Assembly (NCBI GenBank): GCA_024516155.1
Contig: JAJJXM010000069.1
Span: 237,939 to 301,938 of the forward strand
Length of the DNA stretch: 64,000 nucleotides
Reading direction: 5' to 3'
DNA from: Pyronema omphalodes
Taxonomy: Eukaryota; Ascomycota; Pezizomycetes; Pezizales; Pyronemataceae
Position 1 is the first letter of the stretch, and every line of letters starts with the position of its first letter. This document shows, one piece after another, positions 1-64,000 of the stretch. The position numbers were made by a program, and so were the translations under genes. The notes below the pieces were generated by a model. That model made no database searches, was not told the DNA's origin, and worked only from the letters and a program-made list of their open reading frames with translations.

Positions 1-1341
1 CATAACGAGACTGCGCTACCTCCGGTACCGATACGCCTGGACCACAAGCAACGCCAACACGCACTTCGCGTCCTCACTTTCCCTCCGACACATCCGATCG
101 CACGCCGGTGTCCCACATCCTTCCCCATACCGAGCTTACAATCCGCCGCTATTGAGATCGCAAACGAGTACGACCACCCGTGGCACAACACCACACGACA
201 ACCCACGCGCCTCCTCAGCGCTCTACACTCTCTCTCGCCTTGGCGCCCTCTCAACGCACCGGTCGAAGACACCTCCCTCCCCGTTCCGCTCGACGCCGAC
301 GAAAACCTCTTAACCGTCGACATCCCCACAGCCCCGAAACCCGAGGCAGCACACGACCACCTCCTACTCCTCGACAACATCAGACCACGCCGCAATGTCA
401 TCATCGCCTACACGGACGGGTCGCAGACCGCGTCTGGCACCGGCGTCGGATACACCATCACCTCTGGACTACCCACCACCATCAACGCCATCGTACCTAT
501 GGGAGACACAGCTGAAGTGTTCGATGCAGAGGTGCGCGCAATTCAAGAATGCCTTTTAACGTGCTTGAAGTACATCGCTCGCCTCAACCTCCACAACCGT
601 CGACTGCACATCTTTAGCGACAACAAAGCAGCGCTCCAACGTGCCTCACACCTCCGACGCGGCCCCGGCCAGGAAATAGCCCACACTATACACGAGACAG
701 CCGAAGCCCTACTACGCCACGACGTCACAGTCACCCTCCACTGGATCCCCGGTCACTCCGACATAGCTGGCAGCGATGCCGCAGACCGCCTGGCTAAACA
801 AGCCACCGAATCCCTCCCCCGTCCAAATCTACCCATTACGCTCACCCGGCTACACAAGAAAGCACGCGAAAAGACCGTTGCCGAGTGGACGCACTGGTAT
901 TCCTCCTCCGATAGACCACACACATACTCTGCCCCGCACCGGAGACGCATGGATCCCATCTACATCGACATCCCCCGGTGGCTCTCTACCGCGATCCTTG
1001 GCCTTCGTACAGGACACTGATACTTTCTAGACTGCCTGGCACACCCGCCGACAGACTCCTACCCATCGCGACGTTGTAGCTGCCCGCTACACCCCCCTCA
1101 GACCCCTCGGCACCTGCTCCTCAGCTGCCCAGACCACCAGGACGCCCGGACAACACTTCGACAGGATCTCAAACTCCACAGGAATTTCCGGATCAATTTG
1201 GACAACATCCTCTACACCCCCTCCGGCACAAAGGCTCTCTCTTCGTTTATCTCCGCGACAAAGGTCGCTACTTCGGTATGGGCTCATGCCAGGTTAAGTA
1301 GGACTCGCAGGCGAGACCACCCCCGTTTCATTGACAGCTAA
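1..1341 (+). pseudogene. LINE A1 ORF2, C-terminal part (RNase H and CCHC)
   Basis: The frame is open from base 1 and encodes the region after the reverse transcriptase core. RNase H signatures are visible: YTDGS near 410, FDAEV near 520, SDNKAA near 620 and PGHSD near 750. They are followed by the C-terminal CSC...HLLLSC knuckle near 1075-1125. A TGA at 1018-1020 replaces the GGA glycine codon of the A2 copy, in the context TGHGYF. The frame is otherwise open to the natural TAA at 1339-1341, where it ends in FIDS as A2 does. I read it as one nonsense mutation in an otherwise conserved frame. The protein would carry out target-primed reverse transcription in the nucleus. Confidence 0.85.
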
Positions 1342-1636
1342 TAAGCAGCACCGCTTGACTTCTCCGTGCGTTGTAGATTCGTCGCTCTCTTTTGACTTCA
1401 TGTATTCCTTCTCATTTTCTTTGCTTTTCTGTTTCCTTTGATATCGCGGGCGGAGTAGGATAGGAGAAGACAGTGGAAGGAGAAGGGACCGGGGAAGGAA
1501 GGGGGGACGGGATTGCGCGACGAGAGTTTTTCCTTTGATTATTTCCTTTCTTTTGTTTTTTTTTAAGGGCGGAAGGGGTATACGGGATTGCACGAGGAGA
1601 GAGAGGCGCGATGGGAAGGGGCAGAGTGGGCCTGCG
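1342..1636 (+). other. 3' UTR of LINE A1, first part
   Basis: Non-coding. It is first AT-rich and then purine-rich, and it is nearly identical to the reverse complement of A2 at about 13823-14115. It ends with the 5-bp target duplication CTGCG at 1632-1636, where gypsy G1 entered. The second part of the UTR resumes at 7932. Confidence 0.85.
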
Positions 1637-2203
1637 TGTCACGGCTCGCCTCACACGTCATCACTCGGCGCCTTCCCCCCCCCCGCCCCGCATCACGAAT
1701 TATCACTCGGTCCTCCGCAGAGCTTACCCGAGCGCCCGCAATTGTGCGAACAGCGACCGAGTGAGTTTAGCAAAAGCAGTCACACGTATTTAGTTTCTTG
1801 GTATCTAAGAGGAGGAAAGATGTATATAAGAGGACTTATCCTCCCTGCGTTCTGTTTTGTTTTCCTTTTCTTTCCTCACTCAGTTATTTGTTTATCTATT
1901 TAAATAAATTCCTTCGTCTTCTCGATCCTCGCTACGTTCTCGCCTCCGTCTCCGTTCTCCGGCTTCGCTTCGTGAAGACCGCCCTCGTCACGACACCCCG
2001 CCATCGCTTCGCTACCGAGCCTCCCTCCGGTGACACCTCTTGCCCCTAAACACGGAGCATCGAGGAACTGCTGCACGACACAGTTCCCGCTATCCTACGT
2101 TGGCGCTGTCTCAGAGTCCCTGTCCCCCGACCGAGTCCCTCGTCTCCGATTGCGAGCCCCCGGGTTCCCCGCTCCCCCGTCGAATCCCCGCGCTCCCGTT
2201 ACA
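1637..2203 (+). repeat. G1 5' LTR
   Basis: 567-bp direct repeat beginning TGTCACGG and ending GTTACA. It contains the TATA box (TATATAAG, 1823-1830) and a pyrimidine-rich leader. It matches 7362-7926 at about 99 percent by eye. Confidence 0.95.
1823..1887 (+). promoter_or_regulatory. G1 promoter TATA box and self-primer sequence
   Basis: TATATAAG at 1823-1830 is followed by a pyrimidine-rich start region. ACTCAGTTAT at 1878-1887, 55 nt downstream of the TATA, is the exact reverse complement of ATAACTGAGT at 2206-2215, just inside the LTR. In Tf1/sushi-type elements the 5' end of the RNA folds back on the primer-binding site to prime reverse transcription. The pairing is seen directly. The transcription start and the function are inferred. 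Confidence 0.6.
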
Positions 2204-2205
2204 AC

Positions 2206-2215
2206 ATAACTGAGT
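2206..2215 (+). other. G1 putative self-priming primer-binding site
   Basis: ATAACTGAGT begins 2 nt after the 5' LTR and pairs over 10 of 10 bases with 1878-1887 in the LTR. The usual tRNA-type site starting TGG is absent here. Confidence 0.6.
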
Positions 2216-2290
2216 TATCAAGCACCCGTCGGCTCTGCCTCCTCTCCCTTGATTACTCCTCGACTTCCCCCTCCATTCCTCCCTTCGTCC

Positions 2291-2461
2291 ATGCTCCATA
2301 ACCTCTGGTTTTACCAATTCGCCAAACTCGTACCTGAATTCCTTTCCCTCGGTATCCCCGCTATCGTCGACGAAATCGAGATAGCCCGCCAGCTCGGAAT
2401 CGAATTCTCGGCTACCCGAATCACGTTCGACGACACAAAACTCACCTGGCACTTACGATAA
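2291..2461 (+). CDS. Small ORF in the G1 leader, function unknown
   Basis: A 56-codon ATG frame lies between the primer-binding site and gag and stops 16 nt before the gag ATG. It starts MLHNLWFYQF. No family is recognised and no counterpart is visible in G2 or G3. It could be an upstream ORF that affects gag translation, or chance coding in the 274-bp leader (2204-2477). Nothing else was seen in that leader. Confidence 0.25.
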   Translation: MLHNLWFYQFAKLVPEFLSLGIPAIVDEIEIARQLGIEFSATRITFDDTKLTWHLR

Positions 2462-2477
2462 ATCGCCAACCCCAAAC

Positions 2478-3605
2478 ATGGACGATCAAGAAATCGTCAT
2501 CGCGCTGTTCCTGAACGCAGCGCAAAGGGACGAGATCAATAGAGACCCCACGAAATTAAAAGATCTCCGTAATGCAGTCGATGACTACAAACGAGACCGC
2601 CAGAAATTGACCGACCTCCAGGCAGAATTGTCAGATTCCAGGAAGGACAACTCGGATTACGCAAAACGAATCTCCGACCTGGAACGGGATCTCGGATCCG
2701 CAAATACTACAATTCGCCTGCTACAATCGATCACGGAAAAATCGGCCTCCCCCTCGATGAGACCGATCGAGCTCCCCCACCCGCCTGAATTCACCGGAGA
2801 CCGAAAGGAACTCCCCAACTTCGTCTCCAAGGTTAGGTCCAAGTTGGCTGGAGACTCAGCCCGCTTCACCGACGACCAACATAAGCTCCGCTATCTCTAC
2901 GGTTACCTGAAAGGAAACGCACAAAATCAGGTCCAACCCTACGTACTCACGGACAAAATCAATCTAAAAGACGCCGAAGAACTGATCACCATCCTTGAGT
3001 CCGCCTTCGGAGACTTAGACCAGGTCGGCACCGCCTCGATGGAGCTCGACAAACTAAACCAGGGCAATAAAGAATTCAGCGTATACTATGCCGAATTTCA
3101 ACGAATCATGGCCATCCTCAACTTCGACGCAAACGCAAAAAAGGCTGCCCTAAAGAGAGGACTCTCGAGAGAATTACAATCGAGCCTCGTCTACCAAGCG
3201 GACGAACCACAAGACTTCACCAAGTTCGTCGAACTCTGCCAGAAGCTGGACTACCGACTCAGAGCCCACGGCACCCTTTCCAAACGAACAATTCCGACGC
3301 TCACCCCCCGCACGCTCCCTACAGCCACTCGACCATCAGCTCACCCAACAAACTCGAATAGTGGCAACTACGGCTCCGCACCCATGGACCTCTCTGCATC
3401 GCAGAAAGCCCAGAATCAACGCCGCCGGGACGAGCGAATGGCAAAGGGGTTATGTCTCTACTGTGGGTCGGCAGACCACTTCAAAAACGACTGCCCCTCC
3501 CTAGCAGCGAACACCTCTCGGAAGTTACGCCTCGCCGCCGCGGACCTCCTATCACCCCCCCAGGAAACCTCCTCTATCCCCAGCCCCGAGGAGGGAAAAG
3601 AATAG
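2478..3605 (+). CDS. gag: G1 Gag polyprotein
   Basis: A 375-residue capsid/nucleocapsid protein that packages element RNA into virus-like particles. The ATG at 2478 is the first in a good-length frame and starts MDDQEIVIAL. Residues about 25-90 are rich in charged heptads and probably form a coiled coil. PPEFTGDRKEL (about 100-110) opens the retrotransposon Gag core, which includes YAEFQRIM near 210. A CCHC zinc knuckle, CLYCGSADHFKNDC, lies near residue 327. The frame ends at TAG 3603-3605 and overlaps the -1 pol frame, so Gag-Pol is expected from a frameshift just before the stop. It has no disabling mutation. Confidence 0.93.
   Translation: MDDQEIVIALFLNAAQRDEINRDPTKLKDLRNAVDDYKRDRQKLTDLQAELSDSRKDNSDYAKRISDLERDLGSANTTIRLLQSITEKSASPSMRPIELPHPPEFTGDRKELPNFVSKVRSKLAGDSARFTDDQHKLRYLYGYLKGNAQNQVQPYVLTDKINLKDAEELITILESAFGDLDQVGTASMELDKLNQGNKEFSVYYAEFQRIMAILNFDANAKKAALKRGLSRELQSSLVYQADEPQDFTKFVELCQKLDYRLRAHGTLSKRTIPTLTPRTLPTATRPSAHPTNSNSGNYGSAPMDLSASQKAQNQRRRDERMAKGLCLYCGSADHFKNDCPSLAANTSRKLRLAAADLLSPPQETSSIPSPEEGKE
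3593..3599 (+). promoter_or_regulatory. G1 candidate -1 ribosomal frameshift site
   Basis: G GGA AAA fits the X XXY YYZ slippery heptamer in the gag frame and lies 3 nt before the gag stop codon. Slipping back one base puts ribosomes in the pol frame, reading G-K-R-I-V. The pol frame has no usable in-frame start matching its function, so frameshifting is the simplest expression route. I did not fold the downstream RNA. Confidence 0.6.
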
Positions 3606-6600
3606 TCCACCATCAGCCCGTTGGCCCTCCTGGTGGACCTGCCCCGGCCTCTTCGTTCCCCTCGTCCCAAAATAAACTCTACGTATCAGCAAGTTCCCTA
3701 TCAATTAGTCAAGAAAATGAAATGGATGGTAGTCATTTAGTCGTACCCTGCACTTTGACCAACCGTGACATCAAAATTGATACCCGTGCCCTTGTTGATT
3801 GTGGTTGTACGGGACTCTCCTTCCTGAATGAGACCTTCGCTCGCCAGCACAATCTCCCCCGCTACCAGTTAAAATCCCCAAAAACAGTTGAAGTAATAGA
3901 CGGTCGCCCAATCTCCTCCGGCGACATCACAGAATATGTGAGGATCCCATGCACCATCGGTGATCACCACGAAATCCTGACCGCCTACTTAACCTCCCTC
4001 GGTCACTACCCCCTCGTCCTCGGGATCCCTTGGTTGAAGAAGCATGACGTTACCATCAACTTCGCAACTAACGACATCCAATTCCGCTCCCCTAACTGCC
4101 TGCCCCACCGCACCGCCGTCAAGGCACCCCCAATCAAGGGCTTACCACCAGATCGACGAAACAAAATCTGCGCAATCTCAGCCACGACGTTCAAAAGAAT
4201 CGTCAGGAACAATAACCAACGATACGGTAACGTCGAACCCTTTCACCTATCCCTAAAGGAAATCAACATGGCCCTACGAGACCCTGCGGACGCCAAACCA
4301 GACCTAACGACCCTCGTTCCCACCGAATACCACGAGTTCCTGGAAATTTTCGAAAAGGTTAACGCCGACAAACTACCCCCACACCGCCCCTGTGACCACA
4401 AAATCCCACTCGAGGACGGATTCAAACCTCCCTTCGGACCACTCTACTCCCTCTCACGTCCGGAACTGGAGGAACTCAAGAGGTGGATAGACGAAAATAT
4501 GAGCAAAGGATTCATACGAACGTCCTCCTCCCCGGCCGCCGCCCCAATCCTATTCGTCCGTAAAGGTCATGGCTCCCTAGGCCTCGTAGTGGATTATCGC
4601 GGAATAAACGAGGGCACCATCAAAAATCGCTACCCCCTCCCCTTGATGCAGGATACGCTGATGAACCTGTCCCGAGCAAAGTGGTTCACAAAGCTTGATA
4701 TTCGAGGGGCCTACAACCTCATCCGAATGGCGGAGGGAGAGGAGTGGAAGACCGCCTTTCGCACCCGCTACGGCCTCTTCGAATCCTTGGTAATGCCGTT
4801 CGGGCTAACCAACGCCCCCGCAACCTTCCAAAATTTCATCAACGACACCTTAGCACCCTATCTGGACCGTTTCTGCATGGCATACCTAGACGACACCCTA
4901 ATCTACTCCGACACGCTCGAAGAGCACCAGCAACACGTCGCCATGGTCCTGGAAGCTTTCCGAAAAGCGGGCCTCCACCTAAAACCCGAAAAGTGCGAAT
5001 TTCACCAACAGCAGGTCAAATACCTTGGCCTGATCATCAGCACGGAAGGCATCAAGATGGACCCAGAAAAAATCACCGCAGTGAGAGAATGGGACCCACC
5101 GAAAAACCTCAAAGACGTCCGCGCCTTCCTCGGTTTCGCCAATTTTTATCGCCGCTTTGTCCGGAACTATTCGAAAATCGTGCAACCCCTCACCCTCCTG
5201 ACACGAAAAGGGGTACCGTTTGCATGGGACAGCCCACAACAACAGGCTTTCGACGAACTCAAAGCAACCTTCACCTCCGCACCAGTCCTCGCCCGCTTCG
5301 ACCCCGATCGGGATGTCATAGTAGAAACGGATGCCTCCGACTTCGTATCGGCTGGCGTCCTGTCACAGTACGATGCTAACGGCGTTCTACATCCCGTGGC
5401 TTATTTCTCAAAAAAGCACTCCCCCGCGGAGTGTAACTACGATATCTACGACAAGGAGTTGATGGCAATTGTCCGAGCATTCGAGGAGTGGCGGCCAGAA
5501 CTACAATCGGTCATCAACCCTGTGCGGGTTCTGTCCGACCACAAAAATTTGGAATACTTCACGACGACCAAGCTCCTCAACAGGCGTCAAGCCCGGTGGT
5601 CACAATTCCTCTCACAGTTCAACTTTAAGATTGTCTATCGCCCCGGAACTGCGGGAGGAAAACCAGATGCTCTAACCAGGCGATCCGGAGATCTGCCCAA
5701 GGAAGGGGATGACCGCTCTCTGGCTAATCATACAACAGTGCTCAAACCAGAAAACATCCTCCTACACACCTCCGCCGCCACCGTTTCGACCCTTTCGCCC
5801 CACCGCCCCGAGCACCCCGCCCCTACACCCCGTCCCGATGCACCGCTCCTACAGCGACTCTTTCTCGACGCCTACGCCACCGACCCCTTTCCCAACAGAG
5901 TACTACAGATGCTCAACGACGGAACCAAGCACTGTAGGGACATCACACTCGCCGAGTGCGAAAGACAAGACAACCACCTCCTCTACCGTCGCCGAATTTG
6001 GGTCCCCGACCACGAGCCCCTCAAACTACACCTCTTAAAACAACACCACGACACACCCATCGCCGGACACCCAGGAAGGTCCAAAACGCTCGAGCTGTTG
6101 CTAAGGACCTACACTTGGCCCAACATGCGTAAAGACGTGGACCGTTACACCCGAAATTGTCACATCTGCCAACGCTCCAAGCCCAACAGACACGCCCCCT
6201 TTGGTGTCCTCCGCCCCCTACCCATTCCCGACCGACCGTGGCAAGACATCTCGATGGACTTTGTCACCGGGCTACCCTGGTCCAACGGAAACGATGCTAT
6301 CTGGGTTGTCGTGGACCGTTTAACAAAAGAAAGACACTTTGTAGCCTGCCAGACCAACGTCGACGCAAAAGAACTCGCCAACCTGTTCGTCAAACACATC
6401 TTTCTACTCCACGGCTTACCCCTAACGATAATCTCCGATCGAGGGCCGCAGTTCTCCGCCCTTTTCTGGAAACACCTCTGCCGTCGACTGGGAATCGAAC
6501 CTCGGTTGTCGACCGCCTTCCACCCTCAAACGGACGGCCAGACCGAGCGGATGAACGCAACCATGGAGCAATACCTGAGAGCTCACGTAAACTACTTACA

Positions 6601-7321
6601 GGACGACTGGGCAGAATGGCTCCCCCTGGCAGAGTTCGCCGCCAACAACCAGGCGTCCGAAACCACCGGTTCCTCCCCCTTTTTCGCCAACAAAGGATTC
6701 GACCCCCGCTGCCAGTTCGACCTGATGCCCGCCGCCACAAACGACACCAACGACCGCCGCGCTCTGGCCACAGCCAAAATCCTCTCGGAGATCCACGACC
6801 ATCTACGATCCGAAATAACTCGGGCCAATCTCCGCCATCAAGACAACGCCGACAAGCACCGCCTACCTTCACCGAACTACCAGGTGGGTGACCTCGTATG
6901 GCTAGACGCCAGGAATTGGAAGACCAGACGCCCCTCCAAAAAACTCGACAGTAAACGTCACGGTCCCTTCAAGGTAACCGCGAAGATATCCCCCTACGCT
7001 TATCGTCTCGAGATTCCGACCACAATGAAATGTCACGACGTGTACCACGTATCCCTCCTCGAACCCGCCGCCAACGATCCGTACCCCGGGCAACACCCCG
7101 AACCCCCTCCACCGATAGAAATCGACGGCGAGAACGAATACTTTATCGAGGCAATCCTAGACTCCCGAATCCATCGCCGCAAACTACAATACATGGTGAA
7201 ATGGGGAGGGTATGACTTACCGGAATGGGAACCAGCCGAGCTACACACCGATAGCCAAGCCGTCGACACCTTCCACGAAAAATACCCTGACAAACCAGGC
7301 CCCCTACAATCGACAGCCTAA
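3593..7321 (+). CDS. pol: G1 Pol: protease, RT, RNase H, integrase, chromodomain
   Basis: An uninterrupted frame in -1 relative to gag, open from about 3452 and read as a Gag-Pol fusion from 3593 (about 1240 residues). The aspartic protease has the DCG triad at about 3797. RT has [12 protein letters not shown] and the catalytic YLDD at 4883-4894. RNase H begins with ETDASD near 5330. Integrase has an HHCC zinc finger ending in CHIC (6158-6169) and the catalytic residues D 6257, D 6437 and E 6545, with exactly 35 residues between the last two. A chromodomain (about 7139-7300, with MVKWGGYDLPEWEP) ends the protein and in this family can guide integration to marked chromatin. All key residues are present. 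It stops at TAA 7319-7321, 40 bp before the 3' LTR. Confidence 0.95.
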   Translation, partial: GKRIVHHQPVGPPGGPAPASSFPSSQNKLYVSASSLSISQENEMDGSHLVVPCTLTNRDIKIDTRALVDCGCTGLSFLNETFARQHNLPRYQLKSPKTVEVIDGRPISSGDITEYVRIPCTIGDHHEILTAYLTSLGHYPLVLGIPWLKKHDVTINFATNDIQFRSPNCLPHRTAVKAPPIKGLPPDRRNKICAISATTFKRIVRNNNQRYGNVEPFHLSLKEINMALRDPADAKPDLTTLVPTEYHEFLEIFEKVNADKLPPHRPCDHKIPLEDGFKPPFGPLYSLSRPELEELKRWIDENMSKGFIRTSSSPAAAPILFVRKGHGSLGLVVDYRGINEGTIKNRYPLPLMQDTLMNLSRAKWFTKLDIRGAYNLIRMAEGEEWKTAFRTRYGLFESLVMPFGLTNAPATFQNFINDTLAPYLDRFCMAYLDDTLIYSDTLEEHQQHVAMVLEAFRKAGLHLKPEKCEFHQQQVKYLGLIISTEGIKMDPEKITAVREWDPPKNLKDVRAFLGFANFYRRFVRNYSKIVQPLTLLTRKGVPFAWDSPQQQAFDELKATFTSAPVLARFDPDRDVIVETDASDFVSAGVLSQYDANGVLHPVAYFSKKHSPAECNYDIYDKELMAIVRAFEEWRPELQSVINPVRVLSDHKNLEYFTTTKLLNRRQARWSQFLSQFNFKIVYRPGTAGGKPDALTRRSGDLPKEGDDRSLANHTTVLKPENILLHTSAATVSTLSPHRPEHPAPTPRPDAPLLQRLFLDAYATDPFPNRVLQMLNDGTKHCRDITLAECERQDNHLLYRRRIWVPDHEPLKLHLLKQHHDTPIAGHPGRSKTLELLLRTYTWPNMRKDVDRYTRNCHICQRSKPNRHAPFGVLRPLPIPDRPWQDISMDFVTGLPWSNGNDAIWVVVDRLTKERHFVACQTNVDAKELANLFVKHIFLLHGLPLTIISDRGPQFSALFWKHLCRRLGIEPRLSTAFHPQTDGQTERMNATMEQYLRAHVNYLQDDWAEWLPLAEFAANNQASETTGSSPFFANKGFDPRCQFDLMPAATNDTNDRRALATAKILSEIHDHLRSEITRANLRHQDNADKHRLPSPNYQVGDLVWLDARNWKTRRPSKKLDSKRHGPFKVTAKISPYAYRLEIPTTMKCHDVYHVSLLEPAANDPYPGQHPEPPPPIEIDGENEYFIEAILDSRIHRRKLQYMVKWGGYDLPEWEPAELHTDSQAVDTFHEKYPDKPGPLQSTA

Positions 7322-7347
7322 GATCCTATCTCGCCGGAGCTCGCGCC

Positions 7348-7358
7348 AAACAGGGGGA
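7348..7358 (+). other. G1 polypurine tract
   Basis: AAACAGGGGGA lies immediately upstream of the 3' LTR at 7362. It is the expected primer for plus-strand DNA synthesis. Confidence 0.75.
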
Positions 7359-7361
7359 TCC

Positions 7362-7926
7362 TGTCACGGCTCGCCTCACACGTCATCACTCGGCGCCTTC
7401 CCCCCCCGCCCCGCGTCACGAATTATCACTCGGTCCTCCGCAGAGCTTACCCGAGCGCCCGCAATTGTGCGAACAGCGACCGAGTGAGTTTAGCAAAAGC
7501 AGTCACACGTATTTAGTTTCTTGGTATCTAAGAGGAGGAAAGATGTATATAAGAGGACTTATCCTCCCTGCGTTCTGTTTTGTTTTCCTTTTCTTTCCTC
7601 ACTCAGTTATTTGTTTATCTATTTAAATAAATTCCTTCGTCTTCTCGATCCTCGCTATGTTCTCGCCTCCGTCTCCGTTCTCCGGCTTCGCTTCGTGAAG
7701 ACCGCCCTCGTCACGACACCCCGCCCTCGCTTCGCTACCGAGCCTCCCTCCGGTGACACCTCTTGCCCCTAAACACGGAGCATCGAGGAACTGCTGCACG
7801 ACACAGTTCCCGATATCCTACGTTGGCGCTGTCTCAGAGTCCCTGTCCCCCGACCGAGTCCCTCGTCTCCGATTGCGAGCCCCCGGGTTCCCCGCTCCCC
7901 CGTCGAATCCCCGCACTCCCGTTACA
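7362..7926 (+). repeat. G1 3' LTR
   Basis: 565-bp copy of 1637-2203, beginning TGTCACGG and ending GTTACA, followed by the target duplication CTGCG at 7927-7931. Confidence 0.95.
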
Positions 7927-7931
7927 CTGCG

Positions 7932-8276
7932 GAGGTTATCTTTTTCTTTTTGTTCGTGGACGAAATAAAGGCGGGAAAAACGGCTAAAACATGGGAGGGG
8001 AAGGGTGGAGGAAAGAGAGGACACCCGGCGCGGTGGGCTCTGTGCGAACAGGGCACTGGAACAGCAGACGCGGCTGGACAACAAGACCAACGAAGTAATA
8101 GTGGGGACAGGACCACAAAATCACAGCGTAAGGGAGGATCAGCGGAGGTAGAGACGGGACTTTGTTTTGGTTTTTGCTTTTGACTTTCCATGTACTATAA
8201 ACCTGTACCCTCGTCATAACCAATAAGGTTGCATACGAGTAATGAAAAAAGAAAGAAAGAAAGAAAGAAGAAGAGA
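7932..8276 (+). other. 3' UTR of LINE A1, second part, with shared 3' module and hairpin
   Basis: This continues the A1 3' UTR after G1. The module seen in all LINE and C families here lies at about 7951-8100: a GGA..GAAATAAAGGCGG core, then a purine-rich run, then an ACCCGGCG..GTGGGCTC segment. The 3'-terminal hairpin AACC/AATAA/GGTT is at 8218-8230, then GTAATGA and a GAAA-repeat tail. RT probably recognises the hairpin and module, by analogy with LINEs that need a 3' stem-loop. Confidence 0.75.
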
Positions 8277-8873
8277 GCAACCTCCCTCACCCCCACAGCG
8301 CTGCCCCCAGTTTCCCTGCCTTGGATCCGACGGCAAGTTCGGGAGCAATTTATTACCGACTGGATCGACTGGTACACCTCAGCCAAGAAGCCGAAAACCT
8401 ACGACGCCCCCCACCGTCGACGCCTCGATCCCGCCTATACCTCCCACGCACGCAAGATTTCCCCAGCCATACTGGGACTACGAACCGGCCACGGGTATTT
8501 CCTGGATTGCCTCGCGCACCCCCCGACCGATCGCTACCCCTCCCGCTCCTGCCCATGCCCCATGCACCCCCCACAGACCCCTAAACACCTGCTATTATCC
8601 TGCCCACAGTACACTATGCAGCGGACTGCACTTCTCCGAATACTCAAACTCCCACGACGACGACAACTCACCCTCTCCACCATCCTCTACACCACCGCTG
8701 GCACCAAGGACCTCGCAACCATGATCTCCGAGACTAAAGTCGCAACCGCCGAATGAGCGCACACAAAGCTAAGTACCCTCCCCGCTGAGGAGGACTCTCC
8801 TGTCGCACTAATCACTGGCTGGGGGACGCTGCTGGACCTGACGGACGAGCACGTGAACACCCAAGACAACTGA
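8277..8873 (+). pseudogene. LINE D0 ORF2, C-terminal fragment
   Basis: The translation begins in the linker after RNase H (VSLPWIRRQVREQFITDW) and runs through the conserved GLRTGHGYFLDCLAHPP and the CPCPMHPPQTPKHLLLSC knuckle. It matches D1 and D2 over its whole length. A TGA at 8754-8756 replaces the Trp codon of the other copies. The same frame then continues to the natural stop at 8871-8873 after GWGTLLDLTDEH. It is a broken remnant with one visible nonsense mutation. Confidence 0.85.
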
Positions 8874-8878
8874 GAAAA

Positions 8879-8910
<32 letters not shown>

Positions 8911-9612
8911 TAACATAATAAAGTCAATATACATAGGTACTTCGGGGACGCAGGAGGGAAGGAGGCGAGAGGAAGCGGACGATACAGAGGGCAATGGGAG
9001 GAGCACCGGGGGATGGTAGCTGGTTACTTTTCTTGTTTTTCTACTGAGTTGTATGGGGAAGATCGGGGAAGAGGAGAGGCTGCGGAGGCGGGGAGACGAG
9101 GAGCGCGGGGGAGGAGAGTGGAGACGGGGACGAGTGAGAGATGATGACACGGAGGAGACACAGGGGACGAGGGGAGCAAGGCTCGGGGGTAATGGAGGGG
9201 AAGGAAGTAGGGAGACGGGCAGGAGTAGAAGGAGTGGCGGCGGGGGGAAAGAGGAAAGGTGTTCACCCCGTGGAGTTGTATTTTTTCTTTGCTTTTCTGT
9301 TATGTTTTGGTTTGTGGAGGAAATAAAGCCGGAAAAATGGCTAAAAATGGGCGGGGAAGGGTGGAGGATCGAGGGGAACGACCCGGCGTGGTGGCCCCTG
9401 AGAGAACAGGGCTCCTGGAACTGACGACGCGAGATGGACTAAGGCACAAGAAAAATGGGAGACTACACTCCCAACAACCTCCGACAGCTCTGGGGCTTAC
9501 CCAGTGGGGACCTGGCATCACACCCAGGTCCTTGACATTGTATTTAAATTGTAGATTCCGCCATAACCTTGAGGTTGGATGCGTGTATGAATCAATAAAT
9601 AAATAAATAAAT
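8874..9612 (+). other. 3' UTR of LINE D0
   Basis: It starts with an internal poly(A) of about 22 bases (from 8875) directly after the stop codon, then a purine-rich stretch. The shared 3' module follows at about 9308-9440 (GTGGAGGAAATAAAG). The terminal hairpin AACC/TTGA/GGTT is at 9565-9576, then GATGCGTGTATGA and an AAAT-repeat tail. I see no credible gene. The open frames across it (for example 9053-9424) are low-complexity. Confidence 0.75.
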
Positions 9613-9788
9613 AGAACTCGTGAAAACTCTGATTTTGCGACAAAAGTCAACAAAAACAACGTAGAATTCCCTGAAGAATCAGAGAATAACGTAACATAGT
9701 GCTGCGAATCCGAATCCGATGAGAAAACCGGGGGTTGCGGTGCTCGTTGTTGAGAATGCAGGGGGGGGTCGCCGTTGCCGTGTGGTGT
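9613..9788 (-). mobile_element. Element C0, 5' UTR fragment
   Basis: This matches the 5' untranslated region of C1 (about 23490-23657) and C3. It includes the shared 5' terminal box on the minus strand (9745-9788: ACACCACACGGCAACGG, then a C-run and TGCATTCTCAACAAC). The rest of C0 would lie left of D0, outside the window. The 5' end abuts an F-type RT fragment, so C0 probably inserted into LINE F3. Confidence 0.75.
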
Positions 9789-9910
9789 GGTATGAAACAG
9801 GTCTGTCCCCTTCCGCGACGACAATGATTTACCAGGCGTGTGTACAGTCGAGATCGGACTTTGGTTCAGAGATTTGGTCGACAAAACAGAGAGACCTTGC
9901 CCACGCCCCC
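9789..9910 (+). pseudogene. LINE F3 ORF2 fragment (RT thumb region), left piece
   Basis: It translates as YETGLSPSATTMIYQACVQS and continues with RSDFGSEIW, aligning with the region after the RT core in F1, A2 and D2. The last 14 bases (TTGCCCACGCCCCC, 9897-9910) recur at 49718-49731, where the same LINE resumes in register (AHAPQTQQNTALRRILNAF). This is the left flank of the 40-kb D1 insertion. Confidence 0.8.
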
Positions 9911-10091
9911 AACAACACCACCCAGCAAAGAGCGACCCCCCCCCTGCCTTTTCAACAACCACGCCGAAATGGCATGATTTTATCGCGGATTATTGTTCGG
10001 CAGCCCCGAATTACCTATTCGCAGCCTTTCCAAACCTGTCTCTGTCTGTTTCGTTGAGTTTTCATCGAAAAAGAGTTTTCGTACCCCTGAG
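9911..10091 (+). other. 5' UTR of LINE D1, with 5' terminal box
   Basis: The 5' box lies at 9915-9961 (ACACCACCCAGCAAAG, GA, C9, TGCCTTTTCAACAACC). The next 130 bp match D2 at 56716-56845. It is cut by G2 at the target duplication CTGAG (10087-10091), and the last 113 bp of UTR resume at 23929-24041. This region should hold the internal promoter of the LINE, but no specific element is recognised. Confidence 0.75.
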
Positions 10092-10285
10092 TGTCACAAC
10101 GCTCCCGTGACATGCTCCTGGCCTCCGCCGTCACCACCGCATGGCTATGGGTGGTTGCCATCACCCTAGCAACCTGCTACGCCATCATGAAGTGATAGGG
10201 ATAGGGTTATGGCAAGGGGCTGGGCCCCTTGCCGGGGATTTTCATATGTTAGGAGTTATTTATTATTTGAATTTATTTTAGGTAT

Positions 10286-10560
10286 CACGGCGGCTAGGAA
10301 GATGTTGGAATCTTTTACTTATCTCTTGTGGTATGTACTCTTTCTTTATTATTTGGAATCACGGCGGTTAGCCAGGTAGTTATCTCTTTTTGGTATGTAC
10401 TTTTTCTTTGTTATTTGGAATCACGGCGGTTAGCCAGGTAGTTATCTCTTTTGGTATGTACTCTTTCTTTGTTATTATTATTTGGAATTACGGCGGTTAG
10501 TTATCTTTGGTATGTATTGTTCCCTTGTTTTCTTATTTGGAATTGAGGCGGTTGGCAAAT
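10286..10560 (+). repeat. G2 U3 tandem array, unit about 62-68 bp
   Basis: Four to five imperfect units sharing ATCACGGCGGTTAGCCAGG and GGTATGTACT. The same array is at 21455-21678 in the 3' LTR. Tandem repeats in U3 often act as upstream activating sites, and that role is inferred here. Confidence 0.8.
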
Positions 10561-10661
10561 GGTGGGGGATGTTGGTCATGTATGTAGTTATCACGGCGGT
10601 TAGCATTGAGAGCATTCTCCGCAGGCGCAGAATGCTGAGTTACGAGTCATGAAGGAGCAAG

Positions 10662-10708
10662 TATAAGAGGAGGAAATTTGTATGTAGTTTATTTCTTCAC
10701 GCAATCAA
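10662..10708 (+). promoter_or_regulatory. G2 TATA box and self-primer sequence
   Basis: TATAAG starts at 10662, and ACGCAATCAA at 10699-10708 begins exactly 37 nt downstream. The latter is the reverse complement of 11080-11089 just inside the LTR. G3 has the same 10 bases at the same 37-nt spacing. This fits a transcript whose first bases prime reverse transcription. Confidence 0.7.
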
Positions 10709-11017
10709 GTTTCTATTTACTACAATCCTATCTACAAAAAGTTCCCTTGTGATATCCCCATCTCCCCGAAACTCACCTGTGATTTCCCAGCCAAACCCTT
10801 GCCCATACCGAACTTGCCAGCCTTACCTAAACCGTCGCCGCCCGAGGAAATTTGTATGTAGTTTATTTCTTCACGCAATCAAGTTTCTATTTACTACAAT
10901 CCTATCTACAAAAGTTCCCTTGTGATATCCCCATCTCTCCGAAACTCACCTGTGATTTCCCAGCCAAAACCCGTGCCCATTCCCAACTTACCAGCCTTAC
11001 CTAACCCACCACCGCCC
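10670..11017 (+). repeat. 174-bp tandem duplication in the G2 5' LTR
   Basis: The sequence from GAGGAAATTTG at 10670 recurs at 10844, including a second self-primer at 10873-10882 without its own TATA. The 3' LTR has one copy, so the duplication arose after insertion or during reverse transcription. Confidence 0.8.
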
Positions 11018-11079
11018 TCCTCGCCGCCGTAACCCCCGCGCTGCCTGTCGTCAGTAACCGTGGATACGGATTCTGATAT

Positions 11080-11089
11080 TTGATTGCGT
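11080..11089 (+). other. G2 putative self-priming primer-binding site
   Basis: TTGATTGCGT, one base after the 5' LTR, pairs with 10699-10708 over 10 bases. It is not a tRNA-type site. Confidence 0.65.
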
Positions 11090-11176
11090 CCTGTGTCCGA
11101 CACCCAACGCGGAACGAAGACCCAGAAAACCCAGAAAACCCAGAAGACCCAGCAAACCCAGAAGAAGGCGCACACA

Positions 11177-12236
11177 GTGGCGTCCTTTCAGCTAAAAGAG
11201 CTCGGAGAACATATCGAACAAGAACCGACCGGATCGGCAAGCCCAGTGACCCCCGAACAACCATCCAGACCACAGACCCCCGAATCACCCGAACTGCCCC
11301 ATACCCCTACCGACGACCCTGCGGAAATGGCGACCCCGGCAGGATCGGGACTTGTCACTCCGGTCACGATGACCCAGAAGCAGTTGAACCAGATCCTCAT
11401 CCAACTCCATCGCCCCACGACAAACAGTAACCCCAAGGTGGAAGACCCGGAGCTGCACTACGGGGAAAGAACCAAGCTGAGGGCATTCCTGACGCAATGC
11501 GAACTGAAGTTCAATTGTGAAGGGAATAGATTCGACACCGAACAGAAAAAGGTGAACTATGCGAGCTCCCGCTGTAGAGGTAACGCTTGGGCATGTATCG
11601 AGCCGTCCATCAAGGAGGGGAAAAGCGTATACACGACCTGGGAGGCCTTTAAGACCGCTGTCAGTAGGGCTTTCGGGGAAGCCGACTACAAAGAAGTAGC
11701 AAGAAGAAAGTTCAAGATCATCAGGCAGGGCGCGCGATCCGCCGCTGCATACTGGGCCGAATTTCAAAGGATCAAATCCGGCTTAACATATAATGACACA
11801 GACCTACATCGATCAATGCAGTGATGGACTAAACACAGACGTCCAACGACAGTTGGCACTCCTTGACGAACGACCAACGGATCTCATGGAATTCGCCAAC
11901 AAGGCCATAGCGTTAGACAAGCGACTATTCAATTTCCGAACCCTGAGGACCCGATATGAACCTCAATTCTCTCACCACCCCCATCTTAAGGGGCAGGGAC
12001 ACGACTCTCGACTCTCCGACCCCGAACCAATGGAATTAGATTCCACTCGCCGACCGAAACCAAGGGATAGGACGGAGGAGGATAGGCGGAAGCGGAATAA
12101 CGAATGTTTTAACTGTGGGAAGGTGGGACACTACGCTGCGAAGTGCCCAAGTAAGAAATTATTCAGAGCAGCGGAAACTACATTGGTAGAAGAGGGACTC
12201 GGTGAGACATCGGGAAAAGAGAGTCCCCAGGAATAA
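11177..12236 (+). pseudogene. gag: G2 Gag, frameshifted
   Basis: It is similar to G3 Gag throughout: FQLKELGE, YGERTKLRAFL, YASSRCRGNAW, FGEADYKEVARRKFK, the AEFQRIK segment and the zinc knuckle CFNCGKVGHYAAKC. The frame changes near 11795 (a one-base indel before TYIDQCSDGLN), which breaks the protein. There is no ATG upstream of the conserved N-terminal block. A GTG at 11177 with A at -3 and G at +4 aligns with a CTG at the same place in G3. An ATG at MATPAGSG lies further in. The frame is open upstream to a TTG at 11084 in the primer site. It ends at TAA 12234-12236, and protease follows in the -1 frame. Confidence 0.8.
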
Positions 12237-13484
12237 AAGGAAAAGGTGGATTCCTGGGGCAACTGTCGCCCACCAGTTCAACCACGGCAGGACCGGCGGA
12301 TAGAATCTCGAGTGTAGGACCATACGGAAGAAACGAAAAGATTATCCTGCGAGTAACATTAATCGGACGAAATAAGAAAGAGAACCACACAACGGCCATG
12401 ATCGACTGCGGGGCCACGGAGAATTTTATAGATCGAAAATATGTGAGACAGCAGGGATTGCCCTGCGCGAAAAAATTACCCCCACGAAAGGTTCTTGCTG
12501 TAGACGGACGGGAATTGGATGGGGGCCCAGTAACCCACCATGCCATGGTGACCATGGTGATCAACGACCATAGGGAAGATATTAGGCTCCACTGGATACC
12601 ATTGGCAACGCACCCATTATCCTGGGACTGCCTTGGTTGCGGAAACACAATCCCAGCATCCACTGGAAGGAGGGAAGGATTGTCTTCAACTCCGAAAAAT
12701 GCGGAAAGAACTGCCTTCCTACCTCACCCCATGCAACGAGCGTGTCGGAACGGGGGGCAGAAAAAGAATCTAATCGACGGATACATGAGGAAGCGGAGCA
12801 CGCCTATGGTATGGAAGGGCCGGAAGAGATGCTCCAGACGGATGAGGAAGATGAGCTTCGCATCCAAGAGATCTGGGGAGAAAGTGTAGAAGAGGATGAA
12901 GAAGGAGAAGAAGTGGAAGAGTCGGAGGACGAGGATATGGAAAGCGTACAGGGATCTAGGCGCGCGGAATCCACCGAGGTCGATCCCGACTCGCCTCAGT
13001 GTGCTTCGCGTCAACCCCCGCAAGCGCCAGCCAACCAGAAAGAACCGGGGAACTGGGAAACCGCTCGCGCCAAATCAATTGCTACTGCGCCAGCCAACCA
13101 GAAAGAACCGGGGAACTTGGAAACCGCTCCCGCCAAATCAATTGCCACTTCCGGGGAATTGGAACATGCGAGTACCATAATCCGAGCGGGGAAGAACAAA
13201 CATGACTCCCTGGAAGGAATAATACCACCAGAATATGCAGATTACCTCTCCATATTCAGGGAAAAAGAGGCGGTAGGGTTGCCTCCGCACCGACATCATG
13301 ACCACCGGATCCCCTTGATGGAAGGAAAGATTCCGCCGTCCGAACCCCTGCGAGCCCTCGATGAGGAACGCGTGGGAGTATTGAGGGATTACTTGGAAGA
13401 GAATGAAAGAAGGGGTTGGGTCCGACGGTCGACGTCTCCAGCGGGAGCCCCAATCCATTTCGTCAAGAAAAAGGAAGGTACCTT
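12233..13484 (+). pseudogene. pol: G2 protease and start of RT (left part)
   Basis: It is in the -1 frame after gag. The protease triad is in MIDCGATENFIDRKY (from 12398). A frameshift near 12600 moves the remaining protease (WLRKHNPSIHWKEGRI equivalent) into the frame used to 13484. The linker is acidic and contains two near-identical ANQKEPGN repeats (about 13031-13110). RT starts with HRHHDHRIPLMEGKIPP and SPAGAPIHFVKKKEG, then is cut by LINE A2 at the 14-bp target duplication AAGGAAGGTACCTT (13471-13484). Confidence 0.85.
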
Positions 13485-14115
13485 GTTTGTTTGTTGGTTT
13501 GTTTATTCATTACTCGTATGCAACCTTATTGGTTATGACGAGGGTACAGGTTTATAGTACATGGAAAGTCAAAAGCAAAAACAAAACAAAGTCCCGTCTC
13601 TACCTCCGCTGATCCTCCCTCAGGCTGTGATTTTGTGGTCCTGTCCCCACTATTACTTCGTTGGTCTTGTTGTCCAACCGCGTCTGCTGTTCCAGTGCCC
13701 TGTTCGCACAGAGGCCACCGCGCCGGGTGTCCTCTCTTTCCTCCACCCTTCCCCTCCCATGTTTTAGCCTTTTTTCCCGCCTTTATTTCCTCCACGAACA
13801 AAAAGAAAAAGATAACCTCCGCCGGCCCACTCTGCCCCTTCCCATCGCGCCTCTCTCTCCTCGTGCAATCCCGTATACCCCTTCCGCCCTTAAAAACCAA
13901 ACAAAAGAAAAGAAATGATCAAAGGAAAAACTCTCGTCGCGCAATCCCGTCCCCCCTTCCTTCCCCGGTCCCTTCTCCTTCCACTGTCTTCTCCTATCCT
14001 ACTCCGCCCGCGATAACAAAGGAAACAGAAAAGCAAAGAAAATGAGAAGGAATACATGAAGTCAAAAGAGAGCGACGAATCTACAACGCACGGAGAAGTC
14101 AAGCGGTGCTGCTTA
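13485..14115 (-). other. 3' UTR of LINE A2
   Basis: On the minus strand it holds the A-type UTR, the shared module (about 13681-13800), the hairpin AACC/AATAA/GGTT (13522-13534) and a tail of AAAC repeats next to the target duplication. Near 13820 it shows GGCCGGCGGAGGTT, where A1 has GGCCTGCG and then G1. No gene is seen. The ORFs here are low-complexity. Confidence 0.8.
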
Positions 14116-17100
14116 TTAGCTGTCAATGAAACGGGGGTGGTCTCGCCTGCGAGTCCTACTTAACCTGGCATGAGCCCATACCGAAGTAGCGACCTTTGTC
14201 GCGGAGATAAACGAAGAGAGAGCCTTTGTGCCGGATGGGGTGTAGAGGATGTTGTCCAAATTGATGCGGGAATTCCTGTGGAGTTTGAGATCCTGTCGAA
14301 GTGTTGTCCGGGCGTCCTGGTGGTCTGGGCAGCTGAGGAGCAGGTGCCGAGGGGTCTGAGGGGGGTGCAGCGGGCAGCTACAATGTCGCGAAGGGTTGGA
14401 GTCTGTCGGCGGGTGTGCCAGGCAGTCTAGAAAGTATCCGTGTCCTGTACGAAGGCCAAGGATCGCGGTAGAGAGCCACCGGGGGTTGTCGACGTAGATG
14501 GGATCCATGCGTCTCCGATGCGGGGCGGAGTATGTGTGTGGTCGGTCGGAGGAGGAGTACCAGTGCGTCCACTCGGCAACGGTCTTTTCGCGTGCTTTCT
14601 TGCGTAACCGGGTGAGCGTACTGGGTAGATTCGCACGGGGGAGGGATTCGGTGGCTTGTTTAGCCAGGCGGTCTGTGGCATCGCTGCCAGGTATGTCGGA
14701 GTGACCGGGGATCCGGTGGAGGGTGACTGTGACGTCGTGTTTTAGTAGGGCTTCAACTGTCTCGTGTATAGTGTGGGCTATTTCCTGGCCGGGGCCGCGT
14801 CGGAGGTGTGAGGGACGCTGGATCGCTGCTTTGTTGTCGCTAAAGATGTGTAGTCGACGGTTGTGGAGGTTGAGGCGAGCGATGTACTTCAAGCACGTTA
14901 AGAGGCATTCTTGAATTGCGCGCACCTCTGCATCGAACACTTCAGCTGTGTCTCCCGTAGGTACGATGGCGTTGATGGTGGTGGGTAGTCCGGAGGTGAT
15001 GGTGTATCCGGCACCGGTGCCAGACGCGGTCTGCGACCCGTCCGTGTAGGCGACGATGGCATTGCGGCGTTGTCTGAGGTTGTCGAGGAGTAGGAGGTGG
15101 TCGTGTGCTGTCTCGGGTTTCGGGGCTGTGGGGATGTCGACGGTTAAGAGGTTTTCGTCGGCGTCGAGCGGAACGGGGAGGGAGGTGTCTTCGACCGGTG
15201 CGTTGAGAGGGAGCCAAGGCGAGAGAGAGTGTAGAGCGCTGAGGAGGCGCGTGGGTTGTCGTGTGGTGTTGTGCCACGGGTGGTCGTACTCGTTTGCGAT
15301 CTCAATAGCGGCGGATTGTAAGCTCGGTATGGGGAAGGATGTGGGACACCGGCGTGCGATCGGATGTGTCGGAGGGAGAGTGAGGACGCGAAGTGCGTGT
15401 TGGCGTTGCTTGTGGTCCAGGCGTATCGGTACCGGAGGTAGCGCAGTCTCGTTATGGAGCGCCAGTGTGGGAGTCGAGTTGAAGGCATTGAGTATGCGGC
15501 GTAGGGCTGAATTTTGTTGGGTTTGTACTTTCGAGGCAAGGTCTCTCTGTCGTGTCCACCATATCTCCGCGCCAAAGTCCGCACGGGTTTGGACGCATGC
15601 CTGGAAAATTAGTCGGGTCGCGAGGGGAGACAAACCAGTTTCATATCTTGCTAATCGGCATAGCGTGTTGAGCGTTCTTTGTGCGGCGGCTGTTTTTCTA
15701 CGTACATGTGCTTTTAAGTTAAGGCGTCTGTCTAGGTACATACCAATCCATCGTACAACATCTTTTTCTCCTCCCTGCGTCCCAGGGCTCACTATCGTAC
15801 CGTTTGGTAGTTTCACTTTTTCGTTGTCTGTGATTGTATCTGACCTCGCCCAGTGGAAATGGAGGATTTCCGTCTTTGAGTCGTCAAAGGCCACAGCGTT
15901 GGAAGCTGCCCAAGTGAATGCTGTTTTGGTGACTTTTTCCAGGAGGCGTGCGTTTTCTTTCCGGGTTCGACTCTGTACAACGATTGCGACGTCATCCATG
16001 TAACTGGGGGTCCGCGCGAACGGGTGTTCCGGCATTAGTGCGTCGAAGAGCGGTCTTAAGTACAGGAGGAACAGGATCGGTGATGCTGGGGAACCCTGGG
16101 GGATTCCCGTTTTAATTGGGCGTTGGCGATCTGTTTGTCCGTCGAAGGATAGAGCGGTCGTCCTTTCGGCGAGGAAGGTTTCGCACCATGTTCGGATTTG
16201 TCGGGGGCAGCCTAGCTGGTGTAGTGTCTGCTGAAGGCGATCGGCGGAGACATTATCGAAATCTCCGCGTACGTCTAGGAAAAGTGCTGTGGTGATAAGT
16301 TTCTGGTGCTTACCCATTTTGATGTCGTGGACGAGTGCCATTGCGGCGTCGATGGCGGATCGCTTCGGGCGGCCTCGTATTTGGTCCGGGTGTAACAGTT
16401 CCCGGGTCTCCGCGAGTTGTCCGAGCCGAGTCGCCATCAATTTCTCTAACGTTTTTCCAAGGCAGTTCAGCAGGGCGATTGGGCGGTACGCCTTTGGATT
16501 TGTGTAGTCGGGTTTGTTAGGTTTTGGTATAATTACCGTCGTGGCCTGACTCCACCCGCAGGGATGGTACCCTACAGTGCCCAGCGTCGAGTATAGATTG
16601 GTCAGGTATGTGGGGACGGCGAGGTATACTTGGCGGAGACAGCCAAAGGTTATCCTGTCGGGTCCTGGGGCTTTCGAGGGGGAAGAGGTAAAGATGGCTT
16701 GTTTGACTTCCAACGGCGAGAAGGTCTGCCACGCTATCTCTCTGCGACAGGGGAGGGTGGATGGGGGGGGGTGGGGGAGGAGGTGGGGGGGAATAACATC
16801 TGAAATGCCTCTACTTTCCTGTCGAATGAACTGCAGAGTTCCTCCCTACCGTTGATTGTGGCGCGGATAGTTCGGAGTGAGTTGGGCACGGCGCGGGTTT
16901 GTGTATTTGAAGGCGCTCCATACGTCTGGTCCTTCTGCCTGTGCTAAATATTCTTTCCACATCGCATCCTTGGCATGTCTTATCTGTACGGTGATACATG
17001 TTTCGTAGGCGGCGGTAAATGGTGTGGTTAGTGTCTGAGCCTGTTGATTTCCACCTTCTTTTCGCGCGGGTCATATCCTTTCTGGCGGTGGTGACTTCCA

Positions 17101-18070
17101 CTGTCCACCAACGTTTCGATCGGGGGGTGACTTGTAGTACGGGGGTGGAGGCGCGGGCTGCATCGAGGATATGTTCTCTCGCGTGGACGTGCCCAGGCGT
17201 CGAGGTTTTCGGGTGTGGGGTTGGAGGCGTACTGACTCCACTGTGTTGTCGATGCGGAGATGGATGCTTGGAGGGTCGTGGAGAACAAGGTCCCAGTCTG
17301 TTTTCCGCCAGTTGAGACGTTCCGGTAGGGGGGGTAGGTTCTATGTCTGGGTGCATAGTTTGGATGTCGAAGCGAATTCACTTCGTGGTCCGACCCGGTG
17401 GCTAGTTCATCGTCTATGGCCCAGGTCCCTACCTCTTCCATCATGGCTGGCGAGGCCAGGGTCAAGTCTATAACGGAGGATCTAGTCCCCCGTTGGTAGT
17501 AGTGTGTCGGGGTGTCTGGGACGGAAACCAGTCTCCAGTTTTCCTGTTCTATTAGGTGTACCAGTTCAGCTGGCACGTTTGGGTGTGCGTGTTGTGGAGT
17601 TCCATAGAGCGTGGTGAGCGTTGAGGTCACCTGTTATAACGCATCTGCGGGGGAGGGAAAGGGGTGATAGGGAGCGGGGAATTGTGTAGGTTTGGGTTTC
17701 GGGGTCACGTTCGTTATAAATAGTTTAAGAGGAAAAACGCTGGGGATGAGATCTGTACCTACCTCGAGGACTTGGAGGTCCGGGTCTGTACATATGTCTG
17801 TGCGTTGTGATACTTTTAGGTAGGGGTTTGTGCGGTTGATAGTACGCCGCCGTCCTGTTGGAGGCTCTGTCACCGCGGGGGGGCAGGACCAACGTGAAGG
17901 CGGGGTGGGTGGTGGCGAAGGCGGGGTCAGTGATGTTGATTTCTTGTAGTAGGATGATGTCTGCTGTTGTGCAGGCGCTGTTTAGGAGGGAGTCGAGGGC
18001 TGGGACGTTGGCGGTTCATGTTATGGGAAATTATTCGGATTGTCGTTGCCAATGGGTTGTAATTAGACAT
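14116..18070 (-). pseudogene. LINE A2 ORF2: endonuclease broken, RT-RNase H intact
   Basis: The start ATG at 18070 overlaps the ORF1 stop by 8 nt. The AP-endonuclease part (18070 to about 17030) has several frameshifts. Pieces such as RTDICTDPDLQVLEVGTDLI, SVIDLTLASPAMM and GSDHEV are readable in different frames. From 16713 to 14116 the frame is open. RT has GIPQGSPASPILF and the catalytic YMDD (near 15997). RNase H has YTDGSQ, FDAEV, FSDNKAA and PGHSDI. The C-terminal knuckle is CSCPLHPP..HLLLSC. It ends HPRFIDS at 14116. The protein would nick DNA and copy its own RNA at the nick. Loss of the endonuclease makes this copy non-autonomous. Confidence 0.88.
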
Positions 18071-19757
18071 GTTGGATCATGTCGGTGTCTTTGTCTGTAG
18101 GGTTGGGTGAGGTAGAGGCGGCGGGTTGGGTTGCCTCTCTGGCTTCCTTGTGGATGCGGAGGCGAGTCGGGCATTGTTTGTGAAAGGCGGGATGGTCATG
18201 TTCGGGGGATGCCAGCCTCGACGCAGTTCCTGCATTCGTACTTGGTGTGTGAGCACGACTTACCGTTTCTCGTCGGGCATTCGGTAGCAGTTGTGGTTCT
18301 CCGTGGGGTGGTCTTTTCCACAGAGGGCGCAGATCGGTCCAGGGGGGTCCAGTGCAGGTTGCGTGGTGGTGGCCGTAGAGTTGGCACCGTCGACATTGAT
18401 CGGTTTTCCTCGCGGTGAAGTATTCGGTGACCCTTCGTGCTTCGAAGAGGACCAGTACCTTACGGCGTTTGAGGAGGGCCAACTCGTCGGGCGTGCGCAC
18501 CGCAATTACCACACTGGAGGCCGTCTTGCCAGCACGTTTTTCTGCCGTCGTCATGTACCGCGGGTTCTGGGCCAGGGTGACCGGGTTGTTGCTCCGTTCG
18601 ATTTCTTCTCGGAGGAGGCGCATTCCTTCCTCAGTGTCGGGGTAGATGTCTGTGGGGATGCCGTGGACGGCGAGTTTATACCATCGTTCGTTGATGTGGG
18701 GGTTGTCGAGGGAGGGGTGTACCGTTTGGGCAGCGCGTTGAATTGTTTCTAAGTGTGCGGTTAGCTCTTCGGTGGTGGTAGCAGGGTTCAGTGTCAAGAT
18801 GATATTTCCCGCTTGGTTTTTGCGGACCGTAGTGACTCCCATGTGAGAGGGGGCTTTGGCCTCTAGCAGTGCTTTGTTCACTGCGAAGCCCACTTCTACT
18901 CTCGTGTGGATCGGGAGGACACTGGGGTTGGGGCAGGGTAGGATGATTTCCTGGGGGCGGGTTCGGGGCTGTCGTTTGACGACGGGGCGAGTAGTGGCGG
19001 GTGTGGGGTTGGTGGGGAGGTTGGCTTTGAGGAGAGTTGTGGTCTTGGAGTGGTCTGCCCACGGCGCCGAGGGTGGGTTGGATGGGCGGGTTGCAGTCCG
19101 GGGTGCGTCGGGGGGGATGGCGATGTTGTTGTTGCGCAAGATTCCTTCGAGCAGGTGGCATCTCGCCATCAAATGGTGTACGTCGTTGGCGATGGGCATG
19201 GTGGCGGGTGCGGTGTCGGGGGCGGTCGGGGGGTTGTCAGCGAGGTGGTCGGTTCGGGGCTGGGTGATGGTTCGGTGTAGTTTGTCGATGCGCTTGGTTA
19301 CAGTTTCGAGGCGTTGGTTCATTGGGCGGAGGAGATCCTTGATGTTCGTCTTGATCAGTTCGGATAAGGTCGCGAGGTTGACGTCGGAAGCAGTTATTGC
19401 GTGCTGGCTGTCGTTGAGGTTCAGGTCAGAGTCGGATTCGGAGTCGGTGTCGGGTCAGCTGTCAGTGTCCATGGCGGTCGGCATTGTTTCGACGGGGGTC
19501 CCATCGAGGTTCACGGGGGTGTTTGTTTCCGGTCGAGTGGCATTTTTGCGGAGGAGGTCGAGGCCAAGTCTAGAGTAGGATTTTTTGGCGGGGCGTTTGG
19601 TGACTTTTCCGGTGACGGTCATTGATTTCTTAGAGGTGGCGATGGCGGAGGAGCCAGCGTGCGGGGCGTTGATTCGGGAAAGCTCGTCGGGGCTAAAAAT
19701 ATTCTCGGGTACCTGCATACGCGAGGGCGTGGCAGGGATGGGTGCGTTAGCGTCCAT
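18063..19757 (-). pseudogene. LINE A2 ORF1 (RNA-binding, zinc knuckles)
   Basis: The ATG at 19757 starts MDANAPIPATPSRMQVPENI. A TGA at 19457-19455 replaces the TGC Cys codon of F1 and F2, then the frame stays open to 18063. A middle domain includes the conserved block NERWYKLAVHGIPT. Two compensating frameshifts (about 18345 and 18205) scramble the knuckle region: DQCRRCQLYGHHHATCTG is intact, the next two knuckles are out of frame, and HKQCPTRLRIHKEA is back in frame. The N-terminal 125 codons are F-like and the rest is A-specific (junction at 19380). In this family ORF1p coats the RNA. Confidence 0.85.
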
Positions 19758-20194
19758 CGCTTAACCAGTGGTGAGGTAAGCGATGGCGAGGAGTCACGTG
19801 AGGAGGCTCTTGCTAAGCGAGCACGAAAATTTCTCGAGAGGAAAGGGGTCCGGAGGGGGGGAAATTTGGGGTATCACCACAACCAGTGCTGCTGGTGGGG
19901 GGGGGGGATTTGGGGGGGGGGGAGGATTTCGGTATGCCGAAACCGAAAATAAGGTCGGTTTGATGATTGGAGGGCGGGTGGTTGAGCGGCGTTGATGAAA
20001 GTGCCCGGAATCCGGCCCGGAGGTCCCAGAATCGCGTTTTTCCGCTGAATCTCAACGGTAAACGGTGGCTGGGTTCCGAAAATCGAGATTCGGGGCAATT
20101 CCGAGGTAAGAAATCGATTGCCGATTCGAAAATCGGTGAAATTGTTGTTGTTGTCGCAAATGCAGGGGGGGGGTCAGCGGTTGCTGTGTGGTGT
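19758..20194 (-). other. 5' UTR of LINE A2, with 5' terminal box
   Basis: The box is at 20150-20194 on the minus strand: ACACCACACAGCAACCGC, then a C-run and TGCATTTGCGACAACAAC. Downstream there are several G/C homopolymer runs (about 19855-19922). The UTR is nearly identical to those of F1 and F2. Confidence 0.8.
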
Positions 20195-20472
20195 AAGGAA
20201 GGTACCTTACGGTTATGCGTCGACTACCGACGACTCAACGAAATCACAATCAAGCATCGCACCTCACTCCCCCTGATAGGGGAAGCGTTGGATAGACTTT
20301 CCAACGCCAAGATCTATACCAAGTTGGATGTGCGAGATGCATACCATAACCTCCGAATAGCCACAGGAGATGAATGGAAAACTGCGTTCCGTACCAAGTA
20401 CGGTCTATACGAGTATTTGGTGATGCCGTTTGGCTTGACAAATGCTCCATTCACCTCCAATCGAAACTAAAC
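20195..20472 (+). pseudogene. pol: G2 RT fragment (right part)
   Basis: It resumes in frame after A2: [20 protein letters not shown] and continues through [16 protein letters not shown] and MPFGLTNAP. It then breaks at about 20455, before the catalytic YxDD would appear. Compared with G3, about 2.8 kb (rest of RT, RNase H, integrase, chromodomain) are deleted here, joining RT directly to ORF3 sequence. Confidence 0.88.
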
Positions 20473-21368
20473 AACAATCATTTCCCAGCGGTGGCGCAAG
20501 CAAGTGCGGCACGCATACAAAAATCATGTAGCTGCGGGCAGCTACATGACCCCGAGTTAGAATGGGTGATCCGACACCGAAGGATGGACCCGCAAAAAGC
20601 CTGCAAGGCATGGCAGAAAGGAAAGAGACTCTGCAACGTGTGCAAATTCCTGGTCAACAAAGACGGACACGACTAGAGATGCGGCATCAGGGGATGGAAA
20701 CCCCCCACGGAGACCCAGGCAACGATACCACCCTGCAAGGACGAGCCCGGGACAGGAAAGGAACCTCCCGTCCCTACGGAAAATCAGGAAAACGAACCAC
20801 CCCGTCCCCGCGAACTGGAATCGGAGGACCCCACCATCCATACGATCCGACACCAACTCCCAGTGATTATGATGACTGGAACCTCAGACCACGAGAAGGT
20901 GGCGATCAACCTGTCTTTCTATCAGACAGCAGAGCCGGAACAGCATCTCCCCACCGTCGACTGCCGACCAACCAACGACCTGACATCCGCCCCTTGTTCG
21001 CATCCCCCGGAGCCCCCCCCCTCAGGGCACCAACAAGATCAAATACCCCCGTTCTCCTTGGGGCACCGACAAGAACAAATAACGGCGCCCCCCTTAGGAC
21101 ACCAACAAGAGCAAGTACCGCCTTATGTCTTCGAGGACATCACCCAGGACATTGTACGTCGCCGACGTCGGGGAAGGCAGTATCAGGGACGGTCCCCCAT
21201 CCGGAGGCCCGCATGGGACTGCCTACGGGCTCGCCGGAGTCTCGGCCTGGAGCGGGGGGGCTTATCTCACCACGCTCCCGTGACATGCTCCTGGCCTCCG
21301 CCGTAACCACCGCAGGGCTATGGGTGGTTGCCATCACCCTAGCAACCTGCTACACCATCATGAAGTGA
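20456..21368 (+). pseudogene. G2 ORF3 remnant: Cys/His motif, Pro-rich repeats, C-terminal membrane segment
   Basis: No known family is recognised. The block CSCGQLHDPELEWVIRHRRM and then ACKAWQKGKRLCNVCKFLVN (about 20525-20660) aligns with G3 ORF3 (CYCGETHSPEL..., CHRCGFLVN), keeping the Cys and His positions. A TAG at 20674-20676 interrupts the frame. The same frame then continues with a Pro-rich part holding three GHQQEQ-like repeats (about 21017-21120) to LERGG, encoded by the polypurine tract. A one-base change in the G-run (21252-21260) separates it from the membrane segment DMLLASAVTTAGLWVVAITL, which is encoded in the LTR and stops at 21368. Confidence 0.7.
21252..21260 (+). other. 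G2 polypurine tract region
   Basis: A GGAGCGGGGGGG-type run lies just before the 3' LTR start at 21265. It lies within ORF3 coding sequence, as in G3. Confidence 0.65.
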
Positions 21369-21678
21369 TAGGGATAGGGTTAGGGCAAGGGGCTGGGCCC
21401 CTTGCCGGGGATTTTCATATGTTAGGAGTTATTTATTATTTGAATTTATTTTAGGTATCACGGCGGCTAGGAAGATGTTGGAATCTTTTACTTATCTCTT
21501 TTGGTATGTACTCTTTCTTTATTATTTGGAATCACGGCGGTTAGCCAGGTAGTTATCTCTTTTTGGTATGTACTTCTTCTCTGTTATTTGGAATCACGGC
21601 GGTTAGCCAGGTAGTTATCTCTTTTGGTATGTACTCTTTCTTTGTTATTATTATTTGGAATTACGGCGGTTAGTTATC
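21265..21678 (+). repeat. G2 3' LTR, left part
   Basis: Matches 10092-10505. It includes the ORF3 C-terminus, the 10-bp inverted repeat (21384-21406) and the tandem array, and is cut by C1. The start is TCTCACCACG instead of TGTCACAACG. The LTR sequence equivalent to about 10506-10647 is missing from both parts. Confidence 0.85.
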
Positions 21679-22019
21679 GTTGTTTGTTTGTTTGTTGTTT
21701 GTTTATTCATTACTCGTATGCAACCTTATTGGTTATGAGGAGAGTACAGGTTTATAGTACATGGAAAGTCAAAAGCAAAAACAAAACAAAGTCCCGTCTC
21801 TACCTCCGCTGATCCTCCCTTAGGCTGTGATTTTGTGGTCCTGTCCCCACTATTACTTCGTTGGTCTTGTTGTCCAACCGCGTCTGCTGTTCCAGTGCCC
21901 TGTTCGCACAGAGGCCACCGCGCCGGGTGTCCCCTCTATCCTCCACCCTTCCCCTCCCATTTTTAAACATTTTTCCGCCTTTATTTCCTCCACAAAGCAA
22001 AAACAAAACCAAAGCAAAG
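21679..22019 (-). other. 3' UTR of C1 (A-type)
   Basis: Nearly identical to A1 and A2 from the shared module (about 21900-22010) to the hairpin AACC/AATAA/GGTT and the AAAC tail. The non-A junction lies next to the ORF stop, where GTTTAACTTTGCTTTGG is shared with C2 and C3. Confidence 0.8.
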
Positions 22020-23474
22020 TTAAACAGCCGCCGGGCCACCCGTGCCCCCGCTCCCCCCTCCTCTCCCCCCTCCTCCGCCGGTGTCTCCTGACTCTTTGCC
22101 CTTTGAGACACCCGGGCCCGCCCTGCCCCTCTTCTCCTCCCCTCTCTCCCCTTCTCCTTCCTTCTTCCTCAGCCTTCTCACTGCTCCCCCTCGCCTCTCT
22201 CCCCTTCTTGTCGGTTGTGTTGTCAGTCCAAGATTGCCATTCCCAAGCACAATCTGGACGTTGATGCCTCCGCTCTTGACGACTTCTGCCCACGTCTTCT
22301 GTGCAGAGGAGGTCGTCGTTCTGGGTTGGTGGGTATTCTTTCCCCGACCACCATTCTTTGTTGTAGGGGTCTTGCTGGGTGTCGCTGCCGTAGGTGTCGT
22401 CTCCTTCGCTTTCTGCTTCTTCCTCTGTGTAGCCTTTGCCTCCACAGTCTTCCATCCGTCGGTCTCAGCAGGGGCAGTGCTTGTGGCGTCGGGTAGAGGT
22501 GTGTCCTGAGCAGATGAACTGTCAGGGTGAGGTTCCGGTGTCGCTGCGGTCGACGTGATCGCGAGGAGAGGTAGGGGGGACATAGGCTTGAGGGCATCAA
22601 GCTTGTCCTGGGCGGCGGTAGTCGCATGTTTCGAGTGCATCAGGCTTCGCATCGGTGATGCCGCTCTCGGTTTGTGGTTCACCGGTCTTCTGTTTGTCGG
22701 TGAGGTGGGTTCGGTGTACTGGTCGCTTCCCCTTCGCTTTCTCTTGCCAGGAGGGTTGCGAACAGCGTCCAGGACATCCTGCATGTCATGTTGGACGACG
22801 GACAGTTGCATAGTCATCTCTTCCATCGCTGAGGATGAGGCCGTGAGGTTCGGTGAGGGGGGCGCCGAAATGACTTGGTGCTGTTCCTCGATTTTCTTCG
22901 TCAGGGCGTCCACAGCAGCCTTGAGGGCTGCTGTTTCTGCCTGCGTAGAGTCGTATGCTGCGCGCAGCTTGATGTTTTCGCCGAGCAGAACGTTGAATTT
23001 CGTCATCATGACGTCGAATCTGTGGCGCATCTCATCGCTGTTGTTGCGTATGGTGTCATCGAGGGCAATGAAGCATCGCTGTGTCTCCCGGTGGATCTGT
23101 TGTATCCCCAGGAAGGTGGCTCCAGTGAGTTCGGCGTGATTGTTTTCAAACAGTTGATGTAGGGTGTCATAGTCGTCATCAACTGCGACTGCCTCGTTAA
23201 TTGCAGATACGAAGAGGCGACGGTAGGTTCTGAACCGGCTGTGTTCAGTTGTCGCCTGTTGCTGCTGTGTTGAAGCCGAAGGAACTGGTGATCCTGCCAA
23301 GACCACGCTCTTGAAGGGCTTTCCAGCGATGGTTCCATCAACTTCATCAACTTTTCCATCTCTTTCATCAAATGTAGGATTGGATCCATCATGAGGAAGG
23401 TCGGCTGGAACATTGTACGCGTTTTCGGACCGTTTTGATCGTCGGGCGTTGTTCTGTCGTTGTTTTGGCGACAT
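22020..23474 (-). CDS. C1 ORF1-like protein, 484 residues
   Basis: An intact frame. I chose the ATG at 23474 (MSPKQRQNNARRS) because the frame upstream has only a TTG and all copies share this ATG. Residues about 125-200 have strong heptad character (DEMRHRFDVMMTKFN..., AETAALKAAVDALTKKIEEQ) and probably form a coiled coil. A basic cluster KRKRRG lies near 244, then a Ser/Pro/Thr-rich linker, TWAEVVKSGG near 394, and a Glu/Arg/Gly-rich tail of about 60 residues. There is no zinc knuckle, endonuclease or RT. By position and composition it resembles an ORF1 RNA-binding protein, but it is not clearly homologous to ORF1 of A, D, F or H. Function inferred only. Confidence 0.75.
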   Translation of the reverse strand: MSPKQRQNNARRSKRSENAYNVPADLPHDGSNPTFDERDGKVDEVDGTIAGKPFKSVVLAGSPVPSASTQQQQATTEHSRFRTYRRLFVSAINEAVAVDDDYDTLHQLFENNHAELTGATFLGIQQIHRETQRCFIALDDTIRNNSDEMRHRFDVMMTKFNVLLGENIKLRAAYDSTQAETAALKAAVDALTKKIEEQHQVISAPPSPNLTASSSAMEEMTMQLSVVQHDMQDVLDAVRNPPGKRKRRGSDQYTEPTSPTNRRPVNHKPRAASPMRSLMHSKHATTAAQDKLDALKPMSPLPLLAITSTAATPEPHPDSSSAQDTPLPDATSTAPAETDGWKTVEAKATQRKKQKAKETTPTAATPSKTPTTKNGGRGKNTHQPRTTTSSAQKTWAEVVKSGGINVQIVLGNGNLGLTTQPTRRGERRGGAVRRLRKKEGEGERGEEKRGRAGPGVSKGKESGDTGGGGGRGGGSGGTGGPAAV

Positions 23475-23658
23475 TTCGTGAGGTGGGGTAAGCCAAAACT
23501 CGTGAAAACTCTGATTTTGCGACAAAAGTCAACAAAAACAACGTAGAATTCCCTGAAAATTCAGAGAACAACGTAACAGAGTGCTGCGAATCCGAATCCG
23601 ATGTCGGTGCTCGTTGTTGAGAATGCAGGGCGGGGGGTCGCCGTTGCCGTGTGGTGTG

Positions 23659-23923
23659 AAGTTCTACATGAAGGAGCAAGTATAAGAGGAGGAAATTTGT
23701 ATGTAGTTTATTTCTTCACGCAATCAAGTTTCTATTTACTACAATGCTATCTACAAAAGTTCCCTTGTGATATCCCCATCTCTCCGAAACTCACCTGTGA
23801 TTTCCCAGCCAAAACCCTTGCCCATTCTCAACTTACCAGCCTTACCTAACCCGCCGCCGCCTTCCTCGCCGCCGAAACCCCCGCGCTGCCTGTCGTCAGT
23901 AACCGTGGATACGGATTCTGATA
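23659..23923 (+). repeat. G2 3' LTR, right part
   Basis: It contains TATAAG (about 23691), ACGCAATCAA (about 23718) and the U5 end ATTCTGATA, followed by CTGAG (23924-23928). Only one copy of the 174-bp unit is present. Confidence 0.85.
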
Positions 23924-24041
23924 CTGAGAAAAGCTCCGCGAACCTGTTCCATCGACACCGCCCCCCACCCACATCAAAAACCATCATTTTAATCGCGGAT
24001 TCCTTGTCGCTACTGCAAAAACGACTTATTCCGAGACTCCA

Positions 24042-25810
24042 ATGCCTACCCGACCCTCCGCTGTTAAGAAACAGCCCCTCCCCCCCGACAAAGCACCCCC
24101 TCAAGCGCTCGCGAAAGAAAAACGCGCTAACGCGGAGCTGCAAGGGTCCGACGCGTCTGACACAGAAATGCACGTCGACACGTGCTCTGACGTCAGCGAT
24201 GACTCTAGTGACGAAGACGCGTCTTCCCGCGAGAGCTCCCTCACCCCCGTCGCGCGCAACACCAGCAACGCTCCTCCCAAAAGCCCCCACAGTAAGAAAA
24301 CGCTCCCTGATAACAACGACACCCCCGCCGTATTGACCAACCCCGACCCCAAATACACCGTTCAACGCAACACCGACAAATCGAAAAAAACGCCCTGCTG
24401 CCTCCACCGCCCACACCATCACCCACATCGCCGCCAACTCCACCCCAGTCCCCGCCGGAGTCCAACGCCTCCGCCGTGACACCGACAACCCCCTCTCTAC
24501 CGACGCCGCCACCGACAGCCTCGTGACATCCATCAACCAACTTAACGACAATCTCAACCCCGCCACGGACATGTTCCGACACGCTGACAGAGCCACGAAT
24601 GACAGAGTCTCTCAGGTGTTCCGATCTATCCACAAATACCAGTCTACAATCCGTGCCGTCCACGATCTCTTGTCCCGCATTGCCCCCGTCATACTCACCA
24701 ACGAAGACATCTCAGCCCTCCTTTCCCCCGTCGAATCCTCCACCCCCAAGAACCCCACTATCCCCGCTCCACCCCCCCCGGGGAAACCAACGATCTCCCC
24801 TCTATTCACGCCCTCACCCCTGCTGCCCCCTCCCCCAAGGTACTTGCCTACTGGAAAAAACGCTGTCTTGAAGCCGAGAACGAGCACAAGAAACACAAGA
24901 TCCCCCTGCCGCCCCGATCCGAACCCATCCACCCCATAGCAAGAAGAAGGACCCGCAACAAAAAGGTTATTCCCCACTGCTGCCCCCACGCCTCCTAAAC
25001 GAACGACCAAACCCGCCAAAGCGGAAAAGAAAGAATCCCCCCCCCCACCGATATTATTATCCCATGCCCAGACCCCCGTTCCTTCCCAGAGATCTCCAAA
25101 ATAGCAATCGCAGCTGCCGTCAACGACGCCTTGCGCAAAGCAAATGCTCCTGAGAACGTCTCTATCTCAATGGTGAAGAAGAACGTGAAAGGAAATCTTA
25201 TTTTGACCCCCCCCCCCCCCCACACTACGCACGCCGACATCACCCTTCACCTGCCCCTCATCCTCGAAGCCGCCCCCAAAATACACCCTGCGTTGCTGCC
25301 CCCCCGGATAAACGAGAAGTGGTACAAACTGGCAGTCCACGGCGTACCAACCGAGTACTACCCAGACTCCGAGGAAGGCATGCAAAACCTGCAAGCCGAA
25401 ATCGAACGTAACCACTCCTTCAGATTAACCCAACCACCGCGATACATATCTCACCCCGACAAACGGGCCCGTAAGTCGGCGTCGAGCGTCATGATCGCCC
25501 TCAACTCCGTCAACGACTACAACACAATGAAACGCACGAAGGTTGTCGTCTTATTCGAACCACGGAAAGTGACCGAGTTCTTCTCCGCCAGGCCCGTCGA
25601 CCAATGCCGTAGATGCCAGAAGTTTGGCCACCACCACCCAACGTGCGCCGCCGACAACGGCCCTACCTGCGCCATATGCGCCGCCGTACACCCAACGGAA
25701 TACCACTTCTGTGGAGAATGCCCCAAGCAGAAGGGAAGGAAGTGCATCCACACCGTTTACAGATGCTCGAACTGCATAGCCGCAGGACATGCTGACACCC
25801 AACAGGCAGC
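24042..25810 (+). pseudogene. LINE D1 ORF1, left part, frameshifted
   Basis: The ATG at 24042 gives MPTRPSAVKKQPLPPDKAPP, matching D2 ORF1. An acidic Asp/Ser stretch follows. The frame breaks near 24385 (A-run) and again before 25130. From 25131 the C-terminal half is in frame: NEKWYKLAVHGVPTEYYPDS, then three Cys/His knuckles starting CRRCQKFGHHHPTC. It is cut by the F1/F2 tandem at CACCCAACAGGCAGC (25796-25810). The last 45 codons continue at 36047. Confidence 0.85.
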
Positions 25811-26644
25811 TTGTTTGTTTGTTTGTTTGTTCTCTCATTACTTGTTTGCAACCCGAAGGTTATGACAAGGGACAGATAAATACAAAAGAGAAGAAGAAAG
25901 AAATGTAAAAGCAAAAACCCAGTCTCCACCTCTACCAGTCTCCTCCTCTTGATCGTTGTGGTTGTGGGGTCTGTCCCCACTGTTACTACGGGGGTTTCTT
26001 GTCCAAGCGCGTCTGATGTTCCAAGTGCCCTGCTTGCACAGAGGCCGCCTCGCCGGGCTCCTCCCTTTTCTCCTCCCTTCCCCGTCCCATGTTTAGCCAT
26101 TTTACCGCCTTTGTTTCCTCCGCGTACAAAAGAAAAAGAAAACTCCCGTCGTCCTCCTCTGCCCCTTCCCCGCGCCCCTCTCTCTCCTTTCGCAACGCCT
26201 CGCACTCCTCCCGCCCTTCGAACATAGGAAAAACATTGTCGCACCCAAACAAAGGAAAGTACAAAAGAAACTCGTCTGCCCTCTCTCGCCTGCCGTCCCC
26301 GTCATCTCCCTTCCCGTGCACCATTCCACCATCCGTTCCCTTCTCACCCGCCGTACCATAAAACAACTCCAACCCGTAAGACAAACAATTGAAAGACAAA
26401 GAAAAGAAAACTCAAAACACCCGAACCCCAAGCAGACCCAAGCAACGACCCCAGCCCGATCCCGTCACCGTGTGCCCGTTCCCTTTCTCTCCGCCTATCC
26501 CTCTTCTACCTTCCCCTTTTGCTTGTCCCCCTTTTTTTTTTTTTTTTTTACAAAAAACAGAGATCCTAAGTAAGAAAGCACTGCAAAATCAGCGCGCGCG
26601 AAAGTTCCTAAGGTACTGCGGTCAGTGTAGTCAGCGGTAGGGGT
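25811..26644 (-). other. 3' UTR of LINE F1
   Basis: On the minus strand: ORF2 stop at 26645, a poly(A) tract (26529-26550), a purine-rich part, the shared module (about 26030-26140), the hairpin AACC/TTCG/GGTT (25850-25861, a UUCG-type loop) and an AAAC tail. No gene seen. Confidence 0.8.
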
Positions 26645-29600
26645 CTATCCCCTTCTGCGAGGCTTCTCTAGCCGGGAGTGTGCCCAGGTCGAGGTAGCAA
26701 CCTTGGTTGCAGAGATAAAGGTGGAAAGAGCCTTGGTGCCGGAGGGGGTGTCCAGAATGGTGTTTAAGTTGATCCGGGAGTGTTGTCTGAGTTTGAGGTC
26801 CTTCCTGAGTGTGGAGCGAGCGGCCTGGAATTCGGGGCAGCTCAGGAGGAGGTGTCAAGGCGTCTGCGGTGGGTGGATTGGGCAGCTGCAGCTGCGGGAG
26901 GGGTATGCGTCGGATGGAGGGTGGGCCAAGCAGTTGAGGAAGTACCCGTGGCCGGTGCGAAGACCCAGGATTGCAGTTGATATCCAGCGGGGGTTTTCGG
27001 TGTACGCAGTGTCCATTGTGCGGCGGTGTGTGGCGGTGTACGTGCGCGGTCGGGGGGAAGAGGTGAACCAGGTAGCCCAGTCTTCGGTGTACCTCTCTCG
27101 AGCGCGGCGGCGCAGCCAAGTGAGGGATATCGGTATTCGTCGGCGTGGCGGTACTGTTGTCGCCTGTTGGGCCAGTTCGTCGGCGGCTTCGTTTCCGGGG
27201 ACGCTAGTGTGTCCTGGGACCCAGTGGATGGTAATTGAGGTACCGTAAGCGTGAAGGTCGTGAGCGGTCTTGTGGATGGCCCAGGTGAGCTCCTGGCCGG
27301 GGCCTCGACGGAGGTGAGAGGCTCGATGTATCGCGGCCTGGTTGTCGGTAAAAACGTGGATGTGTTTGTCGTATAGGTCGTTGCGTCGAATATGTGTCAG
27401 GCATGTCCGGAGTCCTTCGTGGATGGCCATAACTTCCGCGTCGAAGACTTCTGTTCTGTCGCCCATGGGCACTATGGAGTCGACAGGTCGTGGCAGCCCG
27501 TGGGGGATGGTGTATCCTGCGCCTGTTATGCCGTCAAGTTGAGAGCCGTCCGTGTACAGTAGGATAGTATCCGATCGTTGGCGAAGGGCGTGGAGGAGGA
27601 GGAGGTGGTCGTCGGCAGCGTCAGCCTTCGGGGAGGAGGAGATGTCGATCGTTAATGTAGGGGCGAGGTCATCGTTGGGGATGTTTTGGGAGGTGTCCTC
27701 GATTTCGGCGTTTGGTTGGACCCACGGGGAGAGGGTGCTGATGACGTGCAGGAGGCGGGACGGGGCTTGTCCTGGGACGTGCCACGGGTGGTCGTACTCG
27801 GTGTCCGGGTTGATGGAGGCATCCTCGATACTCGGGGCAGGAAACGAGACGGGGCAGCGTGTGATGATAGGATGTGAAGCGGGTAGAGTGAGGGTGCGCA
27901 GGGCGTATTTCCGCTGGCGGTTGTCAAGACGTATTGTGACGGGCGGGAGTGCGGATTCATTGTGGAGGGCCAGGATCGGAGTAGAGGTGAAAGCGTTGAG
28001 AATCCTGCGGAGGGCGGTGTTCTGTTGATTCTGGAGGGTGCGGGCAAGGTCTTTCTGTTGGTTCCACCATATCTCTGCGCCGTAGTCTGCTCTCGACTGG
28101 ACACACGCCTGGTAGATTAGTCTTGTAGCAGCGGGGGACAGACCTGTTTCGTACCGTGCTAACCTACACAGTGCGTTCAGAGGTCTTTGCGCGGCGGTTA
28201 CTCGTCTAGCTACATGTTTTCTAAAGTTAAGTTTCCTATCTAAATACAGGCCTATCCACCTCACAACATCCTTCTCTCCTCCTTGTGTTCCCGGTGTGAT
28301 AACTGTACCGTTTGGTAACTTAACTTTTTCCTCCTCAGTGATGCTATCGGTGCGTGCCCAGTGGAAATGCAGGAGCTCTGACTTGGCATCGTCAAATGCA
28401 ACGGCGTTTGCGTCGGCCCACCGAAAGGCTGTCGTCGTGATGTTCTCAAGTGCGCGGGCGTTCGCTTTTCTGGTGCGTCCCTGGACGACGATCGCTACGT
28501 CGTCAATGTAGCTAGGTGTCCAGGCGTACGGGTGTACCTGTGCTAGTTCGTCGAATAATGGGCGGAGGTATAATAAGAAAAGTATGGGGGATGCAGGGGA
28601 ACCTTGTGGGATGCCTGTTTGCACTGGGCGTTGCGTGTCAGTTCGCCCATCGAACGCTAGAGCGATCGTGCGATCTGCGAGGAAAGACTGGCACCACGAT
28701 ACTACTGGTCGCGGGCACCCAAGCTGTCGTAATGTTTGTTGGAGGCGGTCAGCAGAGACGTTGTCGAACGCTCCACGAACATCGAGGAAGAGGGCAGAGG
28801 TTAGCATTCCGTGAGATTTCCCAATCTCGACGTCGTGCACCAGCGCCATCGCCGCGTCAATTGCTGATCTCTGCGGGCGTCCACCTATTTGGTCTCTATG
28901 TAGTAAGTCGTGAGAGTCTGCCATCGTGCCCAGGCGAGTGGCCATTAGTTTTTCGAGGGTCTTCCCAAGGCAGTTTAGGAGCGCAATCGGACGGTATGCC
29001 TTTGGATTGCTGTAATCCGGCTTGTTGGGTTTGGCGATAATGACTGTGGTGGCCTGGCGCCAGCATCGCGGATGGTAGCCTACCGTCCCTAATATGGCGT
29101 AGAGGTTGTTCATGTGTTCGGGGATGGCAAGGTATGCTTGGCGTAGGCAGGCGAATGTGAGCCCATCGGGTCCGGGCGCCTTCTTCGGCGAGGAGGAGAA
29201 TATCGCTGTTTCTACCTCTGTCGGTGTAAAGGTTGTCCACTGCAACTCGCGGCGCGGGGGGAGGACGGACGGAGGCGGTGGTGGCGGCGGCGGGGGGAAA
29301 CAACTTTTGGAAGGCCTCTACCTTTGCCTCGAAGGAGCTGCAGATTGTTTCTTGGCCGTTTATCATTGCGCGGAGGTTTGGTGTTAGCTGAGCACGCCGA
29401 GGGTTGGTGTACCTAAACGCCTGCCACACATCGGGTCCTTCGGCTTGGGAAAGATATTCCTTCCACTTTGCATCTTTCGCCGTTCGAATGGTCCTGTGGT
29501 ATTCGTTTCGGTGTTGTTTGTAGTTTAGGTGGGATCTATCGTCACGTTTGCGTTTCCACTTACGTCTTGCTTTGGTCATCTTTTTCCTTGCCTCGGTGAC

Positions 29601-30566
29601 TTCTGTGGTCCACCATCTTTTCGATTGCGGGGTCACTTGTAGTACGGGGGTGGACGTAGTTGCGGCATTAAGGATGGCATCACGTATTGACTCCGCCCAC
29701 GCATCGAGGTTGTCTGTGGTAGGGTGGTTGCGGTATTGTGTCCATGACGGTGTGAGGGCTAAGCACGAGGCACGGAGGGTTTCGGCGAAGAGTTCCCAGT
29801 CCGTCTTTTTCCAGTTCAGTCGGTTTGTTGGGGGGGTTTGTTTCAGCGTCTGGGTGGGTTGTGTGCACTTCGAAACGTATGACTTCATGGTCAGATCCCG
29901 TAGCGTTGTCGTCGTCAATTGCCCAGTTGATTGTTTCCTCTGCCATGTGGGGCGATGCTAGGGTCAGGTCGAGGACGGAAGAACTGCGGCCTTGGTTGTA
30001 GTAGTAGGTGGGAATGTCAGGGACGGACACGAGGGTCCAGTCTCGTTGTTCGATGAGGTCAACTATTTCGGTGGCGCGGGTGGGGGTACGTGTGGAGGAG
30101 TTCCACAGGGCATGGTGAGCGTTGAGGTCACCTGTGATGATGCACCTGTGAGGGAGGGGGAGGGGGTGAGGGCTCTCGGGATGGTATAAATATTGCTTTC
30201 GGGGTGTTTTTCGTTGTATATATTAAAAAGAAAGAAAGAAGGAATTAAGTCAGTGCCTACCTCAAGGACCTGGAGGTCAGGATCCGCGCATATATCGGTG
30301 CGTTGAGAAACCCTGAGGTATGGGTTTGTCCTGGTCACATAGGCGGCTGTTCTGTTGGTGGTTCTATCTCCACGCGGTGGCAAGACCAGTGTGAAAGATG
30401 GGTGTGTGGTGGCATATGTTATGTCGGTTATGTGAATTTCTTGTATTAGGATTATGTCGGCTGTGCTGTGTGCGCTATTCAGCAGCGCATCGAGTGCTGA
30501 TCGTTGTCGGTTCACGTTGTGGGAGACGATCCGTATGGTTGCTGCCAGTCTGTTGTAGCTAGACAT
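26645..30566 (-). pseudogene. LINE F1 ORF2 (AP endonuclease, RT, RNase H, CCHC)
   Basis: The ATG at 30566 starts MSSYNRLAATIRIVSHNVNR and overlaps the ORF1 stop by 8 nt. Endonuclease signatures are present (QEIHITD, SVLDLTLASPHM, GSDHEVIRFE) but the frame shifts near 30140, 29840 and 29280. From 29245 RT and RNase H are open: APGPDGLTFACLRQAYLAIP, GIPQGSPASPILF, YIDD, YTDGSQ, FDAEV, FTDNQAA, PGHTSV. A TGA at about 26855 sits where Arg is expected in PPQTPRHLLLSC, consistent with CGA to TGA. The C-terminus reads through to TAG at 26645. Full family length is about 1,300 codons. Confidence 0.87.
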
Positions 30567-32269
30567 GGGCGTTCATCTCAGTGTCTCTGTCGGCTGGGTT
30601 GGGTGGGGCGGCGGCGGGGTTTGGTGACACTGTCCAGGCTTCTTTGAATATGCGGATGCGTACGGGGCACTGCTTGCTGAAGCCTGGGTGGTCGAGGTCG
30701 GGGAGGTTGGCGTCCGCGCAGTTTTTGCAATGGTATCTAGTGTGCTCACAACTCTTACCTTTGTGTTGGGGGCAGTCGTTGCAGGCGTGGTCGTCCGTGG
30801 GGTGGTTCTGGCCGCAGATGCCGCAGGTGGGGCCTTGCCGTCCAGGGCTGTTGGTGTAGTGGTGGCCAAAGAGCAAGCAGCGCCGACACTGGTCGGTCCG
30901 TCGGGCAGAGTGGTACTCGGTGACTCTTCGGGGCTCGAAGAGTACCATGACTCGTTTGCGCTTCAGGAGTGCGAGCTCTTCGGCGGTACGTACCGCAATA
31001 ACCACATTGGACGCTTCCTTGCCCACACGTTTCTCCGCGGTCGTCATATATCGGGGGGGGTTGCGCCAGGGTGACATGTCCGTTGCTGCGTTCGATCTCC
31101 TCTTGGAGGAGGCGCATTCCGTCGGGGGAGTCGGGGGATTGGCTCGTGGGGATTCCATGAACTGCGAGCTTATACCACAGCTCGTTCAGGCGGGGTGCGG
31201 CGATGGAGGTGTTGACCTGTTGCGTCGCTGTGTGTATGGTCCCTAGGTTCTTGGTCAGCTCGGATTCAGTGGTGCCGTCTGTCATGGTCACGATGAGGTT
31301 TCCTGATGAGGCTTGTCTGATCGTGGCGACAGCCATATGAGGCGGCGCCTGCGTCTGGGTGAGTGCAGCGTTGATCGCCCTTCCCAGTTGGGCTTTGGTA
31401 TTGACGTCGATTTCCGCAGGGTGTGGGATGGGTATCATGATGGACTGGGGGGGGGTGCGTTGACGTCGGGGGTGCGGTTTTGCGGGGGGGTTGCTTTTGG
31501 GGGCGTGGGCGGGGAGGGAGAGGTCAGCGACGGTTGTGCCGGAAGTCCACGGCTGGTGAGTGGTCGTGGGGGGGTTGTGGCGGCGAGTAGTGGTGGAGGT
31601 CGGTATGGCGATGTTGTGGTGGCGAAGGGCGTTTTCCAGGAGACGGCATCGTTCTTTCCAGTATTGGAGGTCGTCGGGCGGTGAGTTGGCGGTGGTCGTT
31701 TGTTCGGGGTGGGGTTGACGTTGGGGCTGTGTCGGAGGGGGCGGGCTGGGTTTTGTGATTTTGTCGAGTCTTTTGTTGATGGTGTCGATGGAATGGACAA
31801 TAGGTCGGAGCGCGTCGTTGGTGTTTTTCGAAATCATAGCGGCGATGGCTGAGAGGAGGTTGTTGTCGGGCTGAGGCTGGGGGTTGGGGTTGACGTCGGA
31901 AGCAGTTATTGCGTGTTGGCTGTCGTTGAGGTTTAGGTCAGAGTCGGATTCGGAGTCGGTGTCGGGGCAGCTGTCGGTGTCCATAGCGGTCGGCATTGTT
32001 TCGACGGGGGTCCCATCGAGGTTCACGTGGGTGTTTGTTTTCGGTCGGGTAACATTTTTGCGGAGGAGGTCGAGGTCACGTCTAGAGGCGGATTTTTTGG
32101 TGGGGGGTTTGGTGACTTTTCCGGAGGCGGTCGTTGATTTCTTAGAGGTCGCGATGGCGGAGGAGCCAGCGTGCGGGGCGTTGACTCGGGAAAGCTCGTC
32201 GGGGCTAAAAATATTCTCGGGTACCTGCATACGCGAGGGCGTGGCGGGGATGGGTGCGTTAGCGTCCAT
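30559..32269 (-). pseudogene. LINE F1 ORF1
   Basis: The ATG at 32269 gives MDANAPIPATPSRMQVPENI. A Pro/Thr-rich N-terminal half is followed by an ordered domain (LNELWYKLAVHGIPTSQSP) and knuckles starting CRRCLLFGHHYTNS and CGICGQNHPTDDHACNDC. A G-run near 31050-31058 shifts the frame, so the knuckles are read in the frame of 31158-30559. One knuckle Cys is changed (TNSPGR, against TNCTGP in F2). It ends at 30559 within the 8-nt overlap with ORF2. Confidence 0.85.
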
Positions 32270-32705
32270 CGCTTAACCGGTGGTACGGTAAGCGATGGCG
32301 AAGAGTCACGTGAGGAGGCTCTTGCTAAACGAGCACGAACATTTTTCGCGAGGAAAGGGGTCCGGAGGGGGGGAAATTAGGGGTATCACCACAACCAGTG
32401 CTGCTGGTGGGGGGGGGATTTGGGGGGGGGGGGGGGGGGATTTCGGTATGCCGAAACCGAAAATAAGGTCGGTTTGATGATTGGGGGGCGGGTGGTGGAG
32501 CGGCGTTGATGAAAGTGCCCGGAATCCGGCCCGGAGGTCCCAGAATCGCGTTTTTCCGCTGAATCTCAACGGTAAACGGTAGCTGGGTTCCGGAAATCGA
32601 GATTCGGGGTAATTCCGAGGTAAGAAATCGATTGCCGATTCGAAAATCGGGGAAATTGTTGTTGTTGTCGCAAATGCAGGGGGGGGTCAGCGGTTGCTGT
32701 GTGGT
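32270..32705 (-). other. 5' UTR of LINE F1, with 5' terminal box
   Basis: The 5' box lies at 32666-32705 (ACCACACAGCAACCGC, a C-run, TGCATTTGCGACAACAAC). Long G/C homopolymers occur near 32409-32438. It is nearly identical to F2 and A2. Thirteen extra bases (32706-32718) link it to F2. Confidence 0.8.
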
Positions 32706-32718
32706 TTGTCCGCAGTGC

Positions 32719-33895
32719 GAGCACGCCGAGGGTTGGTGTACCTAAACGCCTGCCACACATCGGGTCCTTCGGCTTGGGAAAGATATTCCTTCCACTTTGC
32801 ATCTTTCGCCGTTCGAATGGTCCTGTGGTATTCGTTTCGGTGTTGTTTGTAGTTTAGGTGGGACCTATCGTCACGTTTGCGTTTCCACTTACCTCTTGAT
32901 TTGGTCATCTTTTTCCTTGCCTCGGTGACTTCTGCGGTCCACCATCTTTTCGATTGCGGGGTCACTTGTAGTACGGGGGTGGACGTAGTTGCGGCATTAA
33001 GGATGGCATCACGTATTGACTCCGCCCACGCATCGAGGTTGTCTGTGGTAGGGTGGTTGCGATATTGTGTCCATGATGGTGTGAGGGCTAAGCACGAGGC
33101 ACGGAGGGTTTCGGCGAAGAGCTCCCAATCCGTCTTTTTCCAGTTCAGTCGGTTTGTTGGGGGGGTTGTTTCAGCGTCTGGGTGGGTTGTGTGCACTTCG
33201 AAACGTATGACGTCATGGTCAGATCCCGTAGCGTTGTCGTCGTCAATTGCCCAGTTGATTGTTTCCTCTGCCATGTGGGGCGATGCTAGGGTCAGGTCGA
33301 GGACGGAAGAACTGCGGCCTTGGTTGTAGTAGTAGGTGGGAATGTCAGGGACGGACACGAGGGTCCAGTCTCGTTGTTCGATGAGGTCAACTATTTCGGT
33401 GGCGCGGGTGGGGGAACGTGTGGAGGAGTTCCACAGGGCATGGTGAGCGTTGAGGTCACCTGTGATGATGCACCTGCGGGGGAGGGGGAGGGGGGTGAGG
33501 GCTCTCGGGATGGTATAAATATTGCTTTCGGGGTGTTTTTCGTTGTATATATTAAAAAGAAAGAAAGAAGGAATTAAGTCAGTGCCTACCTCAAGGACCT
33601 GGAGGTCAGGATCCGCGCATATATCGCTGCGTTGAGAAACCCTGAGGTATGGGTTTGTCCTGGTCACATAGGCGGCTGTTCTGTTGGTGGTTCTATCTCC
33701 ACGTGGTGGCAAGACCAGTGTGAAAGATGGGTGTGTGGTGGCGTATGTTATGTCGGTTATGTGAATTTCTTGTATTAGGATTATGTCGGCTGTGTTGTGT
33801 GCGCTATTCAGCAGCGCATCGAGTGCTGATCGTTGTCGGTTCACGTTGTGGGAGACGATCCGTATGGTTGCTGCCAGTCTGTTGTAGCTAGACAT
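32719..33895 (-). pseudogene. LINE F2 ORF2: intact endonuclease domain, RT absent
   Basis: The ATG at 33895 overlaps the ORF1 stop (33888) by 8 nt. About 390 codons are open. AP-endonuclease landmarks in order are SHNVNRQ, IQEIHITD, ITGDLNAHHALWNS, SVLDLTLASPHM and GSDHDVIRFE. They are followed by the linker domain QSKRWWTAEVTEARKKMTKS and WKEYLSQAEGPDVWQAFRYT. The ORF ends at TNPRRA, where the fusion to F1 begins. It shows the frame that is broken in F1. Confidence 0.87.
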
Positions 33896-35598
33896 GGGCG
33901 TTGATCTCAGTGTCTCTGTCGGCTGGGTTGGGTGGGGCGGCGGCGGGGTTTTGTGACGCTGTCCAGGCTTCTTTGAATATGCGGATGCGTACGGGGCACT
34001 GCTTGCTGAAGCCTGGGTGGTCGAGGTCGGGGAGGTTGGCGTCCGCGCAGTTTTTGCAATGGTATCTAGTGTGCTCACAACTCTTACCTTTGCTTTGGGG
34101 GCAGTCGTTGCAGGCGTGGTCGTCCGTGGGGTGGTTCTGGCCGCAGATGCCGCAGGTGGGGCCTTGCGGTCCAGTGCAGTTGGTGTAGTGGTGGCCAAAG
34201 AGCAGGCAGCGCCGACACTGGTCGGTCCGTCGGGCAGAGTGGTACTCGGTGACCCTTCGGGGCTCGAAGAGTACCATGACTCGTTTGCGCTTCAGGAGTG
34301 CGAGCTCTTCGGCGGTACGTACCGCAATAACCACACTGGACGCTGCCTTGCCCACACGTTTCTCCGCGGTCGTCATATATCGGGGGTGTTGCGCCAGGGT
34401 GACATGTCCGTTGCTGCGTTCGATCTCCTCTTGGAGGAGGCGCATTCCGTCGGGGGAGTCGGGGTATTGGCTTGTGGGGATTCCATGAACTGCGAGCTTA
34501 TACCACCGCTCGTTCAGGCGGGGTGCGGCGATGGAGGTGTTGACCTGTTGCGTCGCTGTGTGTATGGTCCCTAGGTTCTTGGTCAGCTCGGATTCAGTGG
34601 TGCCATCTGTCATGGTCACGATGAGGTTTCCTGATGAGGCTTGTCTAATCGTGGCGACAGCCATGTGAGGCGGCGCCTGCGTCTGGGTGAGTGCAGCGTT
34701 GATCGCCCTTCCCAGTTGGGCTTTGGTATTGACGTCGATTTCCGCAGGGTGTGGGATGGGTATCATGATGGACTGGGGGGGGGGTGCGTTGGCGTCGGGG
34801 GTGCGGTTTTGCGGGAGGGTTGCTTTTGGGGGCGTGGGCGGGGAAGGAGAGGTCAGCGACGGTTGTGCCGGAGGTCCACGGCTGGTGAGTGGTCGTGGGG
34901 GGGTTGTGGCGGCGAGTAGTGGTGGGGGTCGGTATGGCGATGTTGTGGTGGCGAAGGGCGTTTTCCAGGAGTCGGCATCGTTCTTTCCAGTATTGGAGTT
35001 CGTCGGGGGGTGAGTTGGCGGTGGTCGTTTGTTCGGGGTGGGGTTGACGTTGGGGCTGTGTCGGAGGGGGCGGGCTGGGTTTTGTGATTTTGTCGAGTCT
35101 TTTGTTGATGGTGTCGATGGAATGGACAATAGGTCGGAGCGCGTCGTTGGTGTTTTTCGAAATCATAGCGGCGATGGCTGAGAGGAGGTTGTTGTCGGGC
35201 TGAGGCTGGGGGTTGGGGTTGACGTCGGAAGCAGTTATTGCGTGCTGGCTGTCGTTGAGGTTTAGGTCAGAGTCGGATTCGGAGTCGGTGTCGGGGCAGC
35301 TGTCGGTGTCCATAGCGGTCGGCATTGTTTCGACGGGGGTCCCATCGAGGTTCACGTGGGTGTTTGTTTTCGGTCGGGTGACATTTTTGCGGAGGAGGTC
35401 GAGGTCACGTCTAGAGGCGGATTTTTTGGTGGGGGGTTTGGTGACTTTTCCGGAGACGGTCGTTGGTTTCTTAGAGGTCGCGATGGCGGAGGAGCCAGCG
35501 TGCGGGGCGTTGATTCGGGAAAGCTCGTCGGGGCTAAAAATATGCTCGGGTACCTGCATACGCGAGGGCGTGGCGGGGATGGGTGCGTTAGCGTCCAT
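33888..35598 (-). pseudogene. LINE F2 ORF1
   Basis: The ATG at 35598 gives MDANAPIPATPSRMQVPEHI. A G-run of 11 near 34774-34784 shifts the frame by one base. The C-terminal 413 codons (from 35129) read well: NERWYKLAVHGIPTSQYPDS, the knuckles CRRCLLFGHHYTNC and CGICGQNHPTDDHACNDC, then CEHTRYHCKNC and QCPVRIRI. With the run corrected it would be complete. The acidic part has DTDSESDSDLNLN. Confidence 0.85.
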
Positions 35599-36031
35599 CG
35601 CTTAACCGGTGGTACGGTAAGCGATGGCGAAGAGTCACGTGAGGAGGCTCTTGCTAAGCGAGCACGAAAATTTCTCGCGAGGAAAGGGGTCCGGAGGGGG
35701 GGAAAATTGGGGTATCACCACAACCAGTGCTGCTGGTGGGGGGGGGGATTTGGGGGGGGGGGGGGATTTCGGTATGCCGAAACCGAAAATAAGGTCGGTT
35801 TGATGATTGGGGGGCGGGTGGTGGAGCGGCGTTGATGAAAGTGCCCGGAATCCGGCCCGGAGGTCCCAGAATCGCGTTTTTCCGCTGAATCTCAACGGTA
35901 AACGGTAGCTGGGTTCCGAAAATCGAGATTCGGGGTAATTCCGAGGTAAGAAATGGATTGCCGATTCGAAAATCGGGGAAATTGTTGTTGTTGTCGCAAA
36001 TGCAGGGGGGGGTCAGCGGTTGCTGTGTGGT
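35599..36031 (-). other. 5' UTR of LINE F2, with 5' terminal box
   Basis: The box lies at 35990-36031, with homopolymer-rich leader. Its outer end abuts the 15-bp target duplication. A small palindromic GGTATGCCGAAACC-type motif lies near 35770. Confidence 0.8.
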
Positions 36032-36046
36032 CACCCAACACGCAGC

Positions 36047-36182
36047 GTACAGCACTAAATGCCCAGTAAAAGTAGGAATAGTGAGAGAGGCATGGCAGAA
36101 GACCCGCCCAGACACCACCTACGACAACATTCCCACCGAAACCAACCCCATCGCCGATACCACCATGACCGGCGATGAATAG
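36047..36182 (+). pseudogene. LINE D1 ORF1, C-terminal end
   Basis: It resumes after F2: AAYSTKCPVKVGIVREAWQK and on to TTMTGDE, stop 36180-36182. It matches the D2 ORF1 end closely. ORF2 begins at ATG 36175, overlapping by 8 nt (ATGAATAG). Confidence 0.85.
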
Positions 36183-36217
36183 ACAACATCCATCAGCGGC
36201 GACCCTCCGCATCGTGG
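36175..36217 (+). pseudogene. LINE D1 ORF2 start, cut by C2
   Basis: It encodes MNRQHPSAATLRIV, equivalent to MNRYDSSAATLRIV in D2. C2 begins directly after it. The next D1 sequence, at 45715, is the RT start, so about 1.34 kb of endonuclease coding sequence is missing. Confidence 0.8.
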
Positions 36218-36416
36218 ACACCACACGGCAACGGCAACCCCCCCCCCCTGCATTCTCAACAACGAGCACCGAAACCCCCGGTTTTCTCATCGGATTCGGA
36301 TTCGCAGCACTCTGTTACATTATTCTCTGAATTTTCAGGGAATTCTACGTCGTTTTTGTTGACTTTTGTTGCAAAATCAGAGTTTTCACGAGTTCTGGCT
36401 TACCCCACCTCACGAA

Positions 36417-36991
36417 ATGTCGCCAAAACAACGACAGAACAACGCCCAACGATCGAAACGGTCCGAAAACGCGTATAACGTTCTAGCCGACCCTCCTTAT
36501 GATGGATCCAATCCTACCTTTGATGGAAGAGATGGAAAAGTTGATGAAGTTGATGGAAACCTCGCTGGAAAGCCCTTCCAGAGCGTGGTCTTGGCAAGAT
36601 CACCAGTTCCTTCGGCTTCAACAAAGCAGCAACAGGCGACAACTGAACACAGCCGGTTCAGTAACTACCGTCGCTTGTGTGTATCTGCGATTAATGAGGC
36701 AGTCGCAGCTGATGACAACTATGTCACCCTGGATCAGCTGTTCCATGACAACTACGCCGAACTCACTGGAGCCAACTTCCTGGGGATACAACAGATCCAC
36801 CGGGATACACAGCGACGCTTCAATACCCTCGATGAATCCATGCGCAACAACAACGATGCGATACACGGCAAATTCGACGTCATGATGACGAAATTCAACG
36901 ATCTGCTCTTCGAAAACGCGACGCTGCGCACAGCATACGACTCTACACAGGCAGAAACCGCAGCTCTCAAGGCTGCTGTGGACGCCCTGAC
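36417..36991 (+). pseudogene. C2 ORF1-like gene, 5' half, interrupted by G3
   Basis: ATG 36417 (MSPKQRQNNAQRSKRS). It matches C1 and C3 through the coiled-coil region to AALKAAVDALT, where G3 inserted at CTGAC (36987-36991). The frame is intact up to the insertion. The second half resumes at 44503. Confidence 0.85.
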
Positions 36992-37948
36992 TGTTAGGCA
37001 CCACCGACGGTTAGGCAAGGAGGTAGGCAACACGATTGTTCTTACGGTAGTCCTGTTGAGAGTTCTACAGGAAGGGTTTCTAGGAGGGGAATTCTCTAAC
37101 GTGGGGAAAGGAGTGAAGTTGGGGACGGAGTTGGGGGTCTGGGGTTAGGGTTAGAGGTTACTCCTATTCGGTGATCTCGTTCACAGAAAGGACGGACGAA
37201 TCAAGGGAGAAGAAGGTGGATGTTGAAAGTAAATTGATTGCGTGGAGAATATCTACGTGTCCTATCTATGCCCCTTTATACCTTTTCGTCCCTCCTCTTC
37301 TCATCGACGCCCGAGGGTCAATTCTGTCGTACCTTCGACACTTCGGATTTCCCAGAATCCTCCCCGTCCTTCTCCACGCCTCAACCTGTAATTACAATGT
37401 TTACTAACTAATACTTCTAACTATTACGTGATGCCTTTCGCTTCCTTTTCCCCCTTTTTATTCTTTTATCTTTTCACCGCTCGAGTCCATTCGCGAGCTA
37501 AGCGAGCCTCGCTTGCCTCGACATTTTCATACCCGAAACCCCTTCTTCGCCTACACCTTTTTCGCCTATCTTTTTCCCTACTCCTTTTCCGATCCGTTTC
37601 ACCGAGCGTCTTCGTTCTTATCGTGAAGCCCCTGTTCGTTCGGGGTTCCATAATTCGAGCAGCGGAATTGTCATAGCTCGCTTCCTCACGGTATTCCGGT
37701 TAACTCCCCGCTCCCTGATTCCCTATCGCGTTCCTCGCTTCCATCCCTCATTCGCTTATTTCTTTTCTCGTTAATTCCTTCCTGAGGGGGTGTATCAACC
37801 CTAGCCTCGGAATCCCCAACAATGGTGATTTCCTAGTCTTTCCTCTCCGTGGTAAATAGGTACCCTACGGCCACGGTTATGCCCAGTGTCCAAAAGATAC
37901 CCACCGTAATGGAGGCTCCTAAGAGCATGTCAAAGTTGATTCTTGACA
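36992..37948 (-). repeat. G3 3' LTR (left on the + strand)
   Basis: 957 bp. On the minus strand its first 116 bases encode the C-terminus of ORF3. It contains TATAAA (37275-37280 region) and the self-primer complement at 37234-37243. Open frames on the + strand here (37171-37407, 37428-37676) are antisense and are not considered genes. Confidence 0.93.
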
Positions 37949-38537
37949 ATAGCCCCCTCTCCAGGGCCGAGGCTCCGACGAGGCTTCTCGGGGGTGGTGA
38001 TCCCATGAGGGTTTTGTGGGGTTTGTAGAGAGGTGGGTTCGATCGAGGATTCGGGTCAGATTGTCGTTGGGGGGAGCGTTGGGAGCGAGGTTCGTTCGGG
38101 GGGAACTCCGCGGTTTGGTCGGGGTTCGTGGGTGGACTTCGGGTCAGAGTAAAGGTGGTTCGGTGGGAGGCAAGGCATCTTTCGGCGTGGTTGGTCAGGT
38201 TGACCAGGAATCCACAGCGGTGGCAGATACGACGGCCTTGTTGCCAACGTCGGCAGGCTTTTCGAGGGTTGAGACGTTGTACTTGGATAATCTCGTCGAG
38301 TTCGGGTGAATGGGTTTCGCCGCAGTAGCAGTGATCGGTGGGGTATCCGTTTTCTCCGGAGGGTTTGAAAGGGTTTTTCTGTTGTTTTTCTTGTTGATGG
38401 TGGGTACAATGACGTTCGTGGCAGAACGTCCAGTGGATATTTTCGTGGGGTAAGTTTAGGAAGGGTAACGAGGGAGGGAGATCGTGGTTCCGGCCCAACG
38501 TCTCTGCCGGGGTATCTTCCCGGGAGTAGGAACTCAT
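37833..38537 (-). CDS. G3 ORF3: unknown protein with Cys/His motif and C-terminal membrane segment, runs into the LTR
   Basis: 234 residues and no family recognised. The ATG is 5 nt after the pol stop (TAG, five A, ATG), which suggests reinitiation. Visible features are Cys pairs at 39/44 and 70/72, the block CGETHSPELDEIIQVQRLNP (72-91), C95, CHRCGF (105-110) and H117/C121, possibly zinc-binding. A Pro/Arg/Ser-rich stretch (130-190) follows. A hydrophobic segment of about 24 residues (205-228) near the C-terminus ends in TTERKD and looks like a tail anchor. Codons 193-196 are the polypurine tract, and from residue 197 the code lies in the 3' LTR. The G2 remnant conserves the Cys/His block and membrane segment. 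The nef-like position is seen; any function is unknown. Confidence 0.8.
   Translation of the reverse strand: MSSYSREDTPAETLGRNHDLPPSLPFLNLPHENIHWTFCHERHCTHHQQEKQQKNPFKPSGENGYPTDHCYCGETHSPELDEIIQVQRLNPRKACRRWQQGRRICHRCGFLVNLTNHAERCLASHRTTFTLTRSPPTNPDQTAEFPPNEPRSQRSPQRQSDPNPRSNPPLYKPHKTLMGSPPPRSLVGASALERGLLSRINFDMLLGASITVGIFWTLGITVAVGYLFTTERKD
37949..37961 (-). other. G3 polypurine tract
   Basis: GGAGAGGGGGCTAT reads up to the 3' LTR on the minus strand. It is embedded in ORF3 (codons for E-R-G-L). Confidence 0.75.
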
Positions 38538-38542
38538 TTTTT

Positions 38543-41500
38543 CTAATTTTGGGGGGATGGTTTCCCGGGGTATTTCCGATGGAATTCCGCAACTACTTCG
38601 GGGGCGTTATCGAAATTGGTGGCGGGATACCAGGCTTTGTCTTCGTCGTGGAATCCCTTCCACTTTACCCGGTATTGGAGACGGTTTCGTGATCGTCGGG
38701 AGTCTATGATCTCTTCGACCTCCCACTCCTGTTGACCGTTGACGATGATAGCCGGTGGGGGAGGTTTGACGTGGCCGGGGATAGGTGGGTATTTCGTTGT
38801 CGCGGGTTCGAGTAGAGATACGTGAAAAACCGGGTGAAGTTTTACGCCGGGGGGAAGGGCTAACTTATAGGCTTTGGTTCCTATTTTTTCCAAGATCGAG
38901 TACGGGCCAAGGAGCTTATGATCCAGCTTACTTGACGGGCGAGTTGTTTTTATATATTTTCTTTTTAACCAGACCTTGTCTCCTACGGCTAGGACGGGGT
39001 CTGGCTTTCTTTTCTTGTTAGCTTGCTCCGCTTGTTCCGACTGCGCCCATTGGATATCTGCTTGTAGTTGTTGGTGCAAGTTTTTCAATGTGTCGATGTA
39101 CGTGATAGCCTCGGGGGTGGGCTCCCTTGCGGCACTAAGGTCTGGTTGGAATCGGGGGTGGTATCCATAGTTAGCGAAGAAGGGTGTTAGGCCCAATGTT
39201 TCTGATTTGGTATTGTTATAGCAGAATTCCGCTATGGGCAGGAGGGTCTTCCAGTTGTCCTGTTGGTAGTTGCAGCAGGCACGGAGGTATTGTTCGAGAG
39301 TAGCGTTTGTTCTCTCCGTTTGTCCATCAGTTTCTGGGTGGAAGGACGTACTGAGGCTTCGAGTGGTGCCCATAGTCTCCATAATCTGCTTCCAGAATTT
39401 CGATGTAAATAGTGACCCTCGATCTGACACAATGCTGCCTGGAAGACCGTGGGGGCGCACGACGTGTTGGACGAACCCCTCCGCTAGGTCTTGGGGGGTC
39501 ATGGTTTCTTTGCAGGCCACGAAGTGCGCCATCTTTGTTAACCGGTCAACAATTACCCACAATGCGTTGTCTCCTCCGACTTCTGGTAACCCAGTGATGA
39601 AGTCCATAGAAATGGAGTCCCAAGGTCTTATTGGTAACTGTAGGGGTTTCAGCAGTCCGAAAGGGGCGTGACGGATGGGTTTGATTCGCTTGCACGTGTC
39701 GCAATTGTCGACGTATCGTTGGATGTACTGACGTTGTTGCGGCCAATAGTATTTTCGAGTAATCAGCTCCAGCGTTCGAGCTCTTCCTGGGTGTCCTGCG
39801 GTTAACGCGTCGTGATGGTCGTGAAGGATTTTTAGTCGCAATTCGTCATCTTGGGGAATCCAGATGAGTCCTTCGTATGTCAGTAGCCCCTCTTCTTCCT
39901 TGCAAAGTCCTAGCGCTACTCTGGTGTCTTGTTTCTCCCCGTTTCGTAGTTTCGTTAGTATCCCCTCAATTTCCTGATCCTCCACCATTTTTTCTTTTAT
40001 TGTGGCTAGCAGTGCTTCGTCTTCACGTAATCGAGTTAAACTAGTTGCGTACGCTTCTAGGCTGGGCATAGGCGCTAAATTGGTAGGTTTAAACACGGAG
40101 GGGTCTAGCCGAGAATCGTTTGGGTTAGGCGAGGGTTTTGCTAGGCTTACTACACTAGCCGAGAAAGATTGTTCTGGCAGTAGTATGCGGTCTTTATTCT
40201 GTCGATGTTTTGCCTCCCCTTCCCAGGGCGAGTCTCCTGACTCGCGAGATAAGATGTCCGGTTTCCCCGCTAATTTTCCTGGCCGATAAACAATGGTGAA
40301 GTCGTAATTAGCGAGGACTTCGCCCCACCGTGCCTGACGCAGGTTGAGGTCTTTTTTCGTTTTCCAGTACTCCAGATTCTTATGATCGGTGAGGATTTTA
40401 ATCTGGTGCTGAGTGCTCTTACAGTACGTAGCCCATTTCTGGAGGCTTTCTACGATGGCTAGGAGTTCCTTGTCGTGAATGTCGTAGTTACGTTCGGCAT
40501 CCTTCAGTTTGCGTGAGAAGTATCCTAAAGGGTGTAGGATTCCGGCTTCATCGGGCTGAGAGCAGACTGCTCCAATGGCGTAATCCGAAGCGTCGGTTTC
40601 CAGTGTGAGTGGGCGAGTAGGTTCGAAATGTTTTAAGATTGGTTGAGAGATCATAGCCTGCTTTAAGCTGTCGAACGCTTGTTGGGCTGCGTCGTCCCAT
40701 ATGAATGGTGCATCTTTTCGTATAAGCCTTGTGAGGGGGGTAGTGATTTTACTGAAATCTCTTATGGACCGGCGATAAAAGTTCCCGAACCCCAGAAAAC
40801 TCTGGATTCCCTTTACGTTGCTAGGTTCCTGCCAATCTTTTACGGCTCTTATCTTCTCCGGGTCCATGGATATCCCATCTGGGGCAATGATATATCCGAG
40901 GTATTCTGTTTTGTTGGTATGGAATTCACATTTGCTCGCCTTCAGGTTAAGGCCCACTTGTCTGATTCTTTCCAAAATGAGGCGCACATGTTTTCGATGG
41001 GTTTCCATGTCATCCGAGTAGATTAGGATATCGTCGAGATATGCGATACAGAAGATGTCCAAATAGTCACTCAGCACTTCATTCATCCAGCGTTGGAACG
41101 AGGCCGGGGCATTGGTTAAGCCGAACGGCATGACGAGGTATTCAAACAACCCATATTTTGTCCTGAATGCAGTCTTCCACTCATCGCCTTTTGCTATTCG
41201 GAGGTTGTGGTAGGCGTCTCGTACGTCCAGTTTGGTATAGACTTTTGCTTTTGCCAACCTATCCAACGCTTCCCCGATTAGTGGTAACGGAGTTCTATCT
41301 TTTATGGTGATAGCGTTGAGTCCTCGATAATCCACGCACAGCCGGAGGCCTCCGTCTTTCTTTTTCACGAAGTGGATGGGGGCTCCTGCGGGAGATGTAG
41401 AGCTACGTATCCATCCTTTTCTTAAGCTGTCATCGATGTATTCTTTTAAGGCTTGTAGCCTATTTTCATCCAGCGCCCGTAAAGGTTCGAACGGAGGCAT

Positions 41501-41660
41501 CTTGTCGTCTATCAAGGGTATTCGATGATCCTGATGACGGTGGGGAGGTTGTGAGCTATTCCTCTTTTCCGTAAAGACCCTCAGATAGTCATGGTATTCC
41601 TTTGGGACAACATCCTCGGGTTTTGGCTTGTTGGGGACATTCTCGTTTATGACTTTTTGG
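38543..41660 (-). CDS. pol: G3 Pol: RT, RNase H, integrase, chromodomain
   Basis: Open from the protease-RT linker (about 41660) to TAG at 38543, more than 1,030 codons. It begins HRHQDHRIPLIDDKMPP. RT has [25 protein letters not shown] and the catalytic YLDD. RNase H has ETDASDYAIGAV and YDIHDKELLA. Integrase has a zinc finger ending CDTCKRIKP, then SMDFITGLP, SDRGSLF and QTERTN, with 35 residues between the last Asp and Glu. The chromodomain is at the end (WEVEEIIDSRRSRNRLQYRV, WKGF). All catalytic residues are present. It is one base out of frame with protease at an A-run near 41650. G2 reads through the equivalent linker in one frame, so this is probably a mutation. Confidence 0.93.
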
Positions 41661-42420
41661 GTTTCTCGCTTGAGGTCTCGGCTATTTCGTAGTATTCGTC
41701 GGGAGCGGAAGGTTGTTGGAGCGTGAGGGTATTCCGGATATCACCACTCGTGCCCTCCTCTGGTTTTCCTTCTTGGTCGTGAACAAGACAAATGTCGTCA
41801 TTTTCGCTGGGGTACTCGTCATCGTCTTCAGTACTTCGGTCCAGGCTGCGGTTTCCTTCTGGGTTGAAATTGCGTTCGTACAGTCGGATTGCTGCTTCCT
41901 CCGGGACAGTTTTGGCGTGGGGGGACAAATCCAAGCATTCCCTTGCACATTTTTCGGAGTCGAAGGTTACCTTTCCTTCCTTCCAATCAATGTTCGGATT
42001 GTGTTTTTTCAGCCATGGCAATCCTACGATGATGGGGGAATTGCCTATGGTGATACAGTGTAATTTAATTCGTTCGTGGTGATTGTTTATGGTCAGCCAC
42101 ACGGTGGTGTCGTGCGTGACTGGTCCGCTCGCAATTTCCCTCCCGTCTACGGTTAATACTCTTCGTACTATTGTCTTTTTATCAAGGGGAAGTTTGATTT
42201 TTCCGGCGTAGTCTTTGTCTATGAAGTTTTCGGTAGCCCCGCAGTCTACCATAGCTGTAGTTTTATGTGTCTCTTTGTTTTTTCCTTGAATCCTGACTTC
42301 TAAAATAATTTTCTCGTCACGTTGGTATCTCCCTATACTCGAAATAATGAAGGGATTTTCCGGAGGCTTCGGGTTAATGTTTTTCTTCCCCAGGAGTGTG
42401 TCCGTCTTCTTTACTCCTGG
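41647..42420 (-). CDS. G3 aspartic protease and acidic linker
   Basis: In the -1 frame relative to gag, open from near the gag stop and with an ATG at 42252. The catalytic triad is in MVDCGATENFIDKDYAGKIK. Flap and substrate-fold residues include GNSPIIVGLPWLKKHN. An acidic linker (RSTEDDDEYPSENDD) follows, as in G2. It ends at TAA 41647 just after KPKKS, one base out of frame with RT. It cuts the Gag-Pol precursor in particles. G2 and G3 share CCCCAGGARTAA at the gag end, where the frame change must occur. No classical slippery heptamer is visible there. Confidence 0.85.
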   Translation of the reverse strand, partial: PGVKKTDTLLGKKNINPKPPENPFIISSIGRYQRDEKIILEVRIQGKNKETHKTTAMVDCGATENFIDKDYAGKIKLPLDKKTIVRRVLTVDGREIASGPVTHDTTVWLTINNHHERIKLHCITIGNSPIIVGLPWLKKHNPNIDWKEGKVTFDSEKCARECLDLSPHAKTVPEEAAIRLYERNFNPEGNRSLDRSTEDDDEYPSENDDICLVHDQEGKPEEGTSGDIRNTLTLQQPSAPDEYYEIAETSSEKPKKS

Positions 42421-43481
42421 GGATCCTCTTTTCCCGATTCGTCGGTTTCCTCACTTTCGTCCATGGTTGTTTCTGCAGCTCGGAAAGGTTTCTTCGGAGG
42501 AAAAGGCTTTTTGTTGGGACAGCGGGCGGAGAAATGTCCGGTCTTTCCACACCGGAAACACTCATTATTCTTTCGTCGTCGTTCTTCCTCGAGTCTATCC
42601 CTGCCTCGGGATCTTCGAGTGGCGTCAAGTTCCATTGGGGTGGGTTCGGGTAGCACGTTGTCGTGAGCTCGTGAGTACGGGGCAGAGGTCTCTCTAAAGT
42701 CCCGGTAATACGGGGGGTCACTTCGGGTTCGAAGCGTGCGGAAGTTGAAGAGCCGGTTGTCAAGGGCGATGGATTTGTTGACATAATCCGTGATGTTCCG
42801 GGGTTTTTCGTCAAGGAGAGCGAGTTGCTTCTGGACTTCCATGTTCAATCCATCGTGGAATTGGTCGATATACATGGCGTCGTTATAGTCTAAGTCTGCC
42901 ATGATTCGCTGGAAGTCCGCCCAGTATGCAGCTGCGGAACGATTTCCCTGCTTGATTGTCTTGAACTTTCGGCGAGCCACCTCTTTGCTGTCCGCTTCCC
43001 CAAACGCCCTACTGATGGCGGTTTTGAATTCCACCCAAGTCGCATATTTGGGGACCCCCTCTTGCATGGATGGTTCGATCCAGGACCATGCGTTTCCTCT
43101 GCATCTGGCGCTGGCATAATTGACCTTCTTACTGTCTTGGTCGAATTTGTTTGCCTCGCAATTGAATTTCAATTCGCATTGGATGAGGAATGCCCGTAAC
43201 TTCGATCTCTCGCCGTAGTACAGTTCCGGGTCTTCTATTTTCGGCTGCCCAGATAGAGGAGGTTGGTAGAGCTGTTGTAGGAGCATTTGGAGTTGGTCCG
43301 TTGTCATTTGGACCGCCGAGAAGGGGGGTCCTGGGTTTCCGAGCGGAGTTGACATTCCGGAGTTGTTTTCGTCCGTAGCGGGGGTTTGTGGTCTCGATAG
43401 GTGTTCTGGGGTTACGGGGCTTGCAGGTCGGGCGTGTTCGTCGATTGCTTCGCCGAGTTCCTTGAATTGGAAAGGATCCAG
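42411..43481 (-). CDS. gag: G3 Gag polyprotein
   Basis: The conserved region starts at FQFKELGE, but the first ATG in frame (43355, MSTPLGNPG) lies downstream of it. I place the start at a CTG (43481-43479) with A at -3 and G at +4, aligned with a GTG in G2. The frame is open back to a TTG in the primer site (43535). Gag core: YYGERSKLRAFLIQCELKFN, YASARCRGNAWSW, FGEADSKEVARRKFK, AYWADFQRIM. The zinc knuckle CFRCGKTGHFSARC is near the C-terminus. It stops at TAA 42411. No internal damage seen. The start remains uncertain. Confidence 0.88.
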   Translation of the reverse strand: MDPFQFKELGEAIDEHARPASPVTPEHLSRPQTPATDENNSGMSTPLGNPGPPFSAVQMTTDQLQMLLQQLYQPPLSGQPKIEDPELYYGERSKLRAFLIQCELKFNCEANKFDQDSKKVNYASARCRGNAWSWIEPSMQEGVPKYATWVEFKTAISRAFGEADSKEVARRKFKTIKQGNRSAAAYWADFQRIMADLDYNDAMYIDQFHDGLNMEVQKQLALLDEKPRNITDYVNKSIALDNRLFNFRTLRTRSDPPYYRDFRETSAPYSRAHDNVLPEPTPMELDATRRSRGRDRLEEERRRKNNECFRCGKTGHFSARCPNKKPFPPKKPFRAAETTMDESEETDESGKEDPQE

Positions 43482-43529
43482 CGTCGGAGGGAGTGGTATC
43501 TTGTCGGGTGTTGGGTACCTCGGGGGGAG

Positions 43530-43539
43530 ACGCAATCAA
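43530..43539 (-). other. G3 putative self-priming primer-binding site
   Basis: TTGATTGCGT on the minus strand, one base after the 5' LTR. It pairs over 10 bases with ACGCAATCAA in the LTR (43783-43792, minus strand). Confidence 0.65.
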
Positions 43540-43540
43540 A

Positions 43541-44497
43541 TGTTAAGCACCACCGGCGGTTAGGCAAGGAGGTAGGCAACACGATTGTTCTTACGGTAGT
43601 CCTGTTGAGAGTTCTACAGGAAGGGTTTCTAGGAGGGGAATTCTCTAACGTGGGGAAAGGAGTGAAGTTGGGGACGGAGTTGGGGGTCTGGGGTTAGGGT
43701 TAGAGGTTACTCCTATTCGGTGATCTCGTTCACAGAAAGGACGGACGAATCAAGGGAGAAGAAGGTGGATGTTGAAAGTAAATTGATTGCGTGGAGAATA
43801 TGTACGTGTCCTATCTGTCCCCCTTTATACCTTTTCGTCCCTCCTCTTCTCATCGACGCCCGAGGGTCAATTCTGTCGTACCTTCGACACTTCGGATTTC
43901 CCAGAATCCTCCCCGTCCTTCTCCACGCCTCAACCTGTAATCACAATGTTTACTAACTAATACTTCTAACTATTACGTGATGCCTTTCGCTTCCTTTTCC
44001 CCCTTTTTGTTCTTTTATCTTTTCACCGCTCGAGTCCATTCGGGAGCTAAGCGAGCCTCCCTTGCCTCGACATTTTCATACCCGAAACCCCTTCTTCGCC
44101 TACACCTTTTTCGCCTATCTTTTTCCCTACTCCTTTTCCGATCCGTTTCACCGAGCGTCTTCGTTCTTATCGTGAAGCCCCTGTTCGTTCGGGGTTCCAT
44201 AATTCGAGCAGCGGAATTGTCATAGCTCGCTTCCTCACGGTATTCCGGTTAACTCCCGGCTCCCTGATTCCCTATCGCGTTCCTCGCTTCCATCCCTCAT
44301 TCGCTTATTTCTTTTCTCGTTAATTCCTTCCTGAGGGGGTGTATCAACCCTAGCCTCGGAATCCCCAACAATGGTGATTTCCTAGTCTTTCCTCTCCGTG
44401 GTAAATAGGTACCCTACGGCCACGGTTATGCCCAGTGTCCAAAAGATACCCACCGTAATGGAGGCTCCTAAGAGCATGTCAAAGTTGATTCTTGACA
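43541..44497 (-). repeat. G3 5' LTR (right on the + strand)
   Basis: 957-bp partner of 36992-37948. It includes a telomere-like GGGTTAGGGTTAG on the + strand near 43692. Confidence 0.93.
43783..43829 (-). promoter_or_regulatory. G3 TATA box and self-primer sequence
   Basis: On the minus strand TATAAA starts at 43829 and ACGCAATCAA starts 37 nt downstream at 43792. The spacing and the ten bases are the same as in G2, although the surrounding LTR sequence differs. Confidence 0.7.
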
Positions 44498-44502
44498 CTG
44501 AC

Positions 44503-45382
44503 AAAGAAAATCGACGAACAGCAACAAGTCATTTCGGCGCCCCCCTCACCGAACCTCACGGCCTCTTCCTCAGCGATGGAAGAGATGACTATGCAACTGT
44601 CCGTCGTCCAACATGACATTCAGGATGTCCTGGACGCTGTCCGCAACCCTCCTGGCAAGAGAAAGCGAAGGGGAAGCGACCAGAACACCGAACCCACCTC
44701 ACCAACGACCAGAGCACCGGTCAACCACAAACCGAGAGCTGCATCACCAGTGCGAAGCCTGATGCACTCGAAACATGCGACTACCGCCGCCCAGGACAAG
44801 CTTGATGCCCTCAAGCCTATGTCCCCCCTACCTCTCCTCGCGATCACGTCAACCGATGCGACACCGGAACCTCACCCTGACAGTTCATCTGCTCAGGACA
44901 CACCTCTACCCGACGCCCCAAGCACTGCCCCTGCTGAGACGAACGGATGGAAGACTGTGGAGGCGAAGGCTACGCAGAAGAAAAAGATGAAAGCGCAGGA
45001 GACGAGACCTACGGCAGCGACACCCAGCAAGACCCCTACAACGAAGAATGGTGGAAGGGGAAAGAATACCCACCAACCCAGACAGACAACCCCCTCCGCA
45101 AAGAAGACTTGGGCAGAAGTCGTCAAGAGCGGAGGCATCAACGTCCAGATTGTGCTTGGGAATGGCAATCTTGGACTTACAACACCACCGACAAGAAGGG
45201 GAGAGAGGCGAGGCGGGGCAGCGAGAAGGCTGAGGAAGAAGGAGGGAGAAGGGGAGAGAGGGGAGGAGAAGAGGGGCAGGGCGGGCCCGGGTGTTTCAAA
45301 GGGCAAAGAGTCAGGAGACACCGGCGGAGGAGTTGAGAGAGGGGAGGAGAGTGGGGGCGTAGGTGGCCCGGCGGCTGTTTAA
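44503..45382 (+). pseudogene. C2 ORF1-like gene, 3' half
   Basis: It continues after G3 in register: KKIDEQQQVISAPPSPNLTA. It includes the basic cluster GKRKRRG, TWAEVVKSGG and the Glu/Arg/Gly-rich tail ending GGPAAV, stop 45380-45382. Removing G3 and one target duplication leaves one uninterrupted frame, so G3 insertion is the only lesion seen. Confidence 0.85.
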
Positions 45383-45714
45383 CTTTGCTTTGGTTTTGTT
45401 TTTGCTTTGTGGGGGAAATAAAGGCGGAAAAATGGTTAAAAATGGGAGGGGAAGGGTGGAGGAAATGGGGGAACGACCCGGCGAGGTGGCCTCCGAGCGT
45501 ACAGGGCTCCTGGAACAGACGACGCTTGACGAACAAAGGCACAACGAGATTTGGGGGTCTACAACCCCACACCCTAACGACAAGCTCTGGGGCATACCCA
45601 GTGAGAGCTCGGCCTGACACCCGGGTTTCTTACTTTTGTATTTACTGTAAATTCCGCCATAACCTTACGGTTGGATGCGTGTATGAGTTAATAAATAAAT
45701 AAATAAATAAAACA
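45383..45714 (+). other. 3' UTR of C2 (D-type)
   Basis: Shared module at about 45400-45530 (GGGGGAAATAAAGGCGG), a D-type middle, the hairpin AACC/TTAC/GGTT at 45661-45672 and an AATA-repeat tail. Confidence 0.8.
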
Positions 45715-47574
45715 AAAAAGCCCCCGGTCCCGACATGATAACGTTCGCATGCCTGAGGAGAGCCTACGATGCAATCCCCAAGGTGTTCGATACGCTGTAT
45801 GCAAGGCTAGGTGACAAAGGATACCACCCACGGTGCTGGCGTGAAGCAACGACGGTGGTTATCCCGAAACCGAATAAACCTGACTACAGCGCAGTTAAGG
45901 CCTATCGACCCATCGCTTGCTGAACTGCATGGGAAAAATCTTGGAAAAACTTATGGCAACCCGGCTCAGCCTTATGGCGGAGTCACACAACATACTGCAT
46001 GCAGACCAGATTGGCGGGCGCCCCAAATGCTCGGCTATCGACAGTGCAATGGCCCTAACGCACGAGGTCGAAGCGAATGCGGGGCGCCGCATGGTGACCT
46101 CCGCCCTATTTTTAGATGTGCGAGGAGCCTTCGACAATGTCTCCTCCGCGTGCCTCCTCACGACAATGCGTACACTGGGCTGCCCAACCGCAGTTGTCTC
46201 CTGGTGTTCGACTTTCCTAAACGACAGGACGACAGCCCTATCATTCGACGGACGAACAGACATACAGCGACCTTTTAGGACGGGCATCCCCCAAGGTTCC
46301 CCGGCGTCCCCCATTCTCTTCCTCATCTACCTGCGCCCTCTATTCGACAAATTACAAAAGACTCACCCCACGTTATGGACCCCGAGCTACATGGACGACG
46401 TAGCTCTCGTTGCACACGGGCGTACCAGAGAAGAGAATGCCCACGAACTGGAACTCGCGGCTCGCACCGCCTTCGAATGGGCCCGAACAAATGCTGTAGA
46501 ATTTGATGATTGGAAATCGGAGCTGCTGCATTTTCATCGCTCCCGCATTGACACACTCACCGTCACCATAAACATACGCTTGCCAAACGGAACCATCATT
46601 ACCCCAGGGACGAAAGGAGGACGGACGGATGTGGTTCGGTGGATTGGGATATATTTTGACAGAAAACTCTCCTTCTCATATCATGTAAAAACGAGACTGA
46701 CGGCCGCCGCTAGGTCCCTCAATGCCCTCCGAAGCCTTGTCCGTCACGAAACAGGTTTGTCCCCGTCTGCGACGAGAACACTTTACATAGCGTGTGTGCT
46801 GTCTAGGTCCGACTTTGGTTCCGAGATCTGGTGGACAGGGCAAAAAAGCCTCGCCAATTTACTACAAACGCAACAAAACTCTGCCCTCCGCCGAATTCTG
46901 AACGCTTTCGCCTTGACGCCAATCTTAGCCCTACACAACGAAGCAGCTATCCCCACGGTTTCAGTCCGCCTACACCACCGCACTCGCAAATACGTCCTCC
47001 GTCTCCTCTCTCTCCCCCCCAATCACCCCGTCGTCAGACGCTGCCCCTCCTCCTTCCCCGTTCCCGATTGCTTCCACTCCTCCATCTGCAGCCCATACGA
47101 GTATGACTATCATTGGCAGTCACCAGGCACGGCCCCCTCCCATCTCGTCACTATGCTCCGCTCCGTCAGCAAGTGGGTGCTACCTGACGACATCATCGAA
47201 AACACATCGCAACACAATCCTGCCCCATGGGAGCGCCCCCGCCTCAACATCAACATCACCTCCCTCCCGAAGCCAGAGGCGGCTACAGCACACACAACAC
47301 TGCTCCAGACCCTCCGCGCAGACCCCCGCAACATTATCGCATACACTGACGGTTCGCAACTAAATGGAAGAACCGGAGCGGGATATTGCATCACCGACGG
47401 TCTATCTCGCCGAGTGGAAGAACTTATCCCAATGGGCGATACAACAGAAATGTTTGACGCTGAGCTTAGAGCAATACATGACTGCCTTACGACCTGCCAA
47501 AAAGCCATCACCCTCAACAGACACACCCGCCACAAAATACACATATTTACCGACAATCCGGCAGCCATCCTCCA
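45715..47574 (+). pseudogene. LINE D1 ORF2, RT and first RNase H copy
   Basis: It begins KAPGPDMITFACLRRAYDAI. One frameshift lies near 45915-45925 (RPIA then LLNCMGK). RT follows with GIPQGSPASPILF and YMDD (about 46388). RNase H starts YTDGSQLNGRTGAGY and reaches FTDNPAAIL at 47574, where a foreign gag fragment intervenes. It is closest to D2. Confidence 0.85.
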
Positions 47575-47892
47575 ACTGAATTGATCGATGCAGGTTTCAT
47601 CATTATATCTTAGGGTGGATTTGATTCTCTGAAATTCGGCCCAGTATGCAGCGGCGGATTGTGCGCCCTGCCTGATCATCTTAAATTTTCTTCTTGCTAC
47701 TTCTTTGGAGTCGGCTTCCCCGAAAGCGATACTAACAGCGGTCCTGAAGGTCTCCCAGGTTATATATACGCTTTTCCCCTCCTTGATGGACGGCTCGAGC
47801 CATGCCCAAGCGTTACCTCTGCATCGGGAGCTCGCATAGGTTACCTTCTTTCGTTCGGTGTTGAACCTATTCCCTTCGCAATTGAACTTGCA
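47575..47892 (-). pseudogene. Captured gypsy gag fragment (G2/G3-like)
   Basis: On the minus strand it encodes CKFNCEGNRFNTERKKVTYA, SSRCRGNAWAWLEPSIKEG and GEADSKEVARRKFK up to the SAAAYWAEFQRI and YIDQF region, an internal piece of a G2-like gag. There is no LTR and no target duplication. It sits between two copies of the same LINE segment (47235-47574 and 47893-48232). Chopped retrotransposon cDNA captured during break repair would fit. Confidence 0.8.
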
Positions 47893-48988
47893 CCCCCGCC
47901 TCAAGATCAACATCACCTCCCTCCCGAAGCCAGAGGCGGCTACAGCACACACAACATTGCTCCAGACCCTCCGCGCAGACCCCCGCAACATTATCGCATA
48001 CACCAACGGTTCACAACTAAACGGAAGAACCGGAGCAGGATACTGCATCACCGACGGCCTACCTCCCCGAGTGGAAGAACTCATCCCGATGGGCGATACA
48101 ACCGAAGTATTTGACGCTGAGCTTAGAGCAATACACGACTGCCTTACGACCTGCCAAAAAACCATCACCCTCAACAGACACACCCGCCGCAAAATACACA
48201 TTTTTACCGACAATCAGGCAGCCATCCTCCACGCCTCCCGCTCCTGCTACGGTCCCGGCCAAGAACTTGCCCTCTCGATTCTCACGACGGTGTCCGCTCT
48301 TGGCCGATTCGGATCGTCCGTAACGCTACATTGGGTCCCCGGCCACACAGACATCCCCGGGAACGACACAGCCGACCTCCTGGCAAAAACAGCTACCTCC
48401 CTTAATCCAACCGCGCCTCCCCCGATTTCCCTCTCCTGGGTTAGACGCCAGGTACGAGAGCAATATGTTACCGACTGGGTAAACTGGTACTCTTCATCAC
48501 CGAAGCCCAAGACGTACGACGCCCCCCACCGCAAAAGACTTGACAACGCATACACTACCGTCCCGCGTAAGATATCGACGGCCATACTGGGACTTCGCAC
48601 AGGCCATGGATATTTTTTGGACTGCCTAGCACACCCCCCCACCGCCAAATACCCCTCCCGCTCCTGTCATTGCCCACTACATCCCCCACAAACCCCCAAA
48701 CACCTAATCCTCTCCTGCCCGAACTTTAACACACAGCGGACTGAACTACGCCATACACTACACATCCCCCGACGACGCCAACTGACTCTCTCCACGATCT
48801 TGTATACGACCGCCGGCACGAAAGCTCTGTCCACCATGGTCTCGGACACCAAGGCGGCGACCGCCGGATGGGCACACGCGAAGTTGAGTACTCACCCCGC
48901 AGAAGAGGACACCCCTCGTACACTGACGACAGGCTGGGGGACGCTGCTGGACCTAACGGACGAGCACGCGGAAACCCACGATAACTAA
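47893..48988 (+). pseudogene. LINE D1 ORF2, second RNase H copy to C-terminus
   Basis: It restarts about 340 bp upstream of where the first part ended and repeats ITSLPKPEAATAHTTLLQTL up to FTDNQAAIL with about 4-5 percent differences. It then continues with PGHTDIPGNDTADLLAKTAT, CHCPLHPPQTPKHLILSC and GWGTLLDLTDEHAETHDN, stop at 48986-48988. The divergence suggests the two parts came from different D copies. Confidence 0.85.
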
Positions 48989-49717
48989 TGAAAAAAAAAA
49001 AAAAAAACAAAAAAAAAAAATTAAAAATAAAAAAAAAAAAATAAAAATAAAAATAAAAAAAAACATAATAAAATGATGGGAATGACGACGGGAGGAAGGG
49101 CACGCGAGAGGGAGGAGACACAGGGGACGAGGAGCGAGGCAGAGGGGGCAGGAGGAGCACCGGGGGGATGAGGAGGGGTTACTTTTCCTGTTTTCTTTTG
49201 TTTCTTCGGGGGGGGGGTCAAGGGGAACGTGAGATGGGCGAGGAGGCGAAGAGGAAAGGCGCGCGGGAAAGGAGATTGGAGACGGTGACGAGTGAGAGGT
49301 GATGATGCGCGGAGGTAGAGAAGGAGAAGAGGCGCGGACGGAGAGATGGGAGAGAGGGGAGGCGCGGGGGCGGTGGCCCGGAGGAGTTACTTTTTCTTTT
49401 GTTCTGTTTTTGCTTTGTGGAGGAAATAAAGGCGGGAAAATGGTTAAAAATGGGAGGGGAAGGGTGGAGGAAATGGGCGATCGACCCGGCGAGGTGGCCT
49501 CCGAGGGCACAGGGCTCCTTGCACCTGACGACGCTAGATGAAAAACTGCACGGCGAGACTTGGGAGACTACACTCCCCCCCACATAGACAGCTCTGGGGC
49601 TTACCCAGTGGGGACCTGGCATCACCCCCAGGTCCTCAACATTGTATTTAATTTGTAGATTCCGCCATAACCTTACGGTTGGATGCGTGTATGAATAAAT
49701 AAATAATAAATAAATAA
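48989..49717 (+). other. 3' UTR of LINE D1
   Basis: An A-rich tract (about 48990-49070) comes first, then a purine-rich part, the shared module (about 49415-49545), the hairpin AACC/TTAC/GGTT (49669-49680) and an AAAT/AATA tail abutting the target duplication at 49718. Confidence 0.8.
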
Positions 49718-49731
49718 TTGCCCACGCCCCC

Positions 49732-50968
49732 CAGACACAGCAAAACACAGCCCTCCGGAGAATACTCAATGCTTTTGCCTCTACGCCCGTCCTGGCCCTC
49801 CACAACGAGACCGCACTCCCTCCGGTAGCAATTCGCCTGGATAACCGACAACGGAAGTACACTCTTCCGATCCTCACCCTACCATCCTCACACCCGGTTG
49901 TCACACGGTGCCCAGTATCCTTCCCCGCACCGAGCACCGACGAAGCATCCATCGACACCAACTCCTAGTACAACACCAGTGGCACGACCCAGGGAAAGCC
50001 CCTTCGCGCCTCCTCCACACGATACGAACACTCTCCCCATGGATCCAACCGAATGAGGAAATGGAAAACACCACCCAACACCCATAGGAAGATGAGCTGG
50101 CCCACACAATGACCATCGACATCTCGTCCTCGCCGAAGTCCGAAGCCGCCGACGAACACCTCCTCCTCACCCACACCCTCCGTCGATGCCCCGACACCAT
50201 CCTAGTCTAAACAGATGGCTCCCAACTCGCTGACAACACCGGAGCGGGTTTCACCATTAACCACGGAGTGCCACACCCGGTAAACTCTATCGTACCCCTG
50301 GGAGATCGAGCCGAAGTCTTTGACGCCGAGGTAATGGCACTACTTGAGAGCCTGCGCACCTGTCTCACCTACACCCGCCGACACTCCCTGTATGACAGAC
50401 ACATCCATATTTGCACTGATAAACAAGCTGCAATACGACGCGCATCCCACCTCCAGAAAGGTTCTGGTCAACCAGCTGCTCGGGACATCCACGCAACTGC
50501 TCAAGAACTCGCAGACCTCGGAACGTCCGTTACAATCCACTGGGTTCCGGGACACACCGACATCCCCGGAAACGAAACAGCCGACGAACTCGCACGCATG
50601 GCCACGACGATGCCCCCTCGACGTAGACAGCCAGTCTCCCTCACCTGGCTACGCCGCTGAGCCCGCAAACGTTACACTGAGGAGTGGGCCGACTAATTCG
50701 CCTCCTCCGCACAACCACGCACATACTCTCCGCCTCACCGATGACGGATGGACCCAGCATACACCGACTACCCCCGCTGGATCTCAACGGCTATCCTAGG
50801 CCTACGCACCGCCCACAGATACTTTCCAAACTACCTTGCCCACCCTCCGACCGACGCATACCCATCTTGAGCATTCTTGTGCCCAATACACCCTCCTCAG
50901 AGACCGAAGCATCTCCTCCTCAGCTGCCCTGAATTCCGGAACGCCCGATCGACACTGAGGAAGGACCT
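49732..50968 (+). pseudogene. LINE F3 ORF2, right piece, heavily decayed
   Basis: It continues the frame of 9789-9910: ILNAFASTPVLALHNETALP and on through RNase H (FDAEVMALLESLRTC, PGHTDIPGNETADELA). Several in-frame stops are seen, including TCTAAACAG where YTDGS is expected (about 50208) and one at CGCTGAGCC (about 50656). It is the oldest element in the window. It ends at 50968 against C4. F1 is its nearest relative here. Confidence 0.8.
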
Positions 50969-52090
50969 ATTCGGATTCGCAGCACTCTGTTACGTTATTC
51001 TCTGAAGTTGGGGGGAATTGTACGTTGTTTTTGTTGGCTTTTGTCGCAAAATCAGAGTTTTCACGAGTTTTGGCTTACCCCACCTCACGAAATGTCGCCA
51101 AAACAACGACAGAACAACGCCCAACAATCGAAACGGTCCGAAAACGCGTACAATGTTCTAGCCGACCTTCCTCATGATGGACCTCTTCCTACTTTCGATG
51201 GAAGAGATGGAAAATTTGATGACGTTGATGGAAACTCCGCTGGGAAGCCCTTCCAGAGCGTGGTCTTGGCAGGATCACCAGTTCCTTGGGCTTGAACACA
51301 GCAGCGACAGGCAACAACTGAACAAAGCCGGTTCAGTAACTACCGCCGCAGTGTTTTATCTGCGATTAATCGGGCAGCCTTGGTTGATGACAACTATGCC
51401 ACCCTGGACCAACTGTTTGCTGACAGCTACCCCGAAGTCACTGGGGCCAGCTTCCCGGGGATACAACAGATCCATCAGGACACACAGCGATGCTTCAATA
51501 CCCTCGATGAATCCATACGCAACAACAACCATGTGATGCGCCACAGATTCGACATCATGATGTCGAAGTTCAACATTCTGCTCGACGAAAACACGAAGCT
51601 GCGCGCAGCATACAACTCCACACAGGCGGAAACAGCGGCTCTCCAGGCTGCTGTGGACGCTCTGACGAAAAAAATCGACCAACAGCAACAAGTCATTTCG
51701 GCGCCACCCTTACCGAACCTCACGGCCTCTTCCTCAGCGATGGAAGAGATGACAATGCAACTGTCCGTCGTCCAACATGACATTCAGGATGTCCTCGACG
51801 CTGTTCGCAACTCTCCTGGCAAGAGAAAGCGAAGGGGAAGCGACCAGAATACCGAACCCACCTCACCGACAAACAGGAGACCGGTGAACCACAAACCGAG
51901 AGCTGCATCACCGGTGCGAAGCCTGACGCACTCGAAACATGCGACTACCGCCGCCCAGGACAAGCTGGATGCCCTCAAGCCTATGTCCCCCCGACCTCTC
52001 CTCGCAGTCACGTCGACCGAAGCAACACCGGGACCTCACGCTGACAGTTCATCTGGTCAGGACACACCTCTACCAGATGCCCCAAGCGCC
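50969..52090 (+). mobile_element. Element C4, 5' part
   Basis: It starts inside the C 5' UTR (TTCGGATTCGCAGCAC) without the 5' box and runs through about two thirds of the ORF. It then meets LINE H at 52091-52095. The 3' part is not in the window. Confidence 0.78.
51092..52090 (+). pseudogene. C4 ORF1-like gene, 5' two thirds
   Basis: ATG 51092 (MSPKQRQNNAQQSKRS). TGA at 51293-51295 replaces a TCA Ser codon of the other copies. The same frame then continues from ALVDDNYATLDQLF through the coiled coil and GKRKRRG to LPDAPSA at 52090, where LINE H interrupts. Confidence 0.82.
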
Positions 52091-52094
52091 GGGT

Positions 52095-52522
52095 TACCAC
52101 ACAGCAACCGCTGACCCCCCCCTGCATTTTCGACAACAACCTCAAATTTCCCGGCTCTGCCGACGGAAATCGCTTTATCGCACTCAGTTTACCCCGAATC
52201 CCGATTTCCAGGCCCGAACTCCCGTTTACCGTTGAGTCTCAGCGGAAAAACGCGATTCTGGGACCTCCGGACCGGTCAACGGGCCTTTCCATGAACACCG
52301 CACCACCACCGGCCCTCCGATCATCATACAAACCTCATTGTCTGTTTCGGCATACCGAATTCCCCCCCTCCCCAAATTCCCCTCTCGCCAGCAGCACTGG
52401 TTGTGGTGGACCCCAACATTTCCCCCCTTCCGGACCCCCTCTCCTCGCGGAAATTTTCTCTCGCTTAACCAGAGCCTCTCACGTGTCCCGTAGCCATCGC
52501 TTACGGAGATCCCGATTTAGCG
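52095..52522 (+). other. 5' UTR of LINE H, with 5' terminal box
   Basis: The box reads ACCACACAGCAACCGC, GACC then a C-run, TGCATTTTCGACAACAAC. The leader is a diverged version of the F/A leader (for example GCATACCGAA and CAGCACTGGTTGTGG). Confidence 0.75.
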
Positions 52523-53659
52523 ATCGACGCTAATTCGCCCCTCCTGCCGACCCCCTCGCTTATGCAGGTACCAGTTGACACCTGCAGCCCTGCCACCCAA
52601 GTTCCGACAACCCCAACCCACAAAATCATAGCCATCGATCCCACCTCTGCCATGTCCACTGACCCCCTCGCCCGCGAAGACGCCCCTCACGCAGGCACAT
52701 CCTCCATCATCACCCCCTCCCTCAGAAAGCCCACCTCCTCTTCTACCCGCAACACCGCCCGCCTCAGCAGAGTCTCCAAATCCGAAATCCACCTCCCCTG
52801 ATGCACTGCCGGGGAAATGAGACGTGCCGCCATTGCTCACCTCGATAACAACCCCGCCATGCACAACCGCGACCTCACCCCCGCCCTGCCAGACCCCATC
52901 GACATCGACTCCGGCACCGACGTTGACAACGAAGAGGAATACGAATCAACACTCCAGCCAAGCGACGAATTCCTCACCACAATCGCCACCATGATCTCGA
53001 GAACCACCAACGACGCCCTCCGCCCTATAGTACAATCCATCGACACCATCAGCAGACGACTCGACAAAATCACCAAACCCAGCCAACTTCCATCGCAACA
53101 GCCCCAGCAACAGCCCCACCCCGGACCGACGACCACTGCCACCCCGCCCCCCCGACGATCTCCAGCATTGGAAGCAGCGATGCCGAATGCTGGGAACGAC
53201 CCTCCGACACCATAGCATCCCCCTACTGACCTCCACCACCCCCCGCCGCCAGTAGCCACCAGCAACGAACAACCCAGCAGCACCTTGGACCAGCGGAAAC
53301 ACAGCAAATGACCTCCTCTCCTCCGACCACGCCCCTCGAGGCACCCCGAATGCACGCCCAACCCGACGACCACCCCGACCGCGCCACCATTCCATCATCA
53401 TACCGTGCACCAACCGCTCTGAACTCAACGTGAACACCAGGGTCAGCGTAGGACTCACCGTCAACACCGCTTTTGCTAAAACCCGGGCTCCACCTGACAT
53501 GGGAGTAACTACGATAAGACAAACTGCGAACGGGAACCTTATGCTAAACATGTCGGACAACACAACTGAGGCGGAGCTGATGGAGAACTTAGCTACGATA
53601 CAGGAAGCCACAAAGACAGTCCGCACCTCTCTATCCGAACCCCGCCTGAACGAGCGTTT
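52523..53659 (+). pseudogene. LINE H ORF1, left part
   Basis: The position of the F/A start codon reads ATC (52523-52525), followed by the aligned DANSPLLPTPS and, from 52562, MQVPVDTCSPATQ. Frames break near 52800 and 53215. Recognisable segments are NDALRPIVQSIDTISRRLDK and, from 53430, NTRVSVGLTVNTAFAKTRAP. It is cut by C3 at the duplication GCCTGAACGAGCGTTT (53644-53659) within NERLYKLAVH. Confidence 0.8.
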
Positions 53660-53989
53660 ATTTATTTATTTATTTATTTATTAACTCATACACGCATCCA
53701 ACCGTAAGGTTATGGCGGAATCTACAGTAAATACAAAATTAAGAAACCCGGGTGTCAGGCCGAGCTCTCACTGGGTATGCCCCAGAGCTTGTCGTTAGGG
53801 GGTGGGGTTGTAGACCCCCAAGTCTCGTTGTGCTTTTGTTCGTCAAGCGTCGTCTGTTCCAGGAGCCCTGTACGCTCGGCGGCCACCTCGCCGGGTCATT
53901 CCCCCATTTCCTCCACCCTTCCCCTCCCGTTTTTAACCATTTTTCCGCCTTTATTTCCCCCACAAAGCAAAAACAAAACCAAAGCAAAG
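53660..53989 (-). other. 3' UTR of C3 (D-type)
   Basis: Shared module (about 53860-53985), the hairpin AACC/TTAC/GGTT on the minus strand (53701-53712), and a TAAA-repeat tail. It is nearly identical to C2. Confidence 0.8.
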
Positions 53990-55444
53990 TTAAACAGCCG
54001 CCGGGCCACCTACGCCCCCACTCTCCTCTCCTCTCTCAACTCCTCCGCCGGTGTCTTCTGACTCTTTGCCCTTTGAGACACCCGGGCCCGCCCTGCCCCT
54101 CTTCTCCTCCCCTCTCTCCCCTTCTCCTTCCTTCTTCCTCAGCCTTCTCGCTGCTCCCCCTCGCCTCTCTCCCCTTCTTGTCGGTGGTGTTGTCAGTCCA
54201 AGATTGCCATTCCCCAGCACAATCTGGACGTTGATGCCTCCGCTCTTGACGACTTCTGCCCAAGTCTTCTTTGCAGAGGGGGTTGTCGTTCTGGGTTGGT
54301 GGGTATTCTTTCCCCGGCCACCATTCTTTGTTGTAGGGGTCTTGCTGGGTGTCGCTGCCGTCGGTCTCGTCTCCTGCGCTCTCTGCTTCTTCCTCTGTGT
54401 AGCCTTCGCCTCCACAGTCTTCCATCCGTTGGTCTCAGCAGGGGCAGTGCTTGGGGCGTCGGGTAGAGGTGTGTCCTGAGCAGATGAACTGTCAGGGTGA
54501 GGTTCCGATGTCGCTTCGGTCGATGTGATTGCGAGGAGAGGTAGGGGGGACTTAAGCTTGAGGGCATCAAGCTTGTCCTGGGCGGCGGTAGTCGCATGTT
54601 TTGAGTGCATCAGGCTTCGCACCGGTGATGCAGCTCTCGGTTTGTGGTTGACCGGTACTCTGGTCGTTGGTGATGTGGGTTCGGTGTTCTGGTCGCTTCC
54701 CCTTCGCTTTCTCTTGCCAGGAGGGTTGCGAACAGCGTCCAGGACATCCTGAATGTCATGTTGGACAACGGACAGTTGCATAGTCATCTCTTCCATCGCG
54801 GAGGAAGAGGCCGTGAGGTTCGGTGAGGGGGGCGCCGAAATGACTTGTTGCTGTTCGTCGATTTTCTTCGTCAGGGCGTCCACAGCAGCCTTGAGGGCTG
54901 CTGTTTCTGCCTGTGTAGAGTCGTAGGCTGCGCGCAGCTTCGTGTTTTCGCCCATCAGAATGTTGAATTTCGTCATCATGACGTCGAATCTGAGGCGCAT
55001 CTCATCGCTCTTGTTGCGTATGGTGTCATCGAGGGTATTGAAGCGACGCTGTGTGTCCTGGTGGATCTGTTGTATCCCCAGGAAGCTGGCTCCAGTGAGT
55101 CCGGCTTCGTTGTCTAGAAACAGTTGATCTATGGTGACATAGTTGTCGTCGACTGCGACTGCCTTATTAATTGCAGATACCATCATGCGACGGTAGTCAC
55201 TAAACCGGCTGTGTTCAGTTGTCGCCTGTTGCTGCGATGTTGAGGCCGAAGGAACTGGTGATCGTGCCAAGACCACGCTCTGGAAGGGCTTTCCAGCGAA
55301 GTTTCCATCAACTTCATCAACTTTTCCATCTCTTCCATTCAGAGTAGGAGTAGATCCATCATGAGGAAGGTCGGCTAGAACATTGTACGCGTTTTGGGAC
55401 CGTTTCGGTCGTCGGGCGTTGTTCTGTCGTTGTTTTGGCGACAT
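53990..55444 (-). CDS. C3 ORF1-like protein, 484 residues
   Basis: An intact frame with the same architecture as C1: ATG 55444 (MSPKQRQNNARRPKRS), coiled coil about 125-200 (FDVMMTKFNILMGENTKL, KAAVDALTKKIDEQ), basic GKRKRRG near 244, Ser/Thr/Pro linker, TWAEVVKSGG near 394, Glu/Arg/Gly-rich tail to GGPAAV. Most differences from C1 look like substitutions without stops or frameshifts. Two intact copies in one window suggest the protein is, or was recently, under selection. A role in binding the element RNA is inferred from position and composition. Confidence 0.78.
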   Translation of the reverse strand: MSPKQRQNNARRPKRSQNAYNVLADLPHDGSTPTLNGRDGKVDEVDGNFAGKPFQSVVLARSPVPSASTSQQQATTEHSRFSDYRRMMVSAINKAVAVDDNYVTIDQLFLDNEAGLTGASFLGIQQIHQDTQRRFNTLDDTIRNKSDEMRLRFDVMMTKFNILMGENTKLRAAYDSTQAETAALKAAVDALTKKIDEQQQVISAPPSPNLTASSSAMEEMTMQLSVVQHDIQDVLDAVRNPPGKRKRRGSDQNTEPTSPTTRVPVNHKPRAASPVRSLMHSKHATTAAQDKLDALKLKSPLPLLAITSTEATSEPHPDSSSAQDTPLPDAPSTAPAETNGWKTVEAKATQRKKQRAQETRPTAATPSKTPTTKNGGRGKNTHQPRTTTPSAKKTWAEVVKSGGINVQIVLGNGNLGLTTPPTRRGERRGGAARRLRKKEGEGERGEEKRGRAGPGVSKGKESEDTGGGVERGEESGGVGGPAAV

Positions 55445-55661
55445 TTCGTGAGGTGAGGTAAGCCAAAACTCGTGAAAACTCTGATTTTGCGACAAAAGTC
55501 AACAAAAACAACGTAGAATTCCCTGAAAATTCAGAGAATAACGTAACAGAGTGCTGCGAATCCGAATCCGATGAGAAAACCGGGGGTTTCGGTGCTCGTT
55601 GTTGAGAATGCAGGGGGGGGGGGTCGCCGTTGCCGTGTGGTTGGTGCCTGAACGAGCGTTT

Positions 55662-56277
55662 GTACAAGCTCGCCGTTCACATCATCCCCACAGGACTATA
55701 CCCCGACACCCCTGAGGGCATGCGCCTCCTCCAGCAGGAGATCGAACACAACAACAGCCCGGTGACCCTAACGCAACCTCCCCGCTACATGACCAGTCCA
55801 GAGAAATGTGCAGGTAAGAGCGCATCGAGTGTGGTAATCGCAGTGGGAACAACCAAAGAGCTGGCACTTCTGAAGCGCAGAAAGGTCATGGTACTCTTCG
55901 AACCCCGAAGAATCATCGAATTCCACTCCGCGAGAATGACCGACCAGTGTCGGCGGTGCCTGCTCTTCGGCCACCACCACTCCAACTGCACAGGTGATCG
56001 AGGACCCGTATGCGCCCTCTGCGGCCAGGACCACGCCACGGACGCCCACACATGCTCTGAATGCCCCCAGAAAAGAGGTAAAAGCTGCGAACACACCCAA
56101 TATCAATGTAAGAACTGCGTAGACGGAGGCCTCACTGAACACGACCACCCCGGATTCAGCAAGCAATGCCCAACCCGAGTCCGCATCCTTCGCAAAGCCT
56201 GGGCCGCATCACAGCAAACCGCCCCCGCCACCACAAACCCCAGCGACAAGGACACCGAGATCGCCGTCCATGTATAA
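55662..56277 (+). pseudogene. LINE H ORF1, right part (zinc knuckles)
   Basis: It resumes after C3: YKLAVHIIPTGLYPDTPEGM, then three Cys/His knuckles: CRRCLLFGHHHSNC, CALCGQDHATDAHTC, and CEHTQYQCKNC with KQCPTRVRI. The stop at 56275-56277 overlaps the ORF2 ATG by 8 nt (ATGTATAA). This half is undamaged. Confidence 0.85.
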
Positions 56278-56668
56278 TCACAATGCATTGGCAGCAACCG
56301 TCTGGATCATCTCTCAAAACATGAACCGCCAACGAACGGCACCTGACGCGCTGTTAAACACCGCTTGTAATTCAGCAGACATTATTCTGCTACAAGAAAT
56401 AAACATTACTGACCCTACCTACGCCATAACCCACCCCTCTTTCACGCTGGTATTACCACCGCGGGGAGGAAGGGACACTAACAGGACAGCAGCCTACGCG
56501 ACTAAAACCAACCCATACCTCCGGGTCTCCCAGCGCACCGACGTATGCGCCGACCCTGATCTGCAAGTCCTCGAGGTGGGCGCAGACCTTATCCCCGCTT
56601 TCTTCATGATAAACATCTATAATCAACGACACCCTGATACCCATCTATACACCCTCCCCCGCGCCGTG
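56270..56668 (+). pseudogene. LINE H ORF2, N-terminal endonuclease part
   Basis: MYNHNALAATVWIISQNMNR and on through LLQEINITD, PDLQVLEVGADLIPAFF to LYTLPRAVTPP, where D2 begins. It is open over its whole visible length and encodes the first half of the AP endonuclease. Confidence 0.83.
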
Positions 56669-56958
56669 ACACCACCCAGCAAAGAGCGACCCCCCCCCTG
56701 CCTTTTCAACAACCACGCCGAAATCGCAAGATTTTATCGCGGATTATTGTTCGGCAGCCCCGAATTACCTATTCGCAGCATTTCCAGATCAGGCCCTCTC
56801 TTTTTCGTTGAGTTTTCATCGAAAAAGAGTTTTCGGGCCCCTGAGAAAAGCCCCGCGAACCGGTTCCATCAACACCACCCTCCACCCACATCAACAACCA
56901 TCATTTCAATCGCGGATTCCTTGTCGCTACCGCAGAAACAACTTATTCCGAACCTCCG
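56669..56958 (+). other. 5' UTR of LINE D2, with 5' terminal box
   Basis: The box reads ACACCACCCAGCAAAG, GA, a C-run, TGCCTTTTCAACAACCAC. The remainder matches D1 (9962-10091 and 23929-24041), including the CCCCTGAG site where G2 inserted in D1. Confidence 0.8.
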
Positions 56959-58869
56959 ATGCCCACCCGATCCTCCGCTGTTGAGAAACAGCCCCTCCCC
57001 CCCGACAAAGCGCCCCCTCGAGCACTCGCGAAAGAAAAACGCGCTAACGCAGAGCCGCACGAGTCCGACGCGTCCGACGTTGAGATGCACGTAGACACGT
57101 GCTCTGACGTCAGCGAGGATTCCAGCGACGACGACGCGTCTCCCCGAGACAGCTCCCCAACGCCAACTTCTCGCAACACCACCAACGCCCCACCCAAAAC
57201 ACCCCACAACAAAAAACCCCTCCCTGTAAACTCCGACACCCCCGATCAACTGAGCAACAATGACCCCAAATACTCCATCCAACAAACCACCGGAAAACAG
57301 AAAAAACGCCCCGCCGCCTCCACTGCCCATACTATCACCCATATCGCCGAAGACTCCACCCCCGTTCCTGCAAACGTCAAACGACTCCACCCCGACATCG
57401 CTCCGATCAATGCCACACCTCCCAGCAACGCCGACCTCGCTCAATCCATCGACGTCCTCCACCACAATCTTGCCACCACCGCGGACATGTTTCGTCACGC
57501 CGACCAGACAACGAACGACAGAATCAACAAAGCGTTCAAGACAATCAACAAGAACCAGTCCCTCCTCCAATCCATCTACGATGCCGTCCAACTCCTCGCC
57601 CCGTCCCTCCTACCGAAAGGAACAGCTACCGCCGTGTCCCCCACCCCTGTCTCCGCATCCTCCACCCCCCTCGAGACCACCAGCCCCGATACCCAACCCG
57701 TTAACGCCCCTCTCGATTTACCCTCCAAACATGCCCCCCGCCTCAGCGAAGCCGAGTACTGGAAGCAGAGGTGCTTGAACGCCGAAGCTGAACTCCGGAA
57801 GAACGAGCTCACTCCTCCCCCTCACCTACCCCCTCCCCCACCCCAGGCGAACGAACCGTGGCAAGGACCAATACCCGCGGCCACCAAGTTGTTCAAAGAG
57901 AAAGCCGCTGCCCCATCAAAGACCCCCCCTAAGACCACCAAACCCAACCCCCAACGCAAGAACCCCCCCCGCGTCCAAGACATTGTGATCCCCTGCCCTG
58001 ACCCCCGTGCCCTGCCCGATAGCTCTAAGGTCGCCATTGGATTAGCGATCAACGAAGCCCTACACAAGGCGAAGGTGGAAGGAAACATCATGACGGTTAG
58101 GAAAAATATGGCAGGAAGCCTCATGCTTACCCCCTCCCCGAACACATCCATTACCGATCTCACCCCCCACCTCTCAGTTATCCACGCCGCTGCCTGCACA
58201 GTCCACCCGAACCTCTTGCCCCTCCGACTTAACGAAAAATGGTATAAGCTGGCAGTCCACGGAATCCCCACGGACTACTACGAGGACACCGCCAAGGGTA
58301 TGCAAAAATTGCAGCAAGAAATCGAGACGAACCACAACGTACGCCTGACACAACCCCCAAGGTACATCTCTCACCCGGACAAGCGTGTTGGTAAGACCGC
58401 CTCCAGTGTGATGATCGCACTGAAGTCCAGCGAGGAATACAACCTCCTCAAGAGAACAAAGGTGACAGTATTATTCGAACAACGCAAGGTGACAGAATGC
58501 TTCACCGCCCGTTCCATTGACCAATGCCGCAGGTGCCAGAAATTTGGACATCATCACGCAATCTGCCCAGCTGACAATGGCCCCGCTTGCGCGATATGCG
58601 CCGCCCCTCACCCCACCGAAAATCACCAATGCGGCCAATGTCCCACAATCCAGGGCCGCAAATGTCAACACACCCTCTACAAGTGTGCAAATTGCGTGGC
58701 CGCTGGCCACACAGACGTCCACCACGCCGCATACAGCACCCGCTGCCCCGTCAAAGTGAACGTCGTCAGGGAAGCCTGGCAGAAGACCCGCCCGGAGACA
58801 ACACCCCTAGACGCCATCCCCGCCGAAATAAACCCCATCGCCGACACCACCATGACCACTGATGAATAG
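56959..58869 (+). CDS. LINE D2 ORF1 protein, 636 residues, intact
   Basis: ATG 56959 (MPTRSSAVEKQPLPPDKAPP). The N-terminal half is acidic, then Pro/Thr-rich with a weakly helical part (DMFRHADQTTNDRINKAFKT). The conserved middle block is LNEKWYKLAVHGIPTDYYED with TQPPRYISHPDKRVGKTASS. The C-terminal Cys/His region (about 515-595) holds CRRCQKFGHHHAIC, CAICAAPHPTENHQC, CGQC and CQHTLYKCANC. These knuckles bind nucleic acid in this family, and the protein should coat LINE RNA. The stop overlaps ORF2 by 8 nt. No defects found. It is the only intact LINE ORF1 in the window. Confidence 0.92.
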   Translation: MPTRSSAVEKQPLPPDKAPPRALAKEKRANAEPHESDASDVEMHVDTCSDVSEDSSDDDASPRDSSPTPTSRNTTNAPPKTPHNKKPLPVNSDTPDQLSNNDPKYSIQQTTGKQKKRPAASTAHTITHIAEDSTPVPANVKRLHPDIAPINATPPSNADLAQSIDVLHHNLATTADMFRHADQTTNDRINKAFKTINKNQSLLQSIYDAVQLLAPSLLPKGTATAVSPTPVSASSTPLETTSPDTQPVNAPLDLPSKHAPRLSEAEYWKQRCLNAEAELRKNELTPPPHLPPPPPQANEPWQGPIPAATKLFKEKAAAPSKTPPKTTKPNPQRKNPPRVQDIVIPCPDPRALPDSSKVAIGLAINEALHKAKVEGNIMTVRKNMAGSLMLTPSPNTSITDLTPHLSVIHAAACTVHPNLLPLRLNEKWYKLAVHGIPTDYYEDTAKGMQKLQQEIETNHNVRLTQPPRYISHPDKRVGKTASSVMIALKSSEEYNLLKRTKVTVLFEQRKVTECFTARSIDQCRRCQKFGHHHAICPADNGPACAICAAPHPTENHQCGQCPTIQGRKCQHTLYKCANCVAAGHTDVHHAAYSTRCPVKVNVVREAWQKTRPETTPLDAIPAEINPIADTTMTTDE

Positions 58870-61800
58870 ATACGACTCATCAGCGGCGACCCTTCGCATC
58901 GTGTCACATAACACGAATCGCAGCGCCACCGCGCTAACAACACTGCTGAACTCAGCAGGATCCAAAATAGACATATTGCTGGTACAAGAGATTAACGTTA
59001 AAGATCCCCGGTACGCAATCACACATCCAGATTTCCTTTTGTTACTTCCCCCCCGCAGCCACCACAAAGTCAATCGCACTGCTGCATATATCTCCCGCCT
59101 CAACCCACACGTTCGAGTCACACCAAGACCGGACGTCAGCGGAGATCCTGACCTCCAGGTACTCGAGGTCAGCACCACACTCATTCCCTCCTTTTACCTC
59201 TTAAATATCTATAATGAAAAAGACCCCCAAACAAAACTATATACCGTCCCCCGCTCCCTTACCCCCCTCACTCTCCCCCACCGTTTCGTGATCACAGGGG
59301 ACCTCAATGCCCATCACCCTCTGTGGAACTCCCACGCACGCAGACCAGCGAGAGCAGACGTGCTGGTGGAACTGATGGAAGACCATCACTGGCAACTGGT
59401 AAACGTCCCGGACGTTCCTACTTACCACTATCGAGACGGATCGGGCTCTTCGGTCCTCGACCTGACTCTGGCAGCCCCGGCGATGGCGAGAGAAATTTCT
59501 TCTTGGGCTATTGACGACGGCATTGCCACGGGATCGGACCACGAGGTGATCCGTTTCCAAATCAACTCCTTACACCCAGACCACCACAACACCGCCGGCG
59601 ACACTACGCGACTAAACTGGCGCAAGACGGACTGGGAGACCTTCACCGAAGAATTGCAACGTCTCACCGAAGCTTCCTACCCCCGGTGGTCCCACCTCCG
59701 AGCCAACCCCTCCGCCGAGAACCTCGACGAATGGGCTGCCCTCCTTCGCGACTCTATCCAAACCGCCGCCGCGATATCAACACCTACCCTCACCCCAACC
59801 CCGCGGTCGAAGAGATGGTGGACGGAGGAGGTACGCCTGACACGTAAAGACATGACCCGGGCCAGGAGGAGATGGAAACAGACCCGCCTTCCCCAACACC
59901 TCGCCGAATACAAACAGTCTCGAAACGCCCACTACAGGAAAGTCCGACATGCAAAGGACTCCATGTGGAAGGAATACTTAGCCGCGGTGGAAGGACCAGA
60001 CATATGGGCGGCCTTCCGATATACAAACCCGCGCCGCGCTCAATTGACACCACCGATCAAGACACAGGTAGGAGGAATGGAGAAGGTATGCGTCGACTTC
60101 GACAGTAAGGTAGAGGCCTTTCAAGCGTTATTCCCTCCCCCCCCAGCTGCCCCCCCCACACGCACCTCACGACCCAACCCCCAACTTCCCTGGAAAACAT
60201 TCACCCCCGAAGAAATTCGTACCGCTATCACAACATCCTCCCCCAAGAAAGCCCCCGGCCCGGACTCCATCACGTTCGCGTGCCTTAGGAAGGCGTACGA
60301 TGCAGTCCCCAAAGTTTTCAACGCCCTGTACTCAACCTTAGGAACGAAAGGATATCATCCGCGGAGCTGGCGAGAGGCCACGACGGTGGTGATACCTAAA
60401 CCAAACAAACCGGACTATAGCGCCATAAAGGCATACCGCCCGATCGCCTTACTCAACTGCTTGGGCAAGGTGTTAGAAAAACTCATGGCGACCCGGCTCA
60501 GCCTTATGGCGGAGTCGCACGACATCCTGCATAAGGACCAGATTGGCGGGCGCCGAAAACGCTCGGCAATTGACGCCGCGGTGGCACTGACGCATGAGGT
60601 AGAAGTTAAGGCGGGAAATCGCTTCGTAACGTCTGCCCTATTTTTAGATGTACGAGGAGCTTTCGATAACGTCTCCTCCGCCAGATTACTGGCAACTATG
60701 CACTCACTCGGCTGCCCACAGGCGGTAATATCGTGGTGTTCCTCATTCTTAAGTGACCGCGCAACCGCCCTATCCTTTGACGGCAGATCAGATTCACAGT
60801 GACCAATTCAAACCGGCATTCCCCAGGGATCCCCCGCATCGCCAATACTCTTCCTCATATACCTTCGCCCCCTCTTTGACGCCTTACAATCCGAACACCC
60901 GACCCTGTGGACCCCTAGCTATATAGACGACGTTGCCTTGGTGGCCCATGGACGAACGAGAGAACAAAATGCGCGCGCCCTGGAAGCAGCCGCTCGCACC
61001 GCATTCAACTGGGCGCAGACAAACGCGGTAGCATTCGACGATTCCAAATCGGAGATGCTGCACTTCCATAAGTCGCGAATCGATGAACACAGCGAAGCAA
61101 CAAACGTGCGCTTACCTAACGGCACCATAGTCACCCCTGGGACTCAAGGAGGCAGCAAGGACGTGGTCCGGTGGATTGGCATACATTTTGATCGCAAACT
61201 TTCCTTTTCCCAACATGTAAAAATAAGACTGACGGCCGCCGCTAGGTCCCTCAACGCCCTCCGAAGTTTGGTACGTCACGAAACAGGTCTGTCCCCCTCA
61301 GCGACCCGTACACTTTATCAAGCGTGTGTAACCTCTAGGTCGGATTTTGGCTCTGAGATCTGGTGGAATGGACAAAAAGGACTGGCCAGCACACTACAAA
61401 CGCAACAAAACTCCGCCCTACGCCGCATACTAAACGCATTCACATCGACCCCCATAGTGGCCCTACACAACGAAGCCGCCATACCCCCCGTCGCAGTTCG
61501 CCTTCAACGCCGCAGCCGCAAATACGTTCTCGGCCTCCTCTCCCTCCCCCCTTCCCACCCCGTAGTTAGACGCTGCCCTTCCTCCTTCCCCGTGCCCAAC
61601 CACTTCCCCACCTCCATATGTGACCCGTCCGAATATGACTACCCCTGGAACACCACCCGGAAAGCCCCCTCGCGCCTCGTTCGCATGCTCCGCTCCGTCA
61701 GTCAGTGGATATTACCAGACGACGTAATCGAGGACACGGCACACCCAAATCCCACCCCGTGGATAAGCTCACCCCTACGAATAAAGATATCCTCCCTCCC

Positions 61801-62863
61801 CAAACCCGAAGCCGCCGTCGAACACCTCTCGCTGATCCGCGACCTGAGTGACGACAAAACCAACATTATCGCCTATACAGACGGCTCCCAACTCGAAGGA
61901 AAAACAGGCGCCGGATACTGCATCACCTCAGGTTTCCCCCGTCAAGTCAACGAATCCATCCCCATGGGCACGACCACGGAAGTGTTCGACGCCGAACTAC
62001 GAGCAATTCACGACTGCCTCGAGATGTGCTACAAAATCATCTCCCACAACCACCTCCGACGCCGCCGGATACACGTCTTTACAGACAACCAGGCGGCCAT
62101 CCTCCGCGCCTCCCGCACAACATATGGTCCGGGCCAAGAGCTCGCCCGCGCTATACACGACATCGCCTCCTCCCTCCGTTCCAAAGACACATCCGTCACC
62201 TTACATTGGGTCCCAGGACATACCGACATACCCGGGAATGACCAAGCCGACCTCCTCGCCAAAACTGCAACCACCCTAACTCCCCCCTCTTCGCTACCGG
62301 TCTCCCTGTCCTGGATACACCGACAAATTCACGATCAGTACATCCAAGACTGGACGACCTGGTACTCCTCCGCGCCGAAACTTAAAACATACGACGCCCG
62401 ACACCGTCGACGCCTCGACTATGCCTACACGGCCCCTACCACGCAAACTATCAACCGCAATCTTGGGATTGCGAACCGGACACGGTTATTTTTTGGACTG
62501 CCTTGCTCATCCCCCCACCGCCCAATACCCCTCCCGCTCGTGCTCATGCCCCCTTCACCCTCCGCAATCCCCCAAACATCTCATTCTCTCGTGCCCCCAC
62601 TTCACTTCCCAACGGACCGAACTGCGACGTACACTGAAAATCCCATGACGACGACACCTCACACTACCGACAATCTTACACACCACCGCCGGAACCAAAG
62701 CACTGTCCGCTATGATCTTAGAGACCAAGATAGCGACTGCGGAGTGGGCTCACGCAAGGTTAAGTAAACTCCCCGCTGAGGAGGACACATCTGCTACGCT
62801 GACAACAGACTGGGGACGCTGCTGGACCTGACGGACGAGCACGCGGTTACCTCTAATAATTAA
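58862..62863 (+). pseudogene. LINE D2 ORF2: AP endonuclease, RT, RNase H, CCHC
   Basis: ATG 58862 (MNRYDSSAATLRIVSHNTNR). The endonuclease is complete: LLVQEINV, ITGDLNAHHPLWNS, SVLDLTLAAPAM, GSDHEVIRFQ. A linker with RSKRWWTEEVRLTRKDMTRA follows. RT has KAPGPDSITFACLRKAYDAV, FLDVRGAFDNVS, GIPQGSPASPILF and YIDD (about 60920). A TGA at 60800-60802 stands where D1 has CGA. The frame then continues through RNase H (YTDGSQ, FDAELRAIHDC, FTDNQAAIL, PGHTDIPGNDQADLLA). Near 62435 the frame shifts, and another TGA (62646-62648) stands for CGA. The natural end is near 62863. Confidence 0.88.
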
Positions 62864-63027
62864 AACAAAAAAAAAAGGAAAAAATAATAATAAAAAGAAG
62901 TCGGAGGAGGACGGAGGGAGGGAGAAGCGGGAGGCGAGAGCGGAGAGAGAGACGAGGGAGAGGGGAGATGGAGGAAGCGGACGATGATGAGGAGAGAGTG
63001 GAGACGGGAGACTGGGAGAGCGGAGGC
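62864..63027 (+). other. 3' UTR of LINE D2, start only
   Basis: An A-rich tract (about 62860-62900) directly after the coding end, as in D0 and D1, then a purine-rich sequence. It is cut by the F4 tail. Confidence 0.7.
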
Positions 63028-63767
63028 GTGTTTGTTTGTTTGTTCTCTCATTACTTGTTTGCAACCCGAAGGTTATGACAAGGGACAGATAAATACAAAA
63101 GAGAAGAAGAAAGAAATGTAAAAGCAAAAACCTCGTCTCCACCTCTACCGGTCTCCTCCTCTTGATCGTTGTGGTTGTGGGGTCTGTCCCCACTGTATAC
63201 TTCGGGGGTTTCTTGTCCAAGCGCGTCTGATGTTCCAAGTGCCCTGCTTGCACAGAGGCCGCCTCGCCGGGCTCCTCCCTTTCCTCCTCCCTTCCCCTTC
63301 CCATGTTTAGCCATTTTACCGCCTTTGTTTCCTCCGCGTACAAAAGAAAAGATAACTCCCGCCGCCCCTCCTCTGCTCCTTCCCCGTGCCCCTCTCTCTC
63401 CTTTCGCAACGCCTCTCACTCCTCCCGCCCTTTGAACATAAGAAAAACATCGTCGCACCCAAACAAAGGAAAGTACAAAAGAAACTCGTCTGCCCTCTCT
63501 CGCCTTCCGTCCCCTTCATCTCCCTTCCTGTGCACCATTCCACCCTCCGTTCCCTTCTCATCCGTCGCACCATAAACAGCTCCAACCCGTAAGATAAACA
63601 ATTGAAAGACAAAGAAAAGAAAAACAACAGAAAACAAGAAGAAAGCAAGACTCAAAACACCCGAACCCCAAGCAGACCCAAGCAACGACCCCAGCCCGAT
63701 CCCGTCACCGCGTGCCCGTTCCCTTTCTCTCCGCCTGTCCCTCCTCTACCTTCCCCTTCTGCTTGTC

Positions 63768-63813
<46 letters not shown>

Positions 63814-63900
63814 ACAAAATCCTAAGTAAGAAAGCACTGCAAAATCAGCGCGCGCGAAAGGTCCTAAGGTACTGCGGTCAGTGTAGTCAGCGGTAGGGGT
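63028..63900 (-). other. 3' UTR of LINE F4
   Basis: AAAC tail, hairpin AACC/TTCG/GGTT (63063-63074), shared module (about 63240-63350), purine-rich part, and a poly(A) of nearly 40 bases (63771-63808 on the + strand as T). It is longer than the 22-base tract in F1. Confidence 0.8.
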
Positions 63901-64000
63901 CTATCCCCTTCTGCGAGGCTTCTCTAGCCGGGAGTGTGCCCAGGTCGAGGGGTAGCAACCTGGTTGCAGAGATAAAGGTGGAAAGAGCCTTGGTGCCGGA
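63901..64000 (-). pseudogene. LINE F4 ORF2, last codons
   Basis: The stop TAG at 63903-63901 is preceded by the GTKALSTFISAT region. Compared with F1, small indels (near 63950) disturb the frame, so this copy is probably defective. Confidence 0.65.

What the first reader, a model, noticed from the sequence alone, without database searches (positions are those of the whole stretch)
37833..38537. Nef-like ORF3 in gypsy G3: starts after pol, crosses the polypurine tract and ends in a membrane segment inside the 3' LTR
Seen: a 234-codon intact ORF starts 5 nt after the pol stop, reads through the polypurine tract (codons E-R-G-L) and uses the first 116 nt of U3 for its C-terminus. The product has spaced Cys/His residues (C70/C72, C95, CHRC 105-108) and a hydrophobic segment at 205-228 followed by a short charged tail. 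Known: retroviral nef and sag occupy this position, while typical chromoviruses end with pol. Inference: this is an accessory tail-anchored protein, perhaps for particle release, trafficking or host-factor binding. I know of no described fungal counterpart.
Basis: partly seen in the sequence, partly recalled or inferred. Interest (0 to 1): 0.9.

Follow-up and report, generated by a model that had tools for sequence, protein, structure and literature searches.

The report
Membrane-protein gene in fungal retrotransposons
A group of jumping elements in what appears to be a fungal genome carries a third gene, kept by selection, that probably makes a zinc-binding protein anchored in a membrane by its tail, and part of that gene lies inside the element's own end repeat.

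Summary
In detail: ORF3 (37833-38537, minus strand, 234 codons) starts 5 nt after the pol stop, crosses the polypurine tract and uses 116 nt of the 3' LTR. It is a real, selected gene. Of the 73 pol C-termini scored in this genome (those most like the query), 69 have an ORF3 match within 100 nt downstream; five families (A-E) share the layout. The start codon lies from -1 (TAATG) to +13 nt of the pol stop, in changing frames, which points to termination-reinitiation. The LTR terminus falls at the same codon in all five. Head and in-LTR codons are under purifying selection. The protein has a Cys/His head, a fast-evolving linker and one C-terminal helix without signal peptide: the anatomy of a tail-anchored protein. 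142 database relatives, one named (Pyronema domesticum). No solved fold resembles it; a sub-motif matches Pfam WCCH. Nef is an analogy of position only. Most likely an accessory membrane tether for particles or RNA; function is inferred. An 'additional ORF with unknown function' in fungal elements was drawn in 2010 (PMC2864245), so the kind has precedent.

The parts
37833..38537 (-). ORF3, 234 aa, open; starts 5 nt after the pol stop
38166..38468 (-). Cys/His head (residues 24-124): C39-x4-C44-x2-H47, C70-x-C72-x3-H76, C95, C105-x2-C108-x8-H117-x3-C121
   Evidence: alignments; AlphaFold2 block pLDDT 87-93 for residues 71-120 and 80-82 for 31-50, but 53-57 for 51-70
37839..37949 (-). predicted C-terminal membrane helix (residues 197-233), inside the 3' LTR apart from the first base of codon 197
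37950..37961 (-). polypurine tract region GAGAGGGGGCTA read as E-R-G-L
36992..37948 (-). 3' LTR (957 nt), begins TGTCAAG and ends TAACA on the minus strand
43541..44497 (-). 5' LTR; carries a copy of the ORF3 tail (residues 197-234) upstream of gag
36987..36991 (.). target-site duplication CTGAC (3' side)
44498..44502 (.). target-site duplication CTGAC (5' side)
42411..43535 (-). gag frame (Retrotrans_gag, CCHC knuckle); first ATG at 43355
42429..42435 (-). GGGAAAA before the gag stop, candidate -1 frameshift site
41647..42252 (-). aspartic protease frame (separate from the RT frame in this copy)
38543..41515 (-). pol: RT, RNase H, integrase zinc domain, integrase core (just under Pfam cut-off), Tf2-1-like SH3, chromodomain

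Best explanation
ORF3 is a third gene of a clade of chromoviruses (Ty3/gypsy elements with a chromodomain). Shown: it is homologous, in the same place and under purifying selection in five families of this genome. Inferred from the stop-start anatomy: ribosomes that finish pol restart at the ORF3 AUG within a few nucleotides (coupled termination-reinitiation), so a little ORF3 protein follows each Gag-Pol. Predicted: the protein is inserted after translation by its C-terminal helix, with the zinc-binding head and the linker in the cytosol. Inferred: it works as a membrane tether, the head binding the element's Gag particles, RNA or integration complex (or a host partner) and the tail holding them at an internal membrane for assembly, trafficking or transfer. 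The polypurine tract and the LTR terminus are read as codons at the start of the tail, so reverse-transcription signals and the anchor evolve together. My odds by step: real gene 0.97; tail-anchored 0.85; reinitiation 0.75; tether role 0.4.
For: 69 of 73 scored pol C-termini have ORF3 within 100 nt downstream; of the other four, C172 has an ORF3 relative with one stop 48 nt downstream. With a distant relative as query, 100 of 107 scored loci are stop-free over the match, which mostly covers the head; 13 of 13 fetched D copies are full length. ATG spacing after the pol stop: A +3 (L009, L010, L013; window +5), B +2 (5 copies), C +11 or +13 (4 copies), D +5 (13 copies), E -1 as TAATG (12 copies); the frame relative to pol varies within A and within C. 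dN/dS A-B: head 0.11, in-LTR part 0.22. D copies: pN/pS 0.33 overall, 0.10 in the last 33 codons; changes shared by two or more D copies 19 silent, 15 replacing, p 9e-5. LTR terminus TGTCA at the same codon position in A-E. Tail helix pLDDT 85-96 over residues 201-230; no 19-mer above KD 1.6 before the C-motif in the 76 of 147 sequences that match my motif pattern. A distant relative's model has the head helices, a 79-residue helix and the tail helix. Precedents for reinitiation: SART1, influenza B, victoriviruses, hypoviruses (PMC5972666, passages).
Against: No expression, ribosome or localisation data. TGGGA (motif 1 of caliciviral reinitiation) is absent within 120 nt upstream in 8 of 8 copies, though PMC5972666 says victoriviruses lack it too. 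A spliced or subgenomic message is not excluded. One A copy (L012) has no pol stop and runs straight into ORF3, whose own stop is lost as well, and four metagenome proteins (P0109, P0131, P0136, P0137) join pol and ORF3 in one frame. The linker is near neutral (dN/dS 0.37, 1.06, 0.56 in A-B, A-C, B-C). In the 14 codons before the LTR, replacing changes outrun silent ones in 7 of 9 between-family pairs (ratios up to 3.4), because silent changes are few; conservation there is of DNA at least in part. E copies: 8 of 12 fetched are full length; A: 5 of 9 rows without stops, besides one copy (C10) in three pieces. Both models have low overall confidence (pTM 0.33 and 0.28), and the lowest tail hydrophobicity among the 76 is only 0.74. 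The tether role has no direct evidence; target membrane unknown.
Confidence: 0.5

Rival explanations
1. ORF3 disarms a host defence or host factor (as Nef and Vpu do), for example RNA silencing or a membrane-borne restriction factor; the fast linker is the contact that is in an arms race.
For: Linker dN/dS about 1 between A and C; the head has the WCCH sub-motif, which Pfam, as I recall, describes from retrotransposons and geminiviruses; accessory genes at this place in retroviruses often do this (recalled).
Against: The head, not the linker, is the conserved part; disordered linkers drift without any arms race; no defence target was or could be tested here.
Confidence: 0.25
2. ORF3 promotes spread from cell to cell without Env, like sORF2 of insect MDG1 elements, for example at hyphal contacts.
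For: PMC11952523 (abstract and passages) reports an accessory membrane protein with this role in Env-less Metaviridae, with the ORF downstream of pol in some Lepidoptera elements.
Against: sORF2/FAST hallmarks are not met: no MG start, membrane helix at the extreme C terminus with at most 12 residues after the best 19-mer, and a length of 234 aa (387 in P0018). Many fungi share cytoplasm by fusion anyway (recalled).
Confidence: 0.13
3. ORF3 is a C-terminal part of Pol made by readthrough or frameshift, not a separate protein.
For: In three A copies (L009, L010, L013) ORF3 is in frame with pol with one stop between, and L012 has no stop at all; P0109, P0131, P0136 and P0137 join pol and ORF3 in one frame.
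Against: The frame differs among families and inside A and C; a purine stands at -3 of the ATG in the copies printed; E has TAATG. L012 has also lost the ORF3 stop, and the joined metagenome frames lack parts of pol or of the chromodomain, so they may be decayed copies.
Confidence: 0.07
4. Chance or decayed reading frame, or a hitch-hiking host fragment in one lineage.
For: The linker is poorly conserved.
Against: Five families with 39-77% identity in the head yet the same layout, 142 database relatives, purifying selection.
Confidence: 0.02

Closest known systems
[quoted passage not shown] section 5 read)
   Same: Fungal Ty3/gypsy elements with an extra ORF
   Different: Which element, where and what sequence is not in the text read; the figure is not held, so identity with ORF3 cannot be checked
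Primate lentivirus nef and MMTV sag (recalled)
   Same: Gene 3' of pol reaching over the polypurine tract into U3
   Different: No fold match found; Nef is myristoylated, has no membrane helix and is made from spliced RNA (recalled)
sORF2 of Drosophila MDG1 elements and FAST proteins (PMC11952523, abstract and passages)
   Same: Accessory membrane protein of Env-less Metaviridae
   Different: Short, often myristoylated, central membrane domain with a cytosolic tail, mostly upstream of gag; ORF3 is tail-anchored with a Cys/His head and lies after pol
Plant sense aORFs / env-like genes and antisense aORFs such as Retand, Grande, RIRE2 (PMC7264820 and PMC11963269, passages)
   Same: Conserved extra ORF between pol and 3' LTR
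   Different: Env-like, or antisense with a TRP28 domain; the Retand paper finds no membrane region in its sense ORFs; no LTR overlap mentioned in the passages read
SART1 ORF1/ORF2 and victorivirus stop-start coupling (PMC5972666, passages; SART1 UAAUG in the reference title)
   Same: Overlapping or close stop and start codons; family E has TAATG
   Different: Other elements and products; coupling of ORF3 not tested
Pfam WCCH motif (PF03716)
   Same: The W-x2-C-x4-C-x2-H of the head matches, over the cut-off at 6 loci of this genome, one of them with a stop
   Different: A model of 25 positions; not listed for the window's own ORF3; function unknown

Membership tests
Ty3/gypsy chromovirus | RT-RNase H-integrase order with C-terminal chromodomain | tested here: met
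   Pfam RVT_1, RT_RNaseH, Integrase_H2C2, SH3_Tf2-1 and Chromo in that order over cut-off; rve core 31.2 against a cut-off of 32.6
Ty3/gypsy chromovirus | LTRs with TG..CA ends, short target duplication, gag with CCHC knuckle | tested here: met
Nef | position over polypurine tract and U3 | tested here: met
Nef | N-terminal myristoylation signal MGxxxS/T | tested here: not met
   starts MSSYS, MRNDS, MNSGE, MASPI, MDDIT/MDDRT in families A-E
Nef | Nef core fold | tested here: inconclusive
   no match at E<=0.001 in PDB or BFVD for the window model or in PDB for the relative
Retroviral Env / env-like | signal peptide and ectodomain before the membrane helix | tested here: not met
   hydropathy only: no 19-mer above KD 1.6 upstream of the C-motif in the 76 sequences that match the motif pattern
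FAST / sORF2 | short protein, central membrane domain, polybasic cytosolic tail, often N-myristoylated | tested here: not met
   features as given in PMC11952523
Tail-anchored membrane protein | single membrane helix within about 30 residues of the C terminus, no signal peptide | tested here: met
   sequence and model criteria only:
Coupled termination-reinitiation | stop and start codons overlapping or a few nt apart | tested here: met
Coupled termination-reinitiation | downstream product depends on termination upstream | not testable with these tools
   needs a reporter assay
Pfam WCCH | score above the curated cut-off | tested here: inconclusive
   not listed for the window's ORF3; 19 of 48 aligned members match at E<=0.1, best 1e-4; 6 loci of the genome over the cut-off

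The most novel reading that the evidence does not exclude
ORF3 founds a new class of retroelement accessory gene in fungi: a stop-start-coupled, tail-anchored, zinc-headed membrane protein whose anchor is encoded by the polypurine tract and U3, used to move capsids between membranes or between hyphae without Env.
Probability: 0.15. Interest if true: 0.9.

Novelty: new variant of a known kind. Interest (0 to 1): 0.7.

Why it matters
Fungal LTR elements are usually described as gag and pol only. A conserved membrane protein in about a hundred stop-free copies of one genome says that part of their life happens at a membrane, and gives a concrete gene to test for particle trafficking, defence evasion or transfer. 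It also shows one stretch of DNA serving as primer tract, LTR terminus and coding sequence of a membrane anchor, at the same codon in five families.

Full report
What is there. The element lies on the minus strand between 36992 and 44497, with 957-nt LTRs that are 98.96% identical and a 5-bp duplication CTGAC. Gag, protease, RT, RNase H, integrase and a chromodomain are recognised by Pfam (the integrase core falls just under its cut-off), so it is a chromovirus. The gag end carries GGGAAAA, a plausible -1 slippage site. In the window copy the protease and RT frames are separate, so pol is broken here, but ORF3 is open. ORF3 runs from 38537 to 37833, 5 nt after the pol stop, and ends 116 nt inside the 3' LTR.

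It is not a one-off. A search of the own genome gave 157 matches from 403 candidates (150 scored). I fetched 20 copies with flanks and 20 short ones of the D and E types. By identity to the window protein the 20 with flanks fall into families: A 81-96%, B 58-64%, C 43-46%, D 42-44%, E 37-38%. In each family at least two copies show gag, pol, ORF3 and an LTR pair in that order; several of the 20 are truncated or interrupted. Of 1397 pol candidates 73 were scored, the ones most like the query; 69 of these 73 have an ORF3 match within 100 nt on the same strand. Of the other four, C172 has an ORF3 relative with one stop, C197 is 10.8 kb from the next ORF3 match on its strand, and for C203:4376 and C161:11345 I saw none. 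The count speaks for this clade only. A gypsy-type element in the same window with 49% pol identity has its 3' LTR 40 nt after the pol stop and no room for ORF3.

Start of translation. The ATG lies +3 nt after the pol stop in A copies L009, L010 and L013 (+5 in the window), +2 in B (L014-L018), +11 or +13 in C (L019-L022), +5 in D (L024-L026) and -1 in E (L027, L028), where stop and start overlap as TAATG. In one search, 10 of 10 further D copies have TAA(A/G)AACC before ATG and 10 of 10 further E copies have TA before ATG. The frame of ORF3 relative to pol differs among families and inside A and C. Against this stands L012, an A copy without a pol stop that runs into ORF3 and has lost the ORF3 stop too, and four metagenome proteins with pol and ORF3 in one frame. 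The usual layout is that of coupled termination-reinitiation, known from SART1, influenza B, victoriviruses and others (PMC5972666, passages). It is an inference here. TGGGA is absent upstream in 8 of 8. Splicing was not tested beyond looking at the sequences printed, where I see no acceptor common to the families.

The LTR junction. With TGTCA taken as the LTR terminus, it begins at the second position of an L or M codon in A, B, C, D and E: L-E-R-G-L-[L/M]-S-R in A and B, M-R-G-G-L-L-S-R in C, W-R-G-E-L-L-S-R in D, W-R-G-G-L-M-S-Q in E. The BLAST edges of two of the nine further copies, L019 and L025, lie 1 and 4 nt before TGTCA. So the primer tract, the LTR terminus and the start of the membrane helix meet at one codon, while the rest of the LTR is hardly alignable (A to B: the first 35 bp, then short patches). 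In the 14 codons before the LTR silent changes are few (pS 0.08-0.33) and the ratio of replacing to silent change is above 1 in 7 of 9 between-family pairs, as expected for a tract that is also needed as DNA.

Selection. A versus B: dN/dS 0.11 in the head (100 codons), 0.37 in the linker, 0.22 in the part inside the LTR. Other between-family pairs have saturated or nearly saturated silent sites, so their ratios are rough: head 0.19-0.39, in-LTR part 0.25-0.73, linker up to 1.06, where they can be computed. Seven within-family pairs give 0.11 to 0.83 over the whole ORF, on few changes. Within D, 13 of 13 fetched copies are 312 codons long; they come from the upper part of a ranked list, and broken D rows exist further down. 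Their mean pN/pS is 0.33 overall, 0.26 in the first 135 codons, 0.42 in the linker, 0.10 in the last 33 codons. Changes shared by two or more D copies: 19 silent, 15 replacing against an expected replacing share of 0.75, p 9e-5; in the in-LTR part alone 2 and 0, too few. Within E (5 and 3 copies) ratios are 0.62 and 0.72 overall and some parts exceed 1. dN of pol between families is lower than that of the ORF3 head.

The protein. Head: C39-x4-C44-x2-H47, C70-x-C72-x3-H76, C95, C105-x2-C108-x8-H117-x3-C121; their counterparts are invariant or at least 90% conserved in 48 sequences (47 chosen of the 142 database proteins plus the window). Linker: proline-rich and variable in A-E, a predicted 79-residue helix in one environmental relative. 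Tail: a conserved stretch (SLVGASALERGLLSRINFDML in the window) and a helix with a W that is invariant in the nine sequences. The helix has pLDDT 85-96 over residues 201-230; the whole model is poor (mean 67.8, pTM 0.33). Of 147 sequences, many of them fragments, 76 match my motif pattern; in these the best 19-mer after the motif ends within 12 residues of the C terminus (mean KD 2.0, lowest 0.74) and nothing before the motif exceeds 1.6. That is a tail anchor with the head in the cytosol, by sequence criteria. I do not commit to a membrane.

Relatives. 10, 30 and 118 proteins in three searches (the last capped at 7998 candidates), 142 in all, nearly all unnamed; one is annotated in Pyronema domesticum, a Pezizales fungus. 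P0136 and P0137 show a pol C-terminus followed by ORF3, so the position is kept in the F type. Pfam WCCH is the only family touched: 19 of 48 members at E<=0.1, 6 genome loci over the cut-off, none in 14 control genomes. That WCCH occurs in retrotransposons and geminiviruses is recalled, not looked up.

Function. Nothing here shows function. A tether that binds the element's particles or RNA and holds them at a membrane is the simplest reading of a cytosolic zinc head on a tail anchor made in low amount after Gag-Pol. Defence evasion and cell-to-cell transfer are live rivals; the report that Env-less insect elements use a small membrane protein for transfer (PMC11952523, abstract and passages) makes the last one worth testing, but ORF3 lacks the hallmarks of that protein.

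Novelty. Extra ORFs in LTR elements are known, also in fungi in outline (PMC2864245, section 5 read; the figure itself not held). The ten answered paper searches listed no description of this gene; the survey 'LTR Retrotransposons in Fungi' (PMC3248453, passages) speaks of gag and pol. The combination of a tail-anchored zinc protein, stop-start coupling and an anchor coded by the polypurine tract and U3 is, as far as I could see, new. On checking this report against the calls I corrected one histidine (H76, not H77), the family ranges, the pLDDT values and the count of joined frames; the odds did not need to change.

Noticed in passing
window 10094-13557 and about 20195-21400, plus strand: A second ORF3 element (E type): LTR starting TGTCACAACG at about 10094, a gag frame from 11084, protease/RT frames to 13557, then LINE sequence, an RT piece from about 20195 and an ORF3 remnant about 20467-21368 with the same tail; it looks interrupted and deleted.
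   Followed up: partly
window 42411-42435 minus; L009, L014, L019, L026-L028 gag ends: gag ends in GAAAAGA..CCCCAGGA(G/A)TAA in 7 of the 10 copies printed (window, L009, L014, L019, L026-L028), with GGGAAAA in all of these but L019 (C type): a conserved candidate -1 frameshift site.
   Followed up: partly
window 29390-32705 and 32719-36031: Two LINE-like units head to tail, spacing about 3329 bp, 97-99% identical in the blocks listed.
   Followed up: no
window 36366-36991 and 44492-45382: The element sits inside another repeat's reading frame, which resumes on the other side of the target duplication.
   Followed up: partly
window 1637-7926: A gypsy-type element without ORF3, LTRs 98.8% identical, gag and pol frames overlapping; used as control.
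   Followed up: yes
P0016, Pyronema domesticum FPQ18DRAFT_417561: An ORF3 protein annotated as a host hypothetical protein.
   Followed up: no
families A and B, ORF3 versus pol: Silent divergence between A and B is lower in the ORF3 head (pS 0.61) and the pol end (0.66) than in most 100-codon blocks of pol (0.66-1.03); cause unknown.
   Followed up: partly
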